Virus record (IMG/VR): IMGVR_UViG_3300022752_000274
Span: 1 to 30,165 of that record
Source of the DNA: a virus
Length of the DNA stretch: 30,165 nucleotides
Strand: one strand, 5' to 3'
A program made the translations under genes and the position numbers. A model generated the notes under the pieces. The model was not told the DNA's origin. It searched no databases and was given only the letters and a program-made list of their open reading frames with translations. Shown here in pieces: positions 1-30,165 of this stretch. Within the stretch, counting starts at the first letter, position 1, and every line of letters starts with the position of its first letter.

Positions 1-78
1 AAGGCGAAGGCGATATGGTACCCGAAGCAGGAGCGGATCTCTCATATGTCGATGAAGTACGAAAGCGATGCAGAATAA
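1..78 (+). CDS. 3' end of an unidentified gene (truncated by window edge)
   Basis: Frame 1 is open from the first base to a TAA at 76-78 and gives 25 residues rich in Lys and aromatic residues (it includes IWYPKQERISHMSMKY). The ATG of the next gene lies inside its last codons (68), an overlap typical of this genome, so it is probably a real coding end. I do not recognise the family. If the sequence is circular, the frame continues without interruption from the right end, where a GTG at 30151 leads in-frame into base 1. Its position just before a DNA-modification glycosyltransferase makes a modification partner possible, but nothing in the residues shows it. Confidence 0.5.
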   Translation, partial: KAKAIWYPKQERISHMSMKYESDAE

Positions 79-958
79 GCATCCGATCTATATCGTCTCA
101 AAGGGGAGATGGGATTCTCGCCTGACTTCGATATGCCTTTCACGCATGAAGGTCAATCACTTCATCGTGGTCGAGGAGCAGGAGTACGAGCAGTACCGCT
201 CAACCCTTGAGCCCTATGCAACGCTGCTGATCCTTGATAAGAAGTATCAGGAGCAGTACGAAACTTGCGACGAGTTAGGGCTCACGAAGAGTGTCGGTCC
301 GGGAGCTGCACGAAACTTTGCATGGGATCACTCAATCGCTCAGGGTGCATTGATGCATTGGGTGATGGACGACAATATCCGCCACTTCTATCGGTTCAAC
401 CGAAACCTAACCGTGCCCGTCCTTGATGGTGCTGCGTTTGCAGCGATGGAAGACTTTGCAGAGAGATATGAGAACGTCGGTATGGCGGGCCCGCAATACG
501 AGATGTTCGTAGCACGCCGTCAGGTTCATCCTCCCTTCGTGCTCAATACGCGAATATATTCCTGCAACTTGATCCGCAATGACGTGCCGTATCGATGGCG
601 CGGGAGATACAACGAGGATACGGATCTCTCGCTCAGGATGCTCAAGGACGGATGGTGCACGGTGCAGTTCAACGCTTTCCTGCAGAAGAAAGTCGGCACT
701 CAAACCGTGCGCGGCGGGAATACGGATGAGTTTTATCTGAAGGAGGGCACGCTTCCGAAGTCAAAGATGCTCGTGCGTATGCACCCTGACGTGGCGACTC
801 TTACGTGGAAGTTTAGTCGTTGGCATCATTACGTAGACTACACGCCCTTTCGCAAGAATAAACTCAGGAGAAAGAAGGACGTGATCGTGCCTGATAAGGT
901 GAACGACTACGGACTGAAGCTCATGAAACTTGACGGGAGTTTGATCAATGGGGACTAG
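68..958 (+). CDS. TET-associated glycosyltransferase (TAGT), DNA base modification
   Basis: The 296-residue protein closely matches the TAGT family found in phages. Members are predicted to add sugars to hydroxymethyl-pyrimidines made by TET/JBP dioxygenases in phage DNA. Visible hallmarks are the N-terminal IYIVSKGRWDSR strand-turn (about residues 7-18), the GPGAARNFAWDHS segment (about 77-89), HWVMDDNIRHFYR with the acidic metal/nucleotide-sugar motif (about 97-109), and the very conserved RIYSCNLIRNDVPYRWRGRYNEDTDLS block (about 162-188). Length is normal for the family. It overlaps the upstream gene by 11 bases and the small terminase gene by 11 bases, so it heads the packaging operon. 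No TET/JBP dioxygenase or cytosine methyltransferase lies in the window; they may be beyond the left edge or replaced by another base-modifying route. The family call is secure; the substrate in this phage is inference. Confidence 0.9.
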   Translation: MQNKHPIYIVSKGRWDSRLTSICLSRMKVNHFIVVEEQEYEQYRSTLEPYATLLILDKKYQEQYETCDELGLTKSVGPGAARNFAWDHSIAQGALMHWVMDDNIRHFYRFNRNLTVPVLDGAAFAAMEDFAERYENVGMAGPQYEMFVARRQVHPPFVLNTRIYSCNLIRNDVPYRWRGRYNEDTDLSLRMLKDGWCTVQFNAFLQKKVGTQTVRGGNTDEFYLKEGTLPKSKMLVRMHPDVATLTWKFSRWHHYVDYTPFRKNKLRRKKDVIVPDKVNDYGLKLMKLDGSLINGD

Positions 959-1433
959 GGGACCGCAGCCGAAGCCGACGAGGTTGAGACTTCTTGCAGG
1001 AGAGACTCGCCCCTCAGTGATCAACTATGCGGAGCCTATCCCGGGCGGCGGCCCGCTGACTGCTCCTGAAGACTTGCGCCCTGAGGCTCGCATCGTGTGG
1101 GATCGGGTAGTCGATTCGCTCGGTCAGACGGGCGTGCTCACTGCAGCCGACCGGGATATCTTGCGCCTTTATTGTGAAGCCTACGTGCGCTATGTTGAGG
1201 CGGAGTCTATGCTCGCCAAGACGGGCCCGCTTCTCAAGGGGCGGGGAGGAGAATACGTGAAGAGTCCGCTGCATCAGATCGTGCGGGATAACGCAGACTC
1301 GGTGAAGAAGTACGCCCGGGAGTTAGGGCTCACGCCCGCCGCCCGTGTTGGGCTGAAGGGAGAGATTGATGCCACGGCGAACTCGGCAACGGCGAAACTC
1401 GATCAGCTCATCCGAGCAGCCCGACGCGCCTAA
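948..1433 (+). CDS. terS: Terminase small subunit (P27 family)
   Basis: The 161-residue protein begins MGTRGPQPKPTRLRLLAGE, the basic opening typical of P27-type small terminases. The family motif region ELGLTPAARVGL follows near residues 125-136 (helix-turn-helix-like, binds the packaging site). The middle is helical, as expected for the oligomerising core. Small terminase recognises phage DNA and hands it to the large subunit for packaging into proheads. The ATG at 948 overlaps the end of the glycosyltransferase gene and follows a purine-rich GGGAG, so the start is well supported. Its 3' end overlaps the large terminase gene by about 65 bases in another frame, which implies translational coupling of the two subunits. 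Confidence 0.9.
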   Translation: MGTRGPQPKPTRLRLLAGETRPSVINYAEPIPGGGPLTAPEDLRPEARIVWDRVVDSLGQTGVLTAADRDILRLYCEAYVRYVEAESMLAKTGPLLKGRGGEYVKSPLHQIVRDNADSVKKYARELGLTPAARVGLKGEIDATANSATAKLDQLIRAARRA

Positions 1434-2892
1434 GTCGGGCCCGTCCACTGAAGGCGGAATCGTTGCAGAGTTTATTGAGTCCTTCTGCAGGTTGTCGAAA
1501 GGTGACGGTGCAGGGGCACTGATCTCACTTCGCCCGTGGCAGCGGGAGATCCTTGATGAGATCTTCACCATCAGAGAGGACGGCAAGCGAAAGCATCGGC
1601 GAGGGCTTCTTCTCATGCCCCGCAAGAACGGCAAGAGTTTGCTCGCCTCAGGGATCGCACTATATTCTCTCTTCACTGAGATCGGTGCAGAAGTTGCAGT
1701 CGTCGCAGGTGATCGTGCTCAAGCGCGGATTATCTTCCGAGAGTGCGCTCGCATGATCGAACTTGATCCTATTCTCTCTCGCAAGTTGCACGTCCTACGA
1801 GACGTGATTGAGTACCCTGAAACGGGGTCAGTGTTGAGGGTGTTGTCGGCTGATGCATCTCGTGCTGAGGGATATAACTTCTCAACGGTGATCTTTGATG
1901 AAGTGCACGTGCAGCCTGATGACCGCCTATGGTCTACCGTCAATCTCGGTTCGGGTGCTCGCAAGAATCCACTCGTGCTCGGGATCTCAACCTGCGGATC
2001 GAAGACTGATGCACGAGGTCAGGACTCTCTCGCCTATAAACTCTTTCAGTATGGGATGAGACTCAACGCAGGAGAGATCTCTGACGACTCCTTCTACTTC
2101 AGATACTTCACTGCTCCTGAGGATGTTGCGTGGGATTCTGACGAGGCGGCTCGTGTGGCGAATCCTGCATACGGCGACTTCCTTGATCCTGAAGACTTTG
2201 CAGCTGCGAGGAGATCAATCGTTCGGGAGGAGTACGAGACAAAGCGTCTCAACCGATGGACTAGCACTGCGACCTCATGGCTTCCGCCCGGATCATGGGA
2301 GCGGCTTGATGCACCGCGCAAGATTGAGAAAGGTGAGAAGGTCGTGCTCGCCTTCGACGGCTCCTATGATGGCGACTGCACCTCAGTCGTCGCTTGCACC
2401 CTTGACGGTCACCTTGAGCCCGTACTCAACTTTGAGAAGCCCATCGGGGATCATCAGTGGAAGGTCGATATCGGAGAGGTTGAGGCGGCAGTCCTTGAGA
2501 TCGCAAAGAAGTACGAGGTGCTCGAACTTGCAGCCGACCCGTTCAGGTGGGCACGATCCCTTGAGCTCTTTGAGAAGGAGGGACTTCCCGTCGTGCACTA
2601 CCCTCAATCCCCGTCCCGCATGGTTGCGGCATCGCAGAGATTCTACGAAGCCGTGACTCAGGATGAGATCAAGTGGGGAGGTGAGCCCGTGCTCACTGCA
2701 TCCCTCACCCGTCACCTCTCAAACGCAGCCGTCAAGGTGGATCGCTTCGGGCCCCGACTCGTGAAGGAGCACCGGGGATCTCCGAGAAAGATTGACTTAG
2801 CGGTGTGCGCCGTGATGGCACTTGATCGGGCACGCTATCATGCGAGCGAGGCGGAGAAACCGCCACGTAGCGTGGAGTTTGTGAGCCTATGA
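1366..2892 (+). CDS. terL: Terminase large subunit (ATPase/nuclease packaging motor)
   Basis: The 508-residue protein has the two-domain layout of phage large terminases. The adenine-binding RPWQ is near residues 57-60, Walker A is PRKNGKS (about 85-91), Walker B is STVIFDEVH (about 173-181), and LGISTCGS is a motif III-like segment (about 205). The C-terminal RNase H-like nuclease opens with VVLAFDGSYDGD (about 324-335) and continues through LAADPFRWA and KIDLAVCAVMALD. It pumps DNA into the prohead through the portal and cuts the concatemer. The earliest start is TTG at 1366; ATG at 1369 is the more ordinary choice and changes the protein by one residue. The low-complexity N-terminus encoded in the overlap with the small subunit may not all be translated; a start near 1463 would still keep the ATPase domain. 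Confidence 0.95.
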   Translation: MMPRRTRQRRNSISSSEQPDAPKSGPSTEGGIVAEFIESFCRLSKGDGAGALISLRPWQREILDEIFTIREDGKRKHRRGLLLMPRKNGKSLLASGIALYSLFTEIGAEVAVVAGDRAQARIIFRECARMIELDPILSRKLHVLRDVIEYPETGSVLRVLSADASRAEGYNFSTVIFDEVHVQPDDRLWSTVNLGSGARKNPLVLGISTCGSKTDARGQDSLAYKLFQYGMRLNAGEISDDSFYFRYFTAPEDVAWDSDEAARVANPAYGDFLDPEDFAAARRSIVREEYETKRLNRWTSTATSWLPPGSWERLDAPRKIEKGEKVVLAFDGSYDGDCTSVVACTLDGHLEPVLNFEKPIGDHQWKVDIGEVEAAVLEIAKKYEVLELAADPFRWARSLELFEKEGLPVVHYPQSPSRMVAASQRFYEAVTQDEIKWGGEPVLTASLTRHLSNAAVKVDRFGPRLVKEHRGSPRKIDLAVCAVMALDRARYHASEAEKPPRSVEFVSL

Positions 2893-3023
2893 TCTCAACG
2901 ATCCTCGAAGTAGCAGGGGTCATCATGCTACTCTTCGCCGCATATCTCGTGCACCCTGCAACGATCGTGGGGCTCATCGGGATCTCTCTCATCGCCATCG
3001 GATATTCGAGAGGTAAGAAGTGA
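2889..3023 (+). CDS. Small hydrophobic membrane protein between terminase and portal
   Basis: A 44-residue reading frame fills the gap between terminase and portal exactly. Its ATG at 2889 overlaps the terminase stop (ATGA), and its TGA overlaps the GTG start of the portal gene (GTGA). The protein has two hydrophobic stretches (about residues 4-19 and 25-38), separated by YLVHPAT and ending in the basic SRGKK, so it should be an integral inner-membrane hairpin. No family is recognised. Perfect stop/start overlap on both sides and the hydrophobic composition argue that it is genuine. Similar tiny membrane proteins occur elsewhere in the window (21650 and 22536). A role in superinfection exclusion or lysis timing is only a guess. 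Confidence 0.65.
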   Translation: MISTILEVAGVIMLLFAAYLVHPATIVGLIGISLIAIGYSRGKK

Positions 3024-4303
3024 GCATCATCCGCCGTATTCTTGGGAGTCAGGAGCAGCGCAACCTCACGGGGCTCGGGTTGATCCCGACCTCCTTTGAT
3101 CGGGTCCCGAACTACACGATCAGTCGAGTTGATGAGACTACGACGATGGGGCTCTCAACGGCTTGGGCTTGCGTGACCTTACTCGCTGACCTCACCTCAA
3201 CTTTCCCGATTGATGCGTACTACCGAGACAACGGGGTGCGTCTCCCTTATCGACCTGATGGTGCGAAGCCTTCTTGGATGACCACGCCTCAGCCCGGCGA
3301 GCCTACGGTCGGCATCAATCAGGTGATCGCTCAGCTTGTCGCCGCGATGTACCTCAACGGCAACGGGTACCTTTACACTCCCCGCGATCAAGACGGTGAA
3401 GTCCTTGAGATTCGTGCACTTGATCCGCGCCATGTCACGATTCGTCGTGACGGTCGGACGGTGCGATATGTCGTGCGGTCAATGGCGCAGACTGAAGGCA
3501 CTGAGTACGGGCCCGATGAGATCCTGCATATCCCATTGATTCGACCGCCCGGGCGAGATTATGGGATCAACCCTATTGAGGCTCTTCGGAATACAATCGG
3601 ACTCGGGCTCACTCTTGAGGATTACGCAGGAAGGTTTTTCGCTACGGGCTCAACGCCAACGGGAATCATTGAGACTCCTGATCCTTTGACTCCTGATCAG
3701 GCTCGATCCCTCAAGGAGGGATGGTTGCGCCATCACACGGGAGATAACGTGCATACGCCCGGGGTACTCTCAGGCGGGGCAACGTTCAAGCCTCTCTCCT
3801 TCCGCCCTGAGGATGCGCAGCTTCTCTCCTCCCGCGAGTTTACCGTCAATGAGATCGCACGTATCTTCCGCGTCCCTCCTGCACTTCTAGCAGTCACGAC
3901 TCCGGGGGCAATGTCGTACGCATCCGTTGAGCAGTTGTCGGACGACTTCGTGCGTTTCACCCTTCGCCCTCTTACTGAGAAGATTGAGCGTGCACTCTCA
4001 ACACTCCTCCCGCGCCCTGAAGCCTTCGTTCGGTTCACGATGGATTCACTCCTCAGGGGATCAACTCAGGCACGAGCCGAGGCGTATCGCACGGGACTCT
4101 CGGCGGGATATCTGACCGTCGCTGAGGTGCGCCGCCTAGAAGATCTCTCACCTATTGATGAGGAGAACGTGAACTCCTTGCGACAACCTCTCAACGAAGC
4201 CGATGCTGCACTCGCCTCAACTCGACAACGGGCCGAGGTCTATTCACTCTTGATCTCTTCAGGAGTTGATCCTGCAGAAGCGAAGAAGATCTCAGGTCTC
4301 TGA
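3020..4303 (+). CDS. Portal protein (HK97 family)
   Basis: The 427-residue protein matches HK97-type portal proteins. It starts MSIIRRILG, has the early TTMGLSTAWACVTLLADLTSTFP helix (about residues 41-63), the conserved YLNGNGYLYTPRD strand (about 111-123), LRNTIGLGLTLEDYAGRFFATGSTPTGI (about 188-215), and the helical EFTVNEIARIFRVPPALLA clip/stem element (about 273-291). The dodecameric portal forms the DNA entry and exit channel at one capsid vertex, docks terminase during packaging and later joins the head-tail connectors. Start is GTG at 3020, overlapping the upstream stop. Length and order (terminase, portal, protease, capsid) are standard. Confidence 0.93.
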   Translation: MSIIRRILGSQEQRNLTGLGLIPTSFDRVPNYTISRVDETTTMGLSTAWACVTLLADLTSTFPIDAYYRDNGVRLPYRPDGAKPSWMTTPQPGEPTVGINQVIAQLVAAMYLNGNGYLYTPRDQDGEVLEIRALDPRHVTIRRDGRTVRYVVRSMAQTEGTEYGPDEILHIPLIRPPGRDYGINPIEALRNTIGLGLTLEDYAGRFFATGSTPTGIIETPDPLTPDQARSLKEGWLRHHTGDNVHTPGVLSGGATFKPLSFRPEDAQLLSSREFTVNEIARIFRVPPALLAVTTPGAMSYASVEQLSDDFVRFTLRPLTEKIERALSTLLPRPEAFVRFTMDSLLRGSTQARAEAYRTGLSAGYLTVAEVRRLEDLSPIDEENVNSLRQPLNEADAALASTRQRAEVYSLLISSGVDPAEAKKISGL

Positions 4304-4569
4304 TGAGCATCCTCTCTCTGAACGCAACCTGCGGAACAACGGCGACGCTCATCTACGCTAACCGTTCAAGCGTTGCCGAGGTCTTTATTCACAATCACTC
4401 AGGCGGAGCGATTCAAGTTGGAGGAGCAGGGGTCACTACGGCTAACGGTTTGCAGATCAACAACAACTCAACCGCAACGGTTAGAATCTATGCAGGAGAT
4501 TCTCTTTATGCAGTGACTGCAAGTGGAACGGCTACGATTGATCTTCTTATCACTGCTCCGAATCCCTGA
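4303..4569 (+). CDS. Small beta-rich virion-associated protein (hypothetical)
   Basis: The 88-residue protein is dominated by Thr/Ala/Gly/Asn and alternating hydrophobic residues, predicting an all-beta fold. The pattern (an early TTATLIYANR strand, then VGGAGVTTANGLQI, then a GDSLYAVTASGTATIDLLI end) resembles small phage beta-sandwich domains seen near virion genes. No enzymatic residues are evident. It lies between portal and prohead protease with ATGA overlaps on both sides, so it is cotranslated with head genes. A capsid decoration, head-fibre or portal-associated accessory protein is the likeliest role; that is inference from fold type and neighbourhood. Confidence 0.7.
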   Translation: MSILSLNATCGTTATLIYANRSSVAEVFIHNHSGGAIQVGGAGVTTANGLQINNNSTATVRIYAGDSLYAVTASGTATIDLLITAPNP

Positions 4570-5948
4570 TGCCGTACGATCTTGAGAAAGACTTTGACGG
4601 CTGCGATTATGCAGTCGTGAAGGTCTCACCTGACGGCACGAAAGAGATCGTCCCCGGGGGATGCCATCCTGCAGAAGAGTTTGATGAGGCTGCAGGTCAT
4701 CTCGCTGCACTTCAGGCAGCCGAGCAGGAGGAAGATCGTGCAGTCAATCCTGACGGATACGAGCCTACTCAGGCGATGCGAGAAGAAGCCGATCGTGGTC
4801 TTGAGTGGCGGAGAGAGTTTGGGCGCGGGGGCACGCTCGTAGGAGTTGCACGGGCCCGTGATATCTCCTCAGGCAAGAGACTCCCGATCGATACGGTCAG
4901 GCGGATGCACTCCTACTTCGCACGTCACGAAGTTGATAAAGAGGGTCAGGGATTCAGTCAGGGTGAGGACGGATACCCTTCTGCAGGTCGGATCGCATGG
5001 GCGTTGTGGGGAGGCGACGCGGGTATGACGTGGGCAGCCGCTATCATCAAAGAAGCCTCCGATGATTCGGAGAGAAGTGAAGGGGAGACTATGGGCATCG
5101 AGTTTCGTAAGGCATCAGCGGAGTTGCGTGCAGTCGGTGAAGACGGCTATACCTTTGAGGGTATGGCTGCACTTTATGACTCCCCATCAGGTGAGGGAAC
5201 CGTCCCTGAAGTGATCAAGCCCGGAGCCTTCTCCCGATCCCTTGCCGCTGCATCCCGTGGTGAGTGGGACGTGCGTGCATACGCTGATCACAATCCTGAG
5301 AAGCTTCTCGGCACCACGAAGACGGGCACCCTCGAACTAGAAGATACGCAGGAGGGATTGCGGGCCCGTATTCGCCTCAATCCTGAGGTGAGTTATCATC
5401 GAGATCTTGCAGAGATTGTTCGCACGATGGGGCGATCGCTCGGGATGTCGTTCGGCTTCTACTCAACAAAGGCGAACCGAGTGAACTCAGAAGGAGTCCG
5501 TGAACTCAGGGACGTGAAACTCGTTGAGGTCTCAGCCCTTACGGGGCATCAGCCCTACTACCCCGGGACTCTTTCCCTTGTCGCCGTGCGATCACTTTCT
5601 GACGAGACGGGGGTCGGAGCTGAAGATCTCAGGGATGCGGTCTCAGCCCTGCTCGCGGGTGAGATTGATGAGGAGAAGGCTTCTCTTCTTCTGCGTGCCA
5701 TGTCGAAGACGGTCACAATCTCAACGACCGTTGAGATTGAGGAGGAGTCAGGTGAGGATCATCCTGAGGAGCCTACTCAGCCAATGCCTGAGGAGCCGAT
5801 GCCTGAGGAAGTCCCGGGCGGAGTCATTGACGGGCCCGACGAACTTCAGGAAGAGTCCGCACGAAAGACTGAGTGCAGCTGCGTTGCAGGTGTACCACGG
5901 TCAGTGCGGGAGAAGCAACTCGCACTCGCTCGGCTCGCGCTAAGGTAA
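4569..5948 (+). CDS. HK97-type prohead maturation protease with N-terminal accessory domain and acidic tail
   Basis: Three parts can be seen in this 459-residue protein. Residues about 64-160 form a domain common in phage head proteins, with RGLEWRREFGRGG, RRMHSYFARHEVDK and PSAGRIAWALWGGDAG. Residues about 175-335 are the S78-like prohead protease, with catalytic His at 241 (AYADHNPEKLLG) and Ser at 294 (SLGMSFGF). The C-terminus (about 375-440) is very acidic and proline-rich, scaffold-like, and ends in a basic Cys-containing segment. The protease cleaves itself, the scaffold and the capsid N-terminus during head maturation. An in-frame ATG at 5091 (residue 175) is preceded by AGGGGAG at 5081-5087 and could yield the protease alone. 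No separate scaffold gene is seen, so the acidic tail and the capsid N-terminus probably supply that function. Confidence 0.88.
   Translation: MPYDLEKDFDGCDYAVVKVSPDGTKEIVPGGCHPAEEFDEAAGHLAALQAAEQEEDRAVNPDGYEPTQAMREEADRGLEWRREFGRGGTLVGVARARDISSGKRLPIDTVRRMHSYFARHEVDKEGQGFSQGEDGYPSAGRIAWALWGGDAGMTWAAAIIKEASDDSERSEGETMGIEFRKASAELRAVGEDGYTFEGMAALYDSPSGEGTVPEVIKPGAFSRSLAAASRGEWDVRAYADHNPEKLLGTTKTGTLELEDTQEGLRARIRLNPEVSYHRDLAEIVRTMGRSLGMSFGFYSTKANRVNSEGVRELRDVKLVEVSALTGHQPYYPGTLSLVAVRSLSDETGVGAEDLRDAVSALLAGEIDEEKASLLLRAMSKTVTISTTVEIEEESGEDHPEEPTQPMPEEPMPEEVPGGVIDGPDELQEESARKTECSCVAGVPRSVREKQLALARLALR
5081..5093 (+). promoter_or_regulatory. Possible internal ribosome-binding site and ATG for a shorter protease
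   Basis: AGGGGAG at 5081-5087 sits three bases before an in-frame ATG at 5091 inside the prohead protease gene. Starting here would give a 285-residue protein beginning exactly at the protease domain. The spacing is a little short, so use of this site is uncertain. Confidence 0.35.
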
Positions 5949-5988
5949 ACGCACCTGAACGCTTAGGGCGTATCCGCTGAGGGCGAAA

Positions 5989-6010
5989 GCACCGCCGGAT
6001 CGCACCGCCG
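5989..6010 (+). repeat. 9-bp direct repeat in the leader before the capsid gene
   Basis: GCACCGCCG occurs at 5989-5997 and again at 6002-6010, four bases apart, in the 107-base gap between protease and major capsid genes. The rest of the gap holds an A-rich run (from about 6030) and the AAGGAG ribosome-binding site of the capsid gene. I see no convincing -35/-10 pair. It may be a leader element affecting capsid expression, or chance in GC-rich DNA. Confidence 0.3.
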
Positions 6011-6055
6011 AGATGGTGATCAATCAATCAAAAAAAGAAAGTAAGGAGATACACG

Positions 6056-7228
6056 ATGTCTGAACTTATCAATAAGTTGCACGACTCATATCGCCGCGAC
6101 TTTGAGGCTGCGAAGGCTCTTGTTGAGCGCGCCGCCGATGAGAAGCGTGAGATGAGTGCCGAAGAGGAAGTCTCGTACGCGAAGGCTTCTGAGGCGATGG
6201 CTTCTAAGCTTGCGAAGATTGATGACCTGCAGAAGGGTGAGGAGCGCAACGCTCGTCTCGCCACTCTGACCGGGGATCTTGAGATCGCTGCTCCTAAGAA
6301 GGGCGACACTGAGGCGGATCTTCTCCGTGCAGTGCTCAAGGGTGAAACTCGTTCGGCTAACTTCGAGATGCGAGCACTTGCAACGGCGACGGCGACAACG
6401 CCCGTCACCTTTGCAGACTTCATCGTCGAGCAGTTGGTCGCGGGCAACCCGATCTATGCAGGTGCGACAAAGGTTCGCACTGCAGACGCTCGCAATATCA
6501 CCGTGCCCGTCGCTGCGGGCACTGCTCCTGCAGCCGCTTTCGTTTCGCAGGGCGGGACGATCACCGCAGCCGATCCGGTCTACACGAGCGTGACTCTTGG
6601 CGCAAACGCGCTTGCGAGCCTGACTCTTGTTAGCCGTCAGTTGGTTGATTCGGCGGGCTTCGATATCGCCGCAAACGTTGGCGTACTCGCGGGCCGTCAG
6701 ATCGCTTACGTTGCGGGTAGCGCATGCGCACTTGGTACGGGCACGGTTCAGCCTAACGGCTTCGTGACTGCACTGAACACTGCAGGTGCTCTCTCAACCG
6801 CTGCGGGCTCGGCGTTCTTTGATGCTGACGATCTCATCACGGCGTACTATGCACTCGCTGCAGAGTATCGTCGCCCTGAGACGGCATGGCACGTATCGAA
6901 CACTGCAATCGCAAAGATCCGCAAGCTGAAGACGTCGCAGGGTGAGTATCTCCTGCAGCCTTCACTCGCGGTCGGTCAGCCTGAGACTATTCTTGGGCAG
7001 GTTGTTCGTGAGAACGTGCATATGGCGGCAGTGGGCTCCGCGTCGAAGTCGGTCGTGCTCATCCATGAGCCTTCCTACTTCATCCGTGAGCAGGGATCAG
7101 TCGAAGTCGCTACCTCGGCGGAGCGTTACTTCGAGCTGAACTCAATCGGTATCCGATCGATCTACAACTTCGACGGGCAGTTGCCTGATACGAAGGCGGG
7201 TCGCATCCTCGTCTCGGCTAACTCCTAG
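6056..7228 (+). CDS. Major capsid protein (HK97 fold)
   Basis: The 390-residue protein has the layout of HK97-like capsid proteins made with a removable N-terminus. A charged, coiled-coil-like delta region spans about residues 1-75 (KLHDSYRRDFEAAKALVERAADEKRE). A cleavage-prone linker around 95-105 leads into the capsid core, with NPIYAGATKVRTADARNITVPV, a LVSRQLVDSAG spine-helix segment, and the C-terminal RYFELNSIGIRSIYNFDGQL strand. Many copies form the icosahedral shell, and the adjacent protease would remove the delta region. AAGGAG precedes the ATG at good spacing. The gene is isolated by an upstream leader and a downstream terminator, as expected for the most highly expressed protein. 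Confidence 0.92.
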   Translation: MSELINKLHDSYRRDFEAAKALVERAADEKREMSAEEEVSYAKASEAMASKLAKIDDLQKGEERNARLATLTGDLEIAAPKKGDTEADLLRAVLKGETRSANFEMRALATATATTPVTFADFIVEQLVAGNPIYAGATKVRTADARNITVPVAAGTAPAAAFVSQGGTITAADPVYTSVTLGANALASLTLVSRQLVDSAGFDIAANVGVLAGRQIAYVAGSACALGTGTVQPNGFVTALNTAGALSTAAGSAFFDADDLITAYYALAAEYRRPETAWHVSNTAIAKIRKLKTSQGEYLLQPSLAVGQPETILGQVVRENVHMAAVGSASKSVVLIHEPSYFIREQGSVEVATSAERYFELNSIGIRSIYNFDGQLPDTKAGRILVSANS

Positions 7229-7237
7229 ACGATCAGG

Positions 7238-7253
7238 GTCTAGTCCGCTAGAC
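7238..7253 (+). other. Short perfect hairpin after the capsid stop
   Basis: GTCTAG (7238-7243) and CTAGAC (7248-7253) pair perfectly around a TCCG loop, just downstream of the capsid stop codon and upstream of the terminator. It may protect or process the capsid mRNA 3' end. Confidence 0.4.
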
Positions 7254-7258
7254 TTTGG

Positions 7259-7304
7259 GCACGGGCCCGCTCGGGGAATACCCCGGGCGGGCTTCGTGCT
7301 TTTT
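7259..7304 (+). terminator. Rho-independent terminator after the major capsid gene
   Basis: A long GC-rich hairpin is visible: GCACG pairs with CGTGC, GCCCGC with GCGGGC, and CGGGG with CCCCG around a short AAT-A loop. A run of five T follows at 7300-7304. One copy of the CGGGCCCG palindrome forms part of the left arm. It separates the capsid gene from the sugar cassette, so downstream late genes need read-through or another promoter. Confidence 0.85.
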
Positions 7305-7327
7305 ATGAGAAGGAGTGGGAGGGATTG

Positions 7328-8569
7328 ATGCCGAAGATCTTGTGGTCATCAAACGCGCCGTGGTGTGGCACGGGATACGGAGCCGTGACGAAGGAGATCG
7401 TGCCGCGCCTCAAGGCTCAGGGGCATGAGGTGGCGATCGCTGCAAACTACGGGCTCGGTGGTAGCACAATCACGTGGGAAGATATCCCCGTCTTTCCTTC
7501 AGGGATTGACGGATATTCTAACGATGTCTTACCCGGTCAGATTGATTCTTGGATCAAGGGCGATGATCAAGGTTTCGCCGTGATTCTCTTCGATGCGTGG
7601 GTCTATGCACGAAACGCAGCTCTTGATCAGTTTCCGATTCTTGCGTATGCGCCCGTTGATCACTCTCCTCTTCCTCAGGGAGTCTCTGAGTTTTTTAGGC
7701 GACCGGGGCTGAAGATCCCTCTCGCCATGAGTCAGCATGGTCGAGGTGAGTTTATAAAGGCGGGCTTCAGTGAGGATCGAGTGCTATATGCACCGCACTC
7801 AATCTCACGAAAGATCTTCACTCCTGAGGGATCAGATATGCGCGAGAAGATGCTCGTGCCTCAGGACGCTCACCTCACCATGATCAACGCAGCGAATAAG
7901 GGCAATACGCCCGTGCGTAAGTGTTGGGGCGAGATGTTGAGTGCATGGTCGGCCTTTGCGCATCGGCATCCTGAGGCGTATCTTTATATTCACTCAGACG
8001 CTTCAGGCATGGCGAACGGCGTTCCGCTTGATCGACTTCTTGAGGCGGTCAAGGCTCCGACTGATCGGGTCAGGGTAGTGCCGCAGTACGAGTACCGTAT
8101 GGGGATTGACTCTGAGACGGTCGCAGCTCTTTATCGGTCAGCCGATGTCTTACTTGCAACTTCACGAGGCGAGGGCTTCGGAATCCCCGTAATCGAGGCG
8201 CAATCGTGCGGAGTCTCAGCGATTGTGACGGAGTGGACGGCTCAACCTGAACTGATCGGCAGCGGGTGGATCATCCCGGGGCAGGTTGAGTACGATCACC
8301 TGCAGGGTGGATGGTGGAAAGTGCCCAACGTTGAGGCGATTATCTCAGCCCTTGAGGAGTCCTTCGCACTGAAGGGCGATGCAGTCAGGTCAGGTCAGGA
8401 AAGAGAGAAGGCGATCATCAAGGCTCAGGGCTACGAGACGGATCATGTCTTCAGGGAGTATTGGCAGCCCGCCCTCACTCGCTTCGCTGAGATCATCAGG
8501 GAGAGTAAGACGGGCCCGCTCAACCCTAACCGTGAGCAGCGACGGGCAGCCCTCAGGAGGGTCAAGTGA
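7328..8569 (+). CDS. Glycosyltransferase, GT4-like (GT-B fold)
   Basis: The 413-residue protein has two Rossmann-like halves. The N-terminal glycine-rich turn WCGTGYGAVT (about residues 12-21) is typical of the acceptor domain. The C-terminal donor-binding signature RGEGFGIPVIEAQSCG (about 280-295) contains the paired glutamates of retaining GT4/GT1 enzymes that bind a nucleotide-sugar. It should move a sugar from NDP-sugar to a virion protein, host cell-wall or DNA acceptor; location in the late operon favours a structural-protein target (inference). ATG at 7328 is preceded by GGAGTGGGAGG; a TTG one codon earlier is less likely. It is the first gene after the capsid terminator and is coupled to the next gene by a GTGA overlap. 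Confidence 0.85.
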   Translation: MPKILWSSNAPWCGTGYGAVTKEIVPRLKAQGHEVAIAANYGLGGSTITWEDIPVFPSGIDGYSNDVLPGQIDSWIKGDDQGFAVILFDAWVYARNAALDQFPILAYAPVDHSPLPQGVSEFFRRPGLKIPLAMSQHGRGEFIKAGFSEDRVLYAPHSISRKIFTPEGSDMREKMLVPQDAHLTMINAANKGNTPVRKCWGEMLSAWSAFAHRHPEAYLYIHSDASGMANGVPLDRLLEAVKAPTDRVRVVPQYEYRMGIDSETVAALYRSADVLLATSRGEGFGIPVIEAQSCGVSAIVTEWTAQPELIGSGWIIPGQVEYDHLQGGWWKVPNVEAIISALEESFALKGDAVRSGQEREKAIIKAQGYETDHVFREYWQPALTRFAEIIRESKTGPLNPNREQRRAALRRVK

Positions 8570-9105
8570 AAGACGTGACCTTCATTACGGGGACGATCCC
8601 CGGTCGTGAGCACCTGCTCGCTGAGGCGGTTGCATCGGTCAAGGCTCAGACGGTCACTCCTGCAGATCACTTGATCGCCGTTGATTATCAGCTCAGGGGA
8701 GGATGGCGACCGCGCAATATTCTCGCCTCCGCAGTTGAGACGAAGTGGACTCACGTTCTTGATGATGATGACGTGCTCAAGCCTGATCACCTTGAGAGGC
8801 TGCTCGCTCATGCAGACGGTGCCGATGTGGTCTACTCGCACTGCGAAGTGCTCGGGGATGCTCACTTCGATCTTTATAACCGACCCTTTGATGCAGGGCT
8901 TCTCCGAAGGATGTCGATCGTGAGTCATAACGCCTTGATCCGCACCGATCTTATTCTTGAGTTGGGCGGATGGGCGAACGAGAAGGGCTACGATTGGCGA
9001 CTTTGGATCAGGGCACTTGATACGGGCGCACGCTTTGTCTGCGTTCCTGAGAAAACGTGGAAGTATCGACTCAATGCCGATTGGCAGCATGAGTCCCGAC
9101 CATGA
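8566..9105 (+). CDS. Small glycosyltransferase, GT2-like (GT-A fold)
   Basis: The 179-residue protein opens with a beta strand and ITGTIPGREHLLAEAVASVKAQT, the nucleotide-binding start of GT2 enzymes. It carries the metal-binding acidic motif VLDDDDVLKPDHLERLL (about residues 64-80) and a second-half SHNALIRTDLILELGGW segment (about 122-138), as in family 2 transferases. At 179 residues it is shorter than typical GT2 catalytic domains, so only the core is present. The start is GTG at 8566, overlapping the previous stop. With its two neighbours it forms a three-gene sugar cassette. The acceptor is unknown. Confidence 0.8.
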   Translation: MKDVTFITGTIPGREHLLAEAVASVKAQTVTPADHLIAVDYQLRGGWRPRNILASAVETKWTHVLDDDDVLKPDHLERLLAHADGADVVYSHCEVLGDAHFDLYNRPFDAGLLRRMSIVSHNALIRTDLILELGGWANEKGYDWRLWIRALDTGARFVCVPEKTWKYRLNADWQHESRP

Positions 9106-9803
9106 AGCCTAGAATCCTGATCCTCTCTGCAGGGAAGGCTTCACGTCTCGGTGGAATCAATAAGCTCACGCTGACTGCAGGAGGTCTCCCCGTCCTTGAG
9201 TGGCACCGCCGCTTCGCTGATGGGCATCAGGTGGCGATCGTGACCACGCCTCAGGATGCAGGGCTTATCGCCCTCAGTGCACCGTGGGCTGATCGGGTAG
9301 TCGGGCACGGGGACTTTGACGGGCCCGTGGGGGCACTTGCCGCCTATCTCAGGGCGTATCCTGATCCTGAGCCTTTGGTCGTGCTCTTTGCAGATACCCT
9401 TCTCCCTCCTCAGCCCCTGAGCCCCCGCGACTTTGTAGGCGTTGCCGCCGCCCCTGCTCGCAGGTGGGATCTACCTGAGCTCTCAGGATTCTTCGTCCGG
9501 GGCGTTCCGCAGGTAGAAGTCTGCGTCGGGGTCTACGGGTTCAGTGATCACCCTGCACTGATCAAGGGGATCACTCAAGCCTTCAGCGATGCCGCCTTCG
9601 ACGGGGAGAAGGAGGTTGGATTCTTCAGGCTGCTCAATGCGTATCACTCCGAGTCAGGTCTTTACCATGTAAGAGTCAGGGGATGGCACGACTGCGGTGA
9701 TCAAGAGTCGCGCGCTAAAGTCCCTGCGTGGGAGTCAGTGATCCTAGAAGATCCGCAAGCCGATAGACTTAGCGGGCGCATCCACGCAGGATTCACCCGC
9801 TAA
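9102..9803 (+). CDS. Sugar nucleotidyltransferase-like protein
   Basis: The 233-residue protein has the NTP-transferase signature LSAGKASRLGGINK (about residues 8-21), a variant of LxAGxGxRxxxxxxK that binds NTP. A central VVLFADTLLPP corresponds to the acidic metal site, and GWHDCGDQES (about 194-203) parallels the WxDxGTxE ending of sugar-1-phosphate nucleotidyltransferases. It probably makes an activated NDP-sugar for the two glycosyltransferases just upstream. ATG at 9102 overlaps their stop. The first motif deviates from consensus (Lys-Ala-Ser in place of Gly-rich residues), so substrate and activity are uncertain. Confidence 0.78.
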   Translation: MKPRILILSAGKASRLGGINKLTLTAGGLPVLEWHRRFADGHQVAIVTTPQDAGLIALSAPWADRVVGHGDFDGPVGALAAYLRAYPDPEPLVVLFADTLLPPQPLSPRDFVGVAAAPARRWDLPELSGFFVRGVPQVEVCVGVYGFSDHPALIKGITQAFSDAAFDGEKEVGFFRLLNAYHSESGLYHVRVRGWHDCGDQESRAKVPAWESVILEDPQADRLSGRIHAGFTR

Positions 9804-9804
9804 G
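9768..9804 (+). other. 9-bp perfect inverted repeat at the end of the sugar cassette
   Basis: CTTAGCGGG (9768-9776) and CCCGCTAAG (9796-9804) are exact reverse complements around a 19-base loop, and the cassette's stop codon lies in the right arm. There is no T-run, so it is either a tailless terminator, an RNA-processing hairpin or a protein site. Its position mirrors the terminator at the other end of the cassette. Confidence 0.5.
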
Positions 9805-9836
9805 ATCCTGACGGGCCCGAAGTAGAAGGAGTCATC

Positions 9837-10442
9837 ATGGCAATCGTAAACGGATACACGACTGCAGCCGATGTGCAGAACGCCCTCGGTCTTGGAACTG
9901 CAGTGCTCACCCCTGATACGGCTGAGATTGAGGCGGCAGTCTCTGCAGTCTCTCGGCAGGTAGACGACTATACGGGCCGCTTCTTCTATAGCACCGGGGG
10001 CACGGTGCTCTTTACTGCGAACGACTATCTCTTCTTGCCGATTGGCGATTGGTCGGCAGTCTCAAGCGTGATGATCGACGAAAACAATACGGGCACTCCT
10101 ACGGTCGCCCTCAACGGCACGACGGACTATCGCCTCACCTACAATCAAGATATGCGCGGTGCCCCGTTTACCGCGATTCAGATCACCTCCTTCGCTGCGA
10201 ACTCTCTCCCGTTTGGGGTCACTGAAGGAGTCAAGGTAGTCGGCACCCGTGGATGGTCTGCAGTGCCTGAGCCCGTGAAGGCTGCAACACTCCTGCAGTC
10301 AGTCAGAATCTTTGCTCGTCGGCAGTCTCCCTACGGCGTGGCAGGATCTCCTGAGGGCGGAATCGTGCGACTTCTTGCTCGCCTTGATCCTGACGTGGAA
10401 GCGATGCTGCGACCGTATCGAGTCCCTCGTGAGGCGGTCTGA
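9837..10442 (+). CDS. Head-tail connector protein (gp6-like)
   Basis: The 201-residue protein resembles HK97 gp6-like connectors: an N-terminal YTTAADVQNALG helix, then AEIEAAVSAVSRQVDDYTGRFF (about residues 30-51), a beta-rich middle, and a C-terminal helical part with VPEPVKAATLLQSVRIFARR followed by the ending LDPDVEAMLRPYR. These proteins form a ring under the portal and seal the packaged head before tail attachment. AGAAGGAG precedes the ATG. It is the first gene after the sugar cassette and overlaps the next by one base. Confidence 0.85.
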   Translation: MAIVNGYTTAADVQNALGLGTAVLTPDTAEIEAAVSAVSRQVDDYTGRFFYSTGGTVLFTANDYLFLPIGDWSAVSSVMIDENNTGTPTVALNGTTDYRLTYNQDMRGAPFTAIQITSFAANSLPFGVTEGVKVVGTRGWSAVPEPVKAATLLQSVRIFARRQSPYGVAGSPEGGIVRLLARLDPDVEAMLRPYRVPREAV

Positions 10443-10882
10443 TGCCTTTCTCAGATACCGTCATCCTTGATGCAATCGCAGCTCATCTTCGGGCCCGAAC
10501 TGCACCGACCGGGGAGACGATCAAGGCAGTCTTCGCCTACCCTCCTGACGGGATCGCAACCTCTCCGATCATCACTCTTTACCCTCAGGGAGACTCAATC
10601 AGGTACGGGGCTGCGAATCGGCAGGTGACTCTCACCGTAGAAGCGGTCCTTTATCTTCCTCAGGTGGACTACTCCCGCCAACTCGCCCGCGTTGCAGCCT
10701 TCCGCACGTGGATGCGCGATGCCTTCATTGACGGGGTGCTACTAGACTCCGCAGACGGAGTATCTCAAGCCTCAGTGACGAGCACCTCAATCGGCTCGAG
10801 TGAGTATGGGGATGCCCCGTGGATCACCGTTTCCGCTACGATAGAAGTCACCGGGATCGAAGCAATCGCCCCTAGCGCATAA
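10442..10882 (+). CDS. Tail terminator / head-tail joining-like protein
   Basis: The 146-residue protein has an alpha/beta pattern typical of tail-terminator or neck proteins. It has an opening helix FSDTVILDAIAAHLRART, a central strand pair with RQVTLTVEAVLYLP, a helix DYSRQLARVAAFRTWMRDAF, and a closing strand WITVSATIEVTGIE. Its place just before the major tail protein, where such proteins are encoded, supports the role of capping the tail tube and joining it to the head. ATG overlaps the preceding TGA. Confidence 0.65.
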   Translation: MPFSDTVILDAIAAHLRARTAPTGETIKAVFAYPPDGIATSPIITLYPQGDSIRYGAANRQVTLTVEAVLYLPQVDYSRQLARVAAFRTWMRDAFIDGVLLDSADGVSQASVTSTSIGSSEYGDAPWITVSATIEVTGIEAIAPSA

Positions 10883-10893
10883 GGAGATAAAAA

Positions 10894-11922
10894 GTGCCGC
10901 TTGCAAACTCAGGGAATATTCTCTTTACCACTCTCGTCGGTAAGGCCGAAGGCACCGCAGGTACTTCTGCGAACTTCTCCTCAGGCGGGCGTAAGTTTCT
11001 TGTTGAGCCTACGGGACTCATCAGCATCGGCAAGACGTGGGATCTAGGCGAGGAGCGATCAGTCGCTTATCGCAACTCAATCGTCGCAACTACCGCAACC
11101 TTGATCTCGGTTGAGCCGACTCTCTCAGTCTCAGTCCCTGCAGTAAGCGTGGACGAACTTGCAGTGTGGCTCGGGATGGCGAACGGTGGAACTGCATCAG
11201 GGACTGCAGCACCGTACTCATGGTCTTTCGATTGGGCGATGGGAACTGCAGCGAACTCGCCCCGGTCTTTCTCCTTTGTATCGATGGATGCGTTCGGTGG
11301 CACTGCAGGTGGCGGGAACGCCTATCTTCTGAACTATTGTCTTCCAACTTCACTCACGATCGCCGCCGCCCGGGATGGTCTCACCTCTCTCTCGGCTGAA
11401 CTCTTTGCGCAGAATATTGCGGAGAGTACGGCAACGGTTGCAGCTGCGACCGCGATCCCAACTTCGCGCTTCATGAGTGGTCGCCTATGGACTGCAGCCG
11501 TGGGAACGGCTCTCGGAACTGCGACAACCTACACGAGCACAAACTACGTGCTCGACTTCTCACTGCAGGTTGATACGGGTATCGAGCGTCAGGCTTATCT
11601 CGCAGGAACGGAAGTCTTCTCAACTCATGCTGAGTCGGGCCGCTTCGGTGGTGAACTTTCCCTGACGGTTCAGTCAAACGCTGCAGCCTCTTCTACGTGG
11701 TATCAGTCACTCGGCTCGCAGAAGTTTGTGAAGTTGGCGTGGACTGATGGCACGTATTCAGCCGCGATCTATCTCTCAATGATCGTCTCGGATGTGCAGC
11801 CGATCGCCGGGGAAGAAGACGGACTGACCACGATGTCGGTGACGGGGACTCTCGCCCTTGATCCTACGACTCAGAAGGTCATCATCGTGACGGTCACGAA
11901 TACAATCAACGCGATCCCGTAA
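10894..11922 (+). CDS. Major tail (tube) protein
   Basis: The 342-residue protein is Ser/Thr/Ala/Gly-rich and beta-dominated, like siphovirus tail-tube proteins. The N-terminus runs LFTTLVGKAEGTAGT, followed by a long strand series with EPTLSVSVPAVSVDELAVWLGM and a Cys-containing YLLNYCLPTSLTI. A final strand-rich part, TMSVTGTLALDP, resembles tube beta-barrel closure. Rings of this protein stack to form the flexible tail. GTG at 10894 has GGAGATAAAA ahead of it. Its position before the frameshifted chaperones and tape measure is diagnostic. Confidence 0.82.
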   Translation: MPLANSGNILFTTLVGKAEGTAGTSANFSSGGRKFLVEPTGLISIGKTWDLGEERSVAYRNSIVATTATLISVEPTLSVSVPAVSVDELAVWLGMANGGTASGTAAPYSWSFDWAMGTAANSPRSFSFVSMDAFGGTAGGGNAYLLNYCLPTSLTIAAARDGLTSLSAELFAQNIAESTATVAAATAIPTSRFMSGRLWTAAVGTALGTATTYTSTNYVLDFSLQVDTGIERQAYLAGTEVFSTHAESGRFGGELSLTVQSNAAASSTWYQSLGSQKFVKLAWTDGTYSAAIYLSMIVSDVQPIAGEEDGLTTMSVTGTLALDPTTQKVIIVTVTNTINAIP

Positions 11923-11953
11923 GTTCGGGTCCCGCACAATAGAAGGAGGAGTC

Positions 11954-12244
11954 ATGACTGAGATTCGCGCCGACCGTAAGGTCAAGATCGATCTGACGGG
12001 CCCGTTTGAGGGATGGTGGGCTGAGATGAAGTTGCACGTGCCGTTCAGGATGGCAGTGCAGCTTGAGTCGGACTCACCGCAGGATCGTGTTGATGCGATC
12101 AAGTCCCTGATCGTGGCGCACAACTTCAGGGAAGAGGTAGGGGTCGAGAAAGTCCTTGATGATCCTACGCTCGCCCCGGATGATGCGATCGATCAACTGC
12201 TCACAAAGTGGGGGGCACTAAAGGGAGCACTCCCTTCCGCATAA
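11954..12244 (+). CDS. Tail assembly chaperone, short form (gpG-like)
   Basis: The 96-residue mostly helical, charged protein lies between tail tube and tape measure, the invariant place for tail assembly chaperones. AGAAGGAGGAG precedes its ATG. Near its 3' end the reading frame meets a slippery A-AAG-GGA at 12220-12226 in correct phase, and the -1 frame is open to 12438. The short form is made by non-shifting ribosomes; with the long form it coats the tape measure protein before tube polymerisation, as lambda gpG/gpGT do. Sequence similarity of such proteins is generally low, so the call rests on position, length and frameshift structure. Confidence 0.85.
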   Translation: MTEIRADRKVKIDLTGPFEGWWAEMKLHVPFRMAVQLESDSPQDRVDAIKSLIVAHNFREEVGVEKVLDDPTLAPDDAIDQLLTKWGALKGALPSA

Positions 12245-12438
12245 GGCGGGCGGCTCAACGGATCGCCCTCGGGCATCCCAACGTGAAGCCTCCCGCAGAA
12301 GTGCTCGCAGTCATACTCGCAGAGAAGTTTGGCGTGATGCCGTCCGTTATCCTTGATCAGGATCTGAGTGACGTGCTCAAGTGGACGACCATCCTCTCAG
12401 ATCTCAATACGCAGAAGGGCGGAAAGTATGGCGGCTAA
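12208..12438 (+). CDS. Tail assembly chaperone, frameshift extension (T part of gpGT-like fusion)
   Basis: This -1 frame overlaps the end of the short chaperone and runs to TAA at 12436-12438. It has no good independent ribosome-binding site (the nearest GTG at 12208 follows ACAAA), so it is best read as the C-terminal part of a fusion. Joined at 12226 the product is about 161 residues (91 from the first frame and 70 from this one). The extension contains AEVLAVILAEKFGVMPSVIL and a helical ending, as in T-domains that bind the tail tube. The next gene starts inside its end. Confidence 0.8.
   Translation: MGGTKGSTPFRIRRAAQRIALGHPNVKPPAEVLAVILAEKFGVMPSVILDQDLSDVLKWTTILSDLNTQKGGKYGG
12220..12226 (+). 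promoter_or_regulatory. Programmed -1 ribosomal frameshift slippery site
   Basis: AAAGGGA is read as CTA-AAG-GGA in the zero frame, exactly the X-XXY-YYZ phase needed for tandem tRNA slippage by -1. A run of six G at 12210-12215 lies ten bases upstream and is a second possible slip point. The downstream frame is open in the -1 register, as expected. Confidence 0.75.
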
Positions 12439-13018
12439 GTCGCGGGTTGATATTGAGATCAGTAAGAAGACAATCTCAGAGATCTCTTCACTGAGCCTTG
12501 CACTCGCTGCAGGGTTCGATGAGAAGAGACTTGATAAGGCACTGCAAGCCGCCTCAAACGCAACTGCGAAGGCGATGGTGAAGCCCGTCAAGGCTGCAGC
12601 TCCGACGAGAAAGTCACGATCAGACGGCGGCAGTGGCAACCGAATCAGACGGGCAGTGTGGGCTCAACCCGTGATGAGGGATAAGCCCGGAGCCTACGTG
12701 GGGATTCGCCCGGGGCGTACTCGTGAAGATATCAAGGGTGCGTACTACCGATGGATGGTCACCTCAGGGACTTCACGAGTGCCCTATGAGATCCGCCCTA
12801 AGCGTGGGAAGGTCTTGCGCTTCTTCGGGTCAGACGGCACTCCCGTCTTCGCAAAGTCAGTGACTCGTAAGGCAGCCGTCCCGGGTCGCCCCTTCGTGAC
12901 TGATGCAGTAAGTAAAAACGCTCAACTTGCACTCGACACTTTCAGCATGACTCTGACCGCTATTATTCAGAACGGCATCCCGAAGAAGGGGCGCATCAAA
13001 CTCCCGAAGCTGAAGTGA
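12428..13018 (+). CDS. HK97-gp10-like minor tail/completion protein
   Basis: Starting at ATG 12428 (after AAGGGCGGAAAG) the protein has 196 residues. It contains the pattern of the HK97-gp10 family: an N-terminal helical segment with DKALQAASNATAKAMVKPVK, then a basic Ser/Gly-rich stretch, AYVGIRPGR, YYRWMVTSGTSRVPYEIRPKRGKVLRFF and PGRPFVTDAVSKN. In that family the protein acts in head-tail joining or tail completion. Here it follows the chaperones and precedes the tape measure, later than usual. The longer upstream extension of the frame overlaps the chaperone and lacks a ribosome-binding site, so I reject it. Confidence 0.75.
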   Translation: MAAKSRVDIEISKKTISEISSLSLALAAGFDEKRLDKALQAASNATAKAMVKPVKAAAPTRKSRSDGGSGNRIRRAVWAQPVMRDKPGAYVGIRPGRTREDIKGAYYRWMVTSGTSRVPYEIRPKRGKVLRFFGSDGTPVFAKSVTRKAAVPGRPFVTDAVSKNAQLALDTFSMTLTAIIQNGIPKKGRIKLPKLK

Positions 13019-13029
13019 GGTCATAAGTC

Positions 13030-14478
13030 ATGGCGGGTGCTAGTGCTCAGGTCACGTTTGCTTTCTTGGCGAAAGATGCCGCCTCAAAGACGGTACGTGG
13101 ACTCACGAAGACTATCGGCGTACTCGGGAAAGTCTCCTCAAGTGTGGGCAGCAAACTAAAGACGGGCCTCCTCGGAATCGGAGCAGGGCTCATCGGGCTC
13201 GCTGCAGGTGCAACCGCTGCAGCCGTTGCCTTTGCAAAGGGGGCGATTGAGGATGAGAAGGCGAACGCTCGACTAGTCGCAGTGCTAAAGCAGCGCAAAC
13301 TTGCAACCGTTGAGAATCTTGCCGCCGTTGATGCACTGATCACAAAGGGTGCCGACCTAGCCTTCACCGATGATCAGATCCGCGAGAGTCTCGGAACTGC
13401 GACGCAGTTTACGAAGAACTTTACTGAGGCTCAGAAGATCCTCTCTGCAGCTCAGGATCTTGCACGCGCTAAGAATATCGATCTCGGAACTGCTACTACC
13501 ATCGTCGGGAAGGCGTTCGTAGGGAATACGACTGCACTTCAGAAGATGGGAGTGCAACTGAAGAAGGGTGCAAAGGGGACGGAAGCCCTTGCAGGTATCA
13601 ACGCAAAGTTCGGAGGCTCGGCTCAAGCGTATTCTGAGACGACTGCAGGATCAATGGAATCACTGCAGATCACGCTCTCTGAGATGGGAGAAGAGATCGG
13701 GTATACCTTGATCCCGATTGTGCATGATCTCGTGAAGGCGTTCCGAGATAACGTCCTCCCGGTGCTGCGCACCGTTGTCGATGCAGTCAAGGGATTCATC
13801 ACCGAGAATAAGGGGATGATCTCAGGCGTGCTCAAGGGAGTAGGTGCACTTGCAGGGAAGTTGGCACCGATCCTCCTCACGATTGGGAAGTTTCTCTTTG
13901 AGAAGGTGATCCCCGGAATCGTCGGCTTCGTCAATAAACTGACCGCCCCGGGCGGTGTGATTGATTCAGTCATGAAGGTAGTCGGGCCGATTATTGCGAA
14001 CCTGATCCCCGTCTTCGGGCAGATCTTTGATGCAGTGGGAAAGACGGGTGCAAAGATTGGCGAACTCGTTGGGATTCTATGGGGCGATGGGACGGGCCCG
14101 CTTGCGACCGCAGTCGGGGCGATCGGCAACTTGCTCGGGTTCGTGGGGAAGATTCTCGGGAATATCATCGGTGCTATTGGCACGGCGATTGATGCAGTGA
14201 TCAGCATCGGGAAGGCGATCATGGACTCACCGATCGGCTTCATCATCAAGGCAGTTGCAGGAGTAGTCTCAGGAGTAGCAGGTGCAGTCGGCAACGCAGT
14301 CGGCTTCACGACAACCTCTCAGCCCGTTGCACCGGGGACGGGCTCAAGTGCAAACCCGATGAGTGCCCGCTATGGTGCTCCTCCCGTGAACGTCTACGTC
14401 GGAGCTGATCGTGTTGCGGATGCAGTCATCCCCGTAGTTGCGAAGCAGGTCACGACAACTCCTCGCGGATCGAGATAA
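13030..14478 (+). CDS. Tape measure protein (short)
   Basis: The 482-residue protein has tape-measure features: Ala/Gly/Lys-rich N-terminus, a hydrophobic helix around residues 45-70 (LLGIGAGLIGLAAGATAAAVAF), long helical middle segments (EAQKILSAAQDLARAKNIDL, AVDAVKGFITENKGM), then repeated glycine-rich hydrophobic stretches (about 265-440), and an Asn/Pro-rich tail. It sets tail length and is expelled into the host envelope during DNA injection. It follows the frameshifted chaperones directly. At about 1.5 angstrom per residue it implies a tail of roughly 70 nm, short for a siphovirus. Start ATG at 13030 follows GAGGTCATAAG, a modest ribosome-binding site. Confidence 0.88.
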   Translation: MAGASAQVTFAFLAKDAASKTVRGLTKTIGVLGKVSSSVGSKLKTGLLGIGAGLIGLAAGATAAAVAFAKGAIEDEKANARLVAVLKQRKLATVENLAAVDALITKGADLAFTDDQIRESLGTATQFTKNFTEAQKILSAAQDLARAKNIDLGTATTIVGKAFVGNTTALQKMGVQLKKGAKGTEALAGINAKFGGSAQAYSETTAGSMESLQITLSEMGEEIGYTLIPIVHDLVKAFRDNVLPVLRTVVDAVKGFITENKGMISGVLKGVGALAGKLAPILLTIGKFLFEKVIPGIVGFVNKLTAPGGVIDSVMKVVGPIIANLIPVFGQIFDAVGKTGAKIGELVGILWGDGTGPLATAVGAIGNLLGFVGKILGNIIGAIGTAIDAVISIGKAIMDSPIGFIIKAVAGVVSGVAGAVGNAVGFTTTSQPVAPGTGSSANPMSARYGAPPVNVYVGADRVADAVIPVVAKQVTTTPRGSR

Positions 14479-14481
14479 CTC

Positions 14482-15903
14482 ATGGCGTTTCCGTGGGAGT
14501 TGCGCATCGACGGGGTGAACGGAGGGGCGAATCTTCTCAGTCTCCCGACCTATGCTCAGTCAGGAACTCCCTTCGTACTCCCTGAAACGCTCACGGTCTC
14601 TCAAGCTGCAAACGGGGGAGGAGCATCAATCTCCTTTGAGGTCATGCAGCCTCTCTCAAGTGGCGGCACGCCGTGGTGGTCTACCTCAACACTGAGCGAC
14701 AACGCACGAGTGCGCATCCTTGATACCCGGTACTCGGGCTCAACCGCAATCGCAATGGGCTATATCACCTCAGTCGATGTGGATCTCCTTCCCAACGGGG
14801 TCGGTACTAGGGCAACGGTGAGTGCAACCGATCCAACTTCCTTTCTTGAGAAGATCATCGTGCGCAAAGGGAAGATCGGGAGCACCCGACAAAACGTAGG
14901 AGCCTTCTACTCAACGAGTGCAACTGATCAGGGCATCATCGCTGAGGTGCTCACCTACGTGAACGGCAAGAGTGGCGGCTCCTACACTGAGGATGCTGCG
15001 ACGAAGTTGATCTTTGATGCAAGCCTCACGCCTACGTGGATCGGCTCGGCTACCACAATCGGAAAGCAGCGCATTGACGTTCAGTCTCTGCAGTCAGTCC
15101 TCGATACAATCAAGGGACTTGCAGAAGGGCTTGACGGAGTGATTCGCAGATACTTTGTGGATGCAACGGGCCGCCTGAACTATGGGAAGACGGGCACTGC
15201 ACCTGCAAGCCCGACGGCACCGTTTGCGATTATCACCTCAGGGACTCCGAGCGTGGGATCAAGCTCAGTGCGCACCACCGTCTACGCTGATGCGATCACC
15301 GTTTCCCTTGATCACGATAGCGTGGTTGATCGGATCGTGACTCAGGCTGCATCCTACGATTCACTCCTTGATCGAGGTCGGGGCACGGCTACCTCAGGTG
15401 CATATACAACGGGCAACACCGTCGATCCTTATGTGCGGACTGCAGGATCTGCAGCCCCGTACGGTCCGGGGACTGCATATGCGCGGACGGGCCCGAGGAG
15501 TGAGGCTCTCTTTGAGTTGGCATCCTTCAGGGGTCTCAACAACGAAAACCGTGCCGACTTTATTGATAAGTTTACGGGAGCTACGTTCAGCCTGAACTAC
15601 AAACCGAAGCGCACAATCTCCTGCACGATCAGGGGAGGTGATCCTGATCAGGTCTCTTCACCTGATCACTCCTACGGGTTCGTGCAGGGATACACGGGAG
15701 GGAGCCCCTACACCCTGAGAAAGTTTATTGCGGCAGGCGACTACGTGATGCTTTCAGCCCCGGGGCTTGATATCCCTGATAGCACGATCTTCAGGATTGA
15801 GAGTCTCACGCTCGGATTCGAGACGGGCTCCTCAATCGCTAAGATTGATCTTGAGCTTGACTTCAGAAAGAAAGGACTCCGAGAGATCATCCTCGGAGAG
15901 TGA
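14482..15903 (+). CDS. Minor tail / tail-hub (baseplate) protein
   Basis: The 473-residue protein lies immediately after the tape measure, where distal-tail and hub proteins are encoded. It starts WELRIDGVNGG and continues with beta-rich segments such as DNARVRILDTRYSG, IAMGYITSVDVDLLPNG and VSATDPTSFLEKI, a pattern like gp27/Dit-like hub domains that surround the tail tip. A helical segment VQSLQSVLDTIKGLAEGLDGVIRRYFVDATGRLNY (about residues 208-242) resembles hub insertions. The C-terminus ends with FRIESLTLGF and KIDLELDFRKK. No enzymatic motif is seen. It is coupled to the following gene, six bases away. Confidence 0.75.
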   Translation: MAFPWELRIDGVNGGANLLSLPTYAQSGTPFVLPETLTVSQAANGGGASISFEVMQPLSSGGTPWWSTSTLSDNARVRILDTRYSGSTAIAMGYITSVDVDLLPNGVGTRATVSATDPTSFLEKIIVRKGKIGSTRQNVGAFYSTSATDQGIIAEVLTYVNGKSGGSYTEDAATKLIFDASLTPTWIGSATTIGKQRIDVQSLQSVLDTIKGLAEGLDGVIRRYFVDATGRLNYGKTGTAPASPTAPFAIITSGTPSVGSSSVRTTVYADAITVSLDHDSVVDRIVTQAASYDSLLDRGRGTATSGAYTTGNTVDPYVRTAGSAAPYGPGTAYARTGPRSEALFELASFRGLNNENRADFIDKFTGATFSLNYKPKRTISCTIRGGDPDQVSSPDHSYGFVQGYTGGSPYTLRKFIAAGDYVMLSAPGLDIPDSTIFRIESLTLGFETGSSIAKIDLELDFRKKGLREIILGE

Positions 15904-15909
15904 TAGACG

Positions 15910-17331
15910 ATGGCGAATAGCTACGGCACCGATAACCTCGTCCTGCAGGGCACGACGGGCTCACTGCAGGATGCAGACGGAAACGTCTTGCTCGGAACGG
16001 ATAGCACCGGGGGAAGTGCCATCCTCAGCGGGCCCGCATTGATCCGAGAAACTTATTACGGAGTCGCAAACGGCGACTTCAGCCTTCCGAGCAACGAGAC
16101 GGGCACTGCATCCTTTATCTCTGACGACAATCCTCTCCCGTACTTCACTCACGCCCGACTTGCATCATCAAGTGCAGGGACGGTTGGCTTTCAGTCCATT
16201 GAGGATTCGACAACCCCCTCAGGATATAAGCTGCGTGCGGTCGCAAGTGCAGGTGCGACAACGGGCGGAACTGCAACGCTATCCCGAAAGTTTTTTCTTG
16301 GGAATAATGCAGGAAGGGATACTTCGCTTCTCATCACAACTTCACTCGTACTCGGAACTGCAACCGCCAACACCTCACTTCGCAAGCTCGGAATCAAGGG
16401 AGTTTTTTACGGGTCAGACGGAACGACTTCAGTCGGAACGGCGGTCAATGTCAATGAAGGGTACGACGTGTGGCTCGGCTACTTTGGGGCGGGCACGTTC
16501 ACCTATCCGAGCGAGCCGATCGCATATCTCCCGCCATCAAGTGCAGCGTATCTTGAGGTAAGCCTCACGAACGCAAGTATCGGATCAGTTGCGACCGAGA
16601 AGTTTATTGATCTTCTTGACTTCTCCGTGTATCGGAATCCTCCCGCCTTCGTTGCATATGGCGTGAACGATACAACGCAGCGCGTATTCCTTGATGCATC
16701 GAGTCTAGTTGCAGGAACTTCGAACCCGGGGGCTGCAACTGCATCCTTCACGTTTGAGATGGGAACGGCAGTCTTTGACGGGGGGACGCTCAAGGATGAC
16801 GTGCAACTCTATGGGGGGACGGTCGGCTTTGCATCATCAGGAGTGCCTTCTGCAGCAGTTTCCCGCGATGCTGATAAGTCTGCACTGAAGATCACGGGCC
16901 CGCTTTATCAATCCTCAATGACCACGGCGGGATACGATAGGGGCGGAAGTTCGGACTCAACGACAATCACAACCGCGGGAACGTATTATGCATTGACGAA
17001 CGCAGAAGTTTCGTTCACCCCTGCATACGTAGGTCAGCGATTCTTGATCACGCTCACGGGGTATGGATCTCTCAATACGACCGTGATTCAGTATCTCTTC
17101 GTGAGATCTAATATCGTAGACTCATCAAACGTCAATATCGTTGATCTTGGCTTCTCTCGTGCTGATAACTTTGGAACTTCCGGGCGTGGGGCAACGGTTG
17201 CTTTCACGAAAGTTTGGACTGCGGATGCTGCAGCGGCGCGGAAGTATAAACTTTACGGGACGGTTCAGACAACAAACGGGCTCACGCTCAGTCTTGCGTA
17301 TACGCAGATGAGCGTCGTGCCGCTAGGGTGA
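15910..17331 (+). CDS. Putative tail fibre / receptor-binding protein
   Basis: The 473-residue protein is the last large structural gene. It is Gly/Ser/Thr/Ala/Asn-rich with beta-strand periodicity. It opens with NLVLQGTTGSLQDADGNVLLG, a short repeat-like lead-in typical of virion-attached fibre N-termini, and the C-terminal 150 residues form a probable jelly-roll-like domain (TITTAGTYYALTNAEVSFTPAYVGQRFLITLTGYGS; about 352-387). Such proteins determine host range by binding surface sugars or proteins. No depolymerase or collagen-type motif is seen. Assignment is from position and composition. Confidence 0.65.
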   Translation: MANSYGTDNLVLQGTTGSLQDADGNVLLGTDSTGGSAILSGPALIRETYYGVANGDFSLPSNETGTASFISDDNPLPYFTHARLASSSAGTVGFQSIEDSTTPSGYKLRAVASAGATTGGTATLSRKFFLGNNAGRDTSLLITTSLVLGTATANTSLRKLGIKGVFYGSDGTTSVGTAVNVNEGYDVWLGYFGAGTFTYPSEPIAYLPPSSAAYLEVSLTNASIGSVATEKFIDLLDFSVYRNPPAFVAYGVNDTTQRVFLDASSLVAGTSNPGAATASFTFEMGTAVFDGGTLKDDVQLYGGTVGFASSGVPSAAVSRDADKSALKITGPLYQSSMTTAGYDRGGSSDSTTITTAGTYYALTNAEVSFTPAYVGQRFLITLTGYGSLNTTVIQYLFVRSNIVDSSNVNIVDLGFSRADNFGTSGRGATVAFTKVWTADAAAARKYKLYGTVQTTNGLTLSLAYTQMSVVPLG

Positions 17332-17342
17332 GGTGAAGAGTC

Positions 17343-17462
17343 ATGTGGCAACTGATCTGCAGCCTTGAGGGATGCCCGAGCGGAGGTATCCCTCAGGATG
17401 TATCCGGGGAATCGGTTGCGTGCAGTCATTGCGGGGCGATTCAGGAAAGAGTTGAGGAGTAA
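17343..17462 (+). CDS. Tiny Cys-rich protein (possible zinc knuckle)
   Basis: A 39-residue frame starts at ATG 17343 after GTGAGGTGAAGAG and ends two bases before the next gene's ATG. It has four cysteines arranged C-x4-C (6 and 11) and C-x2-C (27 and 30) with a His at 29, consistent with one zinc site. The close packing with both neighbours suggests a real gene, though it is below the usual length cutoff. Function unknown; it lies between the tail and lysis genes. Confidence 0.5.
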   Translation: MWQLICSLEGCPSGGIPQDVSGESVACSHCGAIQERVEE

Positions 17463-17464
17463 CG

Positions 17465-17632
17465 ATGACTCGTTCGCAGGTTGATACGATTCTTGATCGC
17501 CTTGATGCGCACTCCAAGAAACTTGATGAGGTGCGTTCTGATATCGACAAGATCAAGGGCGGGCTCATGGTGATCGGTGCGGCACTTGGCGCAGGGCTCC
17601 TTGCAGCCCTCCTCAATGCGATGCAGCCCTGA
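17465..17632 (+). CDS. XhlA-like coiled-coil/transmembrane protein (possible holin component)
   Basis: This 55-residue protein begins with a heptad-like amphipathic helix (QVDTILDRLDAHSKKLDEVRSD, residues 5-26) and ends with one hydrophobic helix (about 34-52; LMVIGAALGAGLLAALLNAM). That is the layout of haemolysin XhlA-type phage proteins, which assist holins and endolysins at the membrane. Its TGA overlaps the ATG of the endolysin gene (TGATG), so the two are translated together. The length is slightly below the family norm. Role in lysis is inferred from architecture and position. Confidence 0.7.
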   Translation: MTRSQVDTILDRLDAHSKKLDEVRSDIDKIKGGLMVIGAALGAGLLAALLNAMQP

Positions 17633-18837
17633 TGCGCTTCCTGATCAAGTCGCAACTCGATGCCGATGAGGAGGCTCGCCGTCCTAAGGGTGCGATTCTT
17701 GACTCCTGCGGGCCCGTCTCAATCGCGGCTGCGGTCTCGTGGGCGAGCGGGTATGCAGTGGACTTCTCTGCGGCTGATGGGGTCGCAGCTGCAAAGAAGG
17801 CGTTCGGATATGTGGATCGGCAGGGAGTCAATGATGGGGGAACGAGCCTCTCTCTGTTAGCCCTTACCGCTCGGCAACTAGGGGCGAAGGTGCGATGGGC
17901 GAAGTCGTGGAAGGATGCAGTGAGTGCAGCCCGGGAAGGTGCCGCCCTCGGGATTCACGTGCAAGCGGGCCCGTGGTACCCGCAGCAGGTCAAGTCCTCG
18001 TGGCACTTGAGGTGGGAGAGATGGTGGGAGAAGACTGATCCTGCTCACCTGAAGAAGGGCTACGGTCATATGACGAGTGCAGGGTTTGATCCTGATGCAG
18101 CCGTCTTCGTGTTCGCTGATCCCACGATGAGTGGGAAGGGTGAGGAGAAGTTCGCCCGGTCAGTGACTGAGCGTGAACTCCTGCAGATCGCCTCAACTAA
18201 GGGCGACAAGGTAAACGGCAAGCCCGCCCCGTGGAAGAGAATCCTGATCATCACGCACCCCTCAAGGGGAAAGGTCTTCCCGACTCCTGATCCCACGCCG
18301 AGCCCTCTCCCTCCAAAGGCTCCTGAGATGCCCGTACGGGCACCTTTGCGGGCTTCTGAGCCCGTTTACCCTGCAGTGCAGCCTCAGATCCCTCCTACCC
18401 CTGAGAAGAAGCCTCAGCGGGCGGCGTTCAAGGAGGATGAGATCAGGGATGCCTTCTCAGGTTTCGCTCGTGTACCGTGGACGCAACGGCTCAATGAGGC
18501 GGCGCAAGTGTTCGCCCGGGGTCAGGCTGCTACGAAGGGAGAATCAGGGATGAGAAAGATCAAGTGGATGATCGCCAACACGGGCATCGATGAGGCGATC
18601 CTTGAGTGCCTGAGGGTCGGAGTCTCAACGGCTCTCGCCGTTGCGCTCGGGCTCGGCATCCCGATCCTTGACTTCGCTGCAGGCGACTTCAGGGTGATCG
18701 CCTCCGCAGGGCTTGCGGCGATGCTGCAGGTGCTCGTGCGTGCCCTCAATCCTGACGATCCTAAGTTCGGAGTCGGAGCTGCTAAGGCTGCTCGTGCGGC
18801 GGAGAAGGCTGCGCCTAAGGGGAAGCGGGCACTCTAG
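17632..18837 (+). CDS. Endolysin (C39-like cysteine peptidase) fused to a holin-like membrane domain
   Basis: The 401-residue protein has three parts. Residues about 1-215 are a C39-like papain-fold peptidase with catalytic Cys26 (DSCGPVSIAAA), His146 (GYGHMTSAGFD) and Asp163 (FADPTMS), expected to cut peptidoglycan stem or cross-bridge peptides. Residues about 216-265 are a proline-rich linker. Residues about 307-401 carry two hydrophobic helices (about 324-343 and 352-368) with charged ends, resembling r1t-type holins. No signal peptide is visible. An in-frame ATG at 18550 with AAGGGAG eight bases upstream could make the holin part alone. A membrane-anchored endolysin or dual-product gene are the two readings; peptidase identity is firm, the holin part moderately so. 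Confidence 0.8.
   Translation: MRFLIKSQLDADEEARRPKGAILDSCGPVSIAAAVSWASGYAVDFSAADGVAAAKKAFGYVDRQGVNDGGTSLSLLALTARQLGAKVRWAKSWKDAVSAAREGAALGIHVQAGPWYPQQVKSSWHLRWERWWEKTDPAHLKKGYGHMTSAGFDPDAAVFVFADPTMSGKGEEKFARSVTERELLQIASTKGDKVNGKPAPWKRILIITHPSRGKVFPTPDPTPSPLPPKAPEMPVRAPLRASEPVYPAVQPQIPPTPEKKPQRAAFKEDEIRDAFSGFARVPWTQRLNEAAQVFARGQAATKGESGMRKIKWMIANTGIDEAILECLRVGVSTALAVALGLGIPILDFAAGDFRVIASAGLAAMLQVLVRALNPDDPKFGVGAAKAARAAEKAAPKGKRAL
18535..18552 (+). promoter_or_regulatory. Internal ribosome-binding site and ATG for a separate holin
   Basis: AAGGGAG at 18535-18541 followed by eight bases and an in-frame ATG at 18550 has ideal spacing. Initiation here would give a 95-residue protein with short polar N-terminus (MRKIKWMIAN), two transmembrane helices and a basic tail, which is a normal holin size and layout. 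Confidence 0.6.
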
Positions 18838-18871
18838 CGGAGATGCTGCAGAAGTCGTAGACTGCGAAGAT

Positions 18872-18886
18872 CCGAGAAGATCTCGG
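18872..18886 (+). other. Hairpin between lysis and metallophosphoesterase genes
   Basis: CCGAGA (18872-18877) and TCTCGG (18881-18886) pair perfectly around AGA in the 71-base gap after the endolysin gene. No T-run follows; a GGAGG ribosome-binding site does. It could be a weak terminator or an mRNA-stability element. I see no convincing promoter in this gap. Confidence 0.4.
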
Positions 18887-18908
18887 GGAGGTTATAGGAG
18901 GAGCAGTC

Positions 18909-19169
18909 GTGACTCTATTCGATCAGGTGCTCGCTGAACTCCCGAAGAGTCAAGCGGGCCCGAAGTGCACGGTAGGAGTGCTCATCAAGTCTCTTGATTC
19001 TGATGAGTCTGCATCGCTGAAGAAGGCGATCTCAACAACCGGGATGCAGCGCATCCCGTCATCAACAATCGCGACGGCGATCAAGTCAGCCTACGGAGTC
19101 AGTTTCGGTCGGGAGGCTCTTGATCGGCATCGCCGGGGATTGTGCAAGTGTGAGGAGGATGCACGATGA
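18909..19169 (+). CDS. Small HTH-like DNA-binding protein
   Basis: The 86-residue protein has a helical core and ends SFGREALDRHRRGLCKCEEDA, a pattern common in phage proteins annotated as helix-turn-helix DNA-binding: a recognition-like helix followed by RHRRGxCxC. Start is GTG at 18909 with AGGAGGAG upstream. It overlaps the next gene (ATGA) and belongs with the metallophosphoesterase, a pairing I recall from actinobacteriophages. It may be a late regulator or a packaging accessory protein; the role is not shown. Confidence 0.6.
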   Translation: MTLFDQVLAELPKSQAGPKCTVGVLIKSLDSDESASLKKAISTTGMQRIPSSTIATAIKSAYGVSFGREALDRHRRGLCKCEEDAR

Positions 19170-20203
19170 GTGAGATTGAGAAGGCTCTTGAGTCAGTCAA
19201 GGATGCTGCAGCCTACGACGATCTGAAGGCTGCGCACGTTCGGGTGCTCCGACAACTTGAGAAGATCAAGAGATCAGAGGAGGAATACACGGATGCAGTC
19301 TATCGGGCTGCTCGTGATGCGGCTGCAGGGATGACCATCAAGCCCGTGCCGCAGCCGAAGCCTGATAAGAGAAAGAAGGCGGAAGAGAAAGCCGTCCTCC
19401 TTCTTGCCGATTGGCAGGTGGGGAAGATCACCCCGACTTACTCAACGGAGGTCGCTGCACAAAGAGTGAAGCTCCTCGCAAAGAAAGTCGAGGAGTTGGT
19501 TGCGATTCAGCGCACCGATCATCCCGTGCGTGAGGTGCACGTCTTTCTTCTTGGCGACTTTGTAGAAGGGGAGGATATCTTCCCGGGTCAAGCGCACCTG
19601 ATTGATTCAGGTTTATACGGTCAGATATTCTCAACCGCCGAGATGCTCGCGGGATTGATCAGGTCTCTTGCATCGCACTTCGAGAAGGTGCACGTAAACG
19701 GGGTCATCGGGAATCACGGGCGCATCGGCAGGTGGGGCACGTCACGCCCTGAGTCAAACGCTGATGCGATCGCATATAAAACCGCAGCGATGATCTGCAA
19801 AGATGAGAAGCGAGTGACTTGGCGTGAGTCATACACTCAAGGTGAGCGGCATTGGCACGAGATCGTGCCGATCACCGTTGGCGCAGTCACGAAGAAGTGG
19901 ATGCTCTTTCATGGTGATCAACTGAAAGCGTCAATGGGCTTCCCGTTTTATTCCCTGAGTAAGAAACTCGGAGGATGGAATCTCTCAATCGATCGCTTCG
20001 ACTATGCAGCCTTTGGGCATTGGCACACGCCCGCTCGCCTTGTCGCAGCTGATGGGAAGATCACCGCCTACGGCTCAGGATCTATTGAGTCCGCAAACAC
20101 TTACGCTCAGGAGTGGCTCGCAGCATCAGGCGATCCCGCTCAGTGGCTTCTCTTTCAGGCTGAGTCAGGGCTCTCTGCGGAGTACCTCATCAGGCTCGGG
20201 TAG
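19166..20203 (+). CDS. Calcineurin-like metallophosphoesterase (MRE11/SbcD-like)
   Basis: All metal-site motifs can be read in this 345-residue protein. They are D82-x-Q84 (LLADWQVG, Gln replacing the usual His), GD131 (LLGDFVEGED), GNH184 (VIGNHGR), H249 (LFHGD) and GHWH (284-287). These form the di-metal centre of nucleases and phosphatases related to MRE11. Residues 1-75 are a charged coiled-coil-like extension, then a proline/lysine linker. It may process DNA ends or stalled forks, but no SbcC/Rad50 partner is encoded in the window, so the substrate is open. The stop codon is directly followed by a CGGGCCCG palindrome and a strong hairpin, so this gene ends the rightward late operon. Confidence 0.85.
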   Translation: MSEIEKALESVKDAAAYDDLKAAHVRVLRQLEKIKRSEEEYTDAVYRAARDAAAGMTIKPVPQPKPDKRKKAEEKAVLLLADWQVGKITPTYSTEVAAQRVKLLAKKVEELVAIQRTDHPVREVHVFLLGDFVEGEDIFPGQAHLIDSGLYGQIFSTAEMLAGLIRSLASHFEKVHVNGVIGNHGRIGRWGTSRPESNADAIAYKTAAMICKDEKRVTWRESYTQGERHWHEIVPITVGAVTKKWMLFHGDQLKASMGFPFYSLSKKLGGWNLSIDRFDYAAFGHWHTPARLVAADGKITAYGSGSIESANTYAQEWLAASGDPAQWLLFQAESGLSAEYLIRLG

Positions 20204-20260
20204 CGGGCCCGTAGACTAAGGCTTCGCTCGCCCTCGGGAGCCTCCCCTGAGGCGGGCACC

Positions 20261-20291
20261 GCCCCTCCCCCGATCCTCCCGGGGGAGGGGC
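20261..20291 (+). terminator. Strong GC-rich hairpin terminator of the late operon
   Basis: GCCCCTCCCCC (20261-20271) pairs perfectly with GGGGGAGGGGC (20281-20291) around a nine-base loop, an 11-bp stem. No clear T-run follows, as is common for actinobacterial intrinsic terminators. A smaller GCCTC/GAGGC hairpin lies just upstream (20240-20253). It separates the late operon from the promoter at 20337. Confidence 0.7.
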
Positions 20292-20323
20292 TTACCCTCC
20301 CTTTCCGCTTCAGAATCCTCTTT

Positions 20324-20391
20324 CTGCAACACCCTCTTGCAGTGGTACTGATGTACCCCTATACTGCACTGCAGATCCGGGATGTACCCGG
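20324..20391 (+). promoter_or_regulatory. Cluster of inverted and direct repeats over the early promoter (candidate operators)
   Basis: Three inverted repeats are present: CTGCAA/TTGCAG (20324-20329 and 20337-20342, covering the -35), GGTAC-TGAT-GTACC (20344-20357, in the spacer) and CCGGG-ATGTA-CCCGG (20377-20391, just past the start point). In addition GATGTACCC is repeated directly at 20350-20358 and 20381-20389, 31 bases apart (about three helical turns). This is what a repressor-controlled promoter would look like; the binding protein is unknown, and the LexA-type protein at 26292 is one candidate. Confidence 0.55.
20337..20365 (+). promoter_or_regulatory. Sigma70-like promoter of the early operon
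   Basis: TTGCAG (20337-20342) and TATACT (20360-20365) are separated by exactly 17 bases, close to the TTGACA/TATAAT consensus. The expected start point is near 20372, about 43 bases ahead of the first gene's GTG. It is the best promoter I can see in the window and is placed right after a terminator. Inverted repeats overlap the -35 region, the spacer and the start region. Confidence 0.75.
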
Positions 20392-20414
20392 TGAAGAAAC
20401 TGAGGAGGCTCAAA

Positions 20415-20618
20415 GTGAAGGCACTCAAGAAGGGTCAGAAGGTATTCCGCATCAAGTTTGATGCAGACGGTTGTGCAACTAACTCTGAGGATCAGGGTTT
20501 CGTGGTTGCAGATCAGAAGGACGGTGGTGCATGGGCAACCGTACTCGTGCAGTTTGATGAGTTTGAGGCTGAGGATGCCTACCGCATCGAACTGCGAGCC
20601 GACGGGGAGGTGCTCTGA
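20415..20618 (+). CDS. First early-operon protein (hypothetical, beta-rich)
   Basis: GTG at 20415 with GAGGAGG at 20402-20408 gives a 67-residue protein. An ATG at 20382 in the same frame lies inside the promoter-proximal repeat, too close to the start point and without a ribosome-binding site, so I reject it. The protein is acidic with short strands (KVFRIKFD, ATVLVQFDEF, YRIELRA) and may be a small SH3-like or OB-like domain. No family recognised. Its stop overlaps the next ATG. Confidence 0.65.
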   Translation: MKALKKGQKVFRIKFDADGCATNSEDQGFVVADQKDGGAWATVLVQFDEFEAEDAYRIELRADGEVL

Positions 20619-21028
20619 TGCGAACACTTGGCACGTTCAAGGCAACAAAGAGACTGATCACTCATGCAGGGATCATTGATAAGGGCACGCTGCTCAAGGT
20701 GAGGAAGGTTGATAACGGGAAACTGCTCGGGGGCATCCGTGGGGTGACTCCGCTTCTTGTTGTGCACGATCTCACCCGATCTCAGTTGCAGACTCTTGAG
20801 CTTGTTGCAGCCGAGTGCACGGTCTCAGAGATGGCGACTGCGAAGGCTGAGATCCTGCAGGAGGAGGTTGCGATGCCCGTTGCGCACCGCTCCCCGGGAA
20901 TCGCACTGCGATCCCACGAAACGGGCCCGACCTACTACTCAAAGTGCTCCTGCGGAGCCTCCTTTGAGTTTGAGTCCCGTGCTCAGGTAGTCGTGGCACT
21001 CAATGCTCACTGCAAGGAGGTGAACTGA
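20618..21028 (+). CDS. Hypothetical early protein with small-barrel-like N-terminus and C-terminal zinc-knuckle-like end
   Basis: The 136-residue protein starts with a run of beta strands ([33 protein letters not shown]), like a small SH3-type barrel. A helical linker follows, then a C-terminal segment (about residues 107-136) with C-x-C (109 and 111) and a last C/H pair near 130-132, similar to short phage zinc-ribbon ends. No known function. ATGA overlaps join it to both neighbours. Confidence 0.6.
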
Positions 21029-21483
21029 TGACGGGGACTCTTGCCGCAGCCGCAGGGATGCGGAGCTGCACTCAGTGTGAGGTGCTCACTGATGAGTGGT
21101 ATCTCGCAGACAACAACGCATCGGGCACTCTGAAGACTTACTGCTCAGAGTGCGACGATGCCCGAGCCGACCGTCACGGTTGCGTGAGGCTGCTCGCTGA
21201 GGGTTGCGGATGTGAGCCCTACGGAGAGGCTTGCGGCTGCGGATGCTGCAACGTGGGGAAGATCGATGAGGAGGAGAAAGTGGGGAAGAAGTACGAGATC
21301 GTGAGGATGTATGCAAGCGGCAAGCGGGCCCGTGTGATCTCCCGGGGTCATACCCTCGAGGAGGCTCAGGCGTGGTGCCGACTTCCCGAGACGAGTAGCA
21401 GCACCTGCACTTCCGCAGTCGGGAAGCGACGAACTGCTCAACACGGGCAGTGGTTCGATGGTTATCAGGAGGAGAAGTCATGA
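21028..21483 (+). CDS. Cys-rich zinc-ribbon protein with separate C-terminal phage domain
   Basis: This 151-residue protein has two visible parts. Residues about 10-75 hold two zinc-ribbon cysteine pairs (CTQC at 14-17, CSEC at 39-42) and a very Cys/Gly-rich stretch (about 59-75). Residues about 87-148 form a domain I recognise from other phages as a small hypothetical unit: [29 protein letters not shown], then PETSSSTC and a closing [12 protein letters not shown] at 21281 with GAGGAGGAG ahead of it could start the second part alone. The two halves look like neighbouring genes that fused. Function unknown. Confidence 0.65.
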
Positions 21484-21653
21484 AGGCTGAGAAGGTCAAG
21501 GAGCTTGAGTTCGTGAAGCCGTGCCCGGTCAGCGACCGTCACGGGTATCTGCAGGTCGTGCGCAATGAGTCAGGAGGGCTCATCGCAATCTGCATCAAGT
21601 GCTACGTGCCCGTGAAGGGTCGGAAGGATCTCAGAGAGGAGTGCACAAAGTGA
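21480..21653 (+). CDS. Small zinc-ribbon protein
   Basis: Starting at ATG 21480, with GGAGGAGAAG directly upstream and overlapping the previous TGA, this 57-residue protein contains one cysteine near residue 15 ([16 protein letters not shown]) and CIKC (about 38-41) after a strand-turn, the shape of a short zinc ribbon with a His in the first knuckle. A longer frame from 21450 lacks a ribosome-binding site. Function unknown. Confidence 0.6.
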
Positions 21654-21781
21654 GGGAGTTGATTGATATGAGCCTGAAGGAGTTTCTTCAGGCAGCGGTG
21701 GGGGCACTCATCGTGCTCCCGCTGATGTGGGCTCTCCTTGTCGTGGTCTTCACGGCAGGAGCTGATCTAGTGGCGAGATAG
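21650..21781 (+). CDS. Small single-pass membrane protein
   Basis: GTG at 21650 overlaps the previous stop (GTGA) and gives 43 residues: a short polar N-terminus ([14 protein letters not shown]) and one long hydrophobic helix (about residues 15-38). It is likely an inner-membrane peptide made early in infection. Early phage membrane peptides often act in superinfection exclusion or host-membrane takeover, but nothing specific is recognised here. Confidence 0.6.
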   Translation: MRELIDMSLKEFLQAAVGALIVLPLMWALLVVVFTAGADLVAR

Positions 21782-21793
21782 GAGGGACTGATC

Positions 21794-22039
21794 ATGGCGA
21801 AGGGGGATAAGAAGATCCGGGAGGCGATGGATCTCCTCGATGCAGCGGGGGCATCCTACGTGATCTACCCGAAGGCTGAGGTGGATCTTGCGCTGAAGAT
21901 CAATGAGATCTTCACTGATAAGGCAACCGAGCGAGCAGTCGCAGTGAGCCTGAGGGCGAACCGATGGCTGCACGAGCAGATCGTGATCGCAATGGTTGAT
22001 GCTGCAAAGGAGTTTCAGGATCGGAGGGAGGGACGATGA
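21794..22039 (+). CDS. Hypothetical helical early protein
   Basis: The 81-residue protein is mostly charged helix with a central ASYVIYPKAEVDLALKINEIF segment and a closing RWLHEQIVIAMVDAAKEFQDRREG. GGAGGGACTGATC precedes the ATG, and its end overlaps the next gene by four bases. No family recognised. Composition would suit a small DNA- or protein-binding factor, but that is only impression. Confidence 0.6.
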   Translation: MAKGDKKIREAMDLLDAAGASYVIYPKAEVDLALKINEIFTDKATERAVAVSLRANRWLHEQIVIAMVDAAKEFQDRREGR

Positions 22040-22539
22040 GCAGCGTTGCAGTCATGTATCGCAGCCTTTACGACACCCGACCCGTGCAGGAGGTCACCTC
22101 GTGGGGCTCACTCGTGCAGGAGCTGCAGGAGCACTCTGAGGTGAAGAGGGATAAGGAAGCGGGCCCGTTGTGGTCGCCCGTCTCCTTGATCCCCGGGGGG
22201 AAGCGCAGGAACGCTGACGTGCTCGCAGTCAATGCACTAGTCGTGGACTATGACGGAGGGACTGCACTTCCTGAGATTGAGGGAAGGCTTCAGGGGAGAG
22301 AGTGGATCGCATACTCGACTTACTCTCACTCCTCAGCCGATCCACGCTTTCACCTTGTCGTGAGACTCCCTGAGCCGATCTCCCCTGAGAAGTGGGGGGA
22401 GGCGTATCGAAGGCTCCGCAGTGATCTAGGGCTTGAGCAGGGGGATCACCTCCCTGCTCCGTGCCACTCGTACTTCCGACCGCAGCATCGCCCGGGGTCG
22501 GAGTTTTTTGTGAAGGTGAGTGAAGGAGGAGTGAAGTGA
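22036..22539 (+). CDS. Primase-polymerase-like (AEP-type) small protein
   Basis: The 167-residue protein resembles the catalytic half of phage/plasmid primase-polymerases. NALVVDYDGG (about residues 66-75) carries the D-x-D pair (71 and 73) of metal motif I, and WIAYSTYSHSSADPRFHLVVRLPEPISPEKW (about 90-120) matches the SHxxxxPRxRxxxxLxxPI strand of these enzymes. No helicase domain follows, so it is a stand-alone domain of about half normal primase length. If active it would make primers for host polymerase. The third acidic motif cannot be placed with confidence, so catalysis is uncertain. Confidence 0.6.
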   Translation: MSSVAVMYRSLYDTRPVQEVTSWGSLVQELQEHSEVKRDKEAGPLWSPVSLIPGGKRRNADVLAVNALVVDYDGGTALPEIEGRLQGREWIAYSTYSHSSADPRFHLVVRLPEPISPEKWGEAYRRLRSDLGLEQGDHLPAPCHSYFRPQHRPGSEFFVKVSEGGVK

Positions 22540-22727
22540 AGATCAATCGCAAGAGTGAGCCTGAAGTGCTCACGTACTTTCCTCAGGTGACTCGTGATGC
22601 AGTCACTGCATTGAGGTATGAGAGGTTCGTGAGGATGGAACGGGCCCGTAGTCGAGGGAAGGTCACCATCGTCCTGATGGTGCTCGTAGTTGCAGGAGTC
22701 ATCCTGCTCAAGGAGGTGCTCGCATGA
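22536..22727 (+). CDS. Small C-terminal-anchored membrane protein
   Basis: GTG at 22536 overlaps the previous stop. The 63-residue protein has a polar, basic N-terminal 41 residues and one hydrophobic helix at the end (about 43-59; VTIVLMVLVVAGVILL) before a short KEVLA tail. That arrangement suggests a tail-anchored inner-membrane protein with a cytoplasmic domain. It sits between the primase-like and Cas4-like genes; function unknown. Confidence 0.6.
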   Translation: MKINRKSEPEVLTYFPQVTRDAVTALRYERFVRMERARSRGKVTIVLMVLVVAGVILLKEVLA

Positions 22728-23596
22728 TGATCTCAAAGGAGATCGATCCGAAACGTAAGGGGATCAGTAAGTCGCTGATCACTTCGGCTGCACTCTGCAA
22801 CCGAAAGGGATACTTCAGCGAGACGGTGCGTCTCCCGGATGGGGCACGAGTGCCGTGGCGAGTGCCTGAGAAGGTTGCGTTCGGAGCTGCACTTGATGAG
22901 GCGATCCTGCATATCGCAATCAGGATTCGTGAGGGTCAGGAGTGGACTCAGGATGATGCCGTCGCAAGCGGGTACGACTATGCACTGAAGAAGGATTCGC
23001 AGGATGGGATCGATTGGGGGCTCTTCAGGGCTCAACTCGACAACGCAATCAGCCTCTTTAGGGTGGACGTGCTGAGGGAGGGCACTGATGAAGCTCCGAT
23101 CCTAGACTTCCGCCACTGCTACCTGCAGGGGATGGACGGTGAGTCTCTGAGGGTCGGTGAGTTGATCGGCACTCCCGACTTTATCTTTCCGGGGGAGCAC
23201 CGAGAGAACGGGCGAACGCTGATTGTCGATCTCAAAGCTGCAGCCCGAGCAAAGTCGGAGAAGGATCTGCGATCAGCCGAACTCTCCTACTATGCGTACC
23301 TTTGGACTCTGCACTCAGGCGGAGAGTTGCCTGAGGTGGGATACCTCACCTACGCACGAACTGCGAAGCCGAGGTATCAACTGATCACGGGCCCGTCAAG
23401 TGGCGATGCACTGCTCCTTGCCGAGGAATACGTGAAGACGACGAAGGCGATTCTTACGAGGAGCAGTCAGGAGGAGGTGGGATTCTCAACTTCTTTCTGC
23501 ACTTCGTGTGAGTGGCGTAAGCCTATCCCTGAGGCTAGTTTCGGGGGATGCAGTGTCGGACTGCTCGTAGCAGCCGACGAGAAGGAGGAGGACTGA
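22724..23596 (+). CDS. Cas4/RecB-like PD-(D/E)XK exonuclease with Fe-S cysteines
   Basis: The 290-residue protein combines RecB-type nuclease motifs with four cysteines positioned as in Cas4/AddB. Cys25 (ALCNRKGY) is near the N-terminus, and Cys259, Cys262 and Cys276 (FCTSCEWRKP...GGC) are near the C-terminus, expected to bind a [4Fe-4S] cluster. Metal/catalytic residues are Asp152 in GTPDF, Asp169 and Lys171 in VDLKA (Asp replaces the usual Glu of ExK), and the QxxxY-like LSYYAYLW (188-195). It would resect DNA ends to single strands. It precedes an annealing-type protein, so the pair resembles a RecE/RecT-style recombination module. Confidence 0.8.
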   Translation: MMISKEIDPKRKGISKSLITSAALCNRKGYFSETVRLPDGARVPWRVPEKVAFGAALDEAILHIAIRIREGQEWTQDDAVASGYDYALKKDSQDGIDWGLFRAQLDNAISLFRVDVLREGTDEAPILDFRHCYLQGMDGESLRVGELIGTPDFIFPGEHRENGRTLIVDLKAAARAKSEKDLRSAELSYYAYLWTLHSGGELPEVGYLTYARTAKPRYQLITGPSSGDALLLAEEYVKTTKAILTRSSQEEVGFSTSFCTSCEWRKPIPEASFGGCSVGLLVAADEKEED

Positions 23597-23598
23597 TC

Positions 23599-24225
23599 AT
23601 GGCAGGAGGCTTCGATCTTTCAGGGTACGTTGAGGTAGCGGAGAGGCTCTCTCAATGGTACGAAAAGTATCCTGAGGGCAGGATCACGACGCAAGTGATT
23701 GAGCACTCAGAGAAGCGGGTCATCGTGAGGGCTGAGGCGTATCGCTCTCAGGATCAGGTGACTCCCTCAGGGGTAGGGCACTCGGGACTCGCAATCCCCG
23801 GTGCGACTCCTTACACCCGAGGAGCTGAACTTGAGAACGCAGAGACTTCAGCGATTGGGCGAGCACTAGTAGCAGCGGGACTTCCCTCAAAGAAGGTTGC
23901 GTCCGCTGATGAGGTGCTCTCAAAGAGAGGGGCTGCTCCTGAAGTGCAGGACGGGCCCGTCACGGAGGTCGTGGCTGATAAGGAGAAGGCTCTCTCACCT
24001 GAGGATGCACTCAAGTTTGCGATGGTCTTTGCTGAGGATGAGAAGGGGAAGAGTCCCGAAGCTTGCCCGAAGCACTCTCGCCCGTGGATTCTGAGGGAAG
24101 GGGTCAGTGCGAAAGGACCGTACGCCTTCTACTCATGCGGTGCTAAAGATCCGAGCACTGCTAAGGGATGGTGCATCGAGAAGCCTTCCCGGGTATGGGA
24201 AGCCGCTCAGGAGAAGAAGCGATGA
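23599..24225 (+). CDS. ERF-like single-strand annealing protein candidate with C-terminal zinc knuckle
   Basis: From ATG 23599 (after GGAGGACTGATC) the protein has 208 residues. The N-terminal domain (about 8-110) contains TRGAELENAETSAIGRALVAAGL (73-95), the signature shared by a large family of phage ERF/Rad52-like annealing proteins. A disordered linker follows, then C-x2-H and two later cysteines (CPKH at 156-159, C180 and C192), consistent with a zinc knuckle. It should bind single-stranded DNA made by the Cas4-like nuclease just upstream and pair complementary strands. An upstream extension of the frame overlaps the nuclease gene and is rejected. Annealase activity is inferred from the signature and the partner. 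Confidence 0.65.
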   Translation: MAGGFDLSGYVEVAERLSQWYEKYPEGRITTQVIEHSEKRVIVRAEAYRSQDQVTPSGVGHSGLAIPGATPYTRGAELENAETSAIGRALVAAGLPSKKVASADEVLSKRGAAPEVQDGPVTEVVADKEKALSPEDALKFAMVFAEDEKGKSPEACPKHSRPWILREGVSAKGPYAFYSCGAKDPSTAKGWCIEKPSRVWEAAQEKKR

Positions 24226-24488
24226 CGGCACGCAGCGGATATTCTCAGGAGGTCTACGACCGACTGATCAAGGCGAAGCAAGCCTACGTGGAACTTTTCG
24301 GAGTCTCACCTCAGGCAGTGATCGACCGTGGCGATGAGGTGATCGCCTATCAGGTCAGCCTCATTGATGAGACGACTTATCACGGGCCCGTGGTAAGCGG
24401 TGAGGGCACTCACCTCACTCGTGCCATTGATGCACTTGAGGAGGAGCTGCTGAGGTTGGCGGTGACTCTGAGGGGGCTCAATGAGTAA
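24222..24488 (+). CDS. Hypothetical acidic early protein
   Basis: ATG at 24222 overlaps the previous TGA and gives 88 residues. It has an N-terminal helix (EVYDRLIKAKQAYVELFG), a strand pair (DEVIAYQVSLIDETTYHG) and a C-terminal helix (THLTRAIDALEEELLRLAVTL). No motif recognised. It could be a small nucleic-acid-binding or adaptor protein. It overlaps the next gene by eight bases. Confidence 0.6.
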   Translation: MTARSGYSQEVYDRLIKAKQAYVELFGVSPQAVIDRGDEVIAYQVSLIDETTYHGPVVSGEGTHLTRAIDALEEELLRLAVTLRGLNE

Positions 24489-24675
24489 GAAGAGAGAGTG
24501 CGAGTGGTGCGGCTCCGAGCAGTTGAGGATTGATAAGGGCAGGGGTCAGCGTCTATGCGCTGACTGCTATATCGAGCACCTCGGGCGAGTCGCAAAGATC
24601 TTTGAGATCGTTGATCCTGAGGGGGAAACGTACAAAGATCTTCGTGCGCAGATCCTCAAGGAGCAGGGACGATGA
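24481..24675 (+). CDS. Zinc-ribbon protein
   Basis: The 64-residue protein has two cysteine pairs, CEWC (7-10) and CADC (26-29), framing a basic turn, a typical four-Cys zinc ribbon, followed by a helical charged tail. GTGA/ATGA-type overlaps join it to both neighbours. Zinc ribbons of this kind bind nucleic acid or host polymerase; the partner here is unknown. Confidence 0.65.
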   Translation: MSKKRECEWCGSEQLRIDKGRGQRLCADCYIEHLGRVAKIFEIVDPEGETYKDLRAQILKEQGR

Positions 24676-24860
24676 GCCCCGTCTATGTCTTCAGGTGCAG
24701 CACCTGCGAAGCGATTGAGGAGAGGCTGCAGGTCGGCTTCACCCCGATCAATCCCCGGTGCGAGAAGTGTGGACCGTATATGCAACTGCAGGTGACTGCA
24801 GCATCCGTCACCTATAAGGGCGGCGGATGGGCGAAGAAAGAGAAGGAGGAGAAGAAGTGA
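24672..24860 (+). CDS. FmdB-type zinc-ribbon protein
   Basis: The 62-residue protein has the FmdB pattern: an opening PVYVFRCSTC, a second pair CEKC (about 30-33) and a later GGGWAKKE resembling the family's glycine-rich end. FmdB-like ribbons are putative regulators, and phages often carry them. Overlaps place it in the early operon. Regulatory role is family inference, not shown here. Confidence 0.7.
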   Translation: MSPVYVFRCSTCEAIEERLQVGFTPINPRCEKCGPYMQLQVTAASVTYKGGGWAKKEKEEKK

Positions 24861-25270
24861 AGGGACGACCGTGGGCGAAGTTTGACGTGGGGATGCCCCG
24901 CGATGCGAAGGTCTCAACCCTCTCTGAGGATGGTGCTCGGTGGGCGTTTGTGGCGGTGATCCTCTCTGCAAAGGAGGCTGATCGTCCGGGGCTCTTTGAG
25001 AATCTTGATCACCTCAAGGCGGTGCTTTCTGCAAGCGTTGCGAAGCATATCCCTGAGCTGATTGAGAAGGGGCTGCTCGTAGAAGATCCTGAAGGCGTGA
25101 TCCATGTCGCAGCATGGCGCAAGTATCAGATCGATCCTACGAAGCCTGAGAGGGCTGCACGATATCGGGAGAAGGTCAAGAAGGCTGAGGCGGGCCCGAA
25201 GTATCTTGCGATCAGGGAGCCCGGGAAGCCGACCTCAATCGCTGAGATTGTGAGAGGGGTGCAGAAGTGA
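24857..25270 (+). CDS. DnaD-like replication protein, N-terminal winged-helix
   Basis: GTG at 24857 overlaps the previous TGA and gives 137 residues. The protein opens WAKFDVGMPRDAKVSTLSEDGARWAFVAVILSAKEADRPGLFENLDHLKAVLS, a winged-helix found at the N-terminus of phage replisome-organiser proteins. IPELIEKGLLVEDPEGVIHVAAWRKYQIDP follows, matching the wing that recognises DNA, then a charged tail. It likely melts or marks the phage origin and loads host helicase. Initiator ORFs often overlap their own origin, but I see no iterons within it. Confidence 0.7.
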   Translation: MKGRPWAKFDVGMPRDAKVSTLSEDGARWAFVAVILSAKEADRPGLFENLDHLKAVLSASVAKHIPELIEKGLLVEDPEGVIHVAAWRKYQIDPTKPERAARYREKVKKAEAGPKYLAIREPGKPTSIAEIVRGVQK

Positions 25271-25842
25271 GCGGCACTGAGGGTATCGGGTATCTGATCC
25301 CGATTGATTCAGAGATCAGGCAACGAGCCCGCGAACTGCTCTACCCCGGGGGAGGTGCAGATACTGCGTATCTTGGGAAGGAGGCTGAAGTCGCAGGTGC
25401 GTTTGGTGAGGCTGCGTTTGAGAGGGCGATGAAGCGACTCGGAGATCAGGATCTCAGGCACGTTGGGATTGTCGATCATGACTTTGAGCATCCCCTACTC
25501 GGCTCACTTGAGGTCAAGACGAAGCCCCGGTCAGTGCGACCGCGAGCCTCCTATGAAGCCTCAATCGCAACGGTGAACCTCACCTATCAGAAGCCTGATC
25601 GCTACGTCTTTGTGAGCTTGTACCCGAAGGCAGCGGGCCCGTATTATCGATACGAGGAGGCTTGGATCGTGGGATGGGAGCACCGGGAGGAATACCTCAG
25701 AAGGGCTTTCTTAGTCCCGAAGGGCTCTGAGATGGGCGGGGGGAGAGAATCCTTCAGGGATATGCTCAACCTTGAGATCGCGGATCTTCAGCCCATTGAG
25801 GATCTCGTGAGGGAGGGTTTCGGCATGATCAATCGTCCCTGA
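25267..25842 (+). CDS. PD-(D/E)XK-fold nuclease
   Basis: The 191-residue protein has a nuclease core: GAFGEAAFERAM with Glu48 (about residues 45-55), an acidic strand GIVDHDFEHP (Asp70 or Asp72), and GSLEVKTKPR with Glu82 and Lys84 as the E-x-K pair, followed by YVFVSLYP. This is a restriction-enzyme/resolvase-like active site. Starting at GTG 25267 it overlaps the DnaD-like gene, so it may act in replication or recombination, or attack host DNA. The exact substrate cannot be told. A terminator follows immediately. Confidence 0.7.
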   Translation: MSGTEGIGYLIPIDSEIRQRARELLYPGGGADTAYLGKEAEVAGAFGEAAFERAMKRLGDQDLRHVGIVDHDFEHPLLGSLEVKTKPRSVRPRASYEASIATVNLTYQKPDRYVFVSLYPKAAGPYYRYEEAWIVGWEHREEYLRRAFLVPKGSEMGGGRESFRDMLNLEIADLQPIEDLVREGFGMINRP

Positions 25843-25867
25843 GACGTTTTACTCAGTCTCTTTTTTT
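25841..25867 (+). terminator. Rho-independent terminator after the replication block
   Basis: GAGAC (25841-25845) and GTCTC (25856-25860) form a short stem around a ten-base loop; an alternative CTGAG/CTCAG pairing overlaps it. Seven T follow at 25861-25867. It overlaps the stop codon of the nuclease gene and would end or attenuate the first early block. Confidence 0.75.
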
Positions 25868-25890
25868 GTCCTCGGGACACTGAAGGGACA
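25867..25890 (+). repeat. TGTCC/GGACA inverted repeat with extra GGGACA copy
   Basis: TGTCC (25867-25871) and GGACA (25875-25879) pair around TCG, and GGGACA recurs at 25885-25890, 11 bases after the first (one helical turn). It lies between the terminator and the tandem repeats, so may be a binding site for regulation of the next gene. No -35/-10 pair is convincing here. Confidence 0.35.
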
Positions 25891-25893
25891 ACT

Positions 25894-25928
25894 GAGATGA
25901 GAGATGAGATATGAGAGATGAGAGATAT
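25894..25928 (+). repeat. Five tandem 7-bp repeats of GAGATGA type
   Basis: GAGATGA is repeated at 25894, 25901, (variant GATATGA) 25908, 25915 and (variant GAGATAT) 25922, giving 35 bases of near-perfect 7-mers. It lies in the 102-base intergenic gap before the DUF1599-like gene, and the copies contain ATG/TGA overlaps with no open frame. It could be an iteron-type protein site, a leader that slows ribosomes, or a replication origin element. Confidence 0.75.
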
Positions 25929-25944
25929 AAAGAAAGGAAAGACT

Positions 25945-26295
25945 ATGCAAGCGAGCAGTGAGATGACTTTTGAGGAGAGGCTCCGACCCTTCTACCTTGA
26001 GGCGTTTGAGATTCTCGTGCAGCGGCAAGCCGCTTACGGGCCCGAGAATATCCTTCAGGCGGGAGAGTGGGGAGTCTTTGAGCAGTTGCGGAATAAGGTG
26101 AGCCGAGCTGCGAACCGCCTGAACGGTCAGGTCGTGGGAGGGAGGGTGATCCTTGATGCTGATCCGGGGGATCAGGTGCTACGGGACTCCCTGATCGATC
26201 TGATCAACTATGCAGCGATTCTCCTAGCACTCCGAGAGGGATTGTGGGAGTCAGGGATGATCCTTGAGAATCAGGTGAAAGGAGGTAAGGCATGA
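25945..26295 (+). CDS. DUF1599 / nucleotide-modification-associated domain 1-like protein
   Basis: ATG 25945 follows AAAGGAAAG; an earlier ATG at 25918 lies within the tandem repeats. The 116-residue helical protein contains YGPENILQAGEWGVFEQLRNKVSRAANRL (about 31-59) and DQVLRDSLIDLINYAAILLALREG (about 77-100), matching DUF1599, a family described with phage DNA base-modification systems (also called Nmad1) and related in style to MazG-like nucleotide-handling helices. It may act on modified nucleotide precursors. With the TAGT at 68-958 it supports a hypermodified-DNA phage. The family assignment is moderate, as all-helical nucleotide pyrophosphohydrolases look alike. Confidence 0.6.
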   Translation: MQASSEMTFEERLRPFYLEAFEILVQRQAAYGPENILQAGEWGVFEQLRNKVSRAANRLNGQVVGGRVILDADPGDQVLRDSLIDLINYAAILLALREGLWESGMILENQVKGGKA

Positions 26296-26492
26296 AGGCT
26301 GAACTGCTCAAAGAGATCCGCTCCTTCGTAAAGGCGAAGGGGTATGCACCGACCGTTCGTGAGCTTGCCGAGAGTCTAGGGGTAGGGCACTCAAGCGTGC
26401 AGAAGGCTCTCGTGGACTTGATCGAGGATGGGAAGATCAATAAAACCCCGGGCATCGCCCGTGGGATCAGCGTGAAGGAGGCGAGATCATGA
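26292..26492 (+). CDS. Stand-alone LexA-type DNA-binding domain
   Basis: The 66-residue protein is almost exactly the LexA winged helix: LLKEIRSFVKAKGYAPTVRELAESLG (helix 1 and the helix-turn-helix start), SSVQKALVDLIEDGKI and the closing wing TPGIARGISV. There is no self-cleaving peptidase domain, so it cannot be inactivated in the usual RecA-dependent way. Overlaps (ATGA on both sides) place it in the early operon. It may bind host SOS boxes or the phage's own operator repeats near 20324-20391. Assignment of the fold is confident, the target unknown. Confidence 0.8.
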   Translation: MKAELLKEIRSFVKAKGYAPTVRELAESLGVGHSSVQKALVDLIEDGKINKTPGIARGISVKEARS

Positions 26493-26824
26493 CTGAGGAG
26501 GTATTCACCATCGGCACGGTGGCGTTCCGTGCAACCTTTGATGATTTGGACGTGAGACTCTTGATCATTGGAAGGCACTATGCAGACGGTGGACTTGCCG
26601 TCCTTGCGCAGAAGGCTGATACGGGTGAGCCCTTTGCAACTCTCTCAGCGAACTTCCCTGAGGCGGGCCCGTTGAAGGAGGGTCACTTCTTTCTGAAGAC
26701 GTGGTCTGAGAATGCGGAACTCGCTGACGTGCTCGTGAGAGTGGGCTTTTTTGAGCCCGTTGAGGATGGGCTCACCGTGCACTCAGGATATGTTGAGGCT
26801 CATGAGTATCGGGTCATCGGGTAG
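26489..26824 (+). CDS. DUF4313-like hypothetical protein
   Basis: The 111-residue protein has the DUF4313-like stretch PFATLSANFPEAGPLKEGHFFLKTWSENAELADVLVRVGFF (about residues 48-88), then a final strand pair ending EAHEYRVIG. These proteins occur on phages and plasmids; no function is established. It overlaps the LexA-type gene and ends eleven bases before the next gene. Confidence 0.6.
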   Translation: MTEEVFTIGTVAFRATFDDLDVRLLIIGRHYADGGLAVLAQKADTGEPFATLSANFPEAGPLKEGHFFLKTWSENAELADVLVRVGFFEPVEDGLTVHSGYVEAHEYRVIG

Positions 26825-26827
26825 GAT
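26822..26827 (+). promoter_or_regulatory. Possible leaderless -10 promoter (TAGGAT)
   Basis: TAGGAT fits TANNNT and ends seven bases before the ATG at 26835, the spacing for leaderless transcription starting at the ATG, which is common in actinobacteria. There is no clear -35 and no ribosome-binding site for this gene, which supports the idea weakly. Confidence 0.35.
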
Positions 26828-26834
26828 CTAACTC

Positions 26835-27026
26835 ATGGCAGGGGTGAAGGCGAATAAGGCTAAAGGCGGTCCGCGCCTTGAGACGAAGTGGCACGCTGCT
26901 TCGTGCTCAGGGTGTGGACTCGCCATCCCCTCAATCAAGGATGCCGTGCGTATCAAGTGGATCAACCTTGAGAAGCCCCGTCGATCAGTCATGCAGTGGC
27001 GGCACCGAAAGTGCAGCGGTGCATAG
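26835..27026 (+). CDS. Basic zinc-knuckle protein
   Basis: The 63-residue protein is strongly basic, with CSGC (about 24-27) and a final HRKC (57-60), which could form one zinc site. ATG at 26835 lacks a Shine-Dalgarno and may be leaderless. Such small basic zinc proteins often bind nucleic acid. It overlaps the upstream extension of the next frame. Confidence 0.55.
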   Translation: MAGVKANKAKGGPRLETKWHAASCSGCGLAIPSIKDAVRIKWINLEKPRRSVMQWRHRKCSGA

Positions 27027-27034
27027 TGGGGAAG

Positions 27035-27418
27035 ATGAAGGATCTCGCCATCGATGAGCTGAACCGAGAGAAGGCAGTCCGGGGAAAGCGTGCTCGCAAC
27101 TCAGGAAACTCCTTTGAGCGAGAGATCGTGCATAAACTCGGGCCCGATGCGAAGCGAGTTGGGCAGTATGGGGGGAAGACTGACGTTGAGTCCCCGTGGA
27201 TAGCGATTCAGGCTAAGTGCGGAAACGGATACTTTCCTTCTCGACTTGATGCTGCACTCAGGGCGATCACTGCACGAGGCGATCAGCTCCGGGCAGTGGT
27301 CGTGGGAGATAAGCCCGGGGCGGGTATTCGTAGGCGAGCCCTGATCGTGCTCGACTTTGATGACTTCATCGCATGGTACGGGGGAGGGATTGATGCCGAA
27401 GTCACGCCTGAAGACTAA
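27035..27418 (+). CDS. PD-(D/E)XK resolvase-like nuclease with Q-x-K variant
   Basis: From ATG 27035 the protein has 127 residues; GTG at 27026 is an alternative that overlaps the previous TAG. It resembles phage Holliday-junction-resolvase/endonuclease proteins: basic N-terminus RGKRARNSGNSFEREIV (Glu28 or Glu30), GGKTDVESPW (Asp50), and IQAKCG (Gln59, Lys61), then a helix and VVVGDKPG and a closing strand. The catalytic E-x-K is Q-x-K, as in Mrr-type nucleases, so activity is likely but not certain. It could resolve recombination branches before packaging. Confidence 0.75.
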   Translation: MKDLAIDELNREKAVRGKRARNSGNSFEREIVHKLGPDAKRVGQYGGKTDVESPWIAIQAKCGNGYFPSRLDAALRAITARGDQLRAVVVGDKPGAGIRRRALIVLDFDDFIAWYGGGIDAEVTPED

Positions 27419-27608
27419 CCGTCTCACTGATCGTGAGGAGTTAGTGCTCGCACTTACTCAGGCACGACTCATGGCGGACTCCATGCCTGAGGTATCCGCT
27501 CAATACCTCAAGGGTTTTGATGAAGGTATCAAGGTCAGCATCGAACTGATCCGCTCACTTGATGACCTGCAGATCGCAGTTGATAGGCGACCGAGAGAGA
27601 TCAGGTGA
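27393..27608 (+). CDS. Hypothetical helical early protein
   Basis: ATG at 27393 with GGGAGGG upstream gives 71 residues, overlapping the resolvase-like gene's end. It has a central helix (REELVLALTQARLMADSM), a KGFDEGIKVSIELIRSLDDL helix and a basic tail. No family recognised. Its end overlaps the start of the secreted RlpA-like gene. Confidence 0.55.
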   Translation: MPKSRLKTNRLTDREELVLALTQARLMADSMPEVSAQYLKGFDEGIKVSIELIRSLDDLQIAVDRRPREIR

Positions 27609-28087
27609 AGTATCTCTCCGCCCTTCTCGTGATCATCCTGATCGCAGGGATGCACGAGGGAGCGGGGACGGTAAGTGCACCTGCAGCCCGGTGCGAGACT
27701 CAGCCTGAACCCGTTGCATCAGTTGAGATCAGCCCTGAGCCCGTGCAGGTGATCGGTGTCGCATCGTGGTACGACGCGACAAAGAATCATGCGTGGTACA
27801 CCCGAAAGTCTAAGTGGGGAGATCCCGTGATCTTCTATGGGGCAGCGGGCCCGAAGTTGCGCGAGGCTCTTGGCGACGACAATCCTTATCACGAGCACTA
27901 TCCCGTGACGGTCACGAATCCGAGGACGGGCATCACGATTCAGGTCATCGTGGTCGATTGGTGCTCCTGCTCAGAAGGGCGAAAGGGCGAGAAGCTCATT
28001 GATCTGAGCCCTGCAGCGTTCAAGGCTCTCGGAGTCAGCCTCCCTCGGGGTATTCAGAAAGTGATCATCACGCTTCCTCTCCCGTAG
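27605..28087 (+). CDS. Secreted RlpA-like double-psi beta-barrel protein
   Basis: GTG at 27605 gives 160 residues. Residues 1-28 look like a signal peptide (MKYLSALLVIILIAG then GTVSAPAA). A linker follows, then the RlpA/expansin-like barrel: GVASWYD (51-57), HYPVTVTNPRTG (98-109), VIVVDWCSC with Asp118 (the catalytic-type Asp of the fold), and LIDLSPAAFKALG (131-143), ending in QKVIITL. RlpA-like proteins bind or cleave peptidoglycan. A phage-encoded exported version in the early operon may loosen or modify the wall early or help at lysis. A zinc or disulphide role for C30, C120 and C122 is possible. Confidence 0.8.
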   Translation: MKYLSALLVIILIAGMHEGAGTVSAPAARCETQPEPVASVEISPEPVQVIGVASWYDATKNHAWYTRKSKWGDPVIFYGAAGPKLREALGDDNPYHEHYPVTVTNPRTGITIQVIVVDWCSCSEGRKGEKLIDLSPAAFKALGVSLPRGIQKVIITLPLP

Positions 28088-28125
28088 GGCTAAGAATCAG
28101 GTACGATCCCCCGCAAGGAGGTCAT

Positions 28126-28803
28126 ATGGGACTGCTCACTCAGAATCGTGAACTGCGAGAGGTCGGGGTCTATAACTTCACCCTACCTGCACTAGGAGCC
28201 CGCCTTGATGACGGGCGAACAATCCTCACGTGCCCTCAGGCGGGTGCGTGCGCCTCACTTTGTTATGCAAGAAACGGCACCTATCTCTTTCCGAAGGTGA
28301 AGGCTGCGCACGCTCGCAACCTCAAGTTCGTGCTCGATGATCTGCAGGGATGGCGGGCCGCAATGACCGCTGAGATCATGCGAAGGGTCAAGCCCGGGGG
28401 CTACGTGAGGATTCACGACGCGGGAGACTTCTTCTCTGATGAGTATCTTCAGAGTTGGATTGAGATCGCTGCAGATATTCCGCACGTGATCTTCTACGCC
28501 TATACGAAAGAGGTCAGCCGATTCAAGCGGCTTGCAGTGCCAACGGCGCCCGATAACTTCCGATGGCTTTATTCTCTCGGTGGTAAAGAGGATCACCTCA
28601 TCGATAAGACGCAAGATCGCCACGCAGAAGTCTTCCCGACGAAGGAGGCTCTTGATGCTGCAGGATACTTTGATCAAGAGGCGGATGATCGTCTTGCGAT
28701 TGAGGCTCCTCACCTAAAGATCGGCATCGTGGCGAATCGCATCCCTCACTTCAGAAAACGGCAGGGATCAGAGACGTTCGGCTCACTGCAGGAGAAGAAG
28801 TGA
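28126..28803 (+). CDS. GP88-family protein
   Basis: The 225-residue protein matches the phage 'gene product 88' family. LTCPQAGACASLCYARNG has Cys36, Cys42 and Cys46, YVRIHDAGDFFSDEYLQSW is at 93-111, and HVIFYAYTKE at 120-129. The three-cysteine motif and the acidic D-x-GD strand suggest a metal- or cluster-binding enzyme, but no reaction is established to my knowledge. AAGGAGG precedes ATG 28126, so it can be translated strongly. A TACGAT at 28102-28107 could be a -10 but has no -35. Confidence 0.75.
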   Translation: MGLLTQNRELREVGVYNFTLPALGARLDDGRTILTCPQAGACASLCYARNGTYLFPKVKAAHARNLKFVLDDLQGWRAAMTAEIMRRVKPGGYVRIHDAGDFFSDEYLQSWIEIAADIPHVIFYAYTKEVSRFKRLAVPTAPDNFRWLYSLGGKEDHLIDKTQDRHAEVFPTKEALDAAGYFDQEADDRLAIEAPHLKIGIVANRIPHFRKRQGSETFGSLQEKK

Positions 28804-29273
28804 AGAAGAGATCCTATACACGCCGGGGGACTATCTCTCAGAATCTTGCAACGCCTGAAGGGAAGATTTTTCAGGCGATGGTGCTCAAGGCACGAGACGG
28901 GTCCCGATCCCTCTCAGGGGTCACACGGGCTCAAGAGGCTCTCGGCTTGCCTTCCTCATGGCTGCGTGAGCGGTATGCAGGGCGTATTCGCATCCGCTCA
29001 TCCGATCTTGAGGTGCTCAAGAGACTGATCGAAGAGGCTAAGGGTCAGCCCTTTAGGAGCGGGCCCGTTGATGATGCTCCTCCTGAGCGGAAGATCAACT
29101 ACGAGGCAGTGACGTATCGCAGGGCAGTGCGCCGATTCTGCAGGGAGTGTGTAGGAGCTGAGGCTGCAGAGAGTGATCGAGATCTTGAGTGCCCTGATGC
29201 ATCATGCCCGTTGCGCCCGATCTCTCCCTTGAGGCTGAGTGAGAAGCCGATCATCATCGGTGGGCTTGAGTAA
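28800..29273 (+). CDS. Hypothetical protein with C-terminal phage zinc finger
   Basis: GTG at 28800 overlaps the previous TGA and gives 157 residues. The N-terminal two thirds are basic and partly helical (YTRRGTISQNLATPEGKIFQAMVLKARDGSRSLSGVTRAQEALG). The C-terminus carries the common phage knuckle CRECVG (about 113-118), ECPDASCPLRPISPLR (about 129-144), a four-cysteine site. It is the last gene of the rightward operon. Function unknown; a nucleic-acid-binding role fits the composition. Confidence 0.6.
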   Translation: MKKRSYTRRGTISQNLATPEGKIFQAMVLKARDGSRSLSGVTRAQEALGLPSSWLRERYAGRIRIRSSDLEVLKRLIEEAKGQPFRSGPVDDAPPERKINYEAVTYRRAVRRFCRECVGAEAAESDRDLECPDASCPLRPISPLRLSEKPIIIGGLE

Positions 29274-29327
29274 GATTCTCCCGGGGCAGCGTAGACGGTT
29301 GAGAGTCAATGAGCACTCACAACGAAC

Positions 29328-29346
29328 TCGAGGTGCAACTCCTCGA
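29328..29346. other. Small hairpin in the convergent gene junction
   Basis: TCGAGG (29328-29333) pairs with CCTCGA (29341-29346) around seven bases, between the rightward operon end and the leftward metallopeptidase gene end. It may serve as a weak bidirectional terminator; no strong T-run flanks it. Confidence 0.35.
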
Positions 29347-29354
29347 CTGCTCCA

Positions 29355-29810
29355 TCAACTCTTTCTCTGAGGTCTAAAGACTGATCGCATACCCCTGCGC
29401 TCACGTGGGGCTGATGAGCCGTACCTCTCCCTGAAGAGTGGACGGGCTGCTCGGTACTCAATGGCGAGCACACGGTCAGCGTGCTCGCATCGTGCCTTCG
29501 GAAGATACTTCTGATGCAGGTGCATGAGGCTCACGCACCATCGCTTGCCGTGGTAGTCGTCTGACTCAAGGTGCGCCAACTCATGCAGCACCGTCTCCTT
29601 ATCCTGACCGCTGCAGAGATCGATCCTCTTCTCGTCAAAGTCCGTCTCGCCGTCATAGCAGGATACGGTGCCCGGTGCGTGAGCGTGCAGGGCAACCGTG
29701 CGCACCTCAATCTTCTCTGCAGCTGCGACACGCTTGAGGAAGCGTAGGATCGGGTACCATCGGCGCACTTCCGATTCAGGCTTCTCAGGAGGGATGATGA
29801 TCTCGATCAT
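29355..29810 (-). CDS. SprT-like zinc metallopeptidase (only leftward gene)
   Basis: Read on the minus strand from ATG at 29810, the protein has 151 residues. ETVLHELAHL contains HELAH at 76-80, and HGKRW follows with H87, the third zinc ligand, as in SprT-type peptidases. SprT/Spartan proteins digest proteins stuck on DNA. A longer frame from 29891 runs antisense through the HNH gene and is rejected. There is no ribosome-binding site, but TACCAT lies six bases upstream on the minus strand (complement of 29817-29822), a TANNNT -10 for a leaderless transcript. It is the only gene here on the minus strand and diverges from HNH with 6 bases between start codons. Confidence 0.75.
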   Translation of the reverse strand: MIEIIIPPEKPESEVRRWYPILRFLKRVAAAEKIEVRTVALHAHAPGTVSCYDGETDFDEKRIDLCSGQDKETVLHELAHLESDDYHGKRWCVSLMHLHQKYLPKARCEHADRVLAIEYRAARPLFRERYGSSAPRERRGMRSVFRPQRKS

Positions 29811-29816
29811 GCGGCT

Positions 29817-29822
29817 ATGGTA
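29817..29822 (-). promoter_or_regulatory. Possible leaderless promoter of the metallopeptidase gene
   Basis: On the minus strand TACCAT (complement of 29817-29822) fits TANNNT and lies six bases before the ATG at 29810. The gene lacks a ribosome-binding site, which fits leaderless translation. The same bases are the ATGGTA start of the divergent HNH gene, so promoter and coding overlap. Confidence 0.4.
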
Positions 29823-30137
29823 GCGATCCCGTGCCTTATCTGCGGGCGACCTTCTCCTAAGTCTCGATGCAGTGAGCACGCCCTCCCTCAACGGGCCCGC
29901 CCGGGGTATGGGGCTGAGTGGACGGCACTCTCAAGGGAGATGCGAGCCCGTCAGCCGTGGTGCTCTCTCTGCGGAGCTCAGGGATCAAGGACTCCTCTCG
30001 TGGTTGATCACCTCGTGCCGAGGTCTCTCGGGGGCACTGATCACCCTGCGAATCTACGGGTGCTCTGCGACCCGTGCCATCGAAGAGAAGGTCTCACGAG
30101 GGCTTCTAGAAGGCTCAAGCGAGGGGGTAGGGGGTGA
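29817..30137 (+). CDS. HNH endonuclease (packaging-associated type)
   Basis: The 106-residue protein is a typical small phage HNH enzyme. An N-terminal knuckle CLIC...RCSEH (6, 9, 18 and H21) is followed by YGAEWTALSREMRARQPWCSLCG (zinc Cys49 and Cys52), the catalytic VVDHLVPRSLGG (His65), NLRVLCDPCHRREG (Asn79, Cys84, Cys87, His88), and a basic end. Such HNH proteins cooperate with large terminase in cutting phage DNA at cos or pac sites and are usually encoded next to terminase. Here it lies at the far right while terminase is at the left, which suggests the two ends join. No clear ribosome-binding site precedes ATG 29817. Confidence 0.88.
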   Translation: MVAIPCLICGRPSPKSRCSEHALPQRARPGYGAEWTALSREMRARQPWCSLCGAQGSRTPLVVDHLVPRSLGGTDHPANLRVLCDPCHRREGLTRASRRLKRGGRG

Positions 30138-30165
30138 GATTCTGAGAGGGGTGCACCTGCTATAT

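Follow-up and report, generated by a model that had tools for sequence, protein, structure and literature searches.

A TAGT gene at the left end of the genome

The stretch of DNA analysed here (the window) is an entire IMG/VR record of 30,165 bp that is classed as linear. Its left end carries the following features, WMP being a domain that is named and defined in the next section.

1-78, + strand: 3' end of a ParB-like gene, coding for the last part of its WMP domain (KAKAIWYP...); stop codon at 76-78, the final 11 nt being shared with the start of TAGT
68-958, + strand: TAGT-family GT-A glycosyltransferase, ATG start, 296 aa; Pfam PF20691, PHROG 842
368-376, + strand: DDN motif (D101-D102-N103) of the TAGT, acidic and DxD-type, from an alignment of 34 relatives
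948-1433, + strand: terminase small subunit (TerS), Pfam PF05119; its first 11 nt are shared with the end of TAGT
1366-2892, + strand: terminase large subunit (TerL), PHROG 9 and Pfam TerL; the true start probably lies downstream of the TTG given here

The protein encoded at 68-958 was matched by the PF20691 TAGT profile at 156.2 bits (curated cut-off 27.5; E 1.4e-45), with the full profile covered by residues 6-217 of the 296-aa protein, and by PHROG 842, 'beta-glucosyl-HMC-alpha-glucosyltransferase' (E 5e-49). The 'TET-associated' of TAGT is a family name. In the alignment of 34 TAGT relatives, the DDN motif and about 50 more positions were invariant; from general knowledge of the fold, we take this motif to be the GT-A metal and nucleotide-sugar site. 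Sequence searches detected no solved relative of this TAGT, and the GT-A fold was found on a model of the homologue from Aeromonas phage Aeh1, which is 57-58% identical to the window protein. The Aeh1 protein, a fusion of domain and TAGT, was modelled with a pLDDT of 84 and a pTM of 0.84, and Foldseek matched it in the PDB to the GT-A enzymes GnT I, LARGE1 and mannosyl-3-phosphoglycerate synthase; TAGTs were among its matches to viral structure models. The profile matches and the homologue model together uphold a preliminary description of this DNA, which had assigned the gene to the TAGT glycosyltransferases and proposed a structure comparison; that comparison placed the homologue among GT-A enzymes and viral TAGTs.

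The window TerL was used as a query to gather close relatives with and without TAGT. Window positions 1-78 translate to KAKAIWYPKQERISHMSMKYESDAE followed by a stop, and the full ParB-like gene, whose 214-aa product has a ParB-like N-terminus, is present in two of these relatives: L082 (130-774), found by the TerL search and 96.4% identical at the DNA level across window 1-5767, and L084 (8069-8713), whose TerL and TAGT are 96% and 98% identical to the window proteins. The L084 contig (30,916 bp, 90-94% DNA-identical) derives from a close relative and represents a different genome. It runs in the order window 13431-30165, then 706 bp absent from the window, then window 1-13424; being a circular permutation of the window, it covers the full genome save the variable stretch 15936-17464, and just 706 bp would be absent from the window judging by this alignment. 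Positions 15936-17464, the sole large stretch that could not be aligned to the L084 contig, lie in the tail region and likely hold host-recognition genes. It had been suggested earlier that the left-edge gene might itself encode a TET or methyltransferase, or that such a gene lay beyond the edge. The first idea fails because positions 1-78 are the end of the ParB-like gene that is whole in L082 and L084, and the second because the L084 contig spans the full circle with no TET, C5-methyltransferase or hydroxymethylase, so that neither TET nor methyltransferase is hidden beyond the left edge.

A partner domain encoded upstream of TAGT

The C-terminal ~65 residues of the ParB-like protein form the domain that we name WMP, with the consensus W-x-x-M-P-E-F-x-Q ... 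I-x-V-x-F ... D-x-x-x-F-x-x-L ... Q-x-x-T-x-K-T-K-S-I-W-F/Y-P. Standalone copies matched no PHROG and no Pfam or NCBIfam family above the curated cut-off (L060 gave sub-threshold Pfam noise only), the best E of the WMP profile against PDB sequences was 0.14, and no description of the domain was found in the open-access library searched. WMP often makes up nearly the whole of a protein of ~80 aa and is elsewhere preceded by a ParB domain; in L032 and L081 it is preceded by a second TAGT-like domain plus ParB.

A first scan covered the first 80 TAGT relatives listed, together with the TerL relatives having a TAGT; the nearest relatives, L082-L084, were missing from the TAGT matches listed despite carrying TAGT. 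Among the matches listed, a WMP homologue was encoded upstream of TAGT in all 85 loci with readable upstream sequence. In a wider survey, 280 TAGT sequences from viral and phage collections were clustered at 90% identity into 172 groups, whose median pairwise identity was 55%. WMP was present in 166 of the 167 readable clusters: it adjoined TAGT in 135, was fused to it in 19, and was separated from it by a gap or an intervening gene in 12, the lone cluster without it being the divergent L123. After WMP, the neighbour seen most often within 4 kb was the terminase (TerL), found in just 28 of the 172 clusters, and shared ancestry of whole loci therefore fails to explain the link between WMP and TAGT. 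When WMP alone was used as the query (best 80 of 267 matches), TAGT adjoined or shortly followed it in 76 of 77 new loci, and the single exception runs off a contig edge. Independent bacterial genomes (GTDB) carried WMP in 43 of 43 readable TAGT loci, the other five being truncated or fragments. WMP is fused to the TAGT N-terminus in Aeh1, 65, Kuja, PTm1, POP12 and two vibriophages, and L371 contains a natural fusion of ParB, WMP and TAGT in one open reading frame. Linkage and fusion, both read from sequence, point to WMP as an obligate, effectively always present partner of the window's TAGT subfamily.

The head of the ParB-like protein is a separate matter. The ParB-WMP protein was modelled with a pLDDT of 82 and its PDB matches were ParB, Noc, PadC, sulfiredoxin and SerK, with a Foldseek E of 3.5e-6 for the match of the head to ParB. 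A GHxR-type motif is present in the head, with G64 invariant and R67 conserved in 90% or more of 37 relatives, although the window-type protein did not reach the threshold of the Pfam ParB_N profile. By predicted fold and motif, the head is a member of the ParB/sulfiredoxin superfamily. A short WMP-only protein with no ParB head was encoded in 34 of the 85 loci (~40%; among the matches listed), so the head is not required, and the simpler proposition that the partner is 'a ParB protein' was discarded. WMP itself was poorly modelled in both predictions, its helix formed and its strands mostly not; no fold is therefore claimed for it, and its docking onto TAGT stays inferred.

Several loci depart from the simple arrangement. 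Tandem WMP copies adjoin or are fused to TAGT in L241 (1114-2616), L193 and L199-L201. Between the WMP gene and TAGT lie an FkbM methyltransferase in L060 (949-1629), a class I methyltransferase in L069 (3130-3930) and a nucleotide-sugar epimerase-type gene in L126 (2263-3252), the products of which may decorate or supply the sugar. In L123 (123-1755), the divergent TAGT (PF20691, 4e-33) has no WMP, and the upstream ParB head carries another C-terminal domain (PHROG 620), which may represent a second partner type.

Source and nature of the acceptor

The earlier statement that the window is devoid of TET and C5-methyltransferase genes proved correct, as the profiles Tet_JBP (PF12851) and PF00145 gave no match. 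No TET/JBP dioxygenase was found in the window or the L084 contig by a search that detects mycobacteriophage Nigel, the positive control, and L236; no C5-cytosine methyltransferase was found in either (controls positive in 10 of 14); and no thymidylate-synthase-family protein (PF00303, which includes dCMP hydroxymethylase) was found in the 30,916-bp L084 contig. Likewise, no alpha- or beta-glucosyltransferase (alpha-/beta-GT) appeared among the family matches listed for window genes (47 genes; 25 of 37 shown). Searches of the window and the L084 contig thus recognised no acceptor-making enzyme for TAGT. The preliminary description had also offered a DUF1599/Nmad1-like gene near 25945 as corroboration of a modified base. 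This support falls away, since no PF07659 match was obtained even at E <= 10 and the gene matches only PHROG 1485 (function unknown).

These searches bear on the classical pathway, whereby a host or co-infecting element would make 5-hydroxymethylcytosine or 5-hydroxymethyluracil in DNA and TAGT would add the sugar. The TAGT family is named after its TET link, the substrate of the T6 TAGT is glucosylated hydroxymethylcytosine (PMC13216743), and L236 encodes a TET 0.7 kb downstream of its domain-TAGT fusion. This TET gene is, however, overlapped by that of a second, translationally coupled glycosyltransferase, which resembles the T6 TAGT and not the window subfamily; from this one record, TET-coupled and domain-coupled TAGTs appear by sequence to be different subfamilies. 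Further evidence against supplied hydroxymethylation is that, of 100 TAGT records, 1 had a TET and 4 had a C5-methyltransferase; many of these records are fragmentary, so that absence is weak for each single one. Complete genomes agree: the T4-like Aeh1 and 65, and Kuja, have thymidylate synthase only, and a published table of phages having gene 42 omits Aeh1 and 65 (PMC2993671). A pyrimidine hydroxymethylase is annotated in PTm1. Taken with both sides of this evidence, the classical pathway is considered improbable for the window.

The T6 system is also one of the closest known precedents. Its TAGT matches PF20691 (35.8 bits), is of the GT-A fold class and serves phage DNA modification, as proposed for the window TAGT, but T6 differs in having a dCMP hydroxymethylase adjoining TAGT and an alpha-GT, and in having no WMP. 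The window-subfamily profile fails to detect the T6 TAGT, and hhalign of the 34-relative alignment against the single T6 sequence gave a probability of 4%.

The nature of the acceptor was approached through the genes that replace TAGT in relatives. Among the window's terminase relatives, 51 loci have a ParB head immediately before TerS; some of these loci are near-identical, so that the counts are not independent events. No enzyme was recognised after the head in 23 of them; in the others it is followed by an N6/N4 methyltransferase (10 loci), Mom (8), TAGT with WMP (9) or the divergent TAGT (1), and four more TAGT loci beyond these 51 are truncated or spaced. Nigel shows the order ParB-like gp1, Tet_JBP-matching gp2, TerS, TerL, and BLAST gave no significant similarity between its ParB-like protein and that of the window. 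The slot enzymes differ in chemistry but all act on DNA bases, which is the main argument for DNA as the TAGT acceptor. From this interchange we infer a DNA acceptor, and the DNA-modification role put forward earlier is judged likely.

The module might instead glycosylate RNA, or a protein of the virion or the host. Such a reading would accommodate the failure to recognise an enzyme making a DNA acceptor, the frequent location of TAGT near terminase and portal genes, and the presence of protein and polysaccharide glycosyltransferases among the closest solved folds. It does not sit well with a slot and ParB head held in common with N6/N4 methyltransferases and Mom, with the TET in the analogous slot of Nigel, or with the action of the T6 TAGT on DNA, and a non-DNA acceptor is accordingly thought unlikely.

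A sugar cassette lies between the capsid and head-tail genes, at window 7325-9803.

7325-8569: GT4 glycosyltransferase
8566-9105: GT2-like protein
9102-9803: MobA-like nucleotidyltransferase (NTP-transferase)

These genes were considered as suppliers of the window TAGT and rejected on their distribution. The cassette is present without TAGT in L090, L091, L093, L107 and L139, and TAGT is present without the cassette in L134-L136 and L002; it tracks capsid type and not TAGT, which suggests capsid glycosylation. The same distribution weighs against a T6-like role in which TAGT would extend a sugar set on DNA by another glycosyltransferase, as does the failure to recognise an alpha- or beta-GT in the window among the family matches listed. 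The T6 precedent (PMC13216743), the further glycosyltransferases at 7325-9105 and the two tandem TAGTs in L347 speak for this second-sugar role, which is nevertheless regarded as very unlikely.

A proposed ParB-WMP-TAGT module for DNA glycosylation

The product of the gene at 68-958 is probably the catalytic component of a module for DNA glycosylation made up of ParB head, WMP and TAGT, specified by a pair of overlapping genes immediately ahead of the terminase genes. In such a module, the ParB/sulfiredoxin-fold head would bind newly made phage DNA and use a nucleotide cofactor to select or clamp sites; WMP would dock on TAGT, tethering it to the head, or would form part of the acceptor site; and TAGT would use a nucleotide sugar as donor to glycosylate a base of the bound DNA. 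The acceptor group would be made by no TET, C5-methyltransferase or dCMP hydroxymethylase of the window's own phage, and the likely benefit would be that phage DNA awaiting packaging is shielded from nucleases. Counted against the module are the 23 relatives having a ParB head and no recognised modification enzyme. To our knowledge, no base modification has been measured for any member. A more speculative extension, which we regard as doubtful, is a self-contained system with no prior hydroxymethylation, in which a ParB-type switch and an adaptor domain would let a GT-A enzyme add sugar directly, and at selected positions, to a canonical base; such a system would be shared by many phages of aquatic habitats and by prophages from a wide range of bacterial phyla.

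Parts of this arrangement have counterparts elsewhere. Aeh1p093 (58% identical to the window TAGT) also has WMP, in a genome likewise without gene 42, but there WMP is fused to TAGT, no ParB head is present, and the genome is that of a 233-kb T4-like phage. DpdB, a ParB-superfamily protein, accompanies the DNA-modifying DpdA, which inserts 7-deazaguanine (PMC6392294); this pair resembles the window module in joining a ParB-superfamily protein to a base-modifying enzyme and, in CRB2, in its position at the genome start before the terminase, but DpdA is a transglycosylase that swaps the base, and neither a glycosyltransferase nor WMP is involved. Cassettes of ParB with N6/N4 methyltransferase, or with Mom, share the ParB head and the position upstream of TerS, and differ in chemistry and in having no WMP. 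Compared with the hypermodification cassette of TET, C5-methyltransferase and TAGT, the window and the L084 contig contain neither of the first two; compared with T-even glucosylation, PF00303 is missing from the L084 contig and alpha-/beta-GTs from the matches listed.

Solitary TAGTs as presumed DNA modifiers (PMC13216743, PMC8056088) and ParB partners of modifying enzymes (PMC6392294) have already been published. TAGT was reported without an alpha/beta-GT in 288 of 753 phage genomes, its function being left undefined (PMC13216743, 2026), and PMC8056088, citing Iyer et al. 2013, states that the Aeh1 glucosyl transferase 'presumably modifies DNA, unknown base', with ORF087c putatively corresponding to Aeh1p093. 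What the present analysis adds is an unannotated, effectively always-present domain as the candidate missing TAGT component, which makes reconstitution testable, and the tying of TAGT to a ParB-headed slot of exchanged DNA-modifying enzymes. A need for WMP may account for possible failures of TAGT when it is expressed by itself. Carriers in which a modified base could be sought directly are the isolates Aeh1, 65 and Kuja and cultivated bacteria such as Rhodovulum euryhalinum DSM 4868 and Chryseobacterium gambrini DSM 18014.

Three further observations were made on these loci. Nigel gp2 (L337, 776-1744) is annotated as a queuine tRNA-ribosyltransferase and matches Tet_JBP at 4e-6 with an HxD motif, the annotation likely being erroneous. 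In L127 (4402-5831), two Mom-like genes stand in tandem behind a single ParB head. Finally, window 28126-28803 encodes GP88 (PF17338, 183 bits), an unknown-function protein with the motif CPxAGxCxxxCYA, and a GP88 homologue lies between TAGT and TerS in L002 and L126.

Follow-up and report, generated by a model that had tools for sequence, protein, structure and literature searches.

The region between the late and early genes of one uncultured phage raises the question of which of its crowded repeats control the early promoter, and which protein would act on them. The window, meaning the whole stretch of DNA analysed, is the 30,165-base record of the uncultured bacterial virus IMGVR_UViG_3300022752_000274. 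Its genes lie nearly all on the + strand and run from the terminase through head and tail genes to an exonuclease-like gene, followed by a block of small genes that includes some replication-type products according to PHROGs profiles. Glycosyltransferase-like genes are found at 68-958, beside the terminase, and at 7325-8569, after the capsid region (PHROG 842 and 2170). A PHROGs scan of 30 window ORFs matched no integrase, with 14 further listed ORFs outside the scan. Judged by its terminase, the closest isolate is Pontimonas phage phiPsal1 (39%), and the host is therefore likely to be an aquatic actinobacterium.

Relatives were gathered by exonuclease, terminase, and mini-LexA searches of IMG/VR. 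Exonucleases of the syntenic relatives are 70-99% identical. A search of bacterial genomes for exonuclease relatives returned none, and window positions 18000-23000 gave no near DNA match among phage records. The relative contig G001 shares 93.5% identity with the window over 7.8 kb and begins elsewhere on the map (near window base 13,430), as circularly assembled genomes would. In close relatives, the exonuclease gene is followed 3' by a -10-like TAnnnT, a hairpin, the promoter, and a small early gene; the corresponding window features are collected in Table 1.

Table 1. Features of the early promoter region and the LexA-like gene, in window coordinates
Feature	Position	Strand	Remarks
Exonuclease-like gene	19166-20203		PHROG 284
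TAGACT, -10-like TAnnnT	20212-20217	+	T, A, and final T invariant in 15/15 rows; no -35 recognised
Upstream hairpin	20226-20257	+	Between exonuclease stop and promoter; 7-nt loop at 20239-20245
Perfect 12-bp hairpin, loop ATCCTCC	20261-20291	+	Common to G001 only among the genomes scanned
-35 element TTGCAG	20337-20342	+	TTG in 18/19 aligned cassettes
Candidate operator GGTACtgatGTACC, LexA-family-like box	20344-20357	+	In the -35/-10 spacer
-10 element TATACT	20360-20365	+	17 nt from the -35 element
Predicted leader RNA hairpin CCGGGatgtaCCCGG	20377-20391	+	Arms CCGGG and CCCGG, loop ATGTA; at about +5
Shine-Dalgarno AGGAGG of first early gene	20403-20408	+	GGAG(G) 3' of the hairpin in relatives
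First early gene	20415-20618	+	Probable GTG start; 96% identical in G001
Mini-LexA gene	26292-26492	+	66-aa LexA DNA-binding domain without peptidase domain; in early block

The promoter is present as a sequence-only reading of the window had described it, and it is conserved in relatives. It looks like the main early promoter of the phage. A consensus promoter scan of the window does not list it, because the -35 element matches TTGACA at only three of six positions. The sole exception to TTG among the 19 aligned cassettes is L076, which has TTTACA. Transcription is inferred to start at about A20373, as judged from an AGAT/AGAC motif a few nt 3' of the -10 element in relatives. The full cassette in these genomes opens with TTGnnn, followed 17-18 nt later by TAnnnT in most cases; AGAT or AGAC comes a few nt further on, and then a hairpin, GTGAA in most cases, GGAG(G), and a start codon. 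The first early gene probably begins at GTG 20415 rather than ATG 20382, since the latter is part of the hairpin loop and has no ribosome site, and the layout in relatives favors the former. In the distant relative G002, a leader hairpin (CCGGCACGTCGCCGG) accompanies a TTGACA/TATAAT promoter at L009:13669(+), and neither mini-LexA nor box is detected there.

The repeats reported earlier at this promoter are all present: the dyads CTGCA/TGCAG (20324-20342), GGTACtgatGTACC in the spacer, and CTGCAcTGCAG (20364-20374), as well as the direct repeat GATGTACCC, with copies at 20350-20358 and 20381-20389 that lie 31 apart. CCGGGatgtaCCCGG is a further dyad beyond that list. GATGTACCC occurs exactly twice in the 30-kb window, and GGTACN4GTACC without mismatch occurs once. 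Conservation separates these elements. In G001, both arms of the spacer dyad are unchanged, with the 4-nt center shifting from TGAT to TCTT, and the leader dyad is altered in both arms with pairing kept (CCGGG/CCCGG to CCGAG/CTCGG). Both copies of GATGTACCC are broken in the same genome, and we reject them as half-sites for an activator or repressor; the copies arise from overlap, one with the end of the box and one with the loop and one arm of the hairpin. The TGCA dyads at the -35 element and the start are likewise rejected as control elements, being absent from the wider group; G001 has a broken -35 dyad, and its start dyad is unchanged, yet absent from other relatives. Direct repeat and TGCA dyads alike are probably incidental. 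Thus, of the idea that dense repeats signal control, and of the expectation that they would be conserved, the spacer dyad stands; the direct repeat and the TGCA dyads do not, and the density is partly coincidence. Their loss would also suit an ordinary phage promoter decorated with repeats by chance, an explanation that is hardly credible given that the box and the leader hairpin are conserved and co-occur.

Among relatives, the spacer dyad takes the form GGWACN4GTWCC, with some departures and a varying center. Its own center falls at -22, -19, or -16 from the inferred start, always within the core promoter. When a PWM built from these sites is run over each genome, the box is the top site in seven of nine. 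In G016, the top site is another promoter with a box, and in G014, a site elsewhere outscores the promoter. A wider regulon sought with this PWM was rejected: outside the promoter and the extra G016 box-promoters, most genomes have about as many weaker sites as expected (the G014 count is 14 vs 7.3). Two or three promoters per genome carry the box in G016, L211, L220, L221, and L242. We note that the two additional G016 promoters have both box and hairpin; one is at L081:13892-13968(+), near a contig end, and the other, at L081:4060-4130(-), has a -10-like TACACT inside the box.

The distribution of the box largely follows that of a small phage protein. The mini-LexA gene lies approximately 6 kb downstream of the promoter, and its product matches Pfam LexA_DNA_bind (PF01726) at 2.1e-10, above the cut-off, over residues 3-58. 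A mini-LexA profile also matches the LexA repressors 8s7g, 3k2z, and 1lea in the PDB. The protein stops at 66 aa, and the C-terminal S24 peptidase/dimerization domain is absent; in seven relatives whose frames were followed to the stop, the protein ends 60-66 codons past the aligned start. The gene is kept in syntenic G001, G010, G011, G014, G016, G018, and G035, and a contig end cuts the G017 copy. Counting sites with at least 9/10 core letters, a promoter with the box occurs at 20 of the 25 mini-LexA loci whose upstream 8.5 kb was available, a set that includes near-duplicates (27 sites, expectation 0.5), vs 1 of 58 control loci. Twenty controls come from L251-L273, stretches of at least 9 kb from the mini-LexA scan that have more distant LexA-like proteins, and 38 come from the exonuclease and terminase searches, with L093 and L094 left out. 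The single control match is L181, in which no mini-LexA was detected. Five mini-LexA loci have no box at this cut: L201 and L244 have 8/10 sites, the L209 site is degenerate, and none was found in L248 and L250. No box-promoter was found in the loci tested from exonuclease-bearing relatives without a detectable mini-LexA (G002, G020, and G027), nor in those from G034, which has a doubtful 33% mini-LexA match in a long frame only. Phages from other lineages that were found solely through mini-LexA (for example, L211, L212, L219, L228, and L242) have this box within TTGACA promoters, frequently at two divergent promoters and in some cases at a third.

These comparisons support a real, conserved early promoter with a candidate operator and a LexA-type regulator. 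The mini-LexA is most likely the binder of the spacer box, which is in keeping with the earlier suggestion of the 26292 product, and the presence of a LexA-family-like box in a position that suits a repressor lends weight to the proposal of tight control. The other gene product put forward, from 18909, fares less well as an equal candidate; G002 encodes a homologue and has neither detectable mini-LexA nor box, and this protein is disfavored as the regulator. A finer correspondence between protein and DNA does not hold: residue 37 of the recognition helix, Q with GTAC and A with GAAC, fitted the first genomes, but strict covariation is refuted by the L123/L208 contig, a member of the Q type on which a GAAC-type cassette is found as well. 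All A-type sequences fall in one clade.

Phage lambda offers a comparison. Lambda Cro is an early product that turns down early promoters, and the boxB elements of nutL and nutR are hairpins close to the promoter, with a common loop recurring in at least two early transcripts. We assign a probability of roughly 0.6 to a reading in which a LexA-family protein, most likely the phage mini-LexA, represses the early promoter from the spacer box in a Cro-like delayed self-shut-off, and the leader hairpin is read as RNA or protects the 5' end. A LexA-family winged-helix protein would bind GGTACN4GTACC between the -35 and -10 elements and block RNA polymerase; repression is expected because of this position. 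Since the mini-LexA is made from a gene some 6 kb into the early block, it would shut off early transcription after a delay, rather than serve as a lysogeny repressor. The likeness to Cro lies in an early-made repressor of an early promoter, Cro itself not being LexA-like. Several points count against repression by mini-LexA. The one mini-LexA found with experimental tests, gp6 of Bacillus phage GIL01, is an activator; the window protein has no dimerization domain; five of the 25 mini-LexA loci have no box at the 9/10 cut; and other phages with small LexA-DBD-only genes differ with respect to the box. Such genes are present in Pseudomonas phages F116/H66 (210 nt in H66) and in Mycobacterium phage Cosmo (gp13, 234 nt), stop included, and neither the H66 nor the Cosmo record contains GGWACN4GTWCC.

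The core of the Gram-positive LexA box is GAACN4GTTC, and the boxes of G017, G018, and G035 (GGGAACN4GTTCCC) contain it. Host LexA could then be the repressor, at least at boxes of this type: the box would be a variant SOS box serving the phage as a DNA damage sensor, and the mini-LexA would compete with or relieve the host protein. The Bacillus phage GIL01 offers a precedent in its early promoter P1, which has LexA-type boxes, like the window promoter, and is repressed by host LexA with gp7 (PMC4551915; PMC6182141). P1 differs in requiring both host LexA and gp7, and the available text of those reports describes no leader hairpin. Furthermore, the Gram-positive core is not found in the window, where, as in many relatives, both arms have GTAC (GTACN4GTAC). 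The box is found in carriers of mini-LexA and hardly in controls, and the integrase result given above also speaks against a host LexA switch. We consider control by host LexA unlikely.

GIL01 supplies a second precedent, this time for activation. Its gp6, a truncated LexA homologue, activates the late promoter P3 from a palindrome, GaCACACGTGTGaC, centered at -43.5 (PMC6182141). Like the window protein, gp6 is a LexA-DBD-only phage protein, and it binds a palindrome at a phage promoter, as is proposed for the window protein. By comparison, the GGWACN4GTWCC box of the window lies inside an early promoter, where it suits repression, and the link between protein and palindrome is here one of co-occurrence. 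The two viruses also differ in kind, the window virus being a tailed phage and GIL01 a tectivirus. The weak -35 element of the window might be taken to call for an activator. No box center is found at about -43, however, and a class II activator could not fit a box placed between the -35 and -10 elements at three registers 3 bp apart; moreover, the mini-LexA is not yet made when infection starts. Activation of the early promoter by mini-LexA is thus very unlikely.

Each transcript from the promoter would open with a small hairpin at about +5. In the alignment of 19 cassettes, pairing is kept in every one of the 95 pair cells, with both-side changes in two of the five pairs; the complete pairing is partly by construction, as the rows were chosen by the hairpin (18, plus L076 by hand, with two duplicate segments dropped). 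Free of row choice is a count over 21 distinct box-promoters fetched without a hairpin pattern: 19 have a hairpin, defined as at least five pairs within 40 nt of the -10 element, against 2.5 expected from shuffles. Loops in the window group are mostly asymmetric (ANNTN), with L126 and L128 departing. A second phage group has an invariant loop, AAGACAG, on stems of 5-6 bp, mainly GACCAG/CTGGTC, TCGGG/CCCGA, and GGAGGG/CCCTCC, with GGAGAG/CTCTCC at a third cassette. Several of its genomes hold two or three of these stem types; the window has one cassette. A pattern scan for box, AAGACAG, and GGAGG matched 23 viral stretches, of which 21 have such stems, and the same scan of a bacterial and archaeal genome collection gave 22 matches, with stems of 0-2 pairs. 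In L211, the loop sits on three different stems at three GTAC-box promoters, 3208(-), 3321(+), and 9108-9190(+), two of them divergent.

The dyad at +5 fits an RNA hairpin better than a further operator. Symmetric changes in the two arms are also what a dimeric DNA-binding protein would produce, and the dyad lies directly 3' of the start site, as a second operator might. Such an operator would not account for the mostly asymmetric loops of the window group, for one loop borne on two or three different stems within a second-group genome, or for a hairpin that is placed 3' of the start in transcript orientation even at divergent promoters. We therefore regard the second-operator explanation as distinctly unlikely. 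That the loop stays constant while the stems change points to a recognized RNA, and the hairpin would probably be read by some factor or protect the 5' end; it may act in antitermination, translation control, or 5'-end protection. The parallel with lambda nut, in which several early transcripts have a hairpin of common loop near the promoter, is seen in the second phage group and not in the window, and both AAGACAG and ANNTN differ from lambda boxB.

Two more hairpins lie between the exonuclease gene and the promoter. The first is built of approximately 11-14 pairs, interrupted by a bulge in both the window and G001, and GCCTCC in its loop is invariant in 15 of 15 aligned rows. Across 13 distinct rows, the inner eight pairs are 96.2% paired vs 72.3% after shuffling, with 21 both-side changes vs 5.3. 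The loop is complementary to Shine-Dalgarno sequences, and the element may terminate late transcription or be a small RNA that presents this anti-Shine-Dalgarno loop. An antisense role specific to the first early gene was rejected: GGAGG with a following C is often found ahead of start codons in these genomes (63/197). The second, perfect hairpin likely terminates either the late block or the upstream RNA. In the distant relatives G020, G031, and G032, there are 12-bp hairpins with the loop ACCTCCTC (L089:5276, L095:8922, and L097:8869), which we take to resemble the 3' end of 16S rRNA. Rfam gave six matches on 19900-20700, all under gathering scores.

A broader proposal is that aquatic actinophages use two-layer early control, in which promoters repressed by mini-LexA are combined with a leader loop read in trans by a phage factor acting in antitermination, translation, or decay control, tying all early operons to regulators at both the DNA and RNA levels. 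We offer this tentatively, as an idea that could well prove wrong. A literature search by title and abstract, mostly of open-access papers, returned none describing the box, cassette, or hairpin. The combination of a truncated LexA, a likely box inside an early promoter, and a loop-conserved leader hairpin appears to be new, within the known range of phage early control.

Gene control in uncultured phages of what are probably aquatic actinobacteria seems to be little known, and a named protein, a proposed DNA site, and a conserved RNA leader provide testable parts. If mini-LexA does repress, phages would put truncated LexA proteins to opposite uses, as an activator in GIL01 and as a repressor here. 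Shared-loop leader hairpins at several promoters per genome hint, in turn, at an unrecognized phage RNA signal.
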